DNA of 64,000 nt from Humisphaera borealis (lineage in GTDB: Bacteria; Planctomycetota; Phycisphaerae; Tepidisphaerales; Tepidisphaeraceae). Shown piece after piece: positions 1 through 64,000 of this stretch. The DNA lies in the NCBI RefSeq assembly GCF_015169395.1, contig NZ_CP063458.1, positions 4,960,001 to 5,024,000 of the forward strand. The letters run 5' to 3'. The position numbers and the translations under genes are program-made. Below the pieces are notes generated by a model. It saw only the letters and a program-made list of their open reading frames with translations. It did not search any database and had not been told where the DNA came from. Position 1 is the first letter of the stretch, and each line of letters begins with the position of its first letter.

Positions 1-104
1 TGTTGACCACGGTCGCCGGAACCAAATCCGCCACGCTGCAGTTCCTTACGAATGACAGCGACGAAGGGACGTTTAACTTCAATATCAGTGGCGTGGTGAA
101 GTGA
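1..104 (+). CDS. C-terminal end of a secreted choice-of-anchor-D-like protein (partial)
   Basis: The window opens inside a plus-strand reading frame that runs from base 3 to a TGA at 102-104. The 33 visible residues end in NDSDEGTFNFNISGVVK. The pattern N-D-x-D-E-x-x-F-x-F-x-I-x-G is what the last beta strands of Ig-like ASH/HYDIN (choice-of-anchor D) repeats usually look like in large secreted bacterial proteins. The rest of the gene lies upstream and cannot be judged. A hairpin starts seven bases after the stop, which supports a real gene end. Assignment to the family is inference from one short motif. Confidence 0.55.
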   Translation, partial: LTTVAGTKSATLQFLTNDSDEGTFNFNISGVVK

Positions 105-110
105 CGTTAA

Positions 111-145
111 CAGAGTGGGCGCAACCAGCGGGTACGCCCACTCTG
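111..145 (+). terminator. Hairpin after the first gene
   Basis: An 11-bp perfect stem (111-121 with 135-145, CAGAGTGGGCG and its complement) surrounds a 13-base loop. It starts seven bases after the stop codon of the upstream plus-strand gene. There is no T-tract, so it may act as a weak or Rho-assisted terminator or as a 3'-end stabiliser. Confidence 0.5.
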
Positions 146-185
146 CGGCGTGCAGCAGTAAAACAGAAGAACGTGCACCTCCGGC

Positions 186-218
186 GCGACCGCTAAACAG
201 TCACTGTTTAGCGGTCGC
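186..218. terminator. 15-bp perfect hairpin between convergent genes
   Basis: Bases 186-200 pair perfectly with 204-218 around a 3-base loop (GCGACCGCTAAACAG and its complement). Flanking GCACCTCCG/CGAAGGTGC extends the stem with one mismatch. It lies between the end of the first plus-strand gene and the end of hsp20 on the minus strand, so it is well placed as a bidirectional terminator. It could also be one of the local mobile palindromes. Confidence 0.5.
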
Positions 219-272
219 ACCGAAGGTGCGCGTCTTCGTTTCTTAAGCAGTCTTTGCGTTCGGCGATTCGAG

Positions 273-713
273 TTATCCGACCGCGATCTTTCGCGGCTTG
301 GTCTCTTCCCGCTTGTTCAGCGAGACTGTCAGCACGCCGTCTTCGAGCCGTGCATTGACCGTCTTCTCGTCGACGGTCGGCGGGAGCGTGAAGCTGCGGA
401 GGAAGCGGCTGTACCGGCGTTCATTGAGCAGGTAGTCGCCTTTCTTCTCGTCGCGACGCTCTTCCTTCTTCTCGGCGGAAATCGTCAGCGTCTGGTTCTC
501 AAGCGTGATATCGACTTCCTCTTTCCTGAAGCCCGGGAGCTCCGCTTCGACGACGAGCGTGTCGCCGTCTTCGCGGATATCGACGCCATACGGTGCCAGG
601 CGGGCACCGTTGCTCTGGCCGCTGTTGAAGATGCGGTTGAGCACGTCAAACTCACGGGTGATGTTTTCGAACGGATCCACAAAACCTCTGGCAACACGTG
701 TGGGCAGTGACAT
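273..713 (-). CDS. Hsp20/alpha-crystallin family small heat shock protein
   Basis: An ATP-independent holdase chaperone of 146 aa, the usual length. The alpha-crystallin domain covers roughly residues 40-135. It includes the typical start PYGVDIREDGDTLVVEAELPG and the closing strand motif LEDGVLTVSLNK, the A-x-x-x-x-G-V-L-x-V-x-L signature of the family. The tail ends in KPRKIAVG; the I-A-V stretch resembles the I-x-I/V oligomerisation motif. ATG at 713 is preceded by AAGGAGAA at good spacing. A sigma-54-like promoter candidate lies about 85 bases upstream. The gene stands alone between convergent and divergent neighbours. Confidence 0.95.
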   Translation of the reverse strand: MSLPTRVARGFVDPFENITREFDVLNRIFNSGQSNGARLAPYGVDIREDGDTLVVEAELPGFRKEEVDITLENQTLTISAEKKEERRDEKKGDYLLNERRYSRFLRSFTLPPTVDEKTVNARLEDGVLTVSLNKREETKPRKIAVG

Positions 714-796
714 GGTGGTTCTCCTTTCGTTTACTCTCTATGCTCTGGACGTATCGCTCTGCGGCGACCGTTCGTCGCGGCGACAGAACACCATGA

Positions 797-812
797 AACA
801 AAGCCTGTGCCA
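797..812 (-). promoter_or_regulatory. Possible sigma-54-type promoter upstream of hsp20
   Basis: Read on the minus strand the site is TGGCACAGGCTTTGTT. It matches the sigma-54 consensus TGGCAC-N5-TTGC except that the last C is T. The spacing of the GG and G(C/T) elements is correct. It would give a leader of roughly 75 bases before the hsp20 start. A single match of this kind can occur by chance, and no activator gene is nearby. Confidence 0.3.
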
Positions 813-923
813 AAAACTCCGTTCGTATTGAACTCCCCTAATCGTCTCATTTGATGGCACTTACGAATTACCCCGGAAGAGCCCGTTTCACTGGATAAAA
901 CTGCCACTTTTGCAGTGGTTGTC

Positions 924-1838
924 ATGATGGCAGAGAGACCCTCCTTGTACGTTATTCTCGGACCGACCGCGTCGGGTAAATCGGCGTTGGCGATGGCTTT
1001 GGCCAGGCGGCATAAGGGCGAAATCCTGTCGGTCGACTCGATGCAGGTCTACCGCGACATGGACATCGGCACCGCCAAGCCGACGGCGGAAGAGCAGGCG
1101 GAGATCCGCCACCATCTGATCGACCTGCTTACGCCCGATGCCGAGTTCACGGTCGCACGGTTCGTGGAACTCGCCGATGCAGTCATCGCCGGTGCCGCGG
1201 CCCGCGGCGTCCCACTCATCGCCACCGGCGGCACGCCGCTGTACTACAAGGCGCTGTTCGAAGGTTTGTTTGAAGGGCCCGGTGCCGACGACGAAATCCG
1301 CCGACGCCTGGCCGAGCAGACCAATGAGGCCCTGCATGCCCGACTGCTTGAGGTCGATCCGGCAGCGGGGGCGCGCATCCATGTGAACGACCACAAACGG
1401 CTCGTCCGCGCCCTGGAAGTCTTCGAACTGACCGGCCAGCCCATCTCATCCTTCCAGACGCACTGGACAAGCCCGCAGCCGCGCCACGCCGCGACGTGGA
1501 TCGGCCTGGACTGGGAAAAGGAAGCAATCAATCGACGGATCAACGCGCGAACCAAGGCCATGCTGTCGGCTGGTTGGGTGGATGAGGTCAGGACACTGCT
1601 CGCGAAGTACCCCACGCTCAGCAAGACCGCCGGCGAGGCGACCGGATACCGCGAACTGATCGACCACGTTCAAGGGAAGATCTCGCTGGACGACGCGTTC
1701 GAGCAGATCAAGATCGCCACCCGGCAATTGGCCCGCCGACAGATGAAATGGTTTCGAAGGTTTCCGGGCGTTCGCTGGACCAGCGGCGACGTACCCGCGG
1801 AATCGCTGGTCAATCAGGTCGTTTCCACGGGCACCTGA
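924..1838 (+). CDS. miaA: tRNA dimethylallyltransferase MiaA
   Basis: Transfers a dimethylallyl group to N6 of A37 in tRNAs that read codons starting with U; acts in the cytosol. The protein starts with the P-loop GPTASGKSAL at residues 10-20, then VDSMQVYRDMDIGTAKP, both diagnostic of MiaA. The DLLTPDAEFTVARF segment, ATGGTPLY and HVNDHKRLVRALEVFE follow, all strongly conserved in the family. About 304 aa, normal length. The frame also opens at GTG 915, but ATG at 924 or 927 is more likely; no clear ribosome site decides between them. It diverges from hsp20. Confidence 0.96.
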   Translation: MMAERPSLYVILGPTASGKSALAMALARRHKGEILSVDSMQVYRDMDIGTAKPTAEEQAEIRHHLIDLLTPDAEFTVARFVELADAVIAGAAARGVPLIATGGTPLYYKALFEGLFEGPGADDEIRRRLAEQTNEALHARLLEVDPAAGARIHVNDHKRLVRALEVFELTGQPISSFQTHWTSPQPRHAATWIGLDWEKEAINRRINARTKAMLSAGWVDEVRTLLAKYPTLSKTAGEATGYRELIDHVQGKISLDDAFEQIKIATRQLARRQMKWFRRFPGVRWTSGDVPAESLVNQVVSTGT

Positions 1839-1908
1839 GTTGGCGTTTTCTCGCGCTTGGCCACGAGCGGTGCACCGCTTGGTGTGAATGTGGGAATCCC
1901 GTCAGGGG

Positions 1909-2676
1909 TCAATGGGCCGTCCAGCCGCCGTCGACCGACAACATGCTTCCGGTCATATAGCTGGAGGCGTCGCTCGCCAGCAGCAGGGCGGGGCCCTGGA
2001 TCTCAGCGAGCTTTCCCCATCGCTTGAGTGCAATCACGTTGTTGATCAGTTTTTCGCCGTCGGGCGTGCCGGCGATGGGTGTGTTGATCTCCGTCAGGAA
2101 CGGCCCCGGGCACAACGCGTTGACCGTGATGCCGTCCCCGGCCAGTTCAAGCGCGAGCGTACGGGTCATCTGCACGATCGCACCCTTGCTCGACGCATAG
2201 GGCGTGCGACCCGCCAACCCGACCAGCCCTAGCGCGCTGGCAAGATTGATGATCCGCCCGTATCCCGCCTTCTTCATGTGCGGCACGACCGCGCGGCAAC
2301 ACAACCACGTTCCCGTGACATTCGTCTCCATAATGCGGCGATAAGTGTCCACCGGGAATGTCTCGATCGGCCCGCGGATGTTGATGCCGGCGGAGTTGAT
2401 CAGGATATCGATCCTGCCGAATCGACGGATGCCTTCGTCAATCAACGCGACACAGTCCCCCTCGCGGGTGACGTCGGCCGATACGCCATGGACGACACGC
2501 CCCGAAGCATCGGCGACGGCTTTGGCAGAAGCAGCGGCCTGTCCGGCGTCGCGCCCGGCCAGCAGCAGATTCGCGCCCGCTGCGGCGAGCGCCTCGGCCA
2601 TCGCCAGCCCAAGCCCGCGCGTGCCACCGGTGATGACGGCAGACTTTCCCGAAAGATCAAAGAGGTTGGTCGGCAT
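1909..2676 (-). CDS. SDR-family NAD(P)-dependent oxidoreductase (gluconate 5-dehydrogenase-like)
   Basis: A classical short-chain dehydrogenase of 255 aa. It has the nucleotide motif TGGTRGLG near residue 17, NSAG near residue 93, catalytic Ser in NLASALG and YASSK for the Tyr/Lys pair. The C-terminus [17 protein letters not shown] is the usual end of this family. The opening [15 protein letters not shown] resembles gluconate 5-dehydrogenase and related sugar-acid dehydrogenases, but substrate cannot be set from sequence. It converges with miaA. A nested inverted repeat occupies the gap upstream of its start. Confidence 0.9.
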
Positions 2677-2695
2677 GATGGCGGCATCGTACAGG

Positions 2696-2925
2696 AGAGA
2701 TCACCACCGAGGCACGGAGACACAGAGGGGTAACTGGTGCGACCAAGCCAACTCGGTGTTGGGTCCAAGGGAGAGAACCACAGATGCACACAGATCTACT
2801 CAGATAGAGAATCAATGACCGCCTTCTCATCTGTGAAGATCTGTGTGCATCTGTGGTTCTGAGCCATTGATTACAAGGTGAACTCCGGAGGACAAGTGAC
2901 CCTCCGTGTCTCCGTGGTGATCTCC
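2696..2925. repeat. Nested double inverted repeat
   Basis: Two inverted repeats lie one inside the other. The outer arms are 2696-2728 and 2900-2925, with cores GAGATCACCAC and CGGAGACAC. The inner arms are 2773-2797 and 2839-2862, with ACCACAGATGCACACAGATCT against AGATCTGTGTGCATCTGTGGT in a near-perfect 24-bp match. The element fills almost the whole gap between the SDR gene and the DUF1501 gene. The outer arms share wording (GAGGCAC...CAGAGGG) with the repeat at 38484-38648, so the two are related. Confidence 0.85.
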
Positions 2926-2948
2926 TTCGCCGGGCTCTCGATCAAGCT

Positions 2949-4316
2949 TCACAGCAGGATGTCCGTCGCCACGTCACCCTTGGTGTCCGTGAGGCGGAAG
3001 TCGCGGCCGGCGAACTTGTAGGTCAGTTTTTCGTGGTCGAGGCCCAGAAGGTGCAGAATGGTGGCGTGCAGGTCGTGCGTGCTCATCTTCCCGGTGGCGG
3101 CGTTCTCGCCCAGGTCGTCGGTTGAACCGTACCGCAGGCCACCCTTTACGCCGCCGCCGGCCATCCACATGGAGTAGCCGCGGTTGGCGTGGCCGCGCCC
3201 GCCGGCACCGTCTTCCCGCGGTGTTCGGCCGAACTCGCCGCCCCAGACGATCAACGTGTCCTTCAGCATCCCCAGGCGTTTGAGGTCGGCGATCAGCCCG
3301 GCGATCGGCTTGTCGATCGCCGCCGCCCGGCCGGCCAGCGCGTCCTTGAGCTTATGGTGGTGGTCCCAGCCGTTGCTGGTGAGCTGAATGAACCGCACGC
3401 CCTTTTCCGCCAGCCGCCGTGCCATCAGGCACTGCAGGCCGAACTGCGACGTCGTGCCGTCATCAAGGCCGTAGAGTTCGCGGACTGCCTCGGGTTCGCC
3501 GGAAACGTCGAGTGTCTGCGGTACCGACGTCTGCATCTTGAACGCCATCTCGTACGACTCGATCAGGCCTTCCAATTCCGGATGTCCAGGATCGGTCGCG
3601 AGAAAGCGCTGGTTGGCTCGGCGCACAAAATCGAGCTGTCGTCGCTGGTCGCCGTTCGACAGGTGCCGATTGACGACATTGGGGATCGACGCCGCACCGC
3701 TCAGCAGCTTTGTGCCTTGGTAGGTCGCAGGGAGGAACGCCGACCCATAGTTCTGCGCTCCGCCCAGGTGGCCCACGGGGTTGATCGTGACGAATCCCGG
3801 CAGATCCTCGGCGACGGTTCCCAGCCCGTACACCACCCACGACCCGAGTGACGGCCGGACGAAGTTCTCCGCCCCGGTGTGCAGCGCGACGATCGCCTGC
3901 TGGTGGCCGGGTGTCTTGGTGGTCATGCCGTTCAAGAGGCACAGTTCGTCGGCGTGCCGGGACAGGTGCGGGAAGACGTCCGCGATCGGCAGGCCGCTCT
4001 TGCCACACCGCTCGAATGGAAAAACGCCGGGCAAGTAGCGCCCGCCGGCGCGAGCCAGTTCGGGCTTCTGGTCGAACGTATCGACGTGGCTCGGCCCGCC
4101 CTCCATAAACAGAAAGATGACCCGCTTGGCCTTGGCCGGGAGATGAGGCGGTTTAGGTGCGAGCGGACTGCGGTAGGGCGATGGTGCGACGGCCTGCCCC
4201 TGTGCCCATTGCGCGTGCAGCGCCGCGAGGGCCACCGCGCCGAAACCTGACGCCGAATGCCGCAGGACGTCACGGCGAGAAATGAGCAGCCGGGTGTTTT
4301 GACAGGTTCGGAACAT
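2949..4316 (-). CDS. DUF1501 domain-containing protein, Tat-type signal
   Basis: A 455-aa member of the DUF1501 family, which is greatly expanded in planctomycetes and structurally related to sulfatases/alkaline phosphatases; the reaction is unknown. The N-terminus ISRRDVLRHSASGFGAVALA is a twin-arginine signal, so the protein is exported folded. Family landmarks are FLFMEGGPSHVDTFDQKP, a central WDHH, and WGGEFGRTP near the C-terminus. It lies 120 bp downstream of the DUF1549/DUF1553 gene on the same strand, the standard arrangement for this pair. An inverted repeat sits in the gap. Confidence 0.93.
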   Translation of the reverse strand: MFRTCQNTRLLISRRDVLRHSASGFGAVALAALHAQWAQGQAVAPSPYRSPLAPKPPHLPAKAKRVIFLFMEGGPSHVDTFDQKPELARAGGRYLPGVFPFERCGKSGLPIADVFPHLSRHADELCLLNGMTTKTPGHQQAIVALHTGAENFVRPSLGSWVVYGLGTVAEDLPGFVTINPVGHLGGAQNYGSAFLPATYQGTKLLSGAASIPNVVNRHLSNGDQRRQLDFVRRANQRFLATDPGHPELEGLIESYEMAFKMQTSVPQTLDVSGEPEAVRELYGLDDGTTSQFGLQCLMARRLAEKGVRFIQLTSNGWDHHHKLKDALAGRAAAIDKPIAGLIADLKRLGMLKDTLIVWGGEFGRTPREDGAGGRGHANRGYSMWMAGGGVKGGLRYGSTDDLGENAATGKMSTHDLHATILHLLGLDHEKLTYKFAGRDFRLTDTKGDVATDILL

Positions 4317-4342
4317 GGGTTGTCCTCTCTAAGCTCCGGGCC

Positions 4343-4410
4343 GCGCTCCGCTTCGCGTCGCGGCTAACCATCGGTCACTCTCGGGTTAGCCGCGACGCGC
4401 AGCGGAGCGT
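4343..4410. repeat. Inverted repeat between DUF1553 and DUF1501 genes
   Basis: Arms 4343-4369 and 4384-4410 pair as GCGCTCCGC...GCGACGCGGCTAACC-type complements with few mismatches and a 14-base loop. It fills most of the short gap between two co-directional genes, so any transcript covering both would carry this hairpin. Confidence 0.75.
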
Positions 4411-4435
4411 TCGTCACGCGAAACGCGTACGGACC

Positions 4436-6463
4436 CTACCGCACGTACCGAAACTCCGCGGTTGCCATCAGGCCCTGTGTCAGCACGGTCCAGACGTATT
4501 GGTCTGTCGGGCGAGCCGCCGCTCGTAGTTCTGCCAGCAGTGATGTCGCGTCCTTCAATTCCTCCGCCGACGGAACTCTGCCGACGAGATGCCGATACGC
4601 CAGCACAACGCGATCGGCTTCCTTCATCGAACGGTTCGCCAGCAGAACTTCGGCCGCGTCCTGGGCACAGCCGGTTGCGAAATCGCTGTTCATAAAGAAC
4701 AGCGCCTGCAAGCCGACCGTCGTCACTTCGCGCTGGCCGAGAATCTGTGACGGGTCGGGGAAGTCGAACGTCGTGAACAATTCGGGCAGCAGCGATCGAA
4801 GCACCGGCAGATAGACGGTTCGACACGACGCATTCACGCCGAGCAGGCTGTAGGTGCTCGCCCCCCGGGCCTTCCCGCCAATGCCTGCGACCTGAATGCC
4901 CTCCGGCCGGCTGAAGTCGAGACGGCCCGCTGCCAGCAGCATGCTGTCACGGATCGCCTCGATTTCCAGCCGGCGGATGCTCATCTTCCAGAACAGCTCA
5001 TTCTGCGGGTCGCGATTGCGATTGGCCGAGCCCAAGGGCACCGCCGACGCCTGTCGATACGTCCGGCTGAGCACGAGCGATCGAATCAGCCCTTTCACCG
5101 ACCACCCGCCGGCGACAAATCGGCTCGCCAGATGATCGAGCAGTTCCGGATGCGTCGGCGACTCGCCGGTGGTTCCGAAGTCGTCGACCGTCCGGACCAG
5201 TCCCCGGCCGAAGAGGTGCTGCCAGATGCGGTTGACCATCACCCGCGCGGTCAGTGGGTTTTGCGGCGAGACGATCCAGTCGGCCAGCTCCAGCCGGCCG
5301 CTGGCATTGGCCGGCACCTTCCGCCATTGCGGCAGGCCGGGAATGCGCACGTCGCCGCGGGGCGGTGCTTCGGCGCGATCGCGTGGCCTGCCTTTAAGCC
5401 GGATATCGCAGTCGGCGAGGTCGCCTTCAGTCAGGCCCATCGCGACGTTGGGATCGGTCGCAAAGCGGATGTTCCGCTTACCCGAGCGCCATTCGGCCTG
5501 GAAGTCCGACATCGAATGGACGCCGGATGGAACCGCCGCCGACTGACCCTTGGCCACCGGCAGTCGGACCAGCGATTGAAAATCGACGTAATCGAGGTTC
5601 CGCTCCGAGTGGGCCCCCTGGCCCGACAACGTCCGCGAACTGTAGAAGACGCCGGCGACCGCGTAATAGTCGCGCATGCTGATCGGGTCGTACTTGTGGT
5701 CGTGGCAGCGGGCGCAACTGATGGTCAGGCCGAGGAACGCCCGCGAGGTGACGTCGATCTGGTCGTCCACGCGGTCGAGAACGAACTGCTCGTGGTCACC
5801 TTCCTGCACGTCCGCCGGGCTCAGCGCGAGCAGGCCGGTCGCCGTGCGGAACTCACGCTGCTGATCGACGCTAGTCGCCGGCAGCAGATCGCCGGCGATC
5901 TGTTCGCGGATGAACTGGTTGTAGGGCTTGTCCTTGTTGAACGCGTCGATGACGTAGTCACGGTAGCGGAAGGCGTAAGTGAACGGCGCGTTCCAGCTTC
6001 GTCCGCCGCTGTCGGCATAGTGAACGACATCGAGCCAGTTCCGGCCCCAACGTTCGCCGAAGCGGGGCGACGCCAGGTAACGATCGACGACCCTGGCGAA
6101 CGCGACATCATCGGGCGACTTGTCCTGCAGGAAGGCGTCGATATCGGCGATCGTCGCGGGTAAGCCCGTGAGATCGAACGCCACGCGGCGGATGAGCGTC
6201 GTCCGGTCGGCGTCGCCGCTGGGTTTCAGGTTTGCCGCTTCCAACTTGGCGAGAACAAATCGGTCAACGTCACTACGCGGCCAGGTGGCATCTTTGACAA
6301 CGGGGGCGGGCGGATTGGCGATGGGGTCGAACGACCAGAGCAGGTTGTCGTCGGCGACAGCAGACTTCGTTGCCGGAGCGGCGGCCAGACCTGCACCAGC
6401 GCCGACGAGAACCAGGACAAGGCCGCACGCCGCGGTCCAATTACGCTTGAGTTCTGTCGTCAT
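4436..6463 (-). CDS. DUF1549/DUF1553 domain-containing secreted protein
   Basis: About 675 aa with a signal peptide-like start (TAACGLVLVLVGAGAGLAAA). The N-terminal half is DUF1549: WPRSDVDRFVLAKLEAANL, TLIRRVAFDLTGLP and the CxxCHDHK-type stretch ISCARCHDHKYDP. The C-terminal half is DUF1553: NPLTARVMVNRIWQHLFGRGLV, TGESPTHPELLDHLA and SRTYRQ. Unlike many planctomycete relatives it has no separate N-terminal cytochrome-c (PSCyt1) domain. The frame opens at 6475, but GGAG sits six bases before the second ATG at 6463, which I prefer. It precedes its usual DUF1501 partner; function of the pair is unknown. Confidence 0.93.
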   Translation of the reverse strand: MTTELKRNWTAACGLVLVLVGAGAGLAAAPATKSAVADDNLLWSFDPIANPPAPVVKDATWPRSDVDRFVLAKLEAANLKPSGDADRTTLIRRVAFDLTGLPATIADIDAFLQDKSPDDVAFARVVDRYLASPRFGERWGRNWLDVVHYADSGGRSWNAPFTYAFRYRDYVIDAFNKDKPYNQFIREQIAGDLLPATSVDQQREFRTATGLLALSPADVQEGDHEQFVLDRVDDQIDVTSRAFLGLTISCARCHDHKYDPISMRDYYAVAGVFYSSRTLSGQGAHSERNLDYVDFQSLVRLPVAKGQSAAVPSGVHSMSDFQAEWRSGKRNIRFATDPNVAMGLTEGDLADCDIRLKGRPRDRAEAPPRGDVRIPGLPQWRKVPANASGRLELADWIVSPQNPLTARVMVNRIWQHLFGRGLVRTVDDFGTTGESPTHPELLDHLASRFVAGGWSVKGLIRSLVLSRTYRQASAVPLGSANRNRDPQNELFWKMSIRRLEIEAIRDSMLLAAGRLDFSRPEGIQVAGIGGKARGASTYSLLGVNASCRTVYLPVLRSLLPELFTTFDFPDPSQILGQREVTTVGLQALFFMNSDFATGCAQDAAEVLLANRSMKEADRVVLAYRHLVGRVPSAEELKDATSLLAELRAAARPTDQYVWTVLTQGLMATAEFRYVR

Positions 6464-6562
6464 GGCGAACTCCATGTACGGTCACCAACGGGTCACGATT
6501 CCACGAAGGCGCGTGTTCTCGTCCTGGACCAAGTATCCGCGACGCGAAGTAGAGCACGTGCG

Positions 6563-7336
6563 TCACACCACCGTCTGCGTGACACCGAGCTTCTTCAGCA
6601 CTTCTTCTGGTGGGCCGTCGAAGCTGCCGAGGGCTACATTCCCCACGTACCCGATTGCTTCCCAGCCGGGCGGCGTGGCGTAGTACGCGCCGGCGGCGAC
6701 GCCGCGGAACTTGATGAAAAACTTCGCCGCCGTCTTGAACTCTTTCTTGGCCTTGATCGGGTCGCAGATGTCGTCGCAGATCGCCGTCTTCTGATCGTCG
6801 GCAAGGTCGGCGAACGGCTTCTTGAATCGCTTGTTCGCCTCGATATCGATCCAGTCGAGGCCGGGCAGGATGATCGCGCGGTCAGCCTGCTGGATCGGGT
6901 AGGGGGCCGAGACCCACTCATCGATCATCGCCGGCACGTTCACTTCGCTAGCGGCGGGGCCGAGGTTGTCCTTCGGGAAGATGACATCGGCCAGCGCCGT
7001 TGCGGCGGTCTTCTGGGCGGGGCTGAGCGTCAGCGGCCAGATGTCGCCGGGCTTGTGGAACGCGACGAGGTTCGGATCGGTGCCGTAGCCGGCGACGGGT
7101 CGGGTCGTGGCCAGTCGCGAGGCATCTTCCTGGCCCTGGCCGATGGGCGCGGCGTCCGGCGGGCCACCCGCCGGGGGTTGGGACGGAGGCACTTTCGACG
7201 TCGGTTCGCCGCTTGTGCATCCCGGCAGCGAGGCCGCCGTCACCGCGCCCAGAACCCATTGGATCGCCGACCGGCGTGAGAGCATGGGATCGGTCGTCTT
7301 GCCGTCGATGGTGAGGTGGGTGAGTTGCTTGGCCAT
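6563..7336 (-). CDS. Gluconate 2-dehydrogenase subunit 3 family protein
   Basis: 257 aa. SRRSAIQWVLGAV followed by a Cys in SLPGCTSG looks like a Tat-type or lipoprotein signal. The body has LSPAQKTAATALADVIFP and a following D-E-W, which are typical of the small subunit that accompanies membrane-bound GMC flavoprotein dehydrogenases. It presumably anchors or exports the catalytic subunit encoded just upstream. The open frame extends to 7474, but that extension is repeat-derived; ATG 7336 gives a normal N-terminus. Confidence 0.88.
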   Translation of the reverse strand: MAKQLTHLTIDGKTTDPMLSRRSAIQWVLGAVTAASLPGCTSGEPTSKVPPSQPPAGGPPDAAPIGQGQEDASRLATTRPVAGYGTDPNLVAFHKPGDIWPLTLSPAQKTAATALADVIFPKDNLGPAASEVNVPAMIDEWVSAPYPIQQADRAIILPGLDWIDIEANKRFKKPFADLADDQKTAICDDICDPIKAKKEFKTAAKFFIKFRGVAAGAYYATPPGWEAIGYVGNVALGSFDGPPEEVLKKLGVTQTVV

Positions 7337-7376
7337 GATCGTATTCCTTCGGTCACATCTCCAACCGGATGGCTCT

Positions 7377-7465
7377 GGGTGCCATGGGCTGGCGTACTCG
7401 CCTGCCCGTGGTCTTTGGTGAGTCGCGCCGCCACGGGCAGCGGAGTACCGCAGCCCATGGCACCC
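7377..7465. repeat. 35-bp-arm inverted repeat
   Basis: Arms 7377-7411 and 7431-7465 are near-perfect complements (GGGTGCCATGGGCTG... with ...CAGCCCATGGCACCC). Each arm is itself a small hairpin of the form GGGC..GCG-TACT-CGC..GCCC. It lies in the gap between the GMC gene and its partner. A single arm of the same family appears in frame at 14243-14273. Confidence 0.85.
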
Positions 7466-7497
7466 GGTGTTCACGGCTTGATTCCGCGAACCGTTGC

Positions 7498-7518
7498 GTC
7501 CGCCAAGGCGGACCCTAC
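7498..7518 (-). repeat. Single GTAGGGTCCGCC element overlapping the GMC stop codon
   Basis: On the minus strand the sequence reads GTAGGGTCCGCCTTGGCGGA, a hairpin GTCCGCC-TT-GGCGGA with a GTAG foot. The TAG of GTAG at 7515-7517 is the stop codon of the GMC oxidoreductase gene. The same element is found as inverted pairs at 37439-37540, 50438-50504 and 54626-54729. Confidence 0.8.
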
Positions 7519-9305
7519 AGCGTTCCCTGCTTCGCCTGCTCGATGATGTAATCGCACGCCCGCCAGGCCAGCGCCATGATCGTCAGCGTCGGGTTCTTGT
7601 CGGCGTTGGTGGCGAAGGGCGCGCCGTCATTCAGGAACAGGTTCTTCACGTCCCACGTCTGGTTGAAGCCGTTCACGACCGACTTCTTCGGATCGGCACC
7701 GGGGAGCGCGCCGCCGACTTCGTGGATGATGCTGCCGGGTTTCTCGATGCTGTTGGGGCCGGTGAAGTTGGTGTCGCCGCGGACCGTACCGCCCATCGCT
7801 TCGATCATCGCGGCGAAGGTCTTGCGGGCGTGGACGGCCTGGTTCAGTTCGTGGCTGCTCCACTTCCAGTGGAACCGCAGCACCGGCACACCCCATTTGT
7901 CTTTCACCTGCGGGTCGAGCTCGCAGTAGCAGTCGGCGTTGGGAATCATGTCGCCGCGGGCGGAGAAGCCGACGAAAGAGCCGTAGTAGCGGCGGGCGGC
8001 TTCCTTCAGTTTGGTGCCGTAGAGGCCGCGGGTGTAGTCGTCGCTGACAGGGTTGGCGCCGCCGGGCATGTGGCGCGAGCCGCCCATTTCAATGTGGTAA
8101 CCGCGGGCGAAGTCGAGCTTGCCGGCGAGCTGTTCTTTGTAGAGCCACCAGGGGGCGTAGAAATGACTGCCGCCGGCACCGTCTTCGTTGTGGGGCGGAA
8201 TGTTCTCCAAGGCCGGGATCTGCCCGCCGAGCCGAGCGCCGACGGTATCCATGATGTACTTACCGACCAGCCCACTGGAATTGGCGATGCCCTTGCCGCC
8301 GGCGGAGTTGAGCAGGATGCGGACGGTCTCGCAGGCGCTGGCGGCGAGAATGACCGCCTTGCCTTTGGCCTCGACTTCTTTACCCGTCGTCTTGTCGATG
8401 AACAGCACGCCGGTGGCCTTGCCATCTTTGCCCATCGTCACTTCGCGACAATGGGCGTTGGCGATGATGTCGAGGTTGCCGGTTGCCAGGGCCGGCGGCA
8501 GGTGGACGGTGGTCGACTGGTAGTTGGCACCCACGTTGCACCCGCGGCCGCAGGGCGTCGCCCAGAAGCACGCGCCCCGGTCGCTCATCGCTTCCTTGAC
8601 GATGCCCTGGGCCCACTTGTTGCCGGGGTAGAGTTTCTGAGGGATCGTTTTCCAGTCGAGCGGCCTGGTCAGCACGGCGCGGTGGATGGGGATGACCGGT
8701 ACGCCGACCTTCTTCGCGTGCTTTTGCGTCAGCAGCTCTGCGGCCCGGCCCTTGGGCGCGGGCAGCAATACGCCGGGCGGGGAATCGGGTGTGTTTTCCA
8801 GGCCCTCGTTGGTGCCGTAGACGCCGATGAGCATCTCGACCTTGGTGTAATAGGGCTCGACGTCTTCATATGACACCGGCCAGTCGAAGCCCAGGCCATC
8901 GCGCGAGTGGGGTTTGAAGTCGTAGGGTCCGTTGCGGAGGGAGATGCGGCCCCAGTGGTTGGTCCGGCCGCCCATCATGCGCGCCCGCCACCATTGGAAC
9001 TCTTCGTGCGGCTGTTTGTGGGCCGACGTGTAAGGTTCGTTGGGGACCTGCCAGCCGCCGTCGATGGTGGCATCGTGAAAGCCGAAGGGTTTGTCGGGTG
9101 TTCCCACGCCGCCGAGCGGGGCCTGGTGAGGGGCGTGGAACATCGGCGTCTCATTGACAACGTCGTAGCTGCGGCCGGCTTCGAGCATGAGGCATTTGAG
9201 CCCTGCGAGCGTCAGCGTGAACGCCGACTGACCGCCGCCCGCGCCGGAACCCACGATGATGACGTCATATTCCGGTTTGGCTTTGTCGGGCGAAATCGTC
9301 GGCAT
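7515..9305 (-). CDS. GMC-family FAD-dependent oxidoreductase
   Basis: 596 aa. The N-terminal FAD site is YDVIIVGSGAGGGQSAF followed by LMLEAGRSYD. The central part includes GRTNHWGRISLRNGPYDF, common in planctomycete glucose-methanol-choline dehydrogenases. The C-terminal domain has VGGALPGADP and NLFLNDGAPFATNADKNPTLTIMALAWRACDYI, where the N-P-T-L-T pattern is the GMC/GMC_oxred_C signature. It likely oxidises a sugar or polyol in partnership with the subunit-3 gene downstream. ATG 9305 is chosen because the upstream extension of the frame is repeat sequence. The stop codon is the TAG of a repeat element. Confidence 0.93.
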   Translation of the reverse strand: MPTISPDKAKPEYDVIIVGSGAGGGQSAFTLTLAGLKCLMLEAGRSYDVVNETPMFHAPHQAPLGGVGTPDKPFGFHDATIDGGWQVPNEPYTSAHKQPHEEFQWWRARMMGGRTNHWGRISLRNGPYDFKPHSRDGLGFDWPVSYEDVEPYYTKVEMLIGVYGTNEGLENTPDSPPGVLLPAPKGRAAELLTQKHAKKVGVPVIPIHRAVLTRPLDWKTIPQKLYPGNKWAQGIVKEAMSDRGACFWATPCGRGCNVGANYQSTTVHLPPALATGNLDIIANAHCREVTMGKDGKATGVLFIDKTTGKEVEAKGKAVILAASACETVRILLNSAGGKGIANSSGLVGKYIMDTVGARLGGQIPALENIPPHNEDGAGGSHFYAPWWLYKEQLAGKLDFARGYHIEMGGSRHMPGGANPVSDDYTRGLYGTKLKEAARRYYGSFVGFSARGDMIPNADCYCELDPQVKDKWGVPVLRFHWKWSSHELNQAVHARKTFAAMIEAMGGTVRGDTNFTGPNSIEKPGSIIHEVGGALPGADPKKSVVNGFNQTWDVKNLFLNDGAPFATNADKNPTLTIMALAWRACDYIIEQAKQGTL

Positions 9306-9711
9306 GTCGGGTCCCTCGTAAGACGTGCGCTGAGCACGGAGAAGTTGTAACACACGCGGCGGCGATTGCGGAATGGCGTGAAGAACAGAGCGATGTGGAG
9401 GACGGGGCGGCGAGGAGGATCGACATGCTAACGGTGGGGCAGACATTCTTGTCTGCCGCGTTTCCGCGACGCCGGCATTCCTGCCGGCTTGAGCGGGAAC
9501 GCCGCCTCCACGCGGGAACATTGACTTCGCATGACCTCGGCCGGGCAGGAATGCCCGGCACTCGGCCATGCGAGGCAGACAGGAATGTCTGCCCCACTGG
9601 AGCTGTTTCTGATTGATTTGGGTTTGACCCGGCGACTCAACGCGGCTATCCTACTTGCCAGTCAGTTGCAAATAGACTTTCGGCGATCGATTGGCGAAAC
9701 GAGGAGATCCT
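9306..9711. other. Intergenic region with repeats
   Basis: This 406-base gap separates the divergent GMC and ABC-transporter genes, so promoters for both should lie here. Most of it (9434-9600) is a cluster of palindromes described separately. I see no convincing gene; the minus-strand frame through it is a repeat-driven extension of the GMC gene. Confidence 0.6.
9434..9600. repeat. Cluster of four related small palindromes in a nested inverted repeat
   Basis: The outer arms read GTGGGGCAGACA-TTCT-TGTCTGCC at the left and GGCAGACA-GGAA-TGTCTGCCCCAC at the right, complementary to each other. Inside are GCCGGCA-TTCC-TGCCGGC and GCCGGGCA-GGAA-TGCCCGGC. All four are hairpins of 7-8 bp with a TTCY or GGAA loop, so each outer arm is a palindrome and the pair is also an inverted repeat. 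Confidence 0.85.
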
Positions 9712-10413
9712 TTGGCACTTCGTCTTGAGTTGCTCAAGAAACAGTACGTCGGCCCGGACGGGTCGGCGGTGCCGGTGATCGACGTCCCCGAGTTCTCGCT
9801 CGGCGACAGCGAACAGGTCGCACTCGTCGGCGGTAGCGGCACCGGCAAGACCACGCTGCTGCACCTTATTGCCGGCATCCTGACGCCGGACAGCGGGCGG
9901 ATCATCTTCTCGGGGACGGGTGACGGCGAAGCGAATGTCGGCGAGTCCGACATCGCCGCACTGTCGGAAGGGCAACGCGACGTCTTCCGCGGCCGCAACC
10001 TCGGCTACATCTTCCAATCGCATCATCTGCTGCCGGGTTTCACGGCGTTGGAAAACGTGCTGCTGGGCATGAGCTTCACGCATCGCGCCGCCGACCCCGC
10101 CTGGGCGAAGAGCCTTCTCAAGGAAGTCGGTCTCGGCGAACGCCTGCACTATAAACCTGCAAAACTTTCCGTCGGCCAGCAGCAGCGCGTGGCCGTGGCG
10201 CGGGCGTTGGCGAACCGGCCGAAGTTGGTGCTTGCCGACGAGCCGACCGGCGCACTCGATCCCAAAACAGCACAACAGGTTCTCGCCCTGGTTCGCAAGC
10301 TTTGTGATGAAGTGAAAGCCAGTCTGCTGCTGGTCAGCCATGACCCGGCGATCGTCGAGCAACTGCCCAGACGTGTGTCGCTGGCGGAACTGAACCGAGC
10401 GTCGATGGTGTAG
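9712..10413 (+). CDS. ABC transporter ATP-binding protein (LolD/MacB-type)
   Basis: 233 aa cytosolic ATPase. Walker A is GGSGTGKTT, the ABC signature is LSVGQQQRVAVARALA, and Walker B is LVLADEPTGALD with the H-loop in LLLVSHDP. The GALDP after Walker B and the size are typical of the LolD/MacB group that pairs with FtsX-like permeases. The frame opens at TTG 9691, but a second TTG at 9712 has GAGGAG five bases upstream and gives the expected start LRLELLKKQYVG. The cognate permease follows after a 180-bp gap filled by a repeat. Confidence 0.93.
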   Translation: MALRLELLKKQYVGPDGSAVPVIDVPEFSLGDSEQVALVGGSGTGKTTLLHLIAGILTPDSGRIIFSGTGDGEANVGESDIAALSEGQRDVFRGRNLGYIFQSHHLLPGFTALENVLLGMSFTHRAADPAWAKSLLKEVGLGERLHYKPAKLSVGQQQRVAVARALANRPKLVLADEPTGALDPKTAQQVLALVRKLCDEVKASLLLVSHDPAIVEQLPRRVSLAELNRASMV

Positions 10414-10420
10414 GTGACGT

Positions 10421-10588
10421 TGGAATGACGAATGACGAAATTCGAATGGCGAATGAAATTCCAATGCCAAGTTCCAATGTCCGCTGAGGCAGATCGTCTG
10501 TTTGGGAGTGGGCGTTCCAATGCGCTCGGGCTTGAGTATTCGACTTTGAGCATTCATTCGTCATTCGGGTTTAGCCATTCGTCATTTC
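10421..10588. repeat. Imperfect inverted repeat of GAATGACGAATG type
   Basis: The left arm 10421-10460 is made of short iterations such as GAATGACGAATGACGAA and GAATGGCGAATG. The right arm 10549-10588 is CATTCATTCGTCATTCGGG followed by CCATTCGTCATT. The arms are complementary with several mismatches. The repeat separates the ABC ATPase gene from its permease gene. Confidence 0.75.
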
Positions 10589-10595
10589 TCATCCC

Positions 10596-12074
10596 ATGAA
10601 CCTCTTCCAACTCATCCTCAAGCAGATGCGCCAGCGAGCACTCAGCACCTGGCTCACGCTGCTCTCGGTTCTGCTCGGCACGGCACTGGCGACCGGCATT
10701 CTGCTGCTGCGGCATGGCGGGGAGTCGCTGTTTGTGCAGAAGGAGTACGGCTACGACGTCATCGTCGGCTCCGGTCGCGGGTCGCCGTTGCAACTTGTGC
10801 TGAACACTGCCTATCACCTGGACAAGAGCCCGGGGAATCTGCCGTACTGGGTGTATGAAGAGCTGAGCATCCGCCCGAAGGGGCCGCCGCAGGCGGGGCG
10901 GTTTGACTACTTCAAGCACGTTCGGCTGGCGATCCCCTTTGCCCGCGGCGACACGTACAAGAGCCGGCCGATCATCGCGACGTCTCCCAAGATGTTCGGC
11001 TTCGACGAAGAGCTGAACCCGATCCCCGTCTACAAGGTCGACGATAACGGAAAGCCGACGGACGAAATGTCGGACAGCATCTTTCAGATTCGTCCCGGCG
11101 AGCGGTTTGAGCTGGCCGAGGGGCGGATCTTTCATCCGAAGAAGTTCGAAGCGGTGATCGGTGCCGAAGTCGCCCGGAATCTGAACCTGAAGATCGGCAG
11201 CACCATGCACGCCACGCATGGCGACAGCCAGGACACCGGACCGGAGAAAGAAGGGGAACACCACGGCGAGCATGATGAGCACGCCCACGCCGAGGAATGG
11301 ACGATCGTGGGCATCCTGAAGCCGACGAGCACGGCCAACGACCGCTGCATCTACATCCCGCTGATCAGCTTCTACTGCATTCCCGCCCACGACGACGCAC
11401 AGAAAGCCCAGGCCGCTGCCCAGATGGGGCTGCGGAACACGGAAGCCAAGCCCACGCAGCCGGCGAACCCGTACACCATCGAAAAAGACGGGACCATCAA
11501 CCTTGCGACGTCATCAGGGAAGTGGCAGATCTCCGGCGTGCTGGTCAAGAGCCGGGGCGGCATCACGCCGACCAACCTGATGTACCACATCAACAACGGC
11601 GGCATTCCCGACGCCGTCGCGGTAAACCCGGCGTCAACGATGCGGGACTTCTTCGCGACGTTCCTGAAACCCAGCAGCCAGATCCTGCTGATGATCTCGA
11701 TCCTCGTCAGCGTGCTGGCGGGGGTGGGGATCCTGGTGAGCATCTACAACTCGGTGTCGGCCCGGAACAAAGAAATTGCGATCCTGCGGGCCTTGGGCGC
11801 GACCAAGACCAAGGTGCTTCTGCTGATCTGCCTGGAGGCGGGCTTCATTGGCCTGGTCGGTGGTATTCTCGGCTGGATGGCCGGGCATGCGATCGGTGCG
11901 GTGGCGTCCAACGCGATGGAAAAGTCGGTCGGCCAAGGCTTTAACTGGCTCCGTGTCGGTTCCGAAGAATTGCTGTACCTGGGGCTGGTGGTAGTCATCG
12001 CGGTATTCGCGGGCCTGGTGCCGGCGCTCAAGGCTTACCGTACACCGGTGGCGACGAACCTGGTGGCGGGATAG
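10596..12074 (+). CDS. FtsX-like ABC transporter permease with His-rich loop
   Basis: 492 aa inner-membrane protein. One membrane segment lies near residues 20-40 (WLTLLSVLLGTALATGILLL). A large periplasmic MacB_PCD-like domain follows. Three membrane segments lie in the last 130 residues, including ARNKEIAILRALGATKTKVL, the coupling-helix region typical of FtsX permeases. About residues 210-237 hold a loop rich in His, Asp and Glu (EGEHHGEHDEHAHAEE), suggesting metal binding. It works with the ATPase encoded upstream. The two DUF3299-type genes downstream probably belong to the same system. Confidence 0.92.
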   Translation: MNLFQLILKQMRQRALSTWLTLLSVLLGTALATGILLLRHGGESLFVQKEYGYDVIVGSGRGSPLQLVLNTAYHLDKSPGNLPYWVYEELSIRPKGPPQAGRFDYFKHVRLAIPFARGDTYKSRPIIATSPKMFGFDEELNPIPVYKVDDNGKPTDEMSDSIFQIRPGERFELAEGRIFHPKKFEAVIGAEVARNLNLKIGSTMHATHGDSQDTGPEKEGEHHGEHDEHAHAEEWTIVGILKPTSTANDRCIYIPLISFYCIPAHDDAQKAQAAAQMGLRNTEAKPTQPANPYTIEKDGTINLATSSGKWQISGVLVKSRGGITPTNLMYHINNGGIPDAVAVNPASTMRDFFATFLKPSSQILLMISILVSVLAGVGILVSIYNSVSARNKEIAILRALGATKTKVLLLICLEAGFIGLVGGILGWMAGHAIGAVASNAMEKSVGQGFNWLRVGSEELLYLGLVVVIAVFAGLVPALKAYRTPVATNLVAG

Positions 12075-12292
12075 GAAAAACGCTGAGCAGGCGGACACGA
12101 AACATCGAATTTCCCAAAACAAAGCCAACGAACGACATGAGGCCCGAAGTCTGAAAGCTGGCCTTGGACATCTGACAGTTGAGATTCGCATTCACTTTGT
12201 CTCGTTGTGAACTTCCTCCCGGCGGAAGTGTATGATTGAAGGACCGGTGTCCAAGCCGGTCGCGATCTTGCTTTCTCGATGGAAGGACTGAC

Positions 12293-13081
12293 ATGACAAG
12301 CACAATGAAACGATCCCTGGCAGCGGTGCTGATGCTGTCCAGCGCGGTGGTTGCGGCCGAACCCGCCACCAAGCCTGTCACCGGTGCGGCGACGCGTCCG
12401 GTCGAGCTGCCAAAGGTTGAAGTCCCGAGCGATCTGACGGGCGCGCAGCTCGCGACCCGTGCCCAGCAGGCGTTCAATCGGGGCGAATATGCCCTGGCGT
12501 TGCCGCTGCTACGCAAGGTGGCCGCCGAGGCGGAAAATCAGCCCGCCAAGCTCGCGTCCGTGATGGAGCGTATTCGCGTTTGCGAAAAGGCATTGGCGTC
12601 GGCCAAGGCCGAGATGGAAGCCAAGGCCGCGAACCCGCAGACGGCACCCGCGGACAACACCGCCGAGGCCCGCAAGCCGCATCCGGCACCGACCGACGGC
12701 AAGACGTATGACCTGACGATCCAGGCGCTGGGCAACTTCGAATACGACCAGGAGAAGGGCGGCAACATCCCCGCCGACGTGCAGCGCCTCAGCGGCGCGG
12801 CGATTCGTCTGCGGGGTTACATGATCCCGATGGATCAGGCCGAGAACATCACGCAGTTCGCGCTGGTGCCCAGCCTGTTCGCCTGCTGCTTCGGACAGCC
12901 GCCTTCGATCCAGCATACGATCGTAGTGAATTGCCCGAAGGGTAAGGCGGTCGGCTACACCGCTGACGAGATCTTCGTCGAAGGCAAGCTGACCGTGAAG
13001 GAAAAGAAGGACGACGGGTACATCATCAGCGTGTTCGAGATGGAGGTCAGCAGCGTGAAGTTGGCCCCGCCGCCGGGCTGA
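12293..13081 (+). CDS. DUF3299 domain-containing exported protein
   Basis: 262 aa with signal peptide MKRSLAAVLMLSSAVVAA. A linker and a TPR-like helical stretch (ATRAQQAFNRGEYALALPLLRKV) cover residues 45-105. The DUF3299 domain at about 135-258 has LSGAAIRLRGYMIPMDQ, FALVPSLFACCFGQPPS and FVEGKLTV. The paired Cys in CCFG could bind metal. ATG 12293 is chosen because GGAAGG lies just upstream and the signal peptide starts there. It follows the FtsX-like permease and shares its core motif with the next gene. Confidence 0.85.
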   Translation: MTSTMKRSLAAVLMLSSAVVAAEPATKPVTGAATRPVELPKVEVPSDLTGAQLATRAQQAFNRGEYALALPLLRKVAAEAENQPAKLASVMERIRVCEKALASAKAEMEAKAANPQTAPADNTAEARKPHPAPTDGKTYDLTIQALGNFEYDQEKGGNIPADVQRLSGAAIRLRGYMIPMDQAENITQFALVPSLFACCFGQPPSIQHTIVVNCPKGKAVGYTADEIFVEGKLTVKEKKDDGYIISVFEMEVSSVKLAPPPG

Positions 13082-13087
13082 GGAAGT

Positions 13088-13149
13088 TTTGTGGTGCAGG
13101 CTTTCCAGCCTGCACATCAGGATGCAGGCTGGAAAGCCTGCACCACAAA
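13088..13149. repeat. Perfect 27-bp inverted repeat (GTGGTGCAGGC family)
   Basis: Arms 13088-13114 and 13123-13149 are perfect complements (TTTGTGGTGCAGGC... and ...GCCTGCACCACAAA) with an 8-base loop. Each arm also folds on itself (GCAGGCT-TTCC-AGCCTGC). It lies six bases after the first DUF3299 stop codon. Related elements are at 44749-44797, 51743-51795 and 56631-56682. Confidence 0.93.
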
Positions 13150-13174
13150 CATGGACAGCAAAGCGGAGAAACCC

Positions 13175-13723
13175 ATGACGACCGTTCCCTACAGCCCGCA
13201 GACGTCGCCGGCGCCAGCGGCGGGATCGCGGGTGAATGTTCGGCTGATCGCGTTTCTGCTCGTGATCTCCGCCCCGTTCGTCTACATCATCGGCAAGTCG
13301 GTCATGTTCTCGATGAGCGGCGGCATCACCGACCGCGGGGACTACAAGGAAGTGGACCTCAAGGCTCTGGGCAACTTTCCGTTCGACCAGTCCGAAGGAA
13401 AGCTCACCGACATCCCCGAGCGTTACCGCAACCTGGACGGCCAGCGCGTCCGCCTGACCGGCTTCATGTACGCCCCCGAGAACGCCGGCGACCGCGGGAA
13501 CCGGTTCCAGTTCGTCTACGATGTCAACAAGTGCTGCTTCGGCAGCGCCCCGCAGGTGCAGGAGCGTGTCTTCGCATACGCCAAACATGGGGCGCCGATC
13601 TATCCGTACACCGTGCTGGCCGAGGTGGTCGGCAAGTTGCACGTCCGAATCGTGAAAGAGCCGGACGGGCTGATCAAGAGCGTGTTCGATCTGGATGTGG
13701 AGCAGGCACAGGAAGTGCGTTAG
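13175..13723 (+). CDS. DUF3299-like membrane-anchored protein
   Basis: 182 aa. One N-terminal membrane segment (LIAFLLVISAPFVYIIGKSVMF, about residues 22-45) is followed by a domain that parallels the preceding protein: LKALGNFPFDQ, LDGQRVRLTGFMYAPE, NKCCFGSAPQVQ and VVGKLHVR. The shared core C-C-F-G-x-x-P-x-x-Q points to a common ancestor. ATG 13175 has GGAG at good spacing; the frame also runs upstream into the inverted repeat, which I treat as non-coding. Probably part of the ABC/DUF3299 operon. Confidence 0.8.
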   Translation: MTTVPYSPQTSPAPAAGSRVNVRLIAFLLVISAPFVYIIGKSVMFSMSGGITDRGDYKEVDLKALGNFPFDQSEGKLTDIPERYRNLDGQRVRLTGFMYAPENAGDRGNRFQFVYDVNKCCFGSAPQVQERVFAYAKHGAPIYPYTVLAEVVGKLHVRIVKEPDGLIKSVFDLDVEQAQEVR

Positions 13724-13865
13724 AAGGGGCAGCCGCGGCGACAGGTGTTCTAAACGCCCACGGCGCTACCGTGGGCCCATTGCAGCGCGGCGGGCAATTG
13801 CGACCCCTGATCGATTTCACGCGGCCTAGAATGCACGGGCTCTGGTTGCAGGCTCGTATACTTCT

Positions 13866-15149
13866 ATGGCCGCTTTCTGGTTCATCATCGCATTCATGTT
13901 CGCTGGCAACGTCGGCTGGTGGCTCTGGGCCGATCGGCGGCTTCGACCGTTGCCAGTCGCACCGCTCTGGCGATCCCTGCTGGGTTTGTTCATCGGGCTT
14001 CAGCTGGCGTACTTGGTGTTCTTCTTCATCGCGCCTTCGACGGCCCGGCGTGCTCACTACTACGTGCCACAGGATGCGCTGGGCGTCTTCTACCTCTGGT
14101 GCCTGATCGTTTTGCCGACGACGGTTCTTCTGACGTTGTTGGTCAACGGTGGACGCTGGGGATTTCGGATTCTGGGTGGCGGGGGCAAACACGCTGGCCC
14201 GCGTCTTCCGTCAGGCGGACCGCCCAGAGAACCGAAAGAAGGCCACGGGCAAGAGTACTTGCCCATGCCACCCGAAGCGCAGCAGTCCGCGCCGTCCCTG
14301 TCCCGCAGGCAATTGCTCGCAGCGGCGACGGTTGCGATTCCGCCGCTACTGGTGGGGACCGGCGTCGTCTACGGGCGGCATTCGATCTACGACCTCCGCG
14401 TCCGCCGGGTGGATCTGGCCGTTCCACAGCTTCCGTACGACCTGAACGGGCTCACGATCGCCCACCTGAGCGACATCCATGTCGGCAAGTTTGTCGACGA
14501 ACGCTATCTCCGTCACGTCCGGGAGATGACCAACGCGCTTCACGCCGACCTGCACCTGATGACCGGCGATCTGATCGACCTGGCGATTTCCGATCTGCCG
14601 GGCGCACTCGACTTCGTCACTTCGCTCGATCCGAAGCATGGCCTGCTGATGTGCGAGGGTAATCACGACCTGATTGAAGACGGCCCGGCTTTCTACTCCG
14701 GCACGCGGCGACGTGGGGTGCCGTTGCTACTGGATGGCGGGAAGGCGGTGCGTCTTCCGGGGCGTTCCTCTGCGGTGCGGATTCTGGGCCTGCGGTGGGG
14801 CGGGACGGGCGCCGGATCGCCGGCCGATGAAGGCTTCAGCCGAACCGTCGAACAGTTGACGGCGAGCAAGCAGCCGGAAGAGTTCCCGATTCTGTTGGCC
14901 CATCACCCGCATGCATTCGATGCCGCCGCGGCGGCCGGCATCCCGCTGACCCTCGCCGGGCATACCCACGGCGGACTGCTGATGCTTTCCGAGCGCGTAG
15001 GCCCCGCCGCGCTGATGTACCGGTACTTTTCGGGACTGTACCGAAAGAGCGATTCCCACCTTTTTGTCTCCAATGGCGTTGGTTCCTGGTATCCGGTTCG
15101 GGTAAATGCACAACCGGAGATTGTCCATTTCACATTGCGATCCGTGTAA
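13866..15149 (+). CDS. Membrane-anchored metallophosphoesterase (YkuE-like), first of a tandem pair
   Basis: 427 aa. Three hydrophobic segments occupy residues 1-95, followed by a Gly/Pro linker and a further hydrophobic stretch after SRRQLLAAAT. The catalytic domain starts near 195 with LSDIHVGKF, then TGDLIDL, EGNHDL, LLAHHPHAF and AGHTHGG: the full set of metal ligands. The end NGVGSWYPVRVNAQPEIVHF is closely matched in the next gene. Residues about 126-136 are encoded by a repeat element (14243-14273). Likely acts on a phosphoester or lipid substrate outside the membrane; the substrate is unknown. Confidence 0.9.
   Translation: MAAFWFIIAFMFAGNVGWWLWADRRLRPLPVAPLWRSLLGLFIGLQLAYLVFFFIAPSTARRAHYYVPQDALGVFYLWCLIVLPTTVLLTLLVNGGRWGFRILGGGGKHAGPRLPSGGPPREPKEGHGQEYLPMPPEAQQSAPSLSRRQLLAAATVAIPPLLVGTGVVYGRHSIYDLRVRRVDLAVPQLPYDLNGLTIAHLSDIHVGKFVDERYLRHVREMTNALHADLHLMTGDLIDLAISDLPGALDFVTSLDPKHGLLMCEGNHDLIEDGPAFYSGTRRRGVPLLLDGGKAVRLPGRSSAVRILGLRWGGTGAGSPADEGFSRTVEQLTASKQPEEFPILLAHHPHAFDAAAAAGIPLTLAGHTHGGLLMLSERVGPAALMYRYFSGLYRKSDSHLFVSNGVGSWYPVRVNAQPEIVHFTLRSV
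14243..14273. repeat. Repeat element inside a coding gene
   Basis: The segment CCACGGGCAAG-AGTA-CTTGCCCATG followed by CCACCC is a hairpin (14247-14253 with 14258-14264). It is the same family as the arms of 7377-7465: both read GGGTG-CATGGGC... to ...GCCCGTGG on one strand. It lies in frame in the linker of the metallophosphoesterase, encoding roughly HGQEYLPMPP. Confidence 0.65.
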
Positions 15150-15269
15150 GTGAGTTGATGTTGGGCTGCCGATGCGGTCTGATGCGACGCGTCACCTGAC
15201 TCGCTTGGGTCTGCTTCATGCGTTACGGCGTTCGGTGTCGTCGACATGTTGTGATGCACCAACCGGTGA

Positions 15270-16568
15270 ATGATCTACTTCGCGCTACTGATCTTCTGGG
15301 TGGTCGTTACTGTGCTGTTCTGGCGTCAGGCGGACCGGCGCGCCCGCCGGTTTGGTGGCGCGGTGGGGGCAGTGGCCCGACTGTTTTTTCTCCTGTTCTT
15401 CCTTCCGCTGGTCGCCTACATGGCGATTCCACTGACCCGGCCGCTGCTGGTGGATGAGCCGTTCGTGGGGCCGACGGTCTGGCTCACGTTCGCGTACATC
15501 TGGTTCCCGTTCCTGCTCCAGTTGCTGCTCGCGGCGGTTGCGACGAAATGGCTCTGGTGCCGGGCAAAGAGTGTCGTCGCTCGGCGGTCGAAGCGTGCGG
15601 CTGAGACTCAGCCGTCAGGTGATGTTGCACCCCTCGAAGACACCCTTTCGCGGCGGGGCGCAATGGCGCTGGCGGCGTCGTTCGCCGGGCCGCTGGCAGC
15701 GATCGCGTGCACGGGCGCTGCAGTGCGGCAGTACGGGCGCTTCGGCGTCCGTCGGGTCGAACTTTCCCTCGCGTCGCTGCCGGCCGATCTTGACGGCGTC
15801 ACGATCGCCCATGTGACCGACGTTCATGCCGGTCAGTTCTTCGACACCGACGCCGCCGCCCGGCTGGCGGACATGGTCAACGGCCTTAACGCCGACCTGG
15901 TTGCCTTCACCGGCGACCTGCTCGACCGCGGATTGCTCTCGCGCTTGCCGATCGGCATGCGCTTTCTCGAGCGGCTGGATCGTCGCCATGGCTTTGCGTT
16001 TATTGAAGGAAACCATGACGTGCACGAAGACGCGCTGGCGTTCGAGAAAGCAATGCTCGACGCCGGCGTGCCACTGCTGATGGACCAGGAGCGGACTTAC
16101 GCCATCCCCGGTCGCTCGACTGCAGTGCAGTTTCTGGGCGTCTCTTGGGGACCGCTGAAGTACGACGATGACGACGATACCTCGATAGACCCGCCCAACC
16201 CCAGAAAGCCCGGGCGGGCCTGGTCGGATGCCTGGGCGGCTTCTTCGACGGCCGCGGTCGCCGCGATGCGCCGCCCCGGCGCGTTCCCCATTCTTCTGGC
16301 TCACCATCCGCACACCATTGCGCCGGCGTCGGCGCTCAATCTTCCACTGACGCTCGCCGGTCATACGCATGGCGGGCAACTGATGCTGACCGACAACATC
16401 GGCGCAGGCCCCGTCCGGTTCAAATACTGGACCGGGGAGCACCTCGTCGGCAACAGCAAACTGATGATCTGTAACGGCGTCGGAAGCTGGTTTCCGCTCC
16501 GATTCAACGCGCCTGCGGAAGTGTTGCATCTGACGCTGCGGCGCGGCGACGGTGTCCAAGGCCGTTAG
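15270..16568 (+). CDS. Membrane-anchored metallophosphoesterase (YkuE-like), second of the pair
   Basis: 432 aa, a paralogue of the preceding gene. Hydrophobic N-terminal segments (MIYFALLIFWVVVTVLFW, LFFLLFFLPLVAYMAI, WFPFLLQLLLAAVATKW) precede the catalytic domain. Metal-ligand motifs are VTDVHAGQF, TGDLLDR, EGNHDV, LLAHHPHTI and AGHTHGGQL. It has an extra acidic stretch (YDDDDDTSIDPPNP) in the catalytic domain and ends NGVGSWFPLRFNAPAEVLHL. Starts at ATG 15270, 120 bp after its paralogue. Confidence 0.9.
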   Translation: MIYFALLIFWVVVTVLFWRQADRRARRFGGAVGAVARLFFLLFFLPLVAYMAIPLTRPLLVDEPFVGPTVWLTFAYIWFPFLLQLLLAAVATKWLWCRAKSVVARRSKRAAETQPSGDVAPLEDTLSRRGAMALAASFAGPLAAIACTGAAVRQYGRFGVRRVELSLASLPADLDGVTIAHVTDVHAGQFFDTDAAARLADMVNGLNADLVAFTGDLLDRGLLSRLPIGMRFLERLDRRHGFAFIEGNHDVHEDALAFEKAMLDAGVPLLMDQERTYAIPGRSTAVQFLGVSWGPLKYDDDDDTSIDPPNPRKPGRAWSDAWAASSTAAVAAMRRPGAFPILLAHHPHTIAPASALNLPLTLAGHTHGGQLMLTDNIGAGPVRFKYWTGEHLVGNSKLMICNGVGSWFPLRFNAPAEVLHLTLRRGDGVQGR

Positions 16569-16654
16569 TGCTTGATTCGATCAACGGGGCGGGACATAAA
16601 CGTTCCAAAGCAAAGGCAAACCCACCGCTTAGTTTGCTGTTGAAAGAGGGACTC

Positions 16655-17410
16655 ATGAACGGCGCAGTCATCCATCCTTGTCCGCACTGCGGCCAGCCGT
16701 TCACGTTGGAACCGGCGTACCTGATGCAGTTCGGGGGTCAGACGACCTACTGCACTCGTTGCCAACAGCAGTTCGTGCTGCCGATGGCCGTTCAGTCTGC
16801 GTCGGCAATTCCTCTGCAAACACCGTTGCCGGTTCTCGGGTACGCATCGCCGTTGTACGGGCAGGCGGCAAGTCTTCCTGTATGGCGGGAGGGCAAACTG
16901 TTGGTCACGGTGGATCGGACGACATTGCCGAATGCATGCGTCAAGTGCGGCCAGCCCGGGGCGGGTAAGCCTTACCGCCGCACGTACTACTGGCATTCGC
17001 CATGGGTGTATCTCACGATACTTCCGGGGATTCTGATCTACGCGATCGTCGCGATCTGCGTGAGGAGTAAGGGGACGATTGAGGTGTCGCTCTGCGCCGA
17101 ACATCGTTCGACCCGCCGCCGCAGTATGGGCATCGGCTGGGTCTTCCTGCTGTTGGCAGGGGTATTGTGGGTTTTGGCGACGGATACCCGTGGACGGGAT
17201 CTTCCGACGCTCATGGTGCTGGGCGGGTTTATTGCATTTCTGACCGGTGTAATCGTCATCGCGGTGGGATCCCGCATCTTGAGTCCCAAGCGAATAAAGA
17301 ACGGCTACCTCTGGATGTCCGGGGCGGGCGAAGGATTTCTGGCCTCGCTGCCACCGGCGGGCGGGCCGACACCGGGGCAGGGCTTCCCGGTTCAGTTCCG
17401 GCAGCAATGA
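16655..17410 (+). CDS. Zinc-ribbon membrane protein of unknown function
   Basis: 251 aa, not recognised as a named family. An N-terminal zinc ribbon has CPHCGQPF (residues 8-15) and CTRCQQQF about 24 residues on. A second ribbon-like half site CVKCGQPG lies near residue 97. There are two pairs of hydrophobic helices: SPWVYLTILPGILIYAIVAI, then two segments between residues 155 and 210. ATG 16655 is preceded by AAAGAGGGA and gives the zinc ribbon a clean start; the frame itself opens at 16568. Confidence 0.75.
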   Translation: MNGAVIHPCPHCGQPFTLEPAYLMQFGGQTTYCTRCQQQFVLPMAVQSASAIPLQTPLPVLGYASPLYGQAASLPVWREGKLLVTVDRTTLPNACVKCGQPGAGKPYRRTYYWHSPWVYLTILPGILIYAIVAICVRSKGTIEVSLCAEHRSTRRRSMGIGWVFLLLAGVLWVLATDTRGRDLPTLMVLGGFIAFLTGVIVIAVGSRILSPKRIKNGYLWMSGAGEGFLASLPPAGGPTPGQGFPVQFRQQ

Positions 17411-17535
17411 CGAATTTTGAGCCGCCATAGTCTGAGAAAAACGCATTTCTTTTCGCCGCATCGACGAATCTGGTTAAGCGACGCCTCCACCTCCCCGATG
17501 ATGAAGGGGCCTACGCAACAGGTAAGGAGGCGGCT

Positions 17536-18006
17536 TTGGCAGGGATTCCAATCGGTCGATTATTGGTCGAACAAGGTGTGCTCACCCGTGAGCAGGTCAA
17601 GCACATTCTCGATGTGCAACGTTCTTCGCATCGCCCCTTCGGCGATCTGGCGGAACGGCTGTACGGCGTTGATCCACGCGCGGTCGAAGACGCGTGGGTG
17701 CAGCAGTACGTCAGCCGCACCGGTGCGGTCAACCTGGATGAACTGGACTTCGATCCGTCGGTGCTGTCGGTGATCAATGCCCGCCAGGCGTGGCAGTTTC
17801 ACCTGATGCCGATCAAGCGCGACGAGGATTCCATTCATGTCGCGACAACGGCACCCAATCTCATTCGCTGTGTAAACTTCGCCACCCGGCGATTCAACGA
17901 ACCGGCACACTTCGTGATCGCCAGCGACAGGCAGGTCCGCCAGTACATGATGCGGCACTATCCCGTCCCGCAGTATGTCGCCGACTATGCGGCACAGATG
18001 GCGTAA
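17536..18006 (+). CDS. Stand-alone MshEN (GspE N-terminal) domain protein
   Basis: 156 aa from TTG 17536, with AAGGAGG five bases upstream. IPIGRLLVEQGVLTREQVKHILDVQ at residues 4-28 is the first MshEN motif; two further helical motifs and a C-terminal segment (INARQAWQFHLMPIKRDED) match the N-terminal half of PilB/GspE ATPases. No ATPase domain is present. In other bacteria such domains bind cyclic di-GMP through an L-L-x-E-Q/R-x9-L-x4-Q-type pattern, roughly visible here; binding is inference. It lies alone between a zinc-ribbon gene and a convergent membrane gene. Confidence 0.8.
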   Translation: MAGIPIGRLLVEQGVLTREQVKHILDVQRSSHRPFGDLAERLYGVDPRAVEDAWVQQYVSRTGAVNLDELDFDPSVLSVINARQAWQFHLMPIKRDEDSIHVATTAPNLIRCVNFATRRFNEPAHFVIASDRQVRQYMMRHYPVPQYVADYAAQMA

Positions 18007-18158
18007 TGTCGGAGTGCTGAGTTAATGGTGCCGAATGCTGCGTGGAGAGCGGAGAGCAGGCAGGAAGACAAAGAGGCACGAAGGCATACAGGGGCTGATC
18101 CTTCGTCCCTTTTCACTGTCTTTCGCCAATTTCCGCACTCGGCACATTCACCGCAGCA

Positions 18159-19787
18159 CTACTCAAACAGGCCGCCGATCATGCCACCTGCGGGGCGGGC
18201 TTCCTTCTGGGTGATCGTCGGCTCAGGGGGCAGCAGCACTTCCGACCGTTCGTCTTTCCATACGCTCCGCCACCCCGACTTGATCAGCGCGTGGCGGAAC
18301 ATGCTCGAACTGGCCGGCAGGATCGCTGCGTCGGCTTCGATCTGCTTCAGGAACGCTTCTCGCTCCATGCGGCCGGCGAGGTAGGTCGCATTCCAGAACG
18401 CCGGGGTAAAGAGCTGCGTTCGGCCGTCCAGGAAGACGCGGTAGCTGCTGCCCATCTCCCATTCGAGGTAACCGCCCCAGGAGAACTCGCTGATCAGCCG
18501 GCGGCTGTTGGGCGTGACGTTCGTTTGCACGTACCGCGCTGCTTCGGCGGGGTACCCGGGGGCGTCGGGGCCGTGGCGGTTGATCCAGGCCTGGAGTGGC
18601 GTGTCTGATTTGGGGAAGTCCGATCCGATTCGCACGGCCGCCATCACCAGAACGATTGCCATTGCCAGCCGCACAGGCAGTCTGGCGAGTGTGCGGTCGG
18701 GCAGTCCGCCGATCGCGACGGCGATCATCGGGGCGGCGGATATCGCGAAGACCGTCGCGAAGCGACCCCACTGCGTCAGCAGCAAAACGGCCATTGCGAG
18801 CATCAGGCGTTCGCCGGGTCGCAGGTGCTTCAGACGTACGAGTATGGCGATCAGCGCGATGAAGACGATCGCCGCGCCCACCTGTCCGAACGTGCCGTGG
18901 AAGAAGGGCCGCATCTCGGCGATGTAGCCGCCCGCGACCATCGGGTCGGCCGACGTGTAGTGCAAACCGGCGGCGATCAGCCCGGGTAACATCGGGGTCA
19001 TGCAGCAGCCGACGCCGCTCAGCATTCCCAGCATGAAGCATCGCGACACCCGGCGTTCGGCCTCGGGGCGTTCGGCGTGATCGGCAACCACCAGGCGTTC
19101 CCACAGCGCACCTGCCAGCAGCGCGCCGAACCACATCGGGATGAAGACGGCGTAGAGGTGCAGGTTGACGACGATTGCCGCGATCGGTGCGCAAAGCCAG
19201 ACGGCGCGGGTGCGTTCCCCGGCGGCGCGGTCGCGGACGATCAACGCCATCGCGATCGCCAGCAGCAGCAGGGCGGCGGTCACCGGGCGGAAACTGAGGT
19301 AGGGGAGCGATATGAATGCCATCGTCGCCGTCGCCAGCGCACAGGCGAGGAACGACGGCGTTCCCGGGCGCCCGCAATGCAGTCGCGCGACGGGAGGTAG
19401 GAATCTTGCCCTCGGCGGCAGTGCCGCGGTCGCCATTCGACAAGCGGCGGCGATCGCCAGCACGAAACTGAACTGCACCGTGGCCTGCGTCGCCACTGCC
19501 AGCCGGTACCCGCCGGCGTCCCAGATCGATTTCATACCCAGCTCGGCCAGCCAGGAGTACGGTGTCCAGGGCTGCTGCATCGACGCGAAACTGAGGCGGT
19601 CCACGATCGGGCCGATCCCATCCTGCAACAACTGCTCGGCGACGCGCAGGTGCCAGAAGCAGTCCGGGTCCATGGTGTCGAACAGGATCGCCTTTCCGCC
19701 GGCGACAACGGCAACCAAACCCACGAGCAGAACGAAGCCGATCGCCTTTCGGCGGCAGCACGAAGTTGTCGCAGGAGTGTCGGACAT
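18159..19787 (-). CDS. Polytopic membrane protein, GT-C glycosyltransferase-like
   Basis: 542 aa with about ten hydrophobic segments. The first extracytoplasmic loop has DTMDPDCFWHLRVAEQLLQDG followed by a Pro-Trp-T-P-Y-S-W-L stretch. This D-x-D-x-x-W-H-L-R form is common in polyprenyl-phosphate-dependent GT-C enzymes of the PMT/ArnT superfamily. A soluble C-terminal region (about 410-542) follows the membrane part and contains EFSWGGYLEWEMG and DGRTQLF. Transferred sugar and acceptor are unknown. ATG 19787 is preceded by GGGGGTG. It diverges from the ABC exporter gene. Confidence 0.75.
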   Translation of the reverse strand: MSDTPATTSCCRRKAIGFVLLVGLVAVVAGGKAILFDTMDPDCFWHLRVAEQLLQDGIGPIVDRLSFASMQQPWTPYSWLAELGMKSIWDAGGYRLAVATQATVQFSFVLAIAAACRMATAALPPRARFLPPVARLHCGRPGTPSFLACALATATMAFISLPYLSFRPVTAALLLLAIAMALIVRDRAAGERTRAVWLCAPIAAIVVNLHLYAVFIPMWFGALLAGALWERLVVADHAERPEAERRVSRCFMLGMLSGVGCCMTPMLPGLIAAGLHYTSADPMVAGGYIAEMRPFFHGTFGQVGAAIVFIALIAILVRLKHLRPGERLMLAMAVLLLTQWGRFATVFAISAAPMIAVAIGGLPDRTLARLPVRLAMAIVLVMAAVRIGSDFPKSDTPLQAWINRHGPDAPGYPAEAARYVQTNVTPNSRRLISEFSWGGYLEWEMGSSYRVFLDGRTQLFTPAFWNATYLAGRMEREAFLKQIEADAAILPASSSMFRHALIKSGWRSVWKDERSEVLLPPEPTITQKEARPAGGMIGGLFE

Positions 19788-19939
19788 CACCCCCAACTTC
19801 GGACGGCGGACGGGCCCTGCGACGGCGGCAGTTATTACTGGCCATGACGGTTCCCGAACGTCGCGCGAACCCCACGCGCGCCACCACCAGCGGCGGTGGC
19901 GTCTCGCGTGGCGTCCCCAACACCTCTACAATCCCGCGA

Positions 19940-21898
19940 ATGACGGCAGCACCGCCGCCGACGCAGCGCATCACTTATCAGACCCCCACTCCTGCCGATG
20001 GTCAGGAGCCGGGCCAGATGCGCGTGTTCTTCCGTCTCATCAAGCTCCTGCGGCCGCACTGGGGGATGATCTCGCTTGGCCTGTTCCTGCTTCTGCTGGC
20101 GACACCTTGCGAACTGTTCCCGGCGATCATCTGGCGCTATGTCACCGACGACGTCGTTCTCGGCAAAGGCACCTCGCCGAGGCTCGCCTGGTTCTTCAGT
20201 CTCGGCGGTGCCGTCGAAGGTCCTTACGCGCTGCTGGTTAGCGCCGTCGTCTGGTTGCTTGTGATTTATCTGGCGGGCGAAGTCCTCGGCACGCTCAATA
20301 CTTGGCTGCTCAGCCGGGTGGCGCAGCGGTTCATGCTCGGCTTTCGTAACCGCGTCTACCGCAAGGTGCAGTCGCAAAGTCTCGCTTACCTGCAGCGGCA
20401 GCGCACGGGCGACCTGATGAGCCGGGCGATGGGCGACGTGGACGAACTGCAGTCGTTCATCGTCGGCAGCATCGACGTAATCATCGGCGAATCGATCCTC
20501 TGGATCGGCGCGGTCATCATCGTCATGTCGGCCAACTGGAAGGTGGCCAGCGCATCCCTCGCGCCGTTGTTCCTGGTCTACTTCCTGCTGCGGATCTTCA
20601 ATCGGCGAATAAAGCCGATTTACAGCGAAGCCCGCGACAAACTCGGCGATGTCTCGACGCGGCTGCAGGAGAATCTCTCGGGCGTGGTCGTGATTAAGAT
20701 TTTCGGCCGCGAGCCCCAGGAAGCAGAACGATTCGAGCAGGCCACCCGAGGGTACTACGACGCGCAGATCAAGGCGATCAACGCACGATCGCTATACTTC
20801 CCGATCACTCGCACGATCGGCTTCATGAGCAACATCGCGATGATCGGCGTCGGCGGGTATTTCATGTTGCACGATGGCAGCTTCACGCCCGGCGACGTCG
20901 TTCTGTTTCGCGCCTACTGGTGGCGGCTTTTCGGCCCGGTGCAGACGCTGGCACGCGTGAACGACATGGTGCAGCGGGCCAGCGCCGCCGGCCGGCGCAT
21001 CTTTGACGTGCTCGATGCTCCCGACGAACTGCCGGATGCCGTCGATGCCAGGCCGTTGAACCGCGTCCGTGGGGAGCTCGAGCTGCGAAACGTCTCTTTC
21101 TCGTACGACACCGGAGAGAAGTCCGAATCTCAGGCAAACGCGCCGGCAAGCGGCGCCGCCCCGGCTGGTACGCTGCCACGCGATCCCGTCGTTCTGCGCG
21201 ATATCTCCCTGCGGATCTCTCCGGGCCAGACGGTAGCACTTTGCGGCCCCAGCGGGTCGGGCAAAAGCACGGTCCTCAATCTGCTGCTGAGGTTTTACGA
21301 TCCGACGTCGGGCTCGATTCTTCTCGACGGTCAGGACCTGAGGTCCATTCATCGCGGTAGCTTTCGATCGCACCTGGCGCTCGTGCAGCAGGAGACGTTC
21401 CTGTTTAACGACAGCATTCTGGACAACATCCGCTACGGGCACCCCGAGGCGACGATGGAACAGGTCGTCGCCGCCGCAACGGCCGCCAACGCGCATGAGT
21501 TCATTACCCGCCTGCCCCGCGGGTACGACACGAAGGTCGGCGAGCGGGGCGTACGTCTCAGTGGCGGGCAAAAGCAGCGGATCAGTATCGCCAGGGCGTT
21601 TCTTGCCAACCCTACCGTCCTCCTGTTGGATGAACCGACCAGCAGTGTCGAACCCGACAGCGAAGCTGCGATCATCGCGGCGCTGAACCGTCTGATGGAA
21701 GGACGCACAACGGTTCTGACGAGTCATCGCCCGAGCATGATCGACCAGGCCGATCAGGTGTACGTCATTGAATCGGGCCGAGTCACCGAGCAGGGGTCGC
21801 CGGCCGCCCTTCGGCAGACCGAAGGATGGTTCAGCCGATTTATGAAGTCTGCCGACGACCATGGTGTGTCGCCCATTCGCGCGGACAAAGTGGATTGA
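19940..21898 (+). CDS. ABC exporter, fused permease and ATPase (MsbA/MdlB type)
   Basis: About 652 aa half-transporter. Six membrane helices lie in residues 25-320. Walker A is CGPSGSGKST, Q-loop LVQQETFLF, signature RLSGGQKQRISIARAFL, Walker B VLLLDEPTSS and the H-loop TSHRPS. The substrate may be a lipid, drug or peptide. The start is uncertain: ATG 19940 has no Shine-Dalgarno but a TACAAT box ten bases upstream, so it could be leaderless. ATG 20018 has AGGAG nine bases upstream. The two promoters of this divergent pair must lie within 19788-20017. Confidence 0.9.
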   Translation: MTAAPPPTQRITYQTPTPADGQEPGQMRVFFRLIKLLRPHWGMISLGLFLLLLATPCELFPAIIWRYVTDDVVLGKGTSPRLAWFFSLGGAVEGPYALLVSAVVWLLVIYLAGEVLGTLNTWLLSRVAQRFMLGFRNRVYRKVQSQSLAYLQRQRTGDLMSRAMGDVDELQSFIVGSIDVIIGESILWIGAVIIVMSANWKVASASLAPLFLVYFLLRIFNRRIKPIYSEARDKLGDVSTRLQENLSGVVVIKIFGREPQEAERFEQATRGYYDAQIKAINARSLYFPITRTIGFMSNIAMIGVGGYFMLHDGSFTPGDVVLFRAYWWRLFGPVQTLARVNDMVQRASAAGRRIFDVLDAPDELPDAVDARPLNRVRGELELRNVSFSYDTGEKSESQANAPASGAAPAGTLPRDPVVLRDISLRISPGQTVALCGPSGSGKSTVLNLLLRFYDPTSGSILLDGQDLRSIHRGSFRSHLALVQQETFLFNDSILDNIRYGHPEATMEQVVAAATAANAHEFITRLPRGYDTKVGERGVRLSGGQKQRISIARAFLANPTVLLLDEPTSSVEPDSEAAIIAALNRLMEGRTTVLTSHRPSMIDQADQVYVIESGRVTEQGSPAALRQTEGWFSRFMKSADDHGVSPIRADKVD

Positions 21899-21919
21899 AC
21901 CCGCGGGGAAGGGAACGTT

Positions 21920-22828
21920 GTGCCTGTGACGCCATCCAACGCCGAGAACCGCCGATCGGCCATGCCCGCGATAAGAACCATCCTCGGCGTGGACTTCAGC
22001 GGCGCGAAACTCGCGGGGCGGAACATCTGGCTCGCAGTCGCCGAGCCGCTGATCGGCCTCGACGTGGCACCGGGCGTTCCGAAGCTTCGCCTGAAATCGC
22101 TGGATCGTCTGGAAGATCTCTGCGGCACGGCCGAACGCGCACCGGCGCTGGCGTATCTCGTTGAGCGTGTCCGATCGGCAGACAGCATGCTGACCGCGGC
22201 CGATTTCCCCTTTGGCCTGCCGATCGAGGTGGTCCCCGACTGTGTCGACTGGCCAGGCCAGCTCGCGGATCTCGGCGCCTGGCCGGGCGATGCCAATGCG
22301 CTAGGAACCGAATGCGTTCGTCGGGCGAGACGGCTCGGTGACAAGATGCACATTCGCCGAACGACGGACACCGACTCGAAGACGCCGTTCGACTGTTACC
22401 ACTACCGGATCATCTACCAGACATTCCATGGCATGCGCGATGTGCTGCTGCCATTGAGCGCTGAGGAGAGGGTTGCGATTCTGCCGTTTCAGTATTCCCG
22501 GCTGAAGCGGGCAGCCAATGTGGTGGTCGAGGCATGCCCGTCCAGCACCCTCAAGCGATTGGGTTTACCGCACCAGAACTATAAGCAGCCGACCGGCGGA
22601 CCCCTGACGGCCAAACGCCGTCGCACCCGGCTCGCGATTCTCGCGGGGCTTCGGACCTTGATCGAGATGGGTGACCGTCAGGTCCGTTCGACGATGCGCA
22701 ATCCCGGCGCCGATGCACTGGACGCGGTGATCGCCGCAGTGGGCGGGTGGTTCGGGTGGCGAACTGCCGACCATAAAGCGATCGCCGCCCACGCCCGCTA
22801 CGGCTTGGAGGGGTACGTTTATTTCTAA
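21920..22828 (+). CDS. DUF429 domain-containing protein
   Basis: 302 aa from GTG 21920, preceded by GGGGAAGGGA. The opening ILGVDFSGAK and later ADFPFGLP are the acidic-motif positions of DUF429, a family with an RNase H-like fold. The C-terminal DALDAVIAAVGGWFGWR includes a third conserved acidic position. Cellular role is unknown. It follows the ABC exporter by 21 bp and is likely co-transcribed. ATG 21962 is an alternative start. Confidence 0.8.
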   Translation: MPVTPSNAENRRSAMPAIRTILGVDFSGAKLAGRNIWLAVAEPLIGLDVAPGVPKLRLKSLDRLEDLCGTAERAPALAYLVERVRSADSMLTAADFPFGLPIEVVPDCVDWPGQLADLGAWPGDANALGTECVRRARRLGDKMHIRRTTDTDSKTPFDCYHYRIIYQTFHGMRDVLLPLSAEERVAILPFQYSRLKRAANVVVEACPSSTLKRLGLPHQNYKQPTGGPLTAKRRRTRLAILAGLRTLIEMGDRQVRSTMRNPGADALDAVIAAVGGWFGWRTADHKAIAAHARYGLEGYVYF

Positions 22829-23047
22829 GCTCGCCGGGGCGCCATACGGCGTCGTTCGCACGCGCTGCGGGCACTGAACGTGCGATTCAAAGCTCTTGGA
22901 CGCCCTCCCGACGTGACACAAGACGGAAAGCAGACGACTTCATCCCGTTTTTTGGTCACGAATACCTTTCGCCGGTTAAGGGGTAAACGAACGCTGATGC
23001 ACCATACCGGAGTTGGCGCTCGTTGAACCCTCTGCACGAAAACTGCC

Positions 23048-24703
23048 ATGACTTCCAAATCCCCCAAGATTCCAGGACTGGAGAAACTGAACCCGTTCTA
23101 CAAGCCATGGAAGCTCGGTATAGACCGTCGTGAGTTCCTGGCGCTGATCGCTGCGGGCGTGACCTGGACGGCGGTTTCGGCGCGCGGAGCTGATCCGGTG
23201 CCGCCGACAGGCCGGCCCAAAGGTAAAGGTGGTGGTGGAGGAGGGGAGTTTGCACTCCCTCCGTCGTTGGCAGGATTTGCAGAGTTATCCGTGGTCTTCG
23301 GCCGGCCGACCGACCGGTCCGTAACTGCCAGCGTTCTGGCAAAAACCCCGAGTGAGTGCTTCCTTGAGATCGGCACCGCTCCCGGCAAATACACCCGCAA
23401 GACGGGTGTCATGCCGCTGCCCGCCGCGTCGCCTGTCGAAACACTGATCGATCGGCTCGAACCCAACACGGTGTATTACTACCGCCTGCAGCATCGCGCC
23501 GCGGGTGGCCCAACATTCTCAGCGCGTCCGGAGTGCCGTTTTGCCACGCAGCGTGCTCCCGGCAGCACATTTTCGTTCACGCTTCAAGGCGATTCGCACC
23601 CGGAGCGAATGGGCAAAGTAAGCGACCCCGAACTCTATGCCCGCACGCTGCAGCTCGCTGCGACGACCGCTCCGGATTTCCACATCTGCATCGGCGACGA
23701 CTTCAGCGTCGAGCGGGTGCGAACAGTCAGCCCGGACGCGCTGGCAGTTCCGTACCTGCTGCAACGCCCGTTTCTAGGTCTGATCGGGCAGACGTCGCCG
23801 GTCTTCCTGATGAACGGAAACCACGAGCAGGCATCGCTCTACAACTACAGCCAGTCCGATGCACGCCGCGATGTAGCCGTTGGCGTGCAAGTCGCACGGA
23901 ACCGCCTCTACCCGACGCCGTCGGTCGGCGGGTTCTATAGCGGCGATAATGCTCCCTGGAAGGATATCGGCGAGCTCAAAAGCTACTGTGCCTGGACCTG
24001 GGGTGATGCCCTTTTCGTGTTGCTCGACAACTACTGGCACTCGCCGGCCCTGGTGGACACCGGATGGCACGGCGAAGACGCCAATCAGAAGCCGGACGGC
24101 GGTGGTGGAGGCGGGCCAAAAGCAAAAGGTGGCGGGGGACCCAAGGGTGGCAAGGACGCAGGCGGCAGAGACCGCGACTGGTGGGGCATTTCCATCGGCG
24201 ACGCCCAGTATCACTGGTTCAAACGAACCCTTGAGCAGAGCAAGGCCAAATACAAGTTCGTGTTCGCGCACCACGTACTTGGCTCGGGTCGCGGTGGTGT
24301 CGAAGAAGCCGACCTCTACGAGTGGGGCGGAAAAGACCGCCGAGGCGTTTCAGAGTTTGCGGCCAAGCGACCCGGCTGGGAACTGCCGATCCACGCACTG
24401 ATGGCCAAGCATAAGGTGAACATTTTCTTCCAGGGTCACGATCACCTCTATTGCCGACAGGAGAAGGACGGGGTGGTGTACCAGGAACTTCCGATGCCGT
24501 CCGACTACACCTATGCAGCCCTGAACGACGAACGCTATCCCGCCGGTACGAAGCTGCCCAACTCCGGCTACGTGCGTGTGACGGTTTCTCCGGCAGAGGC
24601 AAAAGTGGAGTACATCCGCACGTACCTTCCCAAGGACGAAGCCGCCGACCGCAAGAGTGGAACCGTCGCGCACAGCTATTCCGTCAGGTCGGCCATTGGA
24701 TGA
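23048..24703 (+). CDS. Secreted metallophosphoesterase with glycine-rich inserts
   Basis: 551 aa. DRREFLALIAAGVTWTAVSARG at residues 26-48 looks like a Tat-type signal. A purple-acid-phosphatase-like N-terminal Fn3 domain spans about 75-180. The phosphoesterase domain has LQGDSHPER, IGDDFSVE, NGNHEQ, FAHHVLGSG and FQGHDHLYCR. Two low-complexity inserts stand out: GKGGGGGGE near residue 60 and a Gly/Lys/Pro stretch at about 350-378. Likely a phosphomonoesterase or phosphodiesterase acting outside the cytoplasm. ATG 23048; its neighbours are not obviously linked. Confidence 0.88.
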   Translation: MTSKSPKIPGLEKLNPFYKPWKLGIDRREFLALIAAGVTWTAVSARGADPVPPTGRPKGKGGGGGGEFALPPSLAGFAELSVVFGRPTDRSVTASVLAKTPSECFLEIGTAPGKYTRKTGVMPLPAASPVETLIDRLEPNTVYYYRLQHRAAGGPTFSARPECRFATQRAPGSTFSFTLQGDSHPERMGKVSDPELYARTLQLAATTAPDFHICIGDDFSVERVRTVSPDALAVPYLLQRPFLGLIGQTSPVFLMNGNHEQASLYNYSQSDARRDVAVGVQVARNRLYPTPSVGGFYSGDNAPWKDIGELKSYCAWTWGDALFVLLDNYWHSPALVDTGWHGEDANQKPDGGGGGGPKAKGGGGPKGGKDAGGRDRDWWGISIGDAQYHWFKRTLEQSKAKYKFVFAHHVLGSGRGGVEEADLYEWGGKDRRGVSEFAAKRPGWELPIHALMAKHKVNIFFQGHDHLYCRQEKDGVVYQELPMPSDYTYAALNDERYPAGTKLPNSGYVRVTVSPAEAKVEYIRTYLPKDEAADRKSGTVAHSYSVRSAIG

Positions 24704-24881
24704 AGGTGGCCGCCGGGCCGCGCGGTAGCCGGATTCGGTGGATACGAGGAAGGCCCGGCGTTCGCGGCTCGCATGTCAAATTGGCGCGATTGGCGATCGC
24801 GTGACCAGTCACCGGACTCTACCGTGGTATCTTCCCCTTTCATGTGTTAACTTCGTTTCGAACCGCCCCGCATCGCTAGAA

Positions 24882-26726
24882 ATGCCCCATTCTCAAACGT
24901 CCGAATCCGCCATACACCGGCGGCTTGCTGAAATTCATCGCCGTCACCTGAGCAATACCTCAGGCCAGGTCGCAACTTACATCCCCGAGCTTGCCAAGGC
25001 CGACCCGAACGCCTTCGGTATTGCCATGGCCACTCTGGATGGCACGGTCTATGAAGTGGGTGATTCCCGGCAGCCGTTCACTATCCAGTCGATCTCCAAG
25101 CCGTTCGTTTACGGCCTTGCGCTCGAGGACCGGGGCCAGGAGCATGTGCTGAAGCGTGTCGGCGTCGAGCCGACCGGCGAAGCATTCAATTCCATCGTGT
25201 TCGACGAACGGGGGAATCGCCCGTTCAATCCGATGGTCAATGCCGGTGCGATCGCCACGACGGCAATGGTCGCCGGCGACTCGCATCAGCACCGGCTTAA
25301 TCGCATCCTCGACCTCTTTCAACGATTCGCCGGCGAGCCGCTGACCATCGATGAAGCGGTCTATCGTTCGGAGAAATCGACGGGGCACCGAAACCGGGCC
25401 ATCACCTATCTGGAACTCAACTCCAACATGATCGAGGAGCCGGTCGAGGAGCATCTCGACCTCTACTTCCGACAGTGCTCCATTCTCGTCACCGCGCGGC
25501 ATCTGGCGATCATGGCTGCCACGCTGGCCAACAACGGCGTAAACCCAGTCACCGGCGAGCGTGCCCTCGAGCCCCGCTACATGCGCAACCTGCTCAGTGT
25601 GATGTGCAGTTGCGGCATGTACGACTTTTCCGGCGAATGGATTTACCGCGTCGGTCTTCCGGCAAAGAGCGGCGTGGCCGGCGGTATCGTGGCGGTACTG
25701 CCCGGACAGTTCGGCATCGGCGTCTTCTCGCCGCCGCTCGACGTGCAGGGCAACAGCGTGCGCGGCATTGGCGTTTGTGAAGACCTCTCGACCCACTTCA
25801 GCCTGCACCTGTTCGACAAGAACATGCCGCTCAGCGTTGCGCTGCGACGGAGCTACCGCTGCAATCAGGTCCGTTCCAAACGCATGCGACGGCCCAGCCA
25901 CCAGGCGATTCTCGATCAGGCTGGCTCAAAAGTGCAGGTTCACGTATTGCAGGGCGACTTGTTCTTCGCGTCAATGGAACGGGTGATACGCCACATGGCG
26001 TCGGAACTCACGGACGTCAAGTACCTGGTTCTCGACGGCCGACACATCAGCCGGCTTGATGCCAGTGCCCAGTCGTTGCTCGCCGACGATTTCCAGCACC
26101 TCGGAGAGGCCGGCGTAAAGCTACTCTTCGCCGGCCTGCCGCACCTGCTGCGTGTCGAACTGCTGCTCGATACCAAGCTGCCCTGGTCGATGCATGACTT
26201 CGTCGATTCGATCGACGAAGCCCTCGAATGGTGCGAAGACCGCCTGATCGAACAAGCCGAGCGCGCCGGCGACGGCGATGCCGGGCTCATTACCCTGAGC
26301 GAGATGGATATCGCCGCGCACCTCGACGCCGAAGAACTCGATTTGCTCAGTTCGCTGCTGGTCAGGCGTTCCTTTGCGCCGGGCGAGACCATTATTCGGG
26401 AGGGTGCAGCCGCGGACGAAGTTTTCATGCTCATCGCCGGGAGCGCGACCATCAGTGTGCAGGTGCCGGGCAACAATCGGCGTCGACGGCTCGGTGCGGT
26501 CGGCGAAGGCGTGACCTTCGGCGAGTTGGCGCTCTTCGAGGGCGGCACCCGCAGCGCGGACGTCATTGCCGACGTCCCCACGGAGTGTTTCGTTCTGCCC
26601 GTCGCGGCGCTTCACGACGTCGCCCCGGAGAAGCCGAACCTGCTGGTCAAGCTGTTGCGGAATGTCGGGCGGACGCTTTCCCGCAGGTTGCGGCAGGCGA
26701 ACGCTGAAATCAGGACGCTGGACTGA
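24882..26726 (+). CDS. glsA: Glutaminase A fused to STAS and cyclic-nucleotide-binding domains
   Basis: 614 aa. The glutaminase domain (about 15-305) carries the serine-lysine pair in IQSISKPFVYGLAL, then NPMVNAGAIATT, ELNSNM and KSGVAGGIVAVLPGQFGIGV: the standard GlsA motif set. It hydrolyses glutamine to glutamate and ammonia. A STAS domain follows at about 340-440 (VKYLVLDGRHISRLDASAQSLL). A cNMP-binding domain covers about 490-600, with FAPGETIIREG and FGELALFEGGTRSADV; the GELAL-x5-R-x-A form matches the phosphate-binding cassette. Simple GlsA is about 310 aa, so half this protein is regulatory. ATG 24882 fits the GlsA start. Confidence 0.92.
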   Translation: MPHSQTSESAIHRRLAEIHRRHLSNTSGQVATYIPELAKADPNAFGIAMATLDGTVYEVGDSRQPFTIQSISKPFVYGLALEDRGQEHVLKRVGVEPTGEAFNSIVFDERGNRPFNPMVNAGAIATTAMVAGDSHQHRLNRILDLFQRFAGEPLTIDEAVYRSEKSTGHRNRAITYLELNSNMIEEPVEEHLDLYFRQCSILVTARHLAIMAATLANNGVNPVTGERALEPRYMRNLLSVMCSCGMYDFSGEWIYRVGLPAKSGVAGGIVAVLPGQFGIGVFSPPLDVQGNSVRGIGVCEDLSTHFSLHLFDKNMPLSVALRRSYRCNQVRSKRMRRPSHQAILDQAGSKVQVHVLQGDLFFASMERVIRHMASELTDVKYLVLDGRHISRLDASAQSLLADDFQHLGEAGVKLLFAGLPHLLRVELLLDTKLPWSMHDFVDSIDEALEWCEDRLIEQAERAGDGDAGLITLSEMDIAAHLDAEELDLLSSLLVRRSFAPGETIIREGAAADEVFMLIAGSATISVQVPGNNRRRRLGAVGEGVTFGELALFEGGTRSADVIADVPTECFVLPVAALHDVAPEKPNLLVKLLRNVGRTLSRRLRQANAEIRTLD

Positions 26727-26779
26727 ATCGGGCGGGATGGCTCGCCTGATCCACCGCGCGTGAATCACAGCTGCCTATC

Positions 26780-27694
26780 TCAGAGCAGTGCGATCGTCGC
26801 AGACATCGTATGGCTTTGCCCCGGCTCCAGGGATAGCGCGTTGTCGGCGGCGTTGGCGGTCTCGATGCACAGCATGCCCGGCCATTCGTCGTCGCCGAAA
26901 TCCGCCATCGCGGCGGCCTTGGCGATCCAGGGATTCCAGACGACCGTGCTGGCCGATCCCTGCTTCGATACCGCGATCATTCGCGGGCCGCGGGAGGACG
27001 ATCCTGCCGGGTCGGTCACCACCACCGTATCCGGCGTGTTCAGGTAAACGCGGTCGGTCTCTCCGGTGATTCCGAAAGGGCCGCTCGGCTGGGTTTTGTG
27101 GGCCGCATGGTCCATCTTGTCGATGAACGTGCGCCCGGCCAGACCGTCGATGCTGATGTTGCGGATGTCCGACACGGCCAGGTAGGTGTGCATCGCCTCT
27201 TCGAAGCGGAAGGGTCGGTCGCCGGTGTTGGTCACCGACATCGCCATCTCCAGGGTCGCGCCGACTGTGACGGTAAAAGCCAATGCAAACTCGCGCGGCC
27301 AGATCTCGCGGGCCTGGGCATCCGGGGCAAGCGTCAAGCGAACGGCAACCGCGCCCTGTTCGCCGCGGGTGACGGACTCCAGCTTCCAGGCCCGGGTGCG
27401 AATGAAGCCGTGCGCCGGCAGCTTGGGGTCGGCGAGGTTCGGCCCGAACCATGGAAAAATCAGCGGAACGCCGCCGCGGATCGGCTTGCCGTCGACATAG
27501 TGGCTCTTCCGGCTCATGAACATCAATGGCGGTTCGCCACGGGGAGTGAACTGCGTCACGTGTGCGCCGTGAAGATAGATCTCGGCAGTGGACACCGGGG
27601 AAATGACCGTAAGCCTGGGAAGTCCGCCTTCACCGGGTGTGATCTCAAGGGTGCCGGGCTGATGGAACTTGTCTCGGAGAGTGTTGAAATCCAT
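26780..27694 (-). CDS. D-hexose-6-phosphate mutarotase (YeaD-type, aldose epimerase fold)
   Basis: 304 aa. Landmarks are LHGAHVTQFTP, GVPLIFPWFGPN with HGFIRTRAW, FEEAMHTYLAVSDIRNI and the C-terminal ETANAADNALSLEPGQSH. These are typical of the YeaD/glucose-6-phosphate 1-epimerase family, which interconverts alpha and beta anomers of hexose 6-phosphates. The gene converges with the glutaminase gene; the GT2 gene ends 24 bp upstream of its start on the same strand. Confidence 0.92.
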   Translation of the reverse strand: MDFNTLRDKFHQPGTLEITPGEGGLPRLTVISPVSTAEIYLHGAHVTQFTPRGEPPLMFMSRKSHYVDGKPIRGGVPLIFPWFGPNLADPKLPAHGFIRTRAWKLESVTRGEQGAVAVRLTLAPDAQAREIWPREFALAFTVTVGATLEMAMSVTNTGDRPFRFEEAMHTYLAVSDIRNISIDGLAGRTFIDKMDHAAHKTQPSGPFGITGETDRVYLNTPDTVVVTDPAGSSSRGPRMIAVSKQGSASTVVWNPWIAKAAAMADFGDDEWPGMLCIETANAADNALSLEPGQSHTMSATIALL

Positions 27695-27718
27695 GTTTTG
27701 GTTGCCGATTGTCGAATC

Positions 27719-28951
27719 TCAGGTTCCGGGGGCTTCAATCCTCGGTGCCATGGTGTGCTGATACGCCGTTCCGCGCCACTCGACTTTCCGGGTGACGCAC
27801 ATGACCAGTGCTTTGGCGAAGATGCGAAGCAGCATTGGTGCCCCCACGGGAAGAAACAGGAACGCGTTGGCGGCGCGGTTGCCGCTCCACCGGTAGAGCT
27901 TGGCCATCGCCGCGGTGATGAATGCCAGGTGAACGACCCCGCCCGTCAACCACGACAGGGCGACGTTTCCGAAGTACGCCTGGGCGGGGTTGCCGGTTCG
28001 ATACACCCCCCACGCGATGGCTGGAATTACGGTGTATGTGAACGCCAGAAGCCAAACGACGCCTGCGAGCACCCGCCATGGGCTGCCGTTCTGGGCCGCG
28101 TAGTAGATTCGGCTCCATCCCTTGATGACCGCCGCCAGGCCGTCGTACATGCGGACCGAGCAGAAGTCGTTGCCCCAGGCGACCCGCGGCCGCAGCCCGT
28201 TCTGCTTGAACAGCTTGGCGATCGCGACGTCTTCGCAGTAGCGGTCGCGAACGGTGACGTGGCCGCCGATCTTGTCATACGCCGTTCGGCTCATCAGCAT
28301 GAACTGCCCGTTGGCGAATGCCGAGCCTTTGACTTCACCGACGTTGTTGAGGGCGATCAGGTAGAGCGAGCTGGCTGCACCGCCGCAGAGGGGAATCATG
28401 AGCGATTCCCAGAACGACTCGGTCTCCAGACGCGGTAGCAGGCTGAGCAGGCCGAAGTTCTTTCGGCGGACCACGGCGATCGCGATCGTCAGAGCATCTG
28501 GTTCCAGGATGACATCAGAGTCGACGAACAGAAGCCAATCGCCGGTCGCGTGCTTACTCCCCTGATGCAGGGCATTGTTCTTGCCCGTCCATCCGACGGC
28601 AGGGGGCTCGGTGATGTGCAGCACCTTGAGCCGCGGATGCGCTGCGGCCAGTTCGTCCATCACGGTACCGGTGTTGTCGGTACTGCGGTCGTCAATCGCG
28701 ATGACTTCAATCTTCGGATAGTCCTGCCCGATCGCCGAAAGGACGCACCGGCGAATCCGCTCGCCCTCATCTTTCGCGGGAATCAGAATGCTGACGGCAG
28801 GTTTCTCGCCGGGCAACTCGATCGGAGGCCGCCGCATCAGGTTCATGCGCTTGCGGCCGAGATGCATGAAGAAGAAGTACACGCCCCAGGCAGCCGGCCC
28901 GAGCAGAAGGTAGGCGATCAGGAGGATGGCTTCGGTCGATCCAGTGGGCAC
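27719..28951 (-). CDS. Membrane glycosyltransferase family 2 (HpnB/CrtQ-like)
   Basis: 410 aa. An N-terminal membrane helix is followed by a GT2 domain: VSILIPAKDEGERIRR, EVIAIDDRSTDNTG, PPAVGWTGKNNALHQG and LFVDSDVIL. The WTGKNNAL motif is typical of the HpnB/CrtQ branch of GT2. A Q-R/D-x-R-W-type site is replaced by DRYCEDVAIAKLF. Three C-terminal hydrophobic segments follow. It likely transfers sugar to a lipid or hydrophobic acceptor at the membrane. It ends 24 bp before the mutarotase gene, with which it may be co-transcribed. Confidence 0.87.
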   Translation of the reverse strand: MPTGSTEAILLIAYLLLGPAAWGVYFFFMHLGRKRMNLMRRPPIELPGEKPAVSILIPAKDEGERIRRCVLSAIGQDYPKIEVIAIDDRSTDNTGTVMDELAAAHPRLKVLHITEPPAVGWTGKNNALHQGSKHATGDWLLFVDSDVILEPDALTIAIAVVRRKNFGLLSLLPRLETESFWESLMIPLCGGAASSLYLIALNNVGEVKGSAFANGQFMLMSRTAYDKIGGHVTVRDRYCEDVAIAKLFKQNGLRPRVAWGNDFCSVRMYDGLAAVIKGWSRIYYAAQNGSPWRVLAGVVWLLAFTYTVIPAIAWGVYRTGNPAQAYFGNVALSWLTGGVVHLAFITAAMAKLYRWSGNRAANAFLFLPVGAPMLLRIFAKALVMCVTRKVEWRGTAYQHTMAPRIEAPGT

Positions 28952-29211
28952 GGGGCGTCCGTTCTCCGTGGAGGTACAGCGCGGCTGGAGAAGTTGGGGG
29001 AACTAGTGTCGCGGATTGGGCCCGTGCGTCAACGGCCGAAAGACTTCTACTTGAACAAAAGTAACCCCCGACAATGATCCGCCGGCGCGCAGAAGGCCGC
29101 AGGACGCCACCCCGCGTTGCGGACCATGGGCAGGCCAACGTAGCGACGTGTCCGGTCAGAGACTGAGCCTGACCCGGCATCCTGACCGCGAAAGTACGAC
29201 CCGCGATGGCA

Positions 29212-30099
29212 TTATCGCTGATCGAGCAGCCACTTCGGGTGGGGATACTTTTCAAGATTTGTCAGATCAAAGTCGGTCGCCACGGAAACGCCATCCCCGC
29301 CGGGCAGCGTCTTGGTCGGGATGGATTCCGCATGGCCATCGCAGAACAGAAAGTTGGTGATCTTCCGATTGTTATGACGAGCGTTGATACGGTTGGGATT
29401 GGTCGAGAGATAGTTGAAACCGAAAAGTCCGTCGAAAAGAAAGACCATGTCCGAGGCATTGCGAACTTCGTTCACCTTTCGCGTACCCGAGATTTTGCCG
29501 GCGGCATCGATCATGACCCGCTTGAACGGGGTCTTTGCCGACGCATTGGTCGCATTAATGCCATACCAGACGAAGATCGTCGTATTGGGATTCATCTGCA
29601 CGGATATGTGACACACGCCCATCGCTCCCCGAGCATCGGTTCGCGAACTAGGAATGGCCGAGTTCAGGTAGGTGACGGACGACATGTCCGGCACGCCCGA
29701 CGGGCATCGGAACACGTTGTCATCCGCTGGTGGCTGGGTTGTGCTGGTCCATTTGGGATAGCTGAGAATGCCGGTGTTTACGAGGATCGTCGCCCAGGTT
29801 TCGTTGACGTCCTGGTTCGGCACCGACACGGGAAACTTTGCGTCCATGACGTCGGACGGAAGCATGAACGACTTGTTCTGGGCCGTGTAAGTTGCCGACG
29901 CGACACCAATCTGTCGGAGATTGCTCAGGCACTTGACTGAAGCCGCCTGCTCGCGGGCGGCGCTCAGACTTGGCAGGAGGATGGAGATAAGCAGTGCGAT
30001 AATGCCGATGACGACCAGCAACTCCACTAGGGTGAAACCTCCGCGGAGTGATTCTCGGCCAAGGCACGAATGCGACCGGTGTTTGAGCGACTGAGACAT
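29212..30099 (-). CDS. Type II secretion-like pseudopilin (H-X9-DG/DUF1559-like)
   Basis: 295 aa. [34 protein letters not shown] at residues 19-52 is a class-III prepilin signal: a G-F cleavage site, Glu at +5 and a hydrophobic helix. The C-terminal [12 protein letters not shown] is the D-G-H variant of the H-X9-DG motif found in planctomycete pseudopilins. AGGAGTGA precedes ATG 30099 at good spacing. The protein is probably exported and assembled by a type II-like pseudopilus machine, none of which is in the window. Confidence 0.9.
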
Positions 30100-30392
30100 G
30101 CTGATTCACTCCTGCGCACAAAGGTGTGCGATATCCTCTCTAGCATAGCCCGACGGTGCGGGCAGACGTGATATGCCCGGGCGCACGGATGCCGGGCAGA
30201 TGCGATTATAGCAAATCGCTGGCTCCAGAGAACCTCGAATTCGAAACGTGTCGCTTGCTTGCCTGCTTGTCGAAACGCTGCTCAATGCTGCCAAGGGCCG
30301 CCCGCTGCACGTCTCGCTTGACTGGCGGGGCACTGAAACGAAATGTGCCGTTCTTTTACTTTGCAGTCACCTGACGTACCCTCCAATACCTC

Positions 30393-31868
30393 ATGACTGA
30401 CCGTGCCTTTCAGCAGTGCATTAACCCCTCTTGCGCCGCGACCTACCCGGTCTCGGAAGTCCATGTCGCCTGCCGTGCCTGCGGTGCGCTGCTCGACATC
30501 AAATACAACTGGGACCGCCTTCCGGTCCCCAAGAGTCTTAACTACTTCGAGCACCGTTGGAACACCAAGGGTACGGGCACCCAGGGAAGGGTCGATTTCT
30601 CCGGCGTCTGGCGGTTCCGCGAGATGCTTCCCTTCTTCCGCACCGATGACGACATCGTCACCATCGGCGAAGGTCGGACCATGCTCCAGCAGGCCGACCT
30701 GCTGGCACGACAGCTCGGCATGAAGCCCGGGACGACGCTGCTTCAGTACGAAGGTTTGAATCCCAGCGGCAGCTTCAAAGACAACGGCATGACCGCCGCC
30801 TTCACGCACGCCAAGATGGTCGGTGCGAAGAAGGTCGCCTGTGCCAGCACGGGAAACACGTCGGCGAGCCTGGCGATGTTCGCCTCGCTGTCGGAGATCC
30901 AGGGCGTCGTCTTCATCGGCAGCGGCAAGATCGCATTCGGCAAGCTGTCGCAGGCCCTGGATTACGGCGCGCTGACGCTGCAGATCACCGGCGATTTCGA
31001 CGACTGCCTGCGCCGCGTGCGGCAGATTGCCGTCGATGTACCCAAGCTGGGCATCTACCTGATGAACAGCGTCAACCCGTTCCGGCTGGAAGGGCAAAAG
31101 AGCATCATGTACCGCGTGCTCGAAGCCCGCGGCTGGGAGCCGCCGGACTGGGTCATCGTGCCCGGCGGAAACATGGGCAACTGTTCGGCGTTCGGCAAGG
31201 CGTTTGCCGAGATGCGGGAACTTGGGCTGATCAAGAAGGTGCCGCGCCTCGCCGTCATCAACGCCGCCGGTGCCAATACGCTGCACCGGCTCTACAACGA
31301 GCAAGGCGTCCGCTGGAATGGCGGCAAGTACGACACGCAGAAGGTCGGTGCTCACTACACCTGGATGAACGAGCAGAACTGGCAGGCCCATACGGTCGCC
31401 AGCGCGATCGAGATCGGCCGTCCGGTGAACCTGCCCAAAGCGCTGCGGGCGCTGGACGTCATGGACGGCGTCGTACGGGAAGTGAGCGATGAGGAGATCC
31501 TGGAGGCCCGCGCCCTCGTCGGCCGCTACGGCTTCGGCTGCGAACCCGCCAGTGGCGCGAGTGTCGCCGGCTTGCAGAAACTCCTTGCCGAACAGGTGAT
31601 TTCCCCGAGCGACACGGTCGTCTGCATCCTGACCGGCCACGAGCTGAAAGACCCCAACGTCACCGTGAAGTACCACACCGGGATCGACATGAAGAGCGTG
31701 CAGGATCTGGCACCAAAGGTGGAGCCACACGGTAAGCTCTCCAACCGCCCGATCCCGGTCGCAGATGACCTGGAGGCGATCGTTAAAGCGATGGGCGGTG
31801 ATGCCAGCATGATCCAGGGCATCAAGGTAGAAGCCGGCAAGACGTCGGTGCCGGTGGGCGAGTATTAG
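30393..31868 (+). CDS. thrC: Threonine synthase
   Basis: 491 aa. Converts O-phosphohomoserine to threonine with PLP. The N-terminus has a zinc-ribbon-like pattern (CINPSC and VACRACG) found in one class of threonine synthases. The PLP lysine is in [12 protein letters not shown], followed by [16 protein letters not shown]; the phosphate-binding and substrate regions include [12 protein letters not shown] and ASGASVAGL. Normal length. dapB of the same aspartate-derived pathway lies 130 bp downstream on the same strand, with an inverted repeat between them. Confidence 0.95.
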
Positions 31869-31869
31869 A

Positions 31870-31993
31870 GTAGGGTGGGGTCACCCCACCGCATCGCGCG
31901 GCGCGACGCGTTGTGTCGTTCGCTGTCCGACGCTGAAGCTCAATCCACACAACCTATCGCCCCTAGGGGCTTTGGTGGGATCCATCCCACCCT
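31870..31993. repeat. Inverted repeat GTAGGGTGGGGT type
   Basis: The left arm 31871-31890 is TAGGGTGGGGTCACCCCACC and the right arm 31974-31993 is GGTGGGATCCATCCCACCCT. Each arm is a hairpin and the two are complementary to each other. A GTAG foot (31870-31873) begins two bases after the thrC stop codon, as in the GTAGGGTCCGCC family. The middle includes the short palindrome GCCCCTAGGGGC. Confidence 0.8.
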
Positions 31994-31999
31994 GAAAAG

Positions 32000-32794
32000 A
32001 TGAACACCACCCTCGCAATTACCGGCGGTTCCGGGCGGATGGGGCAGCGGCTTGTGGCGCTGGCTCATGCGGACTCTCGACTTCATCTCGTCGCCGCGAT
32101 CGAGCGCGACGGCCACGCCGCCCTCGGGCGGGATGCCGGTGAGGTCGCCGGTGCCGGGCCAATCGGGCTGTCGGTGACTACCGATCTGCCGGCCGTCCCG
32201 CCGGCGGTGATGATCGACTTCACCGCTCCGGTCGCCATGCGGCAATGGATTGACGTCTGCCGCCGGCGCAAGATTGCGCTGGTCATCGGCACCACGGGGC
32301 TGGCCGACAGCGATCACAAGTTGATCGACGACGCTGCAAAGGAAATTGCCATCCTGCAGGCGCCGAACATGAGCCTGGGCGTGAACCTGCTTTTCAAGAT
32401 TGCCGGCGAGGTGGCGAAGATTCTCGGCGACGACTACGACAAGGAGATCGTCGAGGGCCACCACCGCTTCAAAAAGGATGCCCCCAGTGGCACCGCAATG
32501 GGCCTGGCCGAGGCGATCCTCAAGGCGATGGGCAAGACGCGTGACTCGCTCGTCTACGACCGCCACGGCGACGACGTCGTCCGCAAGCCCGGCGAAATCG
32601 GCATGCACGCGCTCCGCATCGGCGACGAGATCGGCCGCCACACGGCGTACTTCGCCGCCCTCGGCGAACGGCTGGAGTTAACCCACGTCGCGACCAACCG
32701 CGACACCTTCGTCCACGGCGCACTGAAGGCTGCCAAATGGCTAGCCGGACAGAAGTCGGGCCGGTACGCGATTGCGGACATGCTCGGGTTGTGA
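32000..32794 (+). CDS. dapB: 4-hydroxy-tetrahydrodipicolinate reductase
   Basis: 264 aa cytosolic enzyme of lysine and diaminopimelate synthesis; NAD(P)H-dependent. The nucleotide motif AITGGSGRMGQRL is at residues 4-17. VIDFTAPV-like MIDFTAPVA and VIGTTGL follow. The active-site segment EGHHRFKKDAPSGTAM contains the catalytic His and Lys of the E-x-H-H-x-x-K-x-D-A-P-S-G-T-A signature. Length and domain order are normal. Likely co-transcribed with thrC. Confidence 0.96.
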   Translation: MNTTLAITGGSGRMGQRLVALAHADSRLHLVAAIERDGHAALGRDAGEVAGAGPIGLSVTTDLPAVPPAVMIDFTAPVAMRQWIDVCRRRKIALVIGTTGLADSDHKLIDDAAKEIAILQAPNMSLGVNLLFKIAGEVAKILGDDYDKEIVEGHHRFKKDAPSGTAMGLAEAILKAMGKTRDSLVYDRHGDDVVRKPGEIGMHALRIGDEIGRHTAYFAALGERLELTHVATNRDTFVHGALKAAKWLAGQKSGRYAIADMLGL

Positions 32795-32822
32795 GACGAC
32801 GTTCGGCAGCACCCGCGGATCG

Positions 32823-34622
32823 CTACATCCCGTCAAACAACGTCGGCTCCGCGGGCGTCGGCGATGGCTCGGACGTCGGCTTGGCGAAGTTCGAGATGCT
32901 TTCGTAAAGCTCGGTGACGCGCGAAAGCCGGTCGGCGTCCTCCGGGCGTTTGTCCCAGCGGATGCGCTTGATCCGCGGGAACCGCAGGGCAAACCCGCTG
33001 GCGTGCCGGTCGCTCCGCTGAATCTGGTCGAACGCAATCTCCAGCACCACTTGCGGCCGCACCTGCCGTACGCGGCCGTCGGTCGAGGTGGTGATCTCGG
33101 TGAACAACGCCGTTAACTGCGCGATCTCGTCGTCGGTCACGCCGCTGTACGCCTTGCCGACGTTGACCAGTTCCAGAGGCCAATGTGATTGCGGGGCAGG
33201 TCCATCCGCGGAATCTTCGGAAGTGTTCGCGGCCTCATCATTCCAGACCGCAAACGTGTAATCGCTGAGCGAATTGCGGCGCTTGCCATGCCCGGTTTCG
33301 GCGGCTGTTACGACACAATCGAGCGTCGGCAGATGGGTTTTCAGCTTGAACCACAATCCGCCCCGACGCCCTGGTGCATAGGGGCCGGCCGAATCCTTCA
33401 GGATGATTCCCTCATTCCGTCGATCGCGTGAGGCGGTGAAGGCCGTCGTGATCTGCGACTCGGTCACAACGGGGACCTGCGCCAGGATGGGGACGGCGGT
33501 GCCTCCGCACAGCGCATCGAGTTGCGCCCGACGCGCCGCCAGAGGCTCGTCCATCAACAGGCTTCCGTCACGAAACAGAATGTCGAACGCGATGAAAGCG
33601 CACGGGTTCTGACGCAGTATCGCCGCCGGCGGCGACTTGCGGCCCAGGCGTTTCTGAAGTTGGCCGAAGGGCAACACCTGGCCGTCCCGGTATGGCACGA
33701 TCTCGCCGTCAAGCAGGAAGTCACCTGCGATCGTTTCGATCTGACGCACGACGTCGGGAAAGCTTTCATCGACGCGGTCCAGTGTGCGGGTGTAAATCGC
33801 CACCTTCGCCGCGACGCCCTGGCCGGATTTGTGAATCTGCGCACGGATCCCGTCGAGCTTGTCTTCGGCGACAAAAGATCGGCCGGCGAGCGTGGCTGCT
33901 GCATCGGCTGGCGTTTCCTGCGGGGCCGCGAGCATGAACTGAATGGGGTGGAACAGCGTGAAGGTCGCCGAGTCGAGATCCTGCCGGCGGGCCAGCACGG
34001 CGACTTCCTCCAGATCGCCGATCAGCAGTTGGACCCGCTGGATCTTTGCCAGCGGCGCATCGAATGCGGCGGCAACCGCGGCCTGCAGAACACCCTCCTG
34101 CACGCCGGTGCGAAGGTCGCCGAAGATGATCTTGGCGAGGTAAGCCGCCTCGCGGCCGGTGGCGGCGTGGCGGAACAGGTCATGCACCGCGGCGAGTTTG
34201 TTCTGCCGCATTCCGAGGCGGGCGATTTCGTCGAACCCCGCGGCGACGTTTCGGAGCGTCAGCCCGTCACCGCCAGGCGGCGGCCTAGTGCGACTTGTCT
34301 CCCAGACTTTCGCGATCGCCTCGCCGACCTCGCCGGCCGCGATCGACAGCTTGCGAAGCTCGGCCGGGGCAAGACTCAGAATCGCCAGGATCGCCTCACC
34401 GACGACTGCCCATCCCACGTTCAGCACCCGCGCATCTGTGGATGCGAAGGCCCGCCCGGCCGCGAATCGCACCGCAAGCCGCAGGTCGTCCTCCGGCAGT
34501 CCCCGAAAGTAGTCGGCGAGGATCGCCTGCTTTTGCAGCTTTTTGGAGGTTGCCGCCGCGGCGTCGTTGACGGTGGCGAAATGCTGGAGCGTGGAGGTCA
34601 CGACGGATTGTAGATGCGCCAC
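32823..34622 (-). CDS. ATP-dependent DNA ligase
   Basis: 599 aa. An N-terminal DNA_ligase_A_N domain spans about 1-200. The adenylation site is AEDKLDGIRAQIHK near residue 250 with the active-site lysine, then DGEIVPY, LWFKLKTH and the OB-fold region EIAFDQIQRSDRHASGFALRFPRIKRIRWDK near the C-terminus. It seals nicks by an AMP-lysine intermediate. The three-domain layout resembles archaeal and bacterial LigB/LigC-type repair ligases rather than NHEJ LigD; no Ku gene is near. It converges with dapB, 28 bp away. Confidence 0.93.
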   Translation of the reverse strand: MAHLQSVVTSTLQHFATVNDAAAATSKKLQKQAILADYFRGLPEDDLRLAVRFAAGRAFASTDARVLNVGWAVVGEAILAILSLAPAELRKLSIAAGEVGEAIAKVWETSRTRPPPGGDGLTLRNVAAGFDEIARLGMRQNKLAAVHDLFRHAATGREAAYLAKIIFGDLRTGVQEGVLQAAVAAAFDAPLAKIQRVQLLIGDLEEVAVLARRQDLDSATFTLFHPIQFMLAAPQETPADAAATLAGRSFVAEDKLDGIRAQIHKSGQGVAAKVAIYTRTLDRVDESFPDVVRQIETIAGDFLLDGEIVPYRDGQVLPFGQLQKRLGRKSPPAAILRQNPCAFIAFDILFRDGSLLMDEPLAARRAQLDALCGGTAVPILAQVPVVTESQITTAFTASRDRRNEGIILKDSAGPYAPGRRGGLWFKLKTHLPTLDCVVTAAETGHGKRRNSLSDYTFAVWNDEAANTSEDSADGPAPQSHWPLELVNVGKAYSGVTDDEIAQLTALFTEITTSTDGRVRQVRPQVVLEIAFDQIQRSDRHASGFALRFPRIKRIRWDKRPEDADRLSRVTELYESISNFAKPTSEPSPTPAEPTLFDGM

Positions 34623-34671
34623 GCAGCAAACGTCGCCCGCCAGCGGGTTTGACTGGCATCGCGATGGCAGA

Positions 34672-36243
34672 TTACGGCTTGGTCAGCACAACCGACTCGA
34701 TCTCCTTACCGTCGGCGTCGATCGCACGAAGCGACAGCCGATCGGGCGAAAGCTCGCATTGGACGAACGAATGCCGGTCCGCCACGTGTGTCGCGGTGAA
34801 GGGTGCGTAGTTGTCCTTGTACTTGTCGCCGAGCAGCTTGGCCGCCTTCTCCAGCGGGTCTTTGTAGAGCGTGCCCCCGCCTCCGCCGCTGACGATATAA
34901 ACGATGCCCTTGGCCCGCGTGTTGGATTTACCGTCGAACGTTCGATTGATCGTAAATGTGCCATTGACGAGCCGTTCCCCGGCCTTGGAAGGCAATGGGG
35001 CAAACCGTAGCGGGTACGACCGCTGGTAGTTGTGAACGTGCCCGGCAAAAACGACATCTACGCCGTTGCGCTCGAAGATCGGTGCCAGCGACCGCATCTT
35101 CTGCTCGGAGTAGTGCTGCGGCGACGAATGGAACCCCGGCGCGTGGCAGTTCACGAACTTCCATTTCGCCTGGGATTTCGCCAGGTCGCTCTCAATCCAT
35201 TGAAGGAGCTTCGGATCGTCCAGTTTTGAATAGCCATTGTTGTCGATGACCAGGAAGTGGGCCGGACCATTGTCGAACGAGTAGAACCCGAGCGACGGAT
35301 AGCTGTCGCCCACGGCAGCGCGGAATGCAGAGCTGTCAGCGGCGTCGCGGCCAAGAGGCGTGTTCCATTTGCCAAGTCCGGGCCCGTTCTGGGGTGCGTG
35401 GAAGAAGTAATACGCCGCCAGCGCATCCGGGTAAACGCTCAGGCTGGTGTCGGCGTCGTGGTTACCGAGCAGCACGTGGAAGGGCGTTGTGGCCATGATC
35501 GAGGTGCCACTGCGCGCGTCTTTGCCGCTGCCGTTGCTGTAGGTCCGCCAGAAGTGGTCCATGTACTCGCTCGCGCGACCGGCTCTGTAGACGATGTCAC
35601 CCAGCGCGATCAGGAAATCGGGCCTGGCCTGCGCGATCTGGAAAGCGATCGCATCCTGGCCCTCCTTGCCATTGGCCAGATCGCCGACGGCTACAAAACG
35701 GATGGTCTTGTTGCTGGAGGATCGAGTCCGAAAGGTCGCCTCGCGAATCAAGGCATCTTTAGATCGAACGCGATACCAGACCGATGTATCAGCCGGCAGG
35801 TCAGGAAGGAGGGCGATGTATTTCAGGTAGTGCTGTGCCGGGGTCTTGGGCGCTGCCTTGAGCGGGCCGTGGTCATCGTCATCGTCGGCCGCGGCAGGCT
35901 TCGGGGCCGACGGTGCCTTGATGGGCGCGGTTGCCGGCATGGTGCCGGCCTTTGCCGGCGGCGTATAAGCCTTAATGTCGATCGCAACGTGACTCGGCAA
36001 AGCCTGCTTCGCCGGATTTCCGTCCCACCCGTAATCGACGGTGAATGCGCCGGGCGTCGCATCTGTCACCCATGCGATGATTTTGGCATCCAGTCCGTCA
36101 GGCCCCGGCGTATTGCCCGGCTGGACGTAGGGGAGAGCAAGAACAGTCTGCCCAATCGCAATGCCGGGACCACCTACGACACATACCAACGCAAACAGAA
36201 CGACCGTATGAATGATTCCAAACCTCGGACGATAGCCTCGCAT
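34672..36243 (-). CDS. Secreted metallophosphoesterase (purple acid phosphatase-like)
   Basis: 523 aa. The signal peptide MRGYRPRFGIIHTVVLFALV and its hydrophobic core continue to about residue 30. An Fn3-like region spans about 40-160 with a Pro/Ala/Asp-rich insert (APKPAAADDDDDH). The metal-ligand motifs are VGDLANG, LGDIVYRAG, LGNHDA, NCHAPGF and AGHVHNYQRSYP, as in calcineurin-like acid phosphatases. ATG 36243 starts the signal peptide; the frame opens at 36447, but that extension is unlikely. DUF1080 lies upstream on the same strand. Confidence 0.88.
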   Translation of the reverse strand: MRGYRPRFGIIHTVVLFALVCVVGGPGIAIGQTVLALPYVQPGNTPGPDGLDAKIIAWVTDATPGAFTVDYGWDGNPAKQALPSHVAIDIKAYTPPAKAGTMPATAPIKAPSAPKPAAADDDDDHGPLKAAPKTPAQHYLKYIALLPDLPADTSVWYRVRSKDALIREATFRTRSSSNKTIRFVAVGDLANGKEGQDAIAFQIAQARPDFLIALGDIVYRAGRASEYMDHFWRTYSNGSGKDARSGTSIMATTPFHVLLGNHDADTSLSVYPDALAAYYFFHAPQNGPGLGKWNTPLGRDAADSSAFRAAVGDSYPSLGFYSFDNGPAHFLVIDNNGYSKLDDPKLLQWIESDLAKSQAKWKFVNCHAPGFHSSPQHYSEQKMRSLAPIFERNGVDVVFAGHVHNYQRSYPLRFAPLPSKAGERLVNGTFTINRTFDGKSNTRAKGIVYIVSGGGGGTLYKDPLEKAAKLLGDKYKDNYAPFTATHVADRHSFVQCELSPDRLSLRAIDADGKEIESVVLTKP

Positions 36244-36451
36244 GTTCCCATTCCGGTAAGTGGTCTGCCCGATTGTGGTCGTACGCTCTCGGGACTGTGT
36301 CACCCGAATGTTCCTCCCAAATGAGGTGCTCGGATCGCAAGTACGTCTTGATGTAATACCAGCCGTTACATCGGCCAGGCGCATCGCAGATGGCCCGGAG
36401 GCGTCGTTGTGAGGTGTAGCAGGTGATTGCGATGCCCTGGTCGGCATTGCA

Positions 36452-37093
36452 TCATTCTTCGGTCGCCTTGGGCTCGTCCATCGGCGGCGTGATCGGTTTG
36501 ATCCGGATGTTGCGGAACTCGAACTGCCCGCCGGCGGTGACCTCTACCTGAATGCCGACGAAGCCGACGGCCGGCTCAATGTCGCCGACTTTCCAGGCCG
36601 GCTTTCCGTTGACCTGGGCTTCTGCGGTCTTGCCGATACAGGTGACCTGCAGCTTGTTCCATTCCCCGGCCTTGGCCAGGCCCAGCGCCTTGCCGTCCTT
36701 GTGCCCGACCAGCGAGCCTTCCTGCCCTTGAAGCAGGTTGATCTGCCACTTGGCGGGCCAGCGGCTGAACTTCTTGGCCACCGCGCGGATGAAGATGCCG
36801 GAGTCAAACTTCTCGGCCTGGCGGTTCTTCCATTCCAGCTCGAGCACGAAATCGCCGTAGAGCTTTTCGGAACGGATCAGGCCGTTGCCTTCCTGGATGA
36901 CCAGGCTTCCGTTCTCAACGCCGGCCTTGCAGTTGCTGACGATCCAGCCGGCCAGATCCTTGCCGTTAAAGAGGGAGACGAACCCGTCGTCTTTGCCCGC
37001 AGGCTTTGTCGCTTCGGCGGGCTTGTCCGCGGCGAAAACGGCAGGGGTGGACAGCACTGCAATCAGCAGGGTGGCGAGGAATCGGTTGGTCAT
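36452..37093 (-). CDS. DUF1080 domain-containing secreted protein
   Basis: 213 aa. Signal peptide FLATLLIAVLSTPAVFAA is followed by the DUF1080 (3-keto-disaccharide hydrolase/concanavalin-like) domain: FVSLFNGKDLAGW, GLIRSEKLYGDFVLELEWKN, SGIFIRAV, WQINLLQGQEGSLVG and FEFRNIRIKPI. The family is strongly expanded in planctomycetes and may bind or cleave sugars outside the cytoplasm. It is divergent from the 84-aa gene and followed by a metallophosphoesterase gene. Confidence 0.92.
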   Translation of the reverse strand: MTNRFLATLLIAVLSTPAVFAADKPAEATKPAGKDDGFVSLFNGKDLAGWIVSNCKAGVENGSLVIQEGNGLIRSEKLYGDFVLELEWKNRQAEKFDSGIFIRAVAKKFSRWPAKWQINLLQGQEGSLVGHKDGKALGLAKAGEWNKLQVTCIGKTAEAQVNGKPAWKVGDIEPAVGFVGIQVEVTAGGQFEFRNIRIKPITPPMDEPKATEE

Positions 37094-37187
37094 ATTAGAG
37101 GACTATCCTACAACCCGTCGTTCCGTTGGCCATCCGATTTCACCGCACTACTGACATCCGCCCGTTCCGGATATACTACCCGGACCT

Positions 37188-37442
37188 ATGACTGACCTGA
37201 TGCGTGAAAAGCTTCTCCCCGGCGTCCGGGTTCGGGTGACTCAGCAGATCGCCGCCCGGCACTATGCCCTGACCAGCGAAATCCGCGGAACCGTGGTGGA
37301 ATACAAGCAGAAGAGCACCGGCTCCTGGTACGCCCACTCGAAGAACGACAAGCTCTGGCTCGACCGTCTGCTGATCAAGAAGGACGACGGCGAACTGACG
37401 ACGCTGAACCTCGACGAGTTCACGCGGATTACGGTCGAGTAG
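37188..37442 (+). CDS. Small conserved-looking protein of unknown function
   Basis: 84 aa, start ATG 37188. The sequence alternates beta-rich stretches (GVRVRVTQQI, IRGTVVEYKQKSTGSWYAH, LWLDRLLIKKDDGELTTL) typical of a small SH3-like barrel; no named family recognised. The coding pattern is clear and it is the only plus-strand gene of this size here. The TAG stop at 37440-37442 is the TAG of a GTAGGGTCCGCC repeat element, so the element donates or replaces the native stop. Confidence 0.7.
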   Translation: MTDLMREKLLPGVRVRVTQQIAARHYALTSEIRGTVVEYKQKSTGSWYAHSKNDKLWLDRLLIKKDDGELTTLNLDEFTRITVE

Positions 37443-37540
37443 GGTCCGCCTTGGCGGATGCGACCTCCGCCCAACCCACACGGCTTTCGCCTACGATTCC
37501 CATCGACCTCTCCATTGCGTCCGCCAAGGCGGACCCTACG
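37439..37540. repeat. GTAGGGTCCGCC inverted pair overlapping a stop codon
   Basis: The left copy is GTAGGGTCCGCCTTGGCGGA at 37439-37458. The right copy, on the opposite strand, occupies 37517-37540 and reads the same from the other side, ending CCCTAC followed by G. Each has a GTCCGCC-TT-GGCGGA hairpin with a GTAG foot. The TAG of the left foot is the stop codon of the 84-aa gene; the right copy ends 15 bases before the next gene. Confidence 0.88.
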
Positions 37541-37554
37541 GGCGGACTTTAGGT

Positions 37555-38487
37555 ATGGACGCAGCCATCTTCGGCCTGATCGTTGCCGACCTGATCGCCG
37601 AGCCGTTCGATCTGCGCCATCCGCCCGCGCCCGGTGGCCTGGTGCTGTGCAATTCGATTCAACTCACCACCGGCGGCAACGTCTGCAATTCCGGCATCGC
37701 GATGGCGAAGCTCGGGATGAAGGTCGCGGCGGCCGGGACTGTCGGTAACGATGTGCTGGGCTCAGCGGTCATCGAACGGCTGACGACGGTGGGCGTAGAT
37801 ACCACTGCTGTCTTTCGCGACGCCGACGCCCAGACCGCCGCTACAGTGGTCGCGGTTGAGCCCGGCGGCGAGCGCTGCTTTTTTCACACTGTCGGGGCGA
37901 ACAAGGGAATTGATGCCGATCTTTTCCGCCGGTGTATTCCGGTGCTTGCCCGATGCGCCTGGGTTCAGATCGGCTACTTCGGCCTTCTGCAGAAACTGGT
38001 CCCGGACCTGCCCGCATGTCTTGCCGAGCTACGAAAGGCCGCGCCGGGCGTGAAGATCGCGTTCGATACAGTAAATCCACCGGGCACGCGGGCCGAACTG
38101 GACCCCATTCTGCCGCACCTGGACCTCTTCGCCCCCAGCCGCACCGAAGCCGCCGGCCTGACTGGCGAAACCGACCCCAAGCGCATGGTCGCGAGTTTTC
38201 GCAGGCAGATGCCGCGCGGCATCATAGGCATCAAGCTCGACGCCGAGGGGTGTCTGCTCGACGACGGCGACCACGCCGTTTTCGTCCCGGCCTGCAAAGT
38301 TGATGTCGTCGATACCACCGGTGCCGGCGATTCCTGGTTCGGCGGATTGCTGACGGGCCTGATCAAGCAGATGCCCCTAGAACAAGCCGGCCGTTTCGCC
38401 AACCGAGTCGCCGCCGACTGCTGCACGGCGCTGGGCGCTTCGGCGGGAATTCGGTCGTTCGATGAGACGATGGCGCGGATGAAATGA
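37555..38487 (+). CDS. PfkB-family carbohydrate kinase
   Basis: 310 aa. GGNVCNSGIAMAKLGMKVAAAGTVGNDVLG at residues 41-70 is the first PfkB signature, and DTTGAGDSWFGGLLTGL near residue 250 is the second, with the catalytic Asp. It phosphorylates a sugar or nucleoside; the substrate cannot be assigned. ATG 37555. It is followed by nagA with an inverted repeat between, so it may act on an amino sugar, but that is inference from proximity only. Confidence 0.92.
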   Translation: MDAAIFGLIVADLIAEPFDLRHPPAPGGLVLCNSIQLTTGGNVCNSGIAMAKLGMKVAAAGTVGNDVLGSAVIERLTTVGVDTTAVFRDADAQTAATVVAVEPGGERCFFHTVGANKGIDADLFRRCIPVLARCAWVQIGYFGLLQKLVPDLPACLAELRKAAPGVKIAFDTVNPPGTRAELDPILPHLDLFAPSRTEAAGLTGETDPKRMVASFRRQMPRGIIGIKLDAEGCLLDDGDHAVFVPACKVDVVDTTGAGDSWFGGLLTGLIKQMPLEQAGRFANRVAADCCTALGASAGIRSFDETMARMK

Positions 38488-38648
38488 AAGAGAAAGCCAC
38501 AGAGACGCCGAGGCACAGAGGGCCGATTCGAGCTCGATCGTCGCCGCCAGATCTGAAATGTTCTATGCTTGAATTCGACACCGGGGAAATGGCGTTCACA
38601 TGACAAGTTGCCCTCTGTGCCTCGGTGCCTCTGTGGCTTTCCTTTCAT
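38484..38648. repeat. 39-bp-arm inverted repeat
   Basis: Arms 38484-38522 and 38610-38648 are near-perfect complements (ATGAAAG...CCACAGAGAC...GAGGCACAGAGGG and its complement). The left arm begins within the last codons of the kinase gene: the ATGAAA-TGA end lies in the repeat. The wording of the arms matches the outer arms of 2696-2925. Confidence 0.88.
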
Positions 38649-38687
38649 ATGGTAGTGGCGATCCCGTGAGTTGCCGAGGAACGTCGA

Positions 38688-39911
38688 ATGCAGCCTGACA
38701 CGACCGCCAATTCCATTCGCATCATCAACGCACGACTCGTGATGTCGGACAAGGTCGTCGACGGCGGCACGGTCACAGTGCGCGACGGCCGGATCACGTC
38801 GGCGGGGCTCGCCGGCGCGTCGCCGCCGGCCGATGCGCCGATCGTGGATGCCGGTGGGGCATACATTGCCCCTGGCTTTGTTGACATTCACGTCCATGGT
38901 GGTGCCGGCAGTGACTTCATGGACGGAACGTCGGAGGCCTTCGAGGCGACCATCCGCTGCCACTTGAGGCACGGTACGACCAGCATCGTCCCGACTAACA
39001 CCGTCGGGAAGCACGACCGCATCATGAGGTTTCTCGAACTGGTTCGGCGATTTAAAGCCAGTGGTCCGGACGCCGTCCGCGGATTGGGGCGGGTGGTCGG
39101 TTCGCACCTGTACGGTCCCTACTTCGCCGAGGAGAAGATCGGCTGTCACCCGCACGACTGCCGTCCACCGACCGAGGCAGAGTACCGGCAGTACCTGTCG
39201 TTCGCCGACAGCATGCTCCTGGCGACCTGCGCACCGGAACTGCCGGGCGCGATCGGCTTCTACCAGGCCGCACGCGCGCTCGGTGTCCGTCTGAACGCCG
39301 GCCATTCCAACGCCACCTGGACGGAGATGCAGTCGGCATACGAAGCCGGTGTGCGGCACGTGGACCACTTCTTCTGCGCGATGAGCAACTATGTCAGCAC
39401 CCGTAACCGTGTCGGCACGCCGATGCAGGGCGGCATGCTCGAATACGTGCTGGCGAGCGACGACATGACGACCGAACTCATCGCCGATGGCCGCCACCTG
39501 TCGCCCGAGTTGCTTCGATTCCCGCTGAAGATGCTCGGCGTAGAGCGTGTGGCACTGGTGACGGATTGCAGTCGTGCCCTGGACATGCCGCCGGGCAACT
39601 ATGTTTTCGGGCCCACTGATGGCGGTGGAGAAGATTTCTACAGCGACGGCAGCGTCGGGGTGACGCTCGATCGCAAGGGCCTTGCGAGCAGCGTTCGTGG
39701 CATGGACTTTATGATCCGACAGATGGTGCGTGAGGCCGGCATCGACCTGCCTGTGGCTGTACAAATGGCATCGCTAACGCCGGCACGTATCCTGGGCCTT
39801 GAAGGCGACATCGGTTCTCTCGCGCCCGGCAAATTTGCCGACCTGGTCATGCTCGATTCGGAATTGAACGTTCAACGGGTTTGGGTTCAGGGAGTTGAAG
39901 CGGTCCAGTGA
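38688..39911 (+). CDS. nagA: N-acetylglucosamine-6-phosphate deacetylase
   Basis: 407 aa amidohydrolase that removes acetate from GlcNAc-6-phosphate in amino-sugar catabolism or wall recycling. Metal-site landmarks are GFVDIHVHGGAGSDFMDGT, GSHLYGPYF, LNAGHSNATW, HVDHFFCAMSNY and LVTDCSRALDMPPG, where the Asp is catalytic. The end SLAPGKFADLVMLD is the family C-terminal beta segment. Normal length. It follows a PfkB kinase and is followed by a small membrane protein. Confidence 0.93.
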   Translation: MQPDTTANSIRIINARLVMSDKVVDGGTVTVRDGRITSAGLAGASPPADAPIVDAGGAYIAPGFVDIHVHGGAGSDFMDGTSEAFEATIRCHLRHGTTSIVPTNTVGKHDRIMRFLELVRRFKASGPDAVRGLGRVVGSHLYGPYFAEEKIGCHPHDCRPPTEAEYRQYLSFADSMLLATCAPELPGAIGFYQAARALGVRLNAGHSNATWTEMQSAYEAGVRHVDHFFCAMSNYVSTRNRVGTPMQGGMLEYVLASDDMTTELIADGRHLSPELLRFPLKMLGVERVALVTDCSRALDMPPGNYVFGPTDGGGEDFYSDGSVGVTLDRKGLASSVRGMDFMIRQMVREAGIDLPVAVQMASLTPARILGLEGDIGSLAPGKFADLVMLDSELNVQRVWVQGVEAVQ

Positions 39912-39972
39912 GCCGAAGCGGCGATCGTGCGCTGACAAGGTCCAAGCGACTTCTCGTACCCAGGGCGTTCCG

Positions 39973-40221
39973 ATGAACGCCCACTTAACGTCACTGCACA
40001 ACTCCAAGGCACTCATGCGGATCTGGCTTGCACGCTTCGGCTTCTCATTCCTTGTACTGGCGTGCGTGCTCTTCTACACCGCCTGGAAGCGGCAGAAAGT
40101 GGAAGGCACGAGTTCCCGCGTGGTGATGGAAACGGTCGGCGGGGCGTTGCTGGCCGGCGCGGGGTTCGCGGGATTGCGAGAGCGGCACCGACCGCGTAAC
40201 GACCAGGACCCGCAGGACTAG
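39973..40221 (+). CDS. Small single-pass membrane protein
   Basis: 82 aa from ATG 39973 (the frame opens at 39895, overlapping the nagA end). One membrane segment FGFSFLVLACVLFYTAWKR is followed by a basic stretch and GGALLAGAGFAGLRERHR, a possible second hydrophobic turn. No family recognised. It ends just before a strong hairpin. The call rests on position, length and the hydrophobic pattern. Confidence 0.5.
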   Translation: MNAHLTSLHNSKALMRIWLARFGFSFLVLACVLFYTAWKRQKVEGTSSRVVMETVGGALLAGAGFAGLRERHRPRNDQDPQD

Positions 40222-40240
40222 TGCGCGGGACCAAAACGAA

Positions 40241-40273
40241 GCAGGCCTGATCCAGCACGTGGATCAGGCCTGC
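40241..40273. terminator. Bidirectional hairpin terminator
   Basis: A 14-bp perfect stem (40241-40254 with 40260-40273, GCAGGCCTGATCCA and its complement) surrounds a 5-base loop. It sits between two convergent genes (ends at 40221 and 40310), so it can serve both strands. The plus strand continues CTCTTCG without a strong T-tract. Confidence 0.75.
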
Positions 40274-40309
40274 CTCTTCGATAGTCTTCGGGCGTTGCGG
40301 CGGCGGCGA

Positions 40310-41026
40310 TCAGTTGCCCTTGCTCTTGGCCTTGCGTTCCTCGGCTTTAGCCTTGGCGGCCTGAGCGGCGGCCTCGCGCTGCTGGACGGCGGCCTGCTTC
40401 ATGCCTTCCTCGGCGGTCACCACGGCGGCCTGCGCCTGGGTGTACTGTTCGGTCAGCATCATGTATTCCGGGTCGGCGGCGCAGGCTTCGTCGATCTGCG
40501 ACTTGAAGCCTTCAATAACCTTGTTCGCCTCGGCCAGTCGTGCGACGGCGTCGTTGTACTTGACGTCCTTCTCGACGGCGGTGCGTTCCAGGGTGCTGAT
40601 CGTGGTTGCGTGGCGGATCGATTCTTCCGACAGCTTGTTGAACTCGGCCTGCCCGCCGCCGGCCTGCTGCAACTCACGCATCTTCGTCTGGACGGCGGCC
40701 TTGGCGTTCACGGCACTGATGTATTCAGGCTTGGCCCGGACGGCCGTCATCGCCGCCTGCTTGGAGGAATCGATCTCGGCCTTGGCCTTGATCGCGTCGG
40801 CCTCGGCCTTGGCAAAGTCGGGGTTCGTGGTCTTGAATCCAGTTGCGACGCGGACACGGGCTTTGTCCAGGGCTGCCTTGGCGGCAACCACCGCAGTTTG
40901 AGCGGCGGTGACCTGCTTTCGAGCCGCGACGACCGGCGAGTCGGCCGCCTGCCCGAACGCGCTCGTCGATGCCGACGAGAAACCCAATGCCAATGCCAGT
41001 CCGAGGACGATTCGCTGCGCTTTCAT
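40310..41026 (-). CDS. Exported coiled-coil protein of unknown function
   Basis: 238 aa from ATG 41026. Signal peptide MKAQRIVLGLALALGFSSAS with Ala-x-Ala-like cleavage near TSAFGQA. The rest is almost entirely Ala/Lys/Glu-rich helix with heptad character (AARKQVTAAQTAVVAAKAAL, QREAAAQAAKAKAEERK). No enzyme motif. Probably periplasmic and structural. The frame extends to 41167, but the signal peptide fixes the start. It diverges from mnmG. Confidence 0.75.
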   Translation of the reverse strand: MKAQRIVLGLALALGFSSASTSAFGQAADSPVVAARKQVTAAQTAVVAAKAALDKARVRVATGFKTTNPDFAKAEADAIKAKAEIDSSKQAAMTAVRAKPEYISAVNAKAAVQTKMRELQQAGGGQAEFNKLSEESIRHATTISTLERTAVEKDVKYNDAVARLAEANKVIEGFKSQIDEACAADPEYMMLTEQYTQAQAAVVTAEEGMKQAAVQQREAAAQAAKAKAEERKAKSKGN

Positions 41027-41220
41027 TCGAGATTCCTCCGTCGTTTCCGCCTTGTTGCGAGGCGATCCAGTAGTATTCTTCGAGACGTTTCCGAGTCGAT
41101 GCCGCTGCCAGGGATGGTAGAGTATATCACGCTCGCCGGTGTGGGCCATAGAATCCAAATTCGACAAGGGTGATTCCGGTCGGCCCAGCGGCGGACCTCG
41201 GTCTCGGACGTAAGTTTCGT

Positions 41221-43233
41221 ATGAGTATGCACTTCGATATCGTCGTGATCGGCGGCGGACACGCCGGTGCCGAGGCCGCCTGGGCGGCCGGGCGGATGGG
41301 AGCCTCCGTCGCGCTGGTCACCCTCGATCCGGCCCGCACCGGCCAGATGTCCTGTAACCCCGCGATCGGCGGGCTCGCCAAAGGGCAGATGGTTCGCGAG
41401 ATCGATGCCCTGGGCGGCCTGATGGGCCTGGCGATCGACGCCACCGGCATTCAGTTCCGGATGCTCAATCGATCCAAGGGCCCGGCCGTCTGGGGACCTC
41501 GCGCCCAGGCCGACAAGTACAAGTACGCGGTCGAGGTGCAGCGGCTGTTGTCCCGATGCAAGAACATCACGATCGTGCGCGGGGAGGTCGCTGAGATCGA
41601 AACTGGCAAGGATGACGTCGCAACGATTGGTGATGAACCATCCCGATCCGAGCCGTCCTCCGTTATTCCAGCGTCAGCCGTGTCTCGGGTCACGGGAATC
41701 CAGCTTGCCGATGGCACGCGTATCTCTTGTCGTGCGGTGGTAGTCGGGTCCGGCACGTTTCTGCGCGGGCTCATGCACACCGGCGAGCACAAGAGCGAAG
41801 GCGGCAGGGTCGGCGAAGCCGCGGCCCGCGGGCTGTCAGGATGTCTGGCGCGCCTGGGCCTGGAGCTAGGCCGCCTGAAGACCGGCACACCGCCACGGCT
41901 CGACGCCCGGACGATCGACTTCTCCCGTTTCGAAGCCCAGCCGGGCGACGAGGAGCCGGCGCCGTTTTCGTATCTGAATGAGTACCGCGGTGGCGCTCCG
42001 AGAATAGATGATGGAGAATTGAGGATTGCCGACTCAGCGTCTACCCCACCGTCCATCGTCGATCCTCAATCCTCGACCGGTCGGAGGCGAAGCCTGACCG
42101 GCAATCCCTGGTCTCCTCCGCTTCGGCAAGTGCAGTGCTGGATCGGCGCGACCAACGAGCAGATCCACCAGATCATCCGGGCGAACCTGCATCGCGCGCC
42201 GATGTATTCCGGCCAGATCGAAGGCACCGGCCCGCGCTATTGTCCGAGCATTGAAGACAAGGTCGTTCGCTTCGCCGACAAGCAGAGCCACCACATCTTC
42301 CTCGAGCCTGAGGGCCTCGATACCGACGAAATCTATTGCAACGGTATCTCCACCAGTCTGCCCTCGGACGTGCAGGAACAGATGATCCGGCTCATCCCCG
42401 GCTTGGAGAACGCCACCATTCTGCGTCATGGATATGCCGTCGAGTATGACATGGTCTGGCCGACGCAGATCCGCTCGACGCTGGAGACCAAGAGCGTTCG
42501 TGGCCTGTTCCTGGCCGGCCAGATCAACGGCACCAGCGGGTACGAGGAAGCCGGTGCGCAGGGCCTGGTCGCTGGCGTGAACGCCGCCCGCTACGCGGCC
42601 GGCACCGATCCCGATTTCGTGCTTCGGCGGGATGAAGCGTACATCGGCGTGCTGATCGACGATCTGGTGACCAAGCCGCCGATCGAACCGTACCGGATGT
42701 TTACCAGCCGCGCCGAGCACCGCCTGCAGCTTCGTGCCGATAACGCGGACGAGCGCCTGACCCCCGTCGGCCGACGGCTGGGCCTGGTCGATGACGAGCG
42801 GTGGCAGGCATTCGAGTCGCGGCAGGCCGCAATCGCGGGCGCACAGGCGGTCCTTGCTTCTGTTCGCGTCGAAGGCACGCTCCTGGGCGAATGGCTCCGC
42901 CGGCCGGACGTCACCTGGCAGTCGGTCGTTGCCCGTCACGCGCCGCTGGCCGACGTTCCCACCGACGTCAGCCGACTGGTCGAGATCCGCGCCAAATATT
43001 CAGGATACGTCGCGCGGCAGGACAAACAGATCGAGCGAATGACACAGCTCGAGCAGAAGCTGATCCCCGACTGGATCGACTATGCCAGCGTCACCGGCCT
43101 TAGAAATGAGGCTCGCCAGAAGCTGACGAAGTTCACCCCGCGCAGTCTAGGGCAGGCGCTGCGCATCAGCGGCATCACGCCGGCCGACGTGACGGTACTG
43201 GCGATCCATTTGACGAAGTCCCGGCACGGTTGA
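41221..43233 (+). CDS. mnmG: tRNA uridine 5-carboxymethylaminomethyl modification enzyme MnmG
   Basis: About 670 aa FAD protein that, with MnmE, makes the cmnm5U34 modification in tRNA. FAD motif [16 protein letters not shown] at residues 4-19, then TCNPAIGG-like [54 protein letters not shown] and [12 protein letters not shown]: all typical. It is longer than most MnmG (about 620-630 aa) because of two insertions, near residues 123-160 and 259-297. The second contains an inverted repeat. ATG 41221 gives a normal start. MnmE is not in the window. Confidence 0.96.
41998..42105. repeat. Inverted repeat inserted inside mnmG
   Basis: The segment GATGATGGAGAATTGAGGAT near 42008-42027 is an imperfect complement of CCATCGTCGATCCTCAATCC near 42053-42072. 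The insertion keeps the mnmG reading frame and encodes residues with no place in the MnmG family ([13 protein letters not shown]... [12 protein letters not shown]). It separates the two conserved segments ending [12 protein letters not shown] and starting [11 protein letters not shown], which are normally close together. Confidence 0.65.
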
Positions 43234-43266
43234 GCTGCGCGCAGCGGCATCGGTATAGCAGGGTAA

Positions 43267-43379
43267 AACGCGAACGCCGAACGCCCAACATCGAACACCC
43301 AACGCCGAACACCGAAGTCCTGTTATTCCACTCGCCTCTTTCATTCGATGCTCGATGCTGGATGTTCGACGTTCGCATT
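43267..43379. repeat. Inverted repeat of CGAACGCCGAAC type
   Basis: The left arm 43267-43303 is a run of CGAAC units (CGCGAACGCCGAACGCCCAA...). The right arm 43342-43379 holds TCGATGCTCGATGCTGGATG and TTCGACGTTCGC, its imperfect complement. It lies about 35 bases after the mnmG stop. The remaining gap to 43572 shows no further structure. Confidence 0.75.
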
Positions 43380-43572
43380 TGACCTAACCGACGCCTTCCC
43401 CATTCAAGCTCGACCCAAGGTTGCCTTCCATCCTTCGGTGCCTATCCTATTTTCCTCCGCGGCCCGACGTCATGAAGATCGCTCGGGCGGCCGATGAAAC
43501 GGAGGACGCAGCGTCCGCATTGGCGGACTATCCGTCCCGTCCGTACAGCGAATCCCAGCGAAGAGAGACCTT
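43380..43572. other. Intergenic stretch upstream of the guanylyltransferase gene
   Basis: With the repeat just before it this makes a 339-base gap between mnmG and the next plus-strand gene. I see no gene in it. It should hold the promoter of the guanylyltransferase gene, but I recognise no clear site. Confidence 0.4.
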
Positions 43573-44685
43573 ATGCAGTATGGCGTGATCATGGCAGGCG
43601 GCGCAGGCACGAGGCTCTGGCCCCTCTCGCGAAACGAAAAGCCCAAGCAGCTCCTTCAGGTCGTCCGCGGTAAGAGCCTGCTGCAACTGAGCTACGAACG
43701 GCTGCGAGCGATCCTGCCAGCGAACCAGATTTTCGTCTGTACCGGCGAGCAACACCGGGCAGCCGTTCTCGCGAACCTGCCCGAGCTTCCGTCCGATAAC
43801 GTGCTGGGCGAGCCGATGGGCCGCGATACCGCCAACGCCGTGGGTTTTCCCGCCGCCGTGCTGCTGAAGCGCGACCCGGACGCGATCATGGCGATCACGA
43901 CCGCCGATCATGTGATCGAACCGCAGGAGAAGTTTCAGGCGTCGCTGAAGACGGCGTTTGCCGTCGCCGAGCAGCAGCCCAAGAGCCTGGTCACGTTCGG
44001 CATCGTCCCCACATACGGCCATACAGGCCTGGGCTACGTACAGCGCGGCGAAGCGCTCAAGATCAAGACCGACGCCGGCGCGCCGGGCGCGTTCAAGGTT
44101 CAAAGCTTCAAGGAAAAGCCGGACAAGGCGACTGCCGACCGCTACGTCGAGAGCGGCCGCTTCTACTGGAACAGCGGCATGTTTGTCTGGCGCTGTGACA
44201 CGGTCCTGGGCGAGCTCGCCCAGCATCTGCCCGAAAGCTACAAGGGCCTGACGGAAATCGCAGAAGCCTGGGATACGCCGCGTCGGCAGGAAGTCCTGAG
44301 CAGCGTGTATCCGAAGCTTCCGAAGATCAGCATCGACTTCGCGATCATGGAGCCGGCCAGCCAGGGCAAGGGCAAGGCGACGGTCGCCGTGGTCGAGATG
44401 CCCGTCCAATGGCTTGATGTCGGCTCGTGGCCGGCGCTGGCTGAAACGCTGGCGACCGACGAACACAACAACGCCACCGAAGGCGGCGCGTTCGTGTTTC
44501 TCGACAGCGACGACAACATCGTCGTCAGCGAAGACCCCAACCATTTGGTCTCCCTCATCGGCGTCAGCGACATGATCGTCGTTCACACCAAGGACACGAC
44601 CATGGTCTGTCCCAAGAGCGAGTCGCAGCGGGTTAAGGACATGACCGTGAAGGTGAAAGAGAAGTTCGGCGGCAAGTACCTGTAG
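43573..44685 (+). CDS. Mannose-1-phosphate guanylyltransferase (monofunctional)
   Basis: 370 aa. YGVIMAGGAGTRLWPLSRNEKPKQLL at residues 3-28 is the nucleotidyltransferase signature with catalytic Arg and Lys. ITTADHVIEP, the mannose site, and FKEKPDKATADRYVESGRFYWNSGMFVWR follow. It makes GDP-mannose from mannose 1-phosphate and GTP, supplying mannose and fucose to surface glycans. It lacks the C-terminal isomerase domain of bifunctional ManC/AlgA. It could supply the GT2 enzymes in the window. Confidence 0.94.
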   Translation: MQYGVIMAGGAGTRLWPLSRNEKPKQLLQVVRGKSLLQLSYERLRAILPANQIFVCTGEQHRAAVLANLPELPSDNVLGEPMGRDTANAVGFPAAVLLKRDPDAIMAITTADHVIEPQEKFQASLKTAFAVAEQQPKSLVTFGIVPTYGHTGLGYVQRGEALKIKTDAGAPGAFKVQSFKEKPDKATADRYVESGRFYWNSGMFVWRCDTVLGELAQHLPESYKGLTEIAEAWDTPRRQEVLSSVYPKLPKISIDFAIMEPASQGKGKATVAVVEMPVQWLDVGSWPALAETLATDEHNNATEGGAFVFLDSDDNIVVSEDPNHLVSLIGVSDMIVVHTKDTTMVCPKSESQRVKDMTVKVKEKFGGKYL

Positions 44686-44748
44686 CCGTCGATCGCCGGG
44701 ATGACCCATGGGGGATGGGGACTCGATGACTGGGCCGTTTCATCGCAT

Positions 44749-44797
44749 GTGGTGCAGGCGTCCCGCCTGCCAGGCAGCCGGGACGCCTGCACCACAA
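44749..44797. repeat. 24-bp-arm inverted repeat (GTGGTGCAGGC family)
   Basis: Arms 44749-44772 and 44774-44797 are near-perfect complements (TGTGGTGCAGGCG... and ...CGCCTGCACCACA), with almost no loop. Same family as 13088-13149. It sits between the convergent guanylyltransferase and cdsA genes and could terminate both. Confidence 0.88.
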
Positions 44798-44821
44798 GGA
44801 CGTTGATTCACGCACAATCTT

Positions 44822-45805
44822 TCACGTCACGCGGTAGAACCAACGGACGAGGTGGAAGAAGACCGGCGCGGCGAAGGTGATCGAATCGATTCGGTCCATC
44901 ATTCCGCCGTGTCCGCCGATGAGATTTCCGTAGTCTTTCACACCAGCGTCGCGCTTGATCGCCGACATGACCAGTCCGCCGAAGAACCCGAGCAGCACGA
45001 CGGTGATGCCGATGCCCATCGCGGCGTAGACGTCGAATGGCGTCAGGAACCGCAGGAGCACGCCGAGGCCCGTTGCCGACAGCACGCCGCCGACAAACCC
45101 TTCCCACGTTTTGCTCGGGCTGATGTTGGGCGCTATCTTGTGTTTGCCAAACGTCTTGCCCCACACGTACTGCAGCACATCGCTCATCTGTACCGTGATC
45201 ACGAGCCAGACCAGGAGCTTCCAGGTGTCCTCGGCGGCCATCCCGGCGACCTTCAACGTCAGCAGCAGCGGGGCATGGCTGACGCAGTACACGCAGATCA
45301 TCACGCCCCATTGCACCTTCGCCGTGCGCTCCATGTACCGCGTCGCGTCACCGGCCATCGCGCTGCGGATCGCCAGGAACAGGAAGCAATAGACAGGAAT
45401 GAAGCTCGACGCCATCCCGTACCACTCCTGCCGGACGAAGTAATACTGAAGCGGCGTGATGACGAAAAACGCCCAGAACAACGTGTGATGATCGCCCCTG
45501 CGGGTGGGGGAAAGCGTGATCATTTCTCGCAGCGCAAAGAACGATACGAGGCCGAACAGAACGCAAGCGCCGGTCAACCCGAAGTAAATCGCCGACCCGA
45601 ACACCAGCGCCATCACCCACCAGGCGTTAATGCGGGCGTTGAGGTTCTCGACGGTGCGCTTTGCGGATTCCGATTTGGCGCGCAATCGAAGGACCTGTCC
45701 TACGAGCGTGGAAACGCCAAGTAATCCGGCGACGGCACCGGCCAGAATCTTCGCATCGCGGTCGGGTTGAAGCATGATGATGGCCGTAGTGTTAACGGCA
45801 GCCAT
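44822..45805 (-). CDS. cdsA: Phosphatidate cytidylyltransferase
   Basis: About 327 aa with seven or eight membrane segments. The C-terminal signature is seen in SDVLQYVWGKTFGKHKIAPNISPSKTWEG and FFGGLVMSAIKRDAGVKDYGNLIGGHGGMMDRIDS, the CDP-diglyceride synthase motif S-x-x-K-R-x4-K-D-x-x-x-x-x-P-G-H-G-G-x-x-D-R-x-D (here IGGHGG). It makes CDP-diacylglycerol for phospholipid synthesis. The frame runs back to 45991 into the upstream gene, past a terminator at 45855-45897, so the real start is probably ATG 45805 or 45775; neither has a clear ribosome site. Confidence 0.92.
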   Translation of the reverse strand: MAAVNTTAIIMLQPDRDAKILAGAVAGLLGVSTLVGQVLRLRAKSESAKRTVENLNARINAWWVMALVFGSAIYFGLTGACVLFGLVSFFALREMITLSPTRRGDHHTLFWAFFVITPLQYYFVRQEWYGMASSFIPVYCFLFLAIRSAMAGDATRYMERTAKVQWGVMICVYCVSHAPLLLTLKVAGMAAEDTWKLLVWLVITVQMSDVLQYVWGKTFGKHKIAPNISPSKTWEGFVGGVLSATGLGVLLRFLTPFDVYAAMGIGITVVLLGFFGGLVMSAIKRDAGVKDYGNLIGGHGGMMDRIDSITFAAPVFFHLVRWFYRVT

Positions 45806-45854
45806 TCGCGTGTGCAACGGCAGGACCTGCTCTGCTCCTGTTGGAATGATCGGC

Positions 45855-45897
45855 AGAAGAAAAAGGGCGGCGGCCACCGCCATAGTGTCCGCCGCCC
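45855..45897 (-). terminator. Rho-independent terminator of the PEP-CTERM gene
   Basis: Read on the minus strand, GGGCGGCGG (45889-45897) and CCGCCGCCC (45865-45873) form a 9-bp GC stem with a 15-base loop. It is followed by TTTTTCTTCT. It lies 42 bases after the stop of the upstream minus-strand PEP-CTERM gene and before cdsA, so it separates the two transcripts. Confidence 0.85.
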
Positions 45898-45938
45898 GCC
45901 ATGAAGCAATCTGTTCAAACCGTCGCCGTCGCGAGCCG

Positions 45939-46832
45939 TCATGCGAAGGTCGCCGAGCGGCGACGACGCAGCAGGAGCATTCCGCCGGCACCGATCATTC
46001 CGATGCATGACGGTTCGGGTACGAGTACGGTATTGATATAGGCCTGCGCGTTGGCGACATCGCCTGACGTGACCCCGCCGAACTCATTCTTCTGGAGCAG
46101 GATGTAATAGGTCAGCGAGTCGGTAAGCGGGGCGGCAGACGGGGCCGATGCGGGCGTCGCCGACGCCAAATCGGTGTAGACACTGAGCTTCAACGACGCC
46201 AGGTAGAGACCGTCGTCGATCACATTGCCTGCGCCCGGCACCGATGATCCGGTCGGTCCGAGCAACCGCCAGCGTGCCTGGCTGTGTGCAGTGGCGGTGG
46301 TGCCGACGGCACCGGTGACGAAACCCGTACCGGTCAGTGTGCCGTCGCTGGTGATGGTGTTGGGGAAGCCGGTCGACGTAAAATTACCGCGAATTCCCTG
46401 TAGCTTCTCACCGCCGGTGGCGACGAAGCTGTTGGAGACAGGCGACCAGACCTTGGCTGCGTCTGCAAAGTTGACTCGGAAAACGTTGGTCGAAGCGAAT
46501 GAACCCAGACCGAAGGCGACGCCCGGTCCCAGGAATGTGGTGTCAGCACCGGTGCTGGCCTGTGTGGTGGTCAGTTGTCCGTACCAGCCGTTGTCCGCGG
46601 CGAAGCCAACCGCCGATTGGTAGGCGGTGGGATAGAAGAAGGACCGGCTGGCGTTCCCAGGCGCGTAACCATTGGCATCGCCGTCATCGAGATCGATTTC
46701 GTAGGTAACGATGCGCCCGCTTTCCAGCTTCACCGGAATCACCGGGCCGTGAGCACGGGCGTTCGACGAAAGCAGGGTGGTGGATGCAGTGGCCGCCACC
46801 AGGCACGTGAGAAGCGTTTTCTTGACATTCAT
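45939..46832 (-). CDS. PEP-CTERM sorted surface protein
   Basis: 297 aa. Signal peptide LLTCLVAATASTTLLSSNARA. The C-terminus VPEPSCIGMIGAGGMLLLRRRR is the sorting tag (V-P-E-P, hydrophobic helix, Arg cluster) processed by an exosortase. The body is beta-rich and has no enzyme motif; it opens HGPVIPVKLESGRIVTYEIDL. The next gene upstream encodes a protein opening HYGQRVWVDVDGSGKIVTYRG, so the two are likely related. A terminator lies directly downstream. Confidence 0.92.
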   Translation of the reverse strand: MNVKKTLLTCLVAATASTTLLSSNARAHGPVIPVKLESGRIVTYEIDLDDGDANGYAPGNASRSFFYPTAYQSAVGFAADNGWYGQLTTTQASTGADTTFLGPGVAFGLGSFASTNVFRVNFADAAKVWSPVSNSFVATGGEKLQGIRGNFTSTGFPNTITSDGTLTGTGFVTGAVGTTATAHSQARWRLLGPTGSSVPGAGNVIDDGLYLASLKLSVYTDLASATPASAPSAAPLTDSLTYYILLQKNEFGGVTSGDVANAQAYINTVLVPEPSCIGMIGAGGMLLLRRRRSATFA

Positions 46833-46874
46833 TGCATTTCCTCGCGGACTATCTTTGAAGGTGAAGTTTGAAGG

Positions 46875-47687
46875 TCAGTTCCGTCGCGATCGAGACCGCC
46901 GTAAGAGCAGCCCGGTGAAAGCGAGAAGGGTGATGGACGCAGGTTCCGGCACGAGCGTCGCGGCTGCGACGTCGTGGGCGGCCTGCAGATTCTCCAGGGA
47001 CGCGTTTTTCCCCAGGATCAGATAGAAGGTGTCGGAGGTCGTGTAGTTGTCGTTCCGAAGCCGCAGCCCCAGCGCGTAGATTCCGTCGTACAGATCGTTC
47101 CCGCTGGACTGGTTCGGATAGACCAGGGTGTTCTGCGGGTGACCGTGTCCGCCGCCGGTGAAGGCATTGCAGACCGAGTCGACGGAGATTTCGCTCAAGG
47201 GGCTGGTGCCGAAGGTCGCCGAGTCGCCGACGGTGAACCTCGGAATGGCATTGCCAGCGAACGCCGTGGAAGCGGGCACGTAGTGGGCGAGTGTCGCGCC
47301 GATCTGGGGCACGAAATACTTGACCTCTCCGACGATGTCGAGACGGAACGTTCCCGAGAGCGTTGTTGCCGGTACGGGCTTGGCTTCGTAGCCGGCGAAC
47401 TGGGTTGCGTAGTTAACCCCGTCGTCATCGAAGCTGCCGTCGCCGACGGCTTGATTGAGGTCGCCGAGATCGCCCATGTCACGCGCGAAGATCCTCCATG
47501 GAGAGAACTCGCCCGGTAGGTAGGGATTGGTCCCACCGGGATTGGGGCGGTCGCCCGCCGGCCCCCGGTAGGTGACGATCTTCCCGCTTCCGTCGACGTC
47601 CACCCATACGCGTTGTCCGTAGTGGGCCTGCGCCGTCGAAACGGCAAGGCCAGCCACGCACACGCCAAACGCGAGTGCCTTCAACAT
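46875..47687 (-). CDS. PEP-CTERM sorted surface protein
   Basis: 270 aa. Signal peptide LKALAFGVCVAGLAVSTAQA. The mature part begins HYGQRVWVDVDGSGKIVTYRG and has TFYLILGKNASLENLQAAHDV near the end. It closes VPEPASITLLAFTGLLLRRSRSRR, the sorting tag. The N-terminal similarity to the neighbouring protein (GR-IVTYE/GKIVTYR) and a shared ..TYYILL/TFYLIL element suggest a duplicated pair. A pseudopilin gene precedes it on the same strand, 23 bp away. Confidence 0.92.
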   Translation of the reverse strand: MLKALAFGVCVAGLAVSTAQAHYGQRVWVDVDGSGKIVTYRGPAGDRPNPGGTNPYLPGEFSPWRIFARDMGDLGDLNQAVGDGSFDDDGVNYATQFAGYEAKPVPATTLSGTFRLDIVGEVKYFVPQIGATLAHYVPASTAFAGNAIPRFTVGDSATFGTSPLSEISVDSVCNAFTGGGHGHPQNTLVYPNQSSGNDLYDGIYALGLRLRNDNYTTSDTFYLILGKNASLENLQAAHDVAAATLVPEPASITLLAFTGLLLRRSRSRRN

Positions 47688-47710
47688 CTGTACTCCAGGG
47701 GTACCGGCGG

Positions 47711-48454
47711 CTACTGAATGACCGCCGGATTGAAAAGGTTTCTTGTCGGATCCGTGTAAACAGACCGAAGCGGCAGCGTCTCGGCGTGTCCGTCGAGAAA
47801 GCTGTAATTAAGAAGTGCGTCCCAGCTCTTGTCCCGATCGTCATGCCGGCCGAGCGCTACTTCCCCGGCGATCTTGTTCAGCGTCAGCTGAGGCGATCCC
47901 GCAGAGTAGAACGAATCGACATGAACGTGGTCCGCCAGTGCCTTGCCGCCGAACTCCACCAACTCCAGAAATTGGATGACGCTCGACGACTGACGCACCT
48001 GGGTGATCTTGATGACCGGCGTAATGCCGGTCGGTGCGTGTTTGGCCGAGACGTAGTTATTGATGGCGTAGCTGCAGGTTCGGTAACCCGGAATGCCGGC
48101 GAGAACGAACGGGGCTTCGAAGTACGGGCTTCGGTCCGCCGGACAGCGCCGCGCAAGCGGCGCTGCCGAGTAGCGTTCCAAGGCACCGATCCAGGAACCC
48201 TGCTCGATCGCGAAGCTGCCCTGATCACTGGCCTGCACGAGGTGGTTGCGATTCTCGGCCGCATACATCATCTGAGCTGTGGCCAGGGTACGGATATTGG
48301 CCAGGCACTTGGTGCTGTTGGCCTGCCTCCGCGCCGCCGCAAGCGACGGCAGGAGGATGCCAATGAGCACTGCGATGATGCCGATCACGACGAGCAGTTC
48401 GACAAGGGTGAATCCCTGCCGAGACCGCTGGCCGTGCGGTGACGAAGACCGCAT
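47711..48454 (-). CDS. Type II secretion-like pseudopilin (H-X9-DG/DUF1559-like)
   Basis: About 247 aa. [34 protein letters not shown] at the N-terminus is a class-III prepilin signal with Glu at +5. NYSFLDGHAETLPL is the D-G-H motif of the family. ATG 48454 has GGAG six bases upstream; the frame also opens at 48481. It stands first in a minus-strand series with two PEP-CTERM genes, and the three are probably co-transcribed. Confidence 0.9.
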   Translation of the reverse strand: MRSSSPHGQRSRQGFTLVELLVVIGIIAVLIGILLPSLAAARRQANSTKCLANIRTLATAQMMYAAENRNHLVQASDQGSFAIEQGSWIGALERYSAAPLARRCPADRSPYFEAPFVLAGIPGYRTCSYAINNYVSAKHAPTGITPVIKITQVRQSSSVIQFLELVEFGGKALADHVHVDSFYSAGSPQLTLNKIAGEVALGRHDDRDKSWDALLNYSFLDGHAETLPLRSVYTDPTRNLFNPAVIQ

Positions 48455-48590
48455 GACTGCTCCGGGGCGTGCGACGCCCATTCGACGCCGAGTAGTCGCG
48501 ACGAAGCCGTTATGGCTTCACACAACTTCGGCGGCGCATGATGGCGCGCGAGCAACTGAACTGGTGAACCAGATGAAAGTGAGACGCACA

Positions 48591-49019
48591 TTACAACCGG
48601 GCAGGTGGGCCGGTGGCATCGTAGGGGAGGGCGATGTGGATCGAGGCAATGGCACCCGGGCCCGAAGGCGACAGCCGCTCGACGAGCCCGGTAGGTGAAG
48701 GCACGAAATCAGGCGGAGGCGCGGGTGTAAGCCGGACTGCGATGTGGCAGACCGCACAATGGCTCAGCTTCTTTAGCGGATTCTCAGATTGACTGGATTT
48801 GCCTCCCGTACCAGCAGGCGATGAAGCACTGGTGTCGCAGCAGGAGTGACGCTTCTCGACGACGCAGGAGCCGCCTTTCGTCGCGGTCTCATTGATCGTC
48901 GTCCCGGCGACGGCCATGGCACCACGCTGATGACCCGGAAGGATCACCAGCAGCCAGGCCGCTTGCTGGAGGAGGACGAGAATGGTGAGAAATCGCTTCA
49001 AGCTTAGAGTCGCCGCCAA
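48591..49019 (-). CDS. Cys-rich exported protein, DUF2946-like
   Basis: 142 aa. A hydrophobic N-terminus (FLTILVLLQQAAWLLVILPG) suggests export. Four Cys lie in the middle (SCVVEKRHSCCD and HCAVCHIAV), with CxxCH like a heme or metal site. Size and pattern resemble DUF2946-type metal-related proteins, but I cannot confirm it. The frame starts at TTG 49019; no ribosome site favours any start. It is divergent from the broken outer-membrane gene. Confidence 0.5.
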   Translation of the reverse strand: MAATLSLKRFLTILVLLQQAAWLLVILPGHQRGAMAVAGTTINETATKGGSCVVEKRHSCCDTSASSPAGTGGKSSQSENPLKKLSHCAVCHIAVRLTPAPPPDFVPSPTGLVERLSPSGPGAIASIHIALPYDATGPPARL

Positions 49020-49257
49020 GGTACTTGTCGACCGATCCCGCGCCAGTATTACACCCGTGATGAGCGCAGATCAATCCTGCAATCGGCCCCGGCGACACGT
49101 TTGCTGTCGCAACTACTGGACGTTGTCAGCTCGGCCGGGCATCGCAGTCAGCCATCGTCCGCCGGCTCACTGAAATCATGCAGGCGGTCGGGATTTCACC
49201 CTGACGATTTGATACCCGATAGGCATGATGCCGGTCGAAGTTTAAGGAATAAGAACT

Positions 49258-50424
49258 GTGTTGTACCTACGGCGTCTATTCATCCTCCTCGCGTTCTGTT
49301 TCGCGCTGTCGACAGGGTCTCGGCCTGCGCTCGCGTGCCCCAAGTGCAAGGCCGGTATTCTCGCGGAACTGAAGTCGCTGCAGATTACTCCCCTCGACGA
49401 GCCTGCCACGGAAGTCTCCACGAAGACCGCGCACGGGCCAGCGGACTGTCCTGACTGTGTGGACAAGCCTTCCACGCCGCCGACGCAGACGCTGCCGTTC
49501 TCCTTCTCGGTCGGTGCGGACGTGACCACCGCTTACTTCCATCGTGGCCTGAACATGGGCGATTAGGGCGTCATCTTCCAGCCCTTCGCCACGCTGTCGC
49601 TCCCTGATGTCCATGTCGGATCCGCCTGGATTCGGCCGTACGTGGGGACGTGGAATAGTTCCCAGGAGGGCCGCCGGGGGCATGGTGTTGTGCCGCCGAA
49701 TGAATCGACCTCCGCGTCGCAGGGACGAATCATCCAGGAGACACCGGGCGCTCCGCGCGGCCCGTTCCCGCGCCATTACACCGGCGATCCGTCGCACGAT
49801 GCGGCGTACCTGGATCAGCTCAACGAGTTCTTCGGCGGCGAGGTGTCCACATCCAGCCCCAACGCCGGCTGGAGCTGGTACGAGGCCGAGCTCTATGGCG
49901 GCGCGCTGTTCGGACTCGGGCCGGCGACGTTCGACCTGAAGTACAGTGCCCGGCTCTACCCCGGCGGTGATGTCGCCAGCTATCAGGAAATCAGCGGTAA
50001 GCTGTCGCTTGAGACGGCGCAGTGGCTTGCGAAATCTGCCATCACGCCCCAGTCCCTCCGCCCTTACGCCGAACTTTCGTACCAGGTCGCCGGGAGCGAC
50101 GGTCACGACATGTACCTGGAATTGGGCCTGGAGCCGACCTGGCTCGTGCCGGTCGGCGACAAGCTACTGGGGATCTCAACTCCCGTGCTGGCCGGTCTGA
50201 GCCTCAGCGATTACTACCTCGATCAGTACGGCCGCAATGAAACGCTGGGCTACCTCTCGGCGGGTGTGAAACTGAGCCTGCGGCTGTCTTCGTCGCCTGC
50301 GGGCGATGTCTATCTCAACGCATCGGTCAACTACCTGCGCCTCGAGTCCGACCTGCTCGTACTCGCCAACGACGGGCGGCAGGATGCGGTGGTCGGCACG
50401 CTGGGCGTCAGCTATTCCAGATAG
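49258..50424 (+). pseudogene. Outer-membrane-type protein gene interrupted by one in-frame TAG
   Basis: A single frame runs from GTG 49258 (AAGGAATAAG upstream) to 50424, broken only by TAG at 49564-49566. The N-terminal part has a signal peptide, CPKCKAGI and CPDCVD, then the beta-barrel-like ADVTTAYFHRGLNMGD. Directly after the stop the frame continues GVIFQPFATLSL and ends with barrel-like strands (GVKLSLRLSSSPAGDVYLNASVNYL). A CAG to TAG change would restore the whole 388-residue protein. The position of the break, at the first predicted strands of a TIGR02001-like outer-membrane protein, suggests a recent nonsense mutation or a sequencing error. Confidence 0.75.
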
Positions 50425-50437
50425 AGGTCTTGCAGCC

Positions 50438-50504
50438 TAGGGTCCGCCTTGGCGGATGCGACCGGCCCGACCGCGCGACCACGTCCGCCAAGGCGGACCC
50501 TACG
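50438..50504. repeat. GTAGGGTCCGCC inverted pair
   Basis: The left copy 50438-50462 is TAGGGTCCGCCTTGGCGGAT, here preceded by C rather than G. The right copy 50480-50504 is its complement ending CCCTACG, so it does read GTAG from the other strand. It lies 13 bases after the stop of the broken barrel gene, between two convergent genes. Confidence 0.85.
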
Positions 50505-50543
50505 TCGCAAAACATCCGGCCGCGTCCCGCGTTCCTGTTAGAG

Positions 50544-51428
50544 TCAGTCCGACACAACTTCAGGCATCTCCAGTTCAAGGAACCGGTGGATGTTCTGTGC
50601 GACGTAATGGATGTCGGGATAATCCACGTCCAGCTCGACCGTCACGAAGACGCCCTTGTTGTGGTCCGACGCGATGATCACATGGCGGTCGCCGTTGAGG
50701 GCGTACCCTTCGTCCTGTGGCTGATGGCCGGTGATCAGCAGCTTGGCACCGACCCGTTCCAGGAACGCGTCCACGCCGGCCGGTGTTGCCCGTCGGCCCC
50801 AGATCAACTGGTATACCGGCCCGACCTTGCGGGTGTAGTCGTTGGCGACCAACTCGCGGTCCAGCGCCGTGTAGTCGAAGGTCGGGATCAGGTCGTCCGG
50901 CGGCAGGCTGTGGCTGACAAAGATGCCATTCCCCGTCTTGATCGCCAGGGGCTGCGACAACAGGAACTCGGTGATCGCCACCTGCACCTTGTAGCGGGCG
51001 TCGCCAAAGTCGCGCTTGATGCCCTTGTTGAACCCTTCACAGACGCTCACGCCGGCCTTCATGATCCCTTCGCCGTGGATCTGCGCCAGGTCGTGATTGG
51101 CGAGCAGAAAGTGGACCTGCTCGGGGAACTCGCACTTCAACTCCGCCGCCCGAACCAGCATATGCCAGGAGTCTTCGGCCCCCTCGGCGTCCCAGTGATC
51201 GCCGTGAATGATCTCATGCAGGATGATGTGCCGCGTGGGGTTGTTCGCTAAATCCGCATACGCGAGAAACTTGGCGAAGTTCCGCCGATGGTCGTGGACG
51301 TCGCCGACAATCCAGAGATCCCCCTCCGGCGGCAGATGGATCGTCTGCCCGACGCGGTGAGGCTCGCGCTGGTTTTCCTCAGCGGCACACCCGAGCGATT
51401 CGATGACGGCTTCGGCGTTGTAGGACAT
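50544..51428 (-). CDS. Cytosolic metallophosphoesterase
   Basis: 294 aa without a signal peptide. Metal-ligand motifs are IVGDVHDHRRNF, HGDHWD, LLANHDLAQ, FVSHSLPP and ITGHQPQDEGYAL. The layout resembles protein- or nucleotide-phosphatases of the PPP-like calcineurin group. The frame opens at 51575, but ATG 51428 removes a non-family extension. It is divergent from the glycosidase-glycosyltransferase gene. Confidence 0.85.
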   Translation of the reverse strand: MSYNAEAVIESLGCAAEENQREPHRVGQTIHLPPEGDLWIVGDVHDHRRNFAKFLAYADLANNPTRHIILHEIIHGDHWDAEGAEDSWHMLVRAAELKCEFPEQVHFLLANHDLAQIHGEGIMKAGVSVCEGFNKGIKRDFGDARYKVQVAITEFLLSQPLAIKTGNGIFVSHSLPPDDLIPTFDYTALDRELVANDYTRKVGPVYQLIWGRRATPAGVDAFLERVGAKLLITGHQPQDEGYALNGDRHVIIASDHNKGVFVTVELDVDYPDIHYVAQNIHRFLELEMPEVVSD

Positions 51429-51742
51429 AGGCAAATCTGTCGGGGTGGAGGAGTGTTCGGACGGCTCTTGCTCTGCTCGACGCGACCCTGCATATCGCGT
51501 GATTGGCTGACAATCTACCACGTCACCCATCCACCGATCCACTCCGATACCCGCGCACTTATCGGACTCAATCATTGAACCGAAACGCCGATCCGGTCTA
51601 ACCTCCGCCGCTCTCGGGTGTCAGGAACAGAATCATTCGTTTCGCGAACGGATTTTACCGGTCGTACAGATCGGGTTCGCGACGTAGGATATTGCCCTGT
51701 TCAACCGGATTGCTTCGGGTTTCGTCCAAGAATCGGAGTTCG
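51429..51742. other. Intergenic region, upstream parts of divergent genes
   Basis: This stretch and the repeat at 51743-51795 make a 453-base gap between two divergent genes. Open frames exist on both strands but only as upstream extensions of the flanking genes. I see no further gene; the promoters of both genes should be here. Confidence 0.45.
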
Positions 51743-51795
51743 TGTCGCAGGCTTCCCGGCCTGTGTCACTTTGCAGGCTGGAAGCCTGTGCTGCG
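51743..51795. repeat. Inverted repeat, diverged member of the GCAGGCTT-CC family
   Basis: Arms 51743-51765 (TGTCGCAGGCTTCCCGGCCTG) and 51772-51795 (GCAGGCTGGAAGCCTGTGCTGCG) are complementary with several mismatches. The core GCAGGCT-TCC/GGAAGCCTG matches the repeat at 13088-13149. It lies about 90 bases before the start of the glycosidase-glycosyltransferase gene. Confidence 0.75.
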
Positions 51796-51881
51796 AAACC
51801 CGTCGGCATGACAGCGAGAACCGGGGTACACCAACCCAGCCGCACTCCCGGATTCACTCGCGCGAGCGAGGTAGGCCACCC

Positions 51882-54629
51882 ATGACAGTCGTAACCACCG
51901 GGCCGGTGCTCCGTACGGAGCCGACATCGGGCACAACGATGGTCCGTCAGTCCGACGTGACCACCGGCCGAAAGCGCGTCATCGAAGCGCCCGCCAACCG
52001 TGTCCGACGCGACGGCAAATTCTTCCGTCTCGGCGAAGAGAAGTTCTACGTCAAAGGCGTGACCTACGGGCCGTTCGCGCCCGACGCCAACGGTTCCCAT
52101 TTCGCCAACCGCGCCCAGACCCGCAAAGACTTCGAACAGATCCTCGAACTCGGCGGCAACTGCGTCCGCATCTACTACGTCCCGCCCAGCTGGTTCCTCG
52201 AACTGGCCCGCGAGATGGGCATCAAGATCTTTCTGGACGTCAGCTGGCCCAAGAACCTGGCGTTCGTCGACGACCCCGAAGTGGCGGAGCAGGCCCGCGC
52301 CGCCGTCCGTGATTGTGCCCGCCGCTGCGGCAACCACCCGGCGGTGATGGCGATCAGCGTCGTCAACGAGATTCCGCCGGAACTGGTCCGCTTCATGACC
52401 GCCGCCCGCGTCGAAGCGTTCATCGACGAGCTCGTCGCGATCGTGAAGGAAGAGGCCCCGCACTGCCTGGCGACCTTCGCCAACTTCCCGACCACCGAAT
52501 ACCTCCGCCCCCGCGCCATCGACTTCTGCTGCTTCAACGTCTACCTCGACTACGAGCCCCAGCTTCGCAACTACCTCGCCCGCCTGCAGATGATCGCCGG
52601 CGAGCTGCCGTTGATGCTCGGCGAGTACGGCGTCGACACCCACCAGAGCTACAGCGAAGAGCAGCAGGCGACCATGCTCTCGACGCAGCTCAAGGCGACC
52701 TTCGACGAAGGCGCCGTCGGCACGTTCGTCTTCAGCTACACCGACGACTGGTACGTCCACAACTGGCAGATCGAAGACTGGAAGTTTGGCGTCACCCGGC
52801 GCGAGCGCGACGACGACGGCTACCGCATCAAGAAGCCGTCCTTCGCCGCGGTGCAGGACGTCTTCCGCCGCGCACCCCAGGTGACCGACCTGAAGCTGCC
52901 CAAGTGCAGCGTGATCATCTGCTCGTACAACGGCGCGAGCACCGTCGAATCCTGCGTCGCCTCGATGGGCAAGATCCGCTACCACCTGCCCGACGGCACG
53001 CCCAACTACGAAGTGGTGTTCGTCGACGACGGCAGCAAGGACAACACCCAGGAGATCCTGGCCAAGTTCAAAGACTGCCCCTGGCTTGTGAACATCAAGC
53101 AGAAAAATATGGGGCTGAGCTACGCCCGCAATGTCGGTGCGCAGGCGGCGACCGGCGAGATCATCGTCTACACCGACAGCGACTGTGAAGCCGACGAAGA
53201 CTGGCTTTATTTCGTCGCGCTGGCGATGGTGCGGAGCAACCATGTCGGCATGGGCGGCCCGAACCTGATCCCTGACGAAGGTAGCTGGGTCGCCGACTGT
53301 GTCGGCCTTTCGCCCGGCGGGCCGACGCACGTCATGATCAACGACCGCGAAGCCGAGCACGTGCCCGGCTGCAATATGTCGTTCTACAAGTACGCCTGGG
53401 AACAGGTGAACGGGTTCGACCCCCAGTACCGCGCCGCCGGCGACGACGTCGACTTCATCTGGCGGTTGCAACACCTGGGCTACTCGATCGGCTTCTCGCC
53501 GGCGGCCCAGGTCTGGCACTATCGCCGAAACACCGTGCAGGCCTACCTGAAGCAGCAGCGGGGCTACGGCATCGCCGAGGCGCTGCTGAAGTACAAGCAC
53601 CCCGACCACTTCAACACCCTGGGCGCGAGCCACTGGCGCGGCCGCATCTACGGCGGCGAAGAAATCGGCATCAAGGTCGGCGGCGACGTCATCTATCACG
53701 GCCTGTTCGGCACCGGGCTGTTTCAAACCATCTACCGCAAACCCGCCAGCATGATCGCCATGATGCTCATGAGCATCGAGTGGCACCTGCTGACCGGCTT
53801 TATGGCCATTCTCGGTCTGGCGTTCGGGCCGCTGCTGTGGGTGGCGCTCTGGATGTTCCTCACGCCCATCGTGCTGGCCTGCATTGCCGCGTACCAGGCG
53901 CCGCGTCCGAGGCACGCCCACCGCTTCAGTAAGCCGCTCATCGCGTACTTGCACTACCGTCAGCCCATCGTCCGCGGCTGGGCCAGATATTCCGTCCGCC
54001 TCAAGAGCAAGGTGATGGACGCACAGGCCCGCGGCTACAAACGGCGGAACGAACTCCCGTTCGACCTCTACGACCGCGACACCCTCAAGTACTGGAGCAA
54101 AGAGCATGGCCGCCTCAAGCTGATGGACGAGGTCATCGCCGAGATTCGCAAGAAAGGTTGGCGCGTTCGCGTCGACAGCGGCTGGGAAGGCTGGGACCTG
54201 GAAATCTACGGCTCCCGCTACACCAAGATCCGCATCACCACCGCCACCGAAGATCATCACGGCGTCGGCAAGCTGACACGCGTCCGCGTTCACCCGATGA
54301 TGAGCACCTTCTGCACCGTCCTCCTCTGGGCGAGCTGCATCCTCGGCGGATTGCTCCTGCTGCAGGACTACCTCTGGCCCTTCAGCCGCACGGCGGCGCT
54401 CATTCCCGTCGCATGGTGGACGATGTATCTCGTCAACCGCTGGCGGGTAACGGTGCCGGTCCTCGGCATGATCGACGAGGTCGCCGAGCGGAGCGGTTAC
54501 TGGCCGGTCTATCCCAAGAAGCCGGAGAAGCCGAGCATCGAAACCGGCGTCCCGCAGCCCGTACGCAAGAAGGAATCGCAACGCGAAGACGACAAGGTCC
54601 ACTTGCCCGAGGATGCCGTCGTCGCGTAG
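51882..54629 (+). CDS. Glycoside hydrolase-glycosyltransferase 2 fusion, membrane protein
   Basis: 915 aa. Residues about 45-320 form a TIM-barrel glycosidase of GH2/GH5 type: FYVKGVTYGPFAPD, NCVRIYYVPP, SVVNEIPPEL with an N-E pair at Glu163, and LMLGEYGVDTH with Glu248. A GT2 domain at 340-580 has SVIICSYNGAST, VVFVDDGSKDNT, YTDSDCEADEDW and GFDPQYRAAGDDVDFIWRL. Two membrane segments follow at 624-674 and more at 806-850. Both catalytic Glu are present. It could both build and trim or branch a glycan. The stop TAG is from a repeat; the ABC exporter gene begins 100 bases later. ATG 51882 follows GAGCGAGGTAGG. Confidence 0.9.
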   Translation: MTVVTTGPVLRTEPTSGTTMVRQSDVTTGRKRVIEAPANRVRRDGKFFRLGEEKFYVKGVTYGPFAPDANGSHFANRAQTRKDFEQILELGGNCVRIYYVPPSWFLELAREMGIKIFLDVSWPKNLAFVDDPEVAEQARAAVRDCARRCGNHPAVMAISVVNEIPPELVRFMTAARVEAFIDELVAIVKEEAPHCLATFANFPTTEYLRPRAIDFCCFNVYLDYEPQLRNYLARLQMIAGELPLMLGEYGVDTHQSYSEEQQATMLSTQLKATFDEGAVGTFVFSYTDDWYVHNWQIEDWKFGVTRRERDDDGYRIKKPSFAAVQDVFRRAPQVTDLKLPKCSVIICSYNGASTVESCVASMGKIRYHLPDGTPNYEVVFVDDGSKDNTQEILAKFKDCPWLVNIKQKNMGLSYARNVGAQAATGEIIVYTDSDCEADEDWLYFVALAMVRSNHVGMGGPNLIPDEGSWVADCVGLSPGGPTHVMINDREAEHVPGCNMSFYKYAWEQVNGFDPQYRAAGDDVDFIWRLQHLGYSIGFSPAAQVWHYRRNTVQAYLKQQRGYGIAEALLKYKHPDHFNTLGASHWRGRIYGGEEIGIKVGGDVIYHGLFGTGLFQTIYRKPASMIAMMLMSIEWHLLTGFMAILGLAFGPLLWVALWMFLTPIVLACIAAYQAPRPRHAHRFSKPLIAYLHYRQPIVRGWARYSVRLKSKVMDAQARGYKRRNELPFDLYDRDTLKYWSKEHGRLKLMDEVIAEIRKKGWRVRVDSGWEGWDLEIYGSRYTKIRITTATEDHHGVGKLTRVRVHPMMSTFCTVLLWASCILGGLLLLQDYLWPFSRTAALIPVAWWTMYLVNRWRVTVPVLGMIDEVAERSGYWPVYPKKPEKPSIETGVPQPVRKKESQREDDKVHLPEDAVVA

Positions 54630-54729
54630 GGTCCGCGTTGGCGGATTCGATTCTTCCGAAACCCCGAACTCGAAACGGTTTCTCTAACGCTCGCGGAAGT
54701 GCCTCGCGTCCGCCAAGGCGGACCCTACT
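54626..54729. repeat. GTAGGGTCCGC inverted pair spanning the entire gap
   Basis: The left copy GTAGGGTCCGCGTTGGCGGA starts at 54626 and its TAG (54627-54629) is the stop of the fusion gene. The right copy, reverse oriented, ends CGGACCCTAC at 54728 and T at 54729; the ATG of the exporter is 54730. The pair therefore occupies the whole intergenic space, about 50 bases of spacer included. Confidence 0.88.
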
Positions 54730-56586
54730 ATGCGTTTCCTCCTTCGCTGCCTGGCCTATTTCCGTCCCGACCTGCCCCGGATCGTCTGGTCCCTCGCGCT
54801 GACGTTTCTCGCGACACTCGTCGGCCTGCTCCAGCCGATCACCGTCAAGGTGCTGATCGACTCGGTCCTCGGCAACAAGCCCGCCAGCGGGTGGGTCGAC
54901 GGACTGTTCGTCGCCGTCCTGCCGGCGTCGAAGGAAGGCCAGATCATCGGTCTTGCCGCCATCGGTTTGCTCATCACCATCACCGCCGCGGTACTCGTCA
55001 TGGTGCAGACGATGGCCTCGGTCAAGGTCGGCTACTACGGCCTGCGGCATGTGCGGTCCGACCTTTTCATGCACCTGCAACGCCTGAGCCTGGCCTACCA
55101 CCGCTCCCGGCCGCAGGGTGATTCGCTTTACCGCCTCTCGAGCGACACCTATGGCTTCCAGACCATCCTCAACATCATCGTCGGCAATGTGCTGGTCAGC
55201 ATTGTCATGCTCCTGGTGATGGCGTGGGTCATGTTCACCATCCAGCCGATGCTGGCACTGATCTCTCTCGTCGCTATCCCGCTGCTGCTCTGGACGCACC
55301 GCTGGGCGAACCGCGCCATCACCGCCGGCTGGGAAGAAGCGAAGGTCGCCGACAGCGGCCTGATGACCGTCGTGCAGCGTGCCGTTGCTTCGCTCTGGCT
55401 CACGCAGGCGTTCCGCCGGGAGAAGCACGAGTACCAGAAGTTTCGCGGCGAGGTCGACGGCGCGATGGCCATCCTGTTCCGCGTCCACTGGCGCGAAGTT
55501 ATCTACACCTTGCTCGTCGCTTCCATCTTGGGCCTGGGCGTTGCGCTGATCCTGGGCTTCGGCGGATGGTTCGTCTACCGCGACCAGTACGTCACCGGCG
55601 CCGGCGAAGCGGGGATGACCATCGGTAAGCTCTATGTCTTCCTCGCCTACCTCAACAAGTTCTACGAACCGCTGAACAAGATGACCGGCAGCGGCTCCAC
55701 CTTCGCCCAGGCCACCGTCCAAGCCAAGCGCGTGTTCGAAGTCCTCGATCAGAAGCCCATGATCGAAGACCCGCCCAACCCGCTGGCATTTCCCAAGCAG
55801 TCGCGGGTCATCGAGTTCAAGAACGTCGACTTCGAATATCTGCCGGGCAAACCCATCCTGCGCGACGTCTCGGCGAAGATCACGCCGGGAAACATGGTCG
55901 CGTTCGTCGGCGAGAGCGGCGTCGGCAAGAGCACCATCCTGAGCCTGCTGCCGCGCTTTTACGACGTCACCGCCGGCAGTATCGAACTCGACGGCCTCAA
56001 CGTGCGGTCGGTCGCGACCGCCGACCTGCGGGCACACATCGCGATCGTGCTCCAGGAAAACCCGCTGCTGCCAGCGACCGTCGCCGAGAACATCGCCTAT
56101 GGCGTTCCTGGCGCGACGCAGGAGCAGATTCGTGCCGCCGCCGAGGCGTCCGAGGCCGACGAGTTCATCAAGCGTCTGCCCGAAGGGTACGACACCATCC
56201 TGAACGAGAACGCGACCAACATCTCCGGCGGTCAGCGGCAGCGGCTCGCGATCGCCCGGGCACTGATCACCGAAGCGCCGATCCTCATCCTGGACGAGCC
56301 CACCAGCGCGCTCGATCCGCAGAACGAACAGCTCATCACCGCGACGCTCGGAAAGCTCAAGGGCAAGCGAACGATCATCATCGTCAGTCACCGCCTGAGC
56401 ACCGTCGCCGACTGCGACGAGATCTTCGTCATGGAAGGCGGCCGAATCACCGAGCGAGGACGCCATGACGAGTTGATCCTTCGTCGCGGGCCGTACTATC
56501 GCATGGCCCGACACCAGTTAAAGCTGGAGGACGATGCCGCCCCCCCAGCCAGCCCCGTCCCGATCCCCGCACCCGGTACCGTCTGA
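54730..56586 (+). CDS. ABC exporter (MsbA/NdvA-like half transporter)
   Basis: 618 aa. Six membrane helices in residues 15-320, then the ATPase: Walker A GESGVGKST, Q-loop VLQENPLLP, signature NISGGQRQRLAIARAL, Walker B ILILDEPTSALD, and H-loop VSHRLS. It is the same overall class as the exporter at 19940 but the two are clearly distinct. Placed directly after the glycosidase-glycosyltransferase gene with only a repeat between, it may export the product, comparable to NdvA/ChvA beside NdvB/ChvB in beta-glucan systems; this is inference. Confidence 0.9.
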   Translation: MRFLLRCLAYFRPDLPRIVWSLALTFLATLVGLLQPITVKVLIDSVLGNKPASGWVDGLFVAVLPASKEGQIIGLAAIGLLITITAAVLVMVQTMASVKVGYYGLRHVRSDLFMHLQRLSLAYHRSRPQGDSLYRLSSDTYGFQTILNIIVGNVLVSIVMLLVMAWVMFTIQPMLALISLVAIPLLLWTHRWANRAITAGWEEAKVADSGLMTVVQRAVASLWLTQAFRREKHEYQKFRGEVDGAMAILFRVHWREVIYTLLVASILGLGVALILGFGGWFVYRDQYVTGAGEAGMTIGKLYVFLAYLNKFYEPLNKMTGSGSTFAQATVQAKRVFEVLDQKPMIEDPPNPLAFPKQSRVIEFKNVDFEYLPGKPILRDVSAKITPGNMVAFVGESGVGKSTILSLLPRFYDVTAGSIELDGLNVRSVATADLRAHIAIVLQENPLLPATVAENIAYGVPGATQEQIRAAAEASEADEFIKRLPEGYDTILNENATNISGGQRQRLAIARALITEAPILILDEPTSALDPQNEQLITATLGKLKGKRTIIIVSHRLSTVADCDEIFVMEGGRITERGRHDELILRRGPYYRMARHQLKLEDDAAPPASPVPIPAPGTV

Positions 56587-56630
56587 GGGAGCCGTTCCGG
56601 GGCCTTCACGCCTTGGCAGAAGTCATCGCC

Positions 56631-56682
56631 GTTGTGGTGCAGCCGTCCCGGCTGCATTGCAGGCGGGACGCCTGAACCACAA
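56631..56682. repeat. Inverted repeat (GTGGTGCAG family)
   Basis: The left arm 56631-56656 (GTTGTGGTGCAGCCGTCCCG...) pairs with 56657-56682 (...CGGGACGCCTGAACCACAAT) with a few mismatches. Same GTGGTGCAG/CCACAA ends as 13088-13149 and 44749-44797. It lies 45 bases after the exporter stop and could act as its terminator. Confidence 0.82.
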
Positions 56683-56851
56683 TCGCCGAATCCCACACGG
56701 CCTTTCGGGACACGGTCTTTTCGGCACAGGGCACCCACGCACGATCGCCCCGAGGTCGATGCGGGTCGATGCGTCGGCCAGGATGCTTGCATCCGGATTC
56801 GAAGGTGTTAAACTCATCGACTCGCCCGACCGAACCGGTAAGGCGAAGTGA

Positions 56852-56925
56852 CGGGGTGTAGCTCAGCTTGGTAGAGCGTTTGGTTCGGGACCAAAAGGTC
56901 GCAGGTTCAAATCCTGTCACCCCGA
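56852..56925 (+). tRNA. tRNA-Pro (anticodon CGG)
   Basis: A complete 74-base cloverleaf. The acceptor stem CGGGGTG (56852-56858) pairs with CACCCCG (56918-56924) and the discriminator is A. The D arm is GCTC-AGCTTGGTA-GAGC. The anticodon stem TTTGG/CCAAA frames the loop TTCGGGA, so the anticodon is CGG, reading CCG. The T arm is GCAGG-TTCAAAT-CCTGT. CCA is not encoded. Confidence 0.96.
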
Positions 56926-56936
56926 TTGAAGTTCGA

Positions 56937-56969
56937 CCAATGGCCCCGGCAGATCGCCGGGGCCATTGG
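56937..56969 (+). terminator. 14-bp perfect hairpin after tRNA-Pro
   Basis: CCAATGGCCCCGGC (56937-56950) pairs perfectly with 56956-56969 around a 5-base loop. It starts 11 bases after the tRNA. There is no T-tract, but the position fits a terminator or processing signal. Confidence 0.6.
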
Positions 56970-57492
56970 CGTTATGCACCGCGACATTGCCGCGACTTAG
57001 TGCTGCAATGAAAAAGCGGGTTCTCGAGGCCGCATTGGCTTCAGACACGCTACCCTGATTGCCTCTCAACTTTGTCGCGATCTAGCTGCGGGTGAGGTTG
57101 CGCAAACTTGCACGCCAGACGCGACCCTTGGCGCGCAGCCTATCGATGACGTCGTCTATCGTGAGCGGCCCATTGTGCGAAGAGTTGGACGATACGCCGG
57201 ACGTGCTCTCGGCGGGATCCCACGAGGCCCCGACAATTCTTGCGGTCTTTTCGGCGACCACCGGGCGCCGAGCCGAGAACCCATCCTTCCTGAATTCGAC
57301 GATCCTAACCTACACGCATATCGACACTCTGCCACTTGCCGTACAAGCTCGCAAGGTGGACCCAAGAGTGTCTCTCTAGAGGGACAATCAAGCACTACAA
57401 AGAAGGCACCGACGACTTCAACTTGAATTCCGGGATCGGCAGTGGATACTTCGTCGCGGGAAGAACTGCTGATATCACCCAATGGGGAAGAA
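56970..57492. other. Intergenic region between tRNA-Pro and a PEP-CTERM gene
   Basis: 523 bases with several short open frames on both strands. The best is on the minus strand, 57082-57309: its C-terminal part (DDVIDRLRAKGRVWRASLRN) looks protein-like but the frame has no acceptable start codon, and an upstream stop suggests decay. I cannot name it. tRNA 3' ends are common integration sites, so decayed mobile DNA is possible, but no att repeat is visible. Confidence 0.35.
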
Positions 57493-58236
57493 ATGCGTGG
57501 ACATATCGGTGCTCTCGCCGAGCTGGCAGTGCTGGTTTCGCTCGTTGCCGCGGGGCCTACCGCCGCAGCTGACATCTTTTCCGACGACTTTTCGTCATTC
57601 TCGTCCACTACTACGTGGACGGTCCTCAACCGCAGCAGCCCCGTTGGGACCACGACTTGGCAGCAGGGTGCTATCAATTCGGGCCTTACAGCCATGGGCG
57701 GGGGCTCAGCCTTTGCCGCTGTCGGCTACGAGTCGGCCGGCGCAGGCGGCAACGCAACCGCGAGCAATTGGCTCGTCTCTCCCGCAATGACGCTTGAAAA
57801 TGGGCAGTCGCTCACGTTCGACGCCATCGGCCAGGATGGCCAAGGCTTTCCGGACCGTTTACAGGTCCGTTTGAACATCACGAACGCAGGTAGCGATGTC
57901 GGGACGACCGCCGTGTCGGTCGGCGACTTTGGACGCCTGTTGCTCGATATCAATCCCACTTACCAGAGTGCCCCGAACCCGCTGGCCTTTCCGACCTCGT
58001 GGACTCACTACGCGTTGCCAATTTCGGGCTTAAGTGGCCCGGTCCAAGGGCGTTTTGCGTTTAGGTACTTCGTGGAGGACACCGGACCCGATGGCAGCCG
58101 CGGAACGGAAATCGCGATCGACAATGTCCGACTGACGGCCGTGCCCGAGCCTGGAATGGTGGCTGTGATCATACCTTCAATCCTCGGATTGCTCGGCCGG
58201 TTTCGCTCCTCGACACGACCGGGAGGCAGCAAGTGA
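57493..58236 (+). CDS. PEP-CTERM sorted surface protein, choice-of-anchor-J-like
   Basis: About 247 aa from ATG 57493, which has GGGGAAGAA upstream. Signal peptide LAELAVLVSLVAAGPTAAA. The body has FSDDFSSFSST... and GNATASNWLVSPAMTLENGQSLTF, the pattern of cleaved-adhesin-like (choice-of-anchor J) domains. The C-terminus VPEPGMVAVIIPSILGLLGRF is the sorting tag, followed by a basic end. The next gene overlaps its last four bases. Confidence 0.88.
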   Translation: MRGHIGALAELAVLVSLVAAGPTAAADIFSDDFSSFSSTTTWTVLNRSSPVGTTTWQQGAINSGLTAMGGGSAFAAVGYESAGAGGNATASNWLVSPAMTLENGQSLTFDAIGQDGQGFPDRLQVRLNITNAGSDVGTTAVSVGDFGRLLLDINPTYQSAPNPLAFPTSWTHYALPISGLSGPVQGRFAFRYFVEDTGPDGSRGTEIAIDNVRLTAVPEPGMVAVIIPSILGLLGRFRSSTRPGGSK

Positions 58237-59027
58237 GAAAGCGTTATCTCAGCACTACCCGGTCCTCGGCATTCACCATCGTCGAATTGCTCGTCGTCGT
58301 AGGCATTGTGGGCCTCTTGTTGGCGATCGCGATTCCCGGCGTTTCCAGGGTCCGGCGCAATGCAAAAGCGGTCGTCTGTACCTCCAACATTGGTGCGGTG
58401 ACGAAAGCGATTCTTGCCAGCGCTGCGAGCCAAGGCAAATTGCCCTTTACACGAACGGTGCCGGCGCCCGCACAGTACTGGTTCGACAAGAACCAGGTCG
58501 GCGCATACCTCGTTGACGCCGATCGACTCCCGCTTCAAAAGCCAGCGGGCGGCGTGTTGGCCTGCCCTTCGGATGATGGTGCTCGCAGCTACGCGATGAA
58601 CGCGTGGGCCAGCTCCGAGCTCGACGTTCAGATGGTTACCAAGGGTGGGGGACGAACCTGGAACCTCGCGGCGTCCGAGCCGTCGCAGTTGATCCTTGTC
58701 GTCGAAGCCTGGTCGTACACGGGCACGACGGCTACTGGCTGGCTCGCTCCGCCGATTGTGGGCGTCGAAGGTAAGTCCGCGGGCCAGCGTTTTGGCGGCA
58801 ATGGGGGCATCGGCCCCATTTACGCAGGCCGCTTCGGCATGGTGAACAGTGAGCTGGACTATTCGCGGCATCGCAGTGATGGGGCACTGGCAAGGACCGC
58901 GGTTTCCGGCCGACTGAACATCGGATACGCCGACGGCCACGTGGCGATGCGATCGGAGCGACAGCTGTTCGACGAGACCGGCAGGTCCGTTTCCGACAGC
59001 CGCTGGTTCCCGGGCGAGTCACCTTAA
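58233..59027 (+). CDS. Pseudopilin-like protein (type IV prepilin signal)
   Basis: 264 aa from GTG 58233, which overlaps the stop of the PEP-CTERM gene (GTGA), so they are translationally coupled. SSAFTIVELLVVVGIVGLLLAIAIPGVSRVRRNA at residues 11-44 is the prepilin helix, with Ala before Phe at the cleavage point instead of the usual Gly. IGYADGHVAMR gives the D-G-H motif. It is followed 11 bp later by the sigma factor gene. Confidence 0.88.
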   Translation: MRKRYLSTTRSSAFTIVELLVVVGIVGLLLAIAIPGVSRVRRNAKAVVCTSNIGAVTKAILASAASQGKLPFTRTVPAPAQYWFDKNQVGAYLVDADRLPLQKPAGGVLACPSDDGARSYAMNAWASSELDVQMVTKGGGRTWNLAASEPSQLILVVEAWSYTGTTATGWLAPPIVGVEGKSAGQRFGGNGGIGPIYAGRFGMVNSELDYSRHRSDGALARTAVSGRLNIGYADGHVAMRSERQLFDETGRSVSDSRWFPGESP

Positions 59028-59038
59028 GAGATTCGTCA

Positions 59039-59668
59039 ATGCTGCCCGCAGACCACACTCCCGAAAAACAGGCACCCGCGGCGATTGATTCGACGATTCG
59101 AATCGTAGAGAACGCATTCCGCCAGAATCGAGGTGTTGTATTGGAGTATGCGCGTCGCCGCATTCCGCCTGACCTGGGGCGACTCATCGATCCGGAAGAC
59201 GTCGTCCAAGACGTTTGTCTCGAGTTCTTTCGGCGCTGCCGTGAAGTGGACTTGGGCGATCACGATCACGTACGGCGTCTCATCCTGACCATCGCCCGAC
59301 ATCGGATTGTTGATCTCGTCCGCGAACTTCGGGCACGAAAGCGGGGCGGCGCTGTCCAGCGGATTGAAGAGGTTGAGGATTTCGACGAGCCCGGCCCGCT
59401 CATCGGGCTCTTGGAACAGCTGGCGGTCTATGACCGGACACCCAGCCAATCGGCCATCGCGCATGAGATCGCCGCACACTTACAACGATCGATTGACCGG
59501 CTTCCTCCTGATTACGCGCAGTGTATTCGCATTCGCCACATCGAGCAGCGGAGTGTGAAAGAGGCGGCGGGCCTGATGCAGCGAACCGAGCACGCTATTC
59601 ACCTCCTTTGCAGCCGTGCACTCGTGCAGCTGAAGAACGAGCTATTGAAGTCAACCCGGCCGGCGTAG
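59039..59668 (+). CDS. Sigma-70 family RNA polymerase sigma factor (ECF-like)
   Basis: 209 aa. Region 2 includes LIDPEDVVQDVCLEFFRRC and RLILTIARHRIVDLVRELRARKRGG. Region 4 includes LQRSIDRLPPDYAQCIRIRHIEQRSVKEAAGLMQRTEHAIHLLCSRALVQLK, a helix-turn-helix. This form with a long linker is common in planctomycetes. No anti-sigma gene with a recognisable domain is adjacent; instead the kinase-FGE gene follows 14 bp later, so regulation by phosphorylation is conceivable. Confidence 0.92.
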   Translation: MLPADHTPEKQAPAAIDSTIRIVENAFRQNRGVVLEYARRRIPPDLGRLIDPEDVVQDVCLEFFRRCREVDLGDHDHVRRLILTIARHRIVDLVRELRARKRGGAVQRIEEVEDFDEPGPLIGLLEQLAVYDRTPSQSAIAHEIAAHLQRSIDRLPPDYAQCIRIRHIEQRSVKEAAGLMQRTEHAIHLLCSRALVQLKNELLKSTRPA

Positions 59669-59682
59669 CACAATGGTGCCTA

Positions 59683-61551
59683 ATGAGCGGGGACGCGGAA
59701 TCAGAATCTCAGGACAGGCGTGTCCGGTTTGCGCAACTTCTGGCGGCGCGGGCCGGGCAGATGCCGACCCCGCTCAAAGTGCTCAGCGACGAGGAACTGG
59801 AAGCACCGATCGATCTGACCGTCGCGCCGACGGTGGATCCGGTCACCATCCCGGAAGGTGCAGAACACCCGCCTCTGCCTCAAGTGCTTGGCTTCCGGGT
59901 CCGCCAACTCATCAGTGTCGGAGGGCAGGGGGCCGTCTACGACGCTTATCACGAGGAGAGTCAACAAGACGTCGCGCTTAAGGTCTTCCACGGCGGGCGC
60001 TTCATGACCGCATCCGCGCGGCGTCGACTGGAGCGGGAAGTTCGAGCACTCAGCGCGGTAACGCACCGCTGTGTCTTAAAGGTGGTCGATCGCGGTCAGA
60101 CCGACGACGGGTCGTTCTATCTCGCAACCGAACGAATCGACGGTCAATCGTTGGAACTGGAGGCGATTCGTCTCCGATCGGCGTCCGACTATCGGGGCAT
60201 CATTCGGCTTTTCGTCGAGATCGCCGACGGCCTCGGTGCGATCCACGGAGCGGGCCTCGTACATCGCGACCTTAAACCCGAGAACATCCTCGTCGATACC
60301 GGCGGCAAGCCCCACTTGATTGACTTCGGGCTGGCACGCTTCTTTCAGCCCGAGGGACGACACCGAAGTCTTGCCACTGTCACGTCGACCGGCCAGATTC
60401 TTGGCACGCTCGCCTGGGCCAGTCCTGAGCAGGCCGACGGCGATTCGGCGACACTCGGTCCTCGAAGCGACATCTACGCGTTTGGGGTTCTACTCTACCA
60501 CTCGCTGTCCGGTGAGTTTCCGTATGAGGTTTCGGGCACGATCTCGGAGGTGATTGCACAGATTCGCCGGTCGCCTCCCCGCAGCATGAACAGCCGGCCG
60601 GTGTCTGTGGCCGGGATCGATGCCACGTCGGTAAGTCGTATTGTCACCATCGCGTTGGCGAAGAGCCCGGCCGATCGCTACGAGTCGATCGGCGCGCTGC
60701 AACTGGACCTTCAGCGGGTGTTGGCCGGCGAAGTGGTCACGCGGTCGCCGCCGCCGCGTTGGAAACGGGCTTGGAAATGGTTGTACCTTCTGCCACTGGC
60801 GTGTTTGACGATCCCAGTGTTTGTGCTTCTTCCCACCGGGGATCGTGCCGGCGTCGTCGCGCCGCTGACGATGCCGACCCATGAGACGAAACTCGGCATT
60901 CGGCTGATTCGCCTCAATCCGGCTCAGTTTCAGATGGGCAGCCCTACGACGGAAGTAGGGCATCAGCAGGACGAACGGCGTCATAGCGAATCGATCGCAA
61001 AGCCCTACTGGATCGCGACGACTGAGGTTACCCGGGCCCAATATCGAAGGCTCATGGAGCCAGGTGCAAAGGAAGACACTGATTCGCTCCCAATGACCAA
61101 CATCACGTTTGAGGACGCGACCGAGTTCTGTCGCCGGCTTAGCGCGGCGGAGGGACGGGTATTTCGGCTGCCAGACGAGCGGGAGTGGGAGTACGGCTGC
61201 CGCGCCGGTGCCCCGGGCCCGTTTGCAGGAACCGGGCAGCTCGAATCGATGGGGTGGCATGCAGCCAACAGTGATCGGAAGCTCCAGCCTGTGGGTACAA
61301 AGTCGCCGAACCATTGGGGCCTGTTCGACATGCACGGCAATGCGCGAGAACTGTGCCGGGATGCTTATGAGGCCGGGTATTCGCAGGCGATGACGCGACC
61401 AGAACGCTACCCACGGGCTTGCAGAGGCGGCAGCGTATTGAGCGAACCGCACGATTGCCGCTCGGCAGCGCGCGGCGCGGCACTGGAGTCTCTGACCGCC
61501 CCTGACGTCGGATTCCGGGTCGTCATGGAAGCGGATCCCGACGATCGATAG
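59683..61551 (+). CDS. Serine/threonine protein kinase fused to an FGE/SUMF1 domain
   Basis: 622 aa from ATG 59683. The kinase domain at about 65-345 has SVGGQGAVYDAY, VALKVF with the ATP-site Lys, VHRDLKPENIL, IDFGLA and WASPEQADG. One membrane helix (WLYLLPLACLTIPVFVLL) is at 365-385. An FGE-sulfatase (SUMF1) domain follows at 400-620: IRLNPAQFQMGSP, YWIATTEVTRAQYRRL, FRLPDEREWEYGCRAG, GLFDMHGNARELCRD and CRGGSV. The enzyme has a cytoplasmic kinase and an outside FGE-like domain. In this family FGE-like domains often lack the copper Cys pair and act as sensors or binding modules. Likely partner of the sigma factor. Confidence 0.93.
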   Translation: MSGDAESESQDRRVRFAQLLAARAGQMPTPLKVLSDEELEAPIDLTVAPTVDPVTIPEGAEHPPLPQVLGFRVRQLISVGGQGAVYDAYHEESQQDVALKVFHGGRFMTASARRRLEREVRALSAVTHRCVLKVVDRGQTDDGSFYLATERIDGQSLELEAIRLRSASDYRGIIRLFVEIADGLGAIHGAGLVHRDLKPENILVDTGGKPHLIDFGLARFFQPEGRHRSLATVTSTGQILGTLAWASPEQADGDSATLGPRSDIYAFGVLLYHSLSGEFPYEVSGTISEVIAQIRRSPPRSMNSRPVSVAGIDATSVSRIVTIALAKSPADRYESIGALQLDLQRVLAGEVVTRSPPPRWKRAWKWLYLLPLACLTIPVFVLLPTGDRAGVVAPLTMPTHETKLGIRLIRLNPAQFQMGSPTTEVGHQQDERRHSESIAKPYWIATTEVTRAQYRRLMEPGAKEDTDSLPMTNITFEDATEFCRRLSAAEGRVFRLPDEREWEYGCRAGAPGPFAGTGQLESMGWHAANSDRKLQPVGTKSPNHWGLFDMHGNARELCRDAYEAGYSQAMTRPERYPRACRGGSVLSEPHDCRSAARGAALESLTAPDVGFRVVMEADPDDR

Positions 61552-62113
61552 CGATAATCTTCCCACCAAACCTCAACATTTCTGATTTTTCGAGAGAGAT
61601 CCGACATCTCGCTTTCGCTAAGGATGTAGACCGCCCTGATGCGGTGATCGGGTGGCTTATTCGCCTACTATTGGCTGGGCGAGTGGCTACCGCGACGACG
61701 ACGGACAACAGCCGTATGTCTGCGATCGCCGGTCGCCGCGTGATGCAACGCGTTTGGGACGCAGGGCCCAGCGATGGCGTCCATAGGGCATGGGGCGCTA
61801 TAGAACTAATATTGCTGCCTTCGGGGGGGAGGCAGCAATATCTCCCTCGACGTCTACGCGGCGGATGCTGAGCCGATTCCTGCCGCAGCCGACGACGGGC
61901 GACGATCGATGTTCAGCACGAACCCCGTTCTGGCCAAGTGCTTCGGCGCGGGTTCGAAACCCCCCTCAGGCCCGCGACTGCCAAGTGTCGCAACGGGCCC
62001 TGCCACTGGTGAACCCACTTCTTGAGCATCAAACGGCTTTTTCAATCGGCACGGCACAACGCTCGACCAGCACCCGTGTCATCGTGCCGACCTCGACCGC
62101 CGGGGGGCCGCCA
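61552..62113. other. Long intergenic region
   Basis: 562 bases between the kinase-FGE gene and the end of the minus-strand autotransporter-repeat gene. It contains the strong hairpin at 61809-61841. Several frames are open on both strands, but none has a supported start and composition of a gene; the long plus-strand frame from 61790 is the antisense shadow of the autotransporter gene. Confidence 0.45.
61809..61841. terminator. 12-bp perfect hairpin with G-rich loop
   Basis: ATATTGCTGCCT (61809-61820) pairs perfectly with AGGCAGCAATAT (61830-61841) around a loop of TC and seven G. It lies between two convergent genes (ends at 61551 and 62114), but 258 and 273 bases away from them. There is no strong T-tract, so it may be a terminator or another structured repeat. 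Confidence 0.45.
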
Positions 62114-64000
62114 TTACGCCCCATGACGCCCGCGACGAGAACCACGCCGGCGGCCCAGCAGGCCGGTGGCGGCGAGAGTGAGCAATCCCAACGTCGCCGG
62201 TTCTGGAACGAACGTGATATTCACATACAACGCGCCCGCGCTGTTGGCCGTAAACGTTGCCGAAGCGGGGCTGACGTTGAAGTTGGAGAACACGAACTGC
62301 GAAGGCGTCGTGATCGAAAGGTTCTGGTTTCCAGCGCCCTGCCCGACCTGATAGCTGTACGTCGCAAACGGGGAGAAGGTGCCGCCGGTCCCGTCGAGCG
62401 CCAGCACCGTGCCGGAACTGATCGAAGTCGTTCCGCCGGTGATGTTCAGGAAATTGTTAGAAGTCGGATTCGGCAGCGTGCCCGTGGTGCTTCCGCCGGT
62501 GTCGGCGGCGGCGGGCAGGCCCGCGTTCTGTATGTGGAACCCGAGGCGGGCGCCGGTGTTGACGGTCAGGCCGGCCAGCACCGTCAGCGTGCCGTTGGCG
62601 CTGGCGTCGCCGGGACGAAGCGTTCCGGGCGTCCCGGTCGTGGTCGTGATGGTCAGTGGGCCGGCGATGGAGCCGACGCCGCCGAGGATGCCACCTCCGT
62701 TGGCCCCGTTGACGGTGACCGCGCCGGTACCGGTAGCCGAGTTGCCGCCCGAGACGTTGCTCGCCAGCAGCGTACCGCCGCTGACGGTGGTGCCGTTGGT
62801 GTAGGTATTGCTGTTGGTGAGCGTCCACACGCCGTTGCCACCGCCGCTGCGGACGACGGACAGGATGTTGGTGGTGCTGCCGTCGGCAATCAGGCCGGAG
62901 ACGACGCCGGTGCCGTCGCCGCGCAGTTCGAGGGCGCGGGCCGTCGTGTTCGGGGCGAAGTTGCCGGACATCGTCAGCGTCGAGCCGGCCGACACGTTCA
63001 GCGCTGTGCTGCCGCCACCGGACATCAGTGTGAAATTGCCGGCGACCGTGTTGTTGCCGGTGCGGCTGTCGATGGTGCCCAGGCCGTTGGGGTTCAGCGC
63101 GTTCTGCCCGTTGTAACTCGAACTGAAACTGATTGTGCTCGGCAGCGAGATGCTGCCCCCGACGCCAGGGTCGAGCCGCAGGCTCGGCGCGCCGGCCGTT
63201 CCGGCGGTAAGGGTGATCGTCTTGGTGCCCGTCCCCAGCCCTCCACTGTTCCTAATGGTAAGGGTGCCCGCACTGATCGTGACGTTACCGGAGAAGGTGT
63301 TGCCGGCGTTAGAGAGAATCAGATTGCTGGAAGCGCTGCCAGCGGCAGTGGGCGTACCGGTGACTCCCTTGGTCAGCGCGCCGGTGCCGTCGATCACGCC
63401 TGACAATTCGAGCGTCTGGTCAACCCCGGTGATCGGCATTTCGATGACGGCCGCTCCCGTCAGCGTCACGGCTCGATTGGTGACGGCGTTGGCCGCGCCG
63501 GTGTAGCGCAACGTGCTGGCGTTGATGCCGAGCGTCGTGCCCGTGCCGATGCTGCTCGCGTTGCCATTGAGGTCCAGCGTGTTCACGGCCAGCACGCCGC
63601 CGGTGATGGTCGTGCCGCCGCTGTAGGTGTTGGCCCCGCTGAGCGCCATGACGCTGCCGGCCACGCCGGACTTGGACAGCGAGAATGCACCCGAGATCAC
63701 GCCGCCCACGGTAAACGTCGTCGCCCCGGTGTTGTTGACGTTGACGTTGGCGGTCATCGTCACATTGCCGGTGCCGGCGGTGGTGGAATTGCCGGCCTTG
63801 GTGAAGTCGCCGTTCCAGATCATCGAGTTGTTGTTGGTGAACGTGACCAAATTGCCCGACGAGTTGCCCAGGGTGGCACCGCTGTTGATCGTCAGCGTGC
63901 CGGTGCCGATCGCGGTGGCGCTGTTGGCGTTCAAGGATCCGGCGACGATGGTGGTTCCGCCGGCGTAAGAGTTGGCGCCGTTCAGTATAACCGTGCCGGC
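62114..64000 (-). CDS. Autotransporter-repeat PEP-CTERM protein (partial, truncated by the window)
   Basis: The frame is open from 62114 to the window end; the codons before 63934 continue the repeat (NGANSYAGGTTIVAGSLNANS), so the gene starts outside. 628 residues are seen, rich in Gly, Thr, Ser and Asn. Autotransporter-associated beta-strand repeats recur: LSGANTYSGGTTITGGVLAVNT and LTNSNTYTNGTTVSGGTLLAS. The C-terminus FVPEPATLGLLTLAATGLLGRRRGSRRG is a sorting tag. Likely a large secreted passenger-like surface protein. Confidence 0.93.
   Translation of the reverse strand, partial: AGTVILNGANSYAGGTTIVAGSLNANSATAIGTGTLTINSGATLGNSSGNLVTFTNNNSMIWNGDFTKAGNSTTAGTGNVTMTANVNVNNTGATTFTVGGVISGAFSLSKSGVAGSVMALSGANTYSGGTTITGGVLAVNTLDLNGNASSIGTGTTLGINASTLRYTGAANAVTNRAVTLTGAAVIEMPITGVDQTLELSGVIDGTGALTKGVTGTPTAAGSASSNLILSNAGNTFSGNVTISAGTLTIRNSGGLGTGTKTITLTAGTAGAPSLRLDPGVGGSISLPSTISFSSSYNGQNALNPNGLGTIDSRTGNNTVAGNFTLMSGGGSTALNVSAGSTLTMSGNFAPNTTARALELRGDGTGVVSGLIADGSTTNILSVVRSGGGNGVWTLTNSNTYTNGTTVSGGTLLASNVSGGNSATGTGAVTVNGANGGGILGGVGSIAGPLTITTTTGTPGTLRPGDASANGTLTVLAGLTVNTGARLGFHIQNAGLPAAADTGGSTTGTLPNPTSNNFLNITGGTTSISSGTVLALDGTGGTFSPFATYSYQVGQGAGNQNLSITTPSQFVFSNFNVSPASATFTANSAGALYVNITFVPEPATLGLLTLAATGLLGRRRGSRRGRHGA

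Follow-up and report, generated by a model that had tools for sequence, protein, structure and literature searches.

A GTAG-footed REP family whose foot often coincides with the stop codon of genes in a planctomycete genome

Introduction

REPs of the GTAG super-family (Di Nocera et al., 2013, PMC3733652; Nunvar et al., 2010, PMC2817692) have been reported in Planctomycetes and Verrucomicrobia, and the text of these papers, as far as it is accessible, speaks of nearness to the 3' ends of genes (<20 bp) and contains no mention of an overlap between foot and stop codon. The family that we describe here, REP-A, was found in a 64-kb window (the whole stretch of DNA covered by the initial annotation) of a planctomycete genome, and resembles the super-family in its 5' GTAG foot, its short perfect hairpin, its hundreds of copies, its intergenic location, its inverted dimers and its proximity to 3' ends. 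Its stem, TCCGCC-TT-GGCGGA, is absent from the searchable full texts. The GTAG REP/REPIN kind, the inverted dimers and the nearness to 3' ends are already known, whereas for the rule linking the foot to stop codons we found no report: a search of the accessible main texts returned no statement that the foot is a stop codon. Such silence is weak evidence of novelty.

Outward-footed inverted doublets are also the hallmark that REP-A shares with the REPINs and BIMEs of Pseudomonas and E. coli; in P. fluorescens, doublets are found in opposite orientation at 60-70 bp (PMC3390384). REP-A is set apart from these in that its spacers are unrelated between doublets and its feet abut genes on both sides. 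Elements of the IS200/IS605 family (IS608) are positioned 3' of a tetranucleotide that is part of the target. The GTAG that precedes REP-A likewise seems to be target sequence; unlike those elements, REP-A is only ~25 nt long, forms doublets with no gene inside and encodes no TnpA transposase, and we did not assign it to IS200/IS605. In the TnpAREP enzymes known so far, cleavage takes place at C|T and is guided by GTAG, rather than occurring at GTAG itself (PMC8266576).

Results

A REP family of the GTAG super-family

REP-A (GTAGGGTCCGCCTTGGCGGACGCGA) consists of a foot and a hairpin, laid out as GTAG-GG-TCCGCC-TT-GGCGGA-CGCG(A), and is present in the window as seven good copies and a degenerate one; the shuffled window sequence gave no match. 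The genome is a single contig of 7,189,892 bases (the 1.66 Mb sampled first have a G+C content of 63%), in which the exact core TAGGGTCCGCC occurs 247 times, against three for the reversed control, and in which 271 copies are found at no more than one mismatch of the 19-mer. Copies lie mainly outside genes (12 of 111 are intragenic), and an Rfam search of window positions 37000-55000 yielded no RNA family. A short hairpin that folds follows the GTAG foot after 0-2 nt, the copy number is high, inverted dimers are formed and a RAYT gene exists in the genome: REP-A is a REP family of the GTAG super-family, as the initial annotation had proposed from the GTAG-footed hairpin. Three copies in direct orientation at an exact 117-nt spacing (G000:C1:378981-379234, G000 being this genome) belong to a tandem repeat of which the REP is part.

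Relatives of one window gene came mostly from Phycisphaerales and Tepidisphaeraceae assemblies. Among 40 relatives, only a genus-mate, G001, carries more than two copies of REP-A, with 11 in an assembly that is 65% complete.

Copies in the window

All four places listed in the initial annotation hold the repeat to within one base, and at three of them the foot TAG is exactly a stop codon, as claimed. A single copy, an exact match at 7499-7518 on the minus strand, has its foot TAG (7515-7517, read on that strand) as the stop of a GMC oxidoreductase gene (7515-9569, minus strand). The C-terminal Pfam domain of this protein is complete 16 residues before its end, and its orthologue in G001 terminates at the identical residue, there with a TGA stop. 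An 84-aa gene without any Pfam family (37188-37442, plus strand) stops at the TAG of 37440-37442, the foot of the left copy of a doublet (37439-37458, plus strand); its orthologue in G001 is seven residues longer. A unique spacer (37459-37519) separates this copy from the right one (37520-37539, minus strand), whose foot points towards a pfkB-type kinase gene starting at 37555. The third gene encodes a 1003-aa fusion of a glycosidase-like part and a family-2 glycosyltransferase (GT2; 51618-54629, plus strand), and its stop TAG (54627-54629) is the foot of a left copy with one mismatch (54626-54645, plus strand), while the foot of the right copy (54709-54728, minus strand) is separated by 1 nt from the ATG (54730) of an ABC transporter gene. 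The G001 orthologue of the fusion gene has the same last residue and its own TAG, with no REP. Antisense to almost all of the fusion gene runs a 989-aa open frame (51633-54602, minus strand), which is probably an effect of codon usage.

The fourth place has no stop overlap: a copy with a CTAG foot (50437-50456, plus strand) lies 13 nt past the stop of a gene ending at 50424, and its partner (50484-50503, minus strand) lies 41 nt from the stop of a convergent gene ending at 50544. The degenerate copy (43508-43527, plus strand) has a GCAG foot and three mismatches.

Stop-codon overlap across the genome

We sampled 2.43 of the 7.19 Mb, in stretches partly picked around known copies. Set 1 (1.66 Mb) combined the window with a contiguous 0.8 Mb and with stretches surrounding listed copies; our own codon-usage caller found 1138 genes in it, with TAG as 31% of stops. 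Set 2 (0.77 Mb) was held out, being fetched later and read with the same gene model. In set 1, the foot TAG was the exact same-strand stop in 42 copies, and no other single distance was represented by more than four; the overlap was replicated in 26 of the 92 copies of the held-out set. With these counts a chance overlap is rejected. Both sets together give exact overlap in 67 of 205 copies, about a third, with a further 43 copies within 60 nt downstream and three that are read through, which confirms across the genome the excess at stop codons that had been suspected from the window. The exact-stop rate is ~60 times the per-base rate of the next 40 nt, and per base the stop is 35-40-fold denser in REP-A than the next 10 nt. 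The phenomenon extends to REP family C, whose stem is unrelated (CGGGCA) and which sits on exact stops in 7 of 17 cases, and to G001, where 5 of 11 REP-A copies do so; it is less frequent in families B and D (3/27 together).

A stop codon can coincide with the foot either when the GTAG was already there or when REP-A supplies it. Gene ends are naturally rich in GTAG and, counted per GTAG site, stop codons are not enriched for REP-A: 66 of 361 GTAG sites at stops are occupied, versus 38 of 218 located 1-40 nt beyond (p=0.82). The codon before the foot TAG resembles a true last codon (lysine in 18 of 67) and not an interior one. Taking as the null a random cut, that is, an interior codon with its third base forced to G, the native model wins by 8.7 log units (0 of 20,000 simulations), and natural G-ending last codons in turn beat a native model with forced G by 4.2 log units; the held-out half alone discriminates weakly in this test. 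The native share of the overlapped last codons is estimated at 0.85 (95% CI 0.43-1.0); up to about half of the overlapping stops could be supplied by the element. A further signature lies outside the repeat: intergenic copies avoid G at positions -1 to -3 of the foot (p=3e-9 at -1) and favor C and T, and copies on stops avoid G at -3 (p=1e-5) and at -1 (p=0.03). Such a 5' flanking bias has the appearance of a target preference. A search for empty sites, in which both flanks of 140 loci were matched, returned nothing but diverged intergenic sequence or simple repeats.

Doublets and their surroundings

Neighboring copies within 420 nt of each other are inverted with their feet outward in 84 of 94 cases, and most of these doublets span 62-147 nt. 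Their spacers are unrelated (4 of 3403 comparisons among 83 doublets), and as RNA the doublets fold very stably, with z from -6 to -10. Feet crowd within 15 nt of gene ends and also of gene starts, to which distances are less sure than to stops because the start codons of the caller are imprecise; hairpin tails are almost never found so close. Five convergent gene pairs share a doublet whose two feet serve as their stop codons (G000:C1:46066/46114, 208302/208418, 5953317/5953397, 6527435/6527483 and 6703351/6703409). The bases left outside a doublet are far fewer than those of native gaps, and native convergent gaps are better fitted by the spacer plus the outside bases (p=0.64) than by the outside bases alone (p=0.05). 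This hints that the spacer is native sequence bracketed by two REPs, and not part of one inserted unit, although the rule of outward inverted orientation calls for some linkage between both REPs. We also considered the addition of a doublet to a very short junction, which is possible but not supported: in most of 8 cases the orthologous gap in G001 lacks the shortening, by one doublet length, that simple addition would predict (8 doublets versus 28 controls, p=0.45).

Comparison with the genus-mate

The comparison of C-termini with orthologues, by which the initial annotation would have judged the link to stop codons, was partly informative. Of 19 genes that end on a REP here, 8 have the same last residue in G001, among them two of the three from the window, and none of the 19 orthologues is shorter than the REP-ended protein; several are longer by 4-25 residues, as in the case of 208418 (+5). 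Length differences are nevertheless no different from those of 14 control genes that end in GTAG without a REP: 10 of 18 REP-ended genes and 7 of 14 controls are shorter than in G001 (p=0.31). The orthologous stop is TAG for 4 of 19 REP-ended genes versus 3 of 14 controls, so stop-codon identity, being scrambled between both species in the controls too, has no power to reveal an ancestral TAG.

Looking from the other side, four of the five G001 genes with an overlapped stop have their best relative in this genome without a REP at its end. At identities of 52-75% these four pairs are likely orthologous, and since the REP is missing from one member of each, the comparison suggests that the stop overlaps arose separately in the two species. 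One doublet is common to both, at the same gene end (G000:C1:291653-291761 and L201, on G001 contig C77), its foot being shifted by precisely one codon between them (ATA-stop versus ATAS-stop); at least that copy therefore predates the split.

RAYT-type genes

RAYT-type genes do exist in this genome, as had been anticipated: there are 11 Y1_Tnp hits, one of them above the NCBIfam REP_Tyr_transpos cut-off. None of the 11 loci has a REP-A within 1.5 kb. The cognate RAYT may have been lost or may act from elsewhere; many published REPs have no RAYT gene adjoining them. The gene above the cut-off (L041, G000:C1:930440-930601) has inverted hairpins on both sides, GTGGGGCAG[GA]CATTCTTG[CT]CTGCC, which belong to another REP family in the classical RAYT-plus-REP arrangement. 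Two tandem, closely similar RAYT-type genes with 249-aa frames lie at G000:C1:4158951-4160170 (L031, L032, L120), and ~0.9 kb upstream of them there is an inverted REP of family E (GTAGGGAGGGCGTAY...GCCCACGC).

Discussion

We consider it probable that REP-A lands 3' of pre-existing GTAGs near gene edges, and that xxG-TAG stops are simply the commonest of these sites. The hairpin would settle just 3' of a chromosomal GTAG, with a preference for those that lack G among the bases just before them and are located near a gene edge, and would presumably be placed there by a HUH enzyme of the RAYT/TnpAREP type. Since the commonest GTAG at gene ends here is a G-ending last codon followed by a TAG stop, about a third of the copies would come to have a stop as their foot while the protein keeps its native end. 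We infer, then, that the GTAG predates the repeat. Between the two possibilities raised in the initial annotation, an element that targets TAG stops or one that replaces gene ends, the equal occupancy per GTAG, the native last codon, the 5' flanking bias and C-termini that are not measurably shorter favor the first, in a modified form: occupancy applies to GTAGs anywhere near a gene edge, stop codons being the most frequent case. The data do not support a wholesale replacement of gene ends. The further suggestion that C-termini could have been altered genome-wide finds no support either, given native-like last codons, lengths that do not differ from those of controls and only 3 of 205 copies being out of frame and read through. 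Against the occupancy of pre-existing GTAGs stand the lack of an empty site among the loci searched, the low overlap in families B and D, the weak discrimination by held-out last codons alone, the C|T cleavage of the published TnpAREP enzymes, and the lack of a RAYT gene flanked by REP-A among the 11 loci.

The same overlaps could arise if the REP brought its own GTAG near or inside gene ends, where an in-frame TAG truncates the protein by a few codons and survives, while insertions in the other frames are purged. Since the two other frames through REP-A are open, a stop results only from in-frame copies; the longer orthologues in G001, such as those of the 84-aa gene and of 208418, would fit such truncations, and convergent pairs with both feet as stops are easier to obtain if one stop was supplied. 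We nonetheless find this unlikely as a general explanation: the last codon is native-like, controls are often shorter than in G001 too, read-through is confined to three copies, and 66 overlaps at the density seen downstream would, by our reckoning, need a tolerance of ~60 codons per gene. It is possible that a minority of stops were supplied by the element, for instance that of the second gene in some convergent pairs. A gene could also have lost its own stop after the REP had landed downstream, and been extended to the TAG of the REP, which would give exact overlaps as well; with no G001 orthologue shorter than the REP-ended protein among 19, we regard this as highly improbable.

Selection at the RNA level would place the cause in the hairpin itself, 2 nt past the stop, where it could protect the 3' end, stall ribosomes or recruit tmRNA. 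The very stable folding of doublet RNA is in line with such a role, and so is the report that ribosomes stall in E. coli where a REP lies within 15 nt of a stop codon (Liang et al., 2015, cited in PMC5082802). However, a GTAG at a stop is occupied no more than one 1-40 nt further on, feet crowd just upstream of starts too, where a role of this kind makes no sense, and a bias in bases outside the repeat is not predicted, all of which makes this account rather improbable.

If pre-existing GTAGs are indeed what REP-A occupies, G-TAG stops would be insertion hot spots and REPs could crowd at gene ends without harm. It is conceivable, by analogy with IS200/IS605 and with some reservation on our part, that GTAG is at once a part of the REP, the guide of the enzyme and the target of insertion. 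A GTAG target would extend the present picture of TnpAREP, in which GTAG is the guide and cleavage occurs at C|T. A measurable rule of GTAG occupancy, equal at stops and at nearby sites and biased against a preceding G, makes the choice of landing sites by REPs directly testable. Under such a rule, no selection for a regulatory function would be needed to account for the known clustering of REPs at 3' ends. Annotators should take note as well: in such genomes about a third of REPs form part of the stop codon of a coding sequence.
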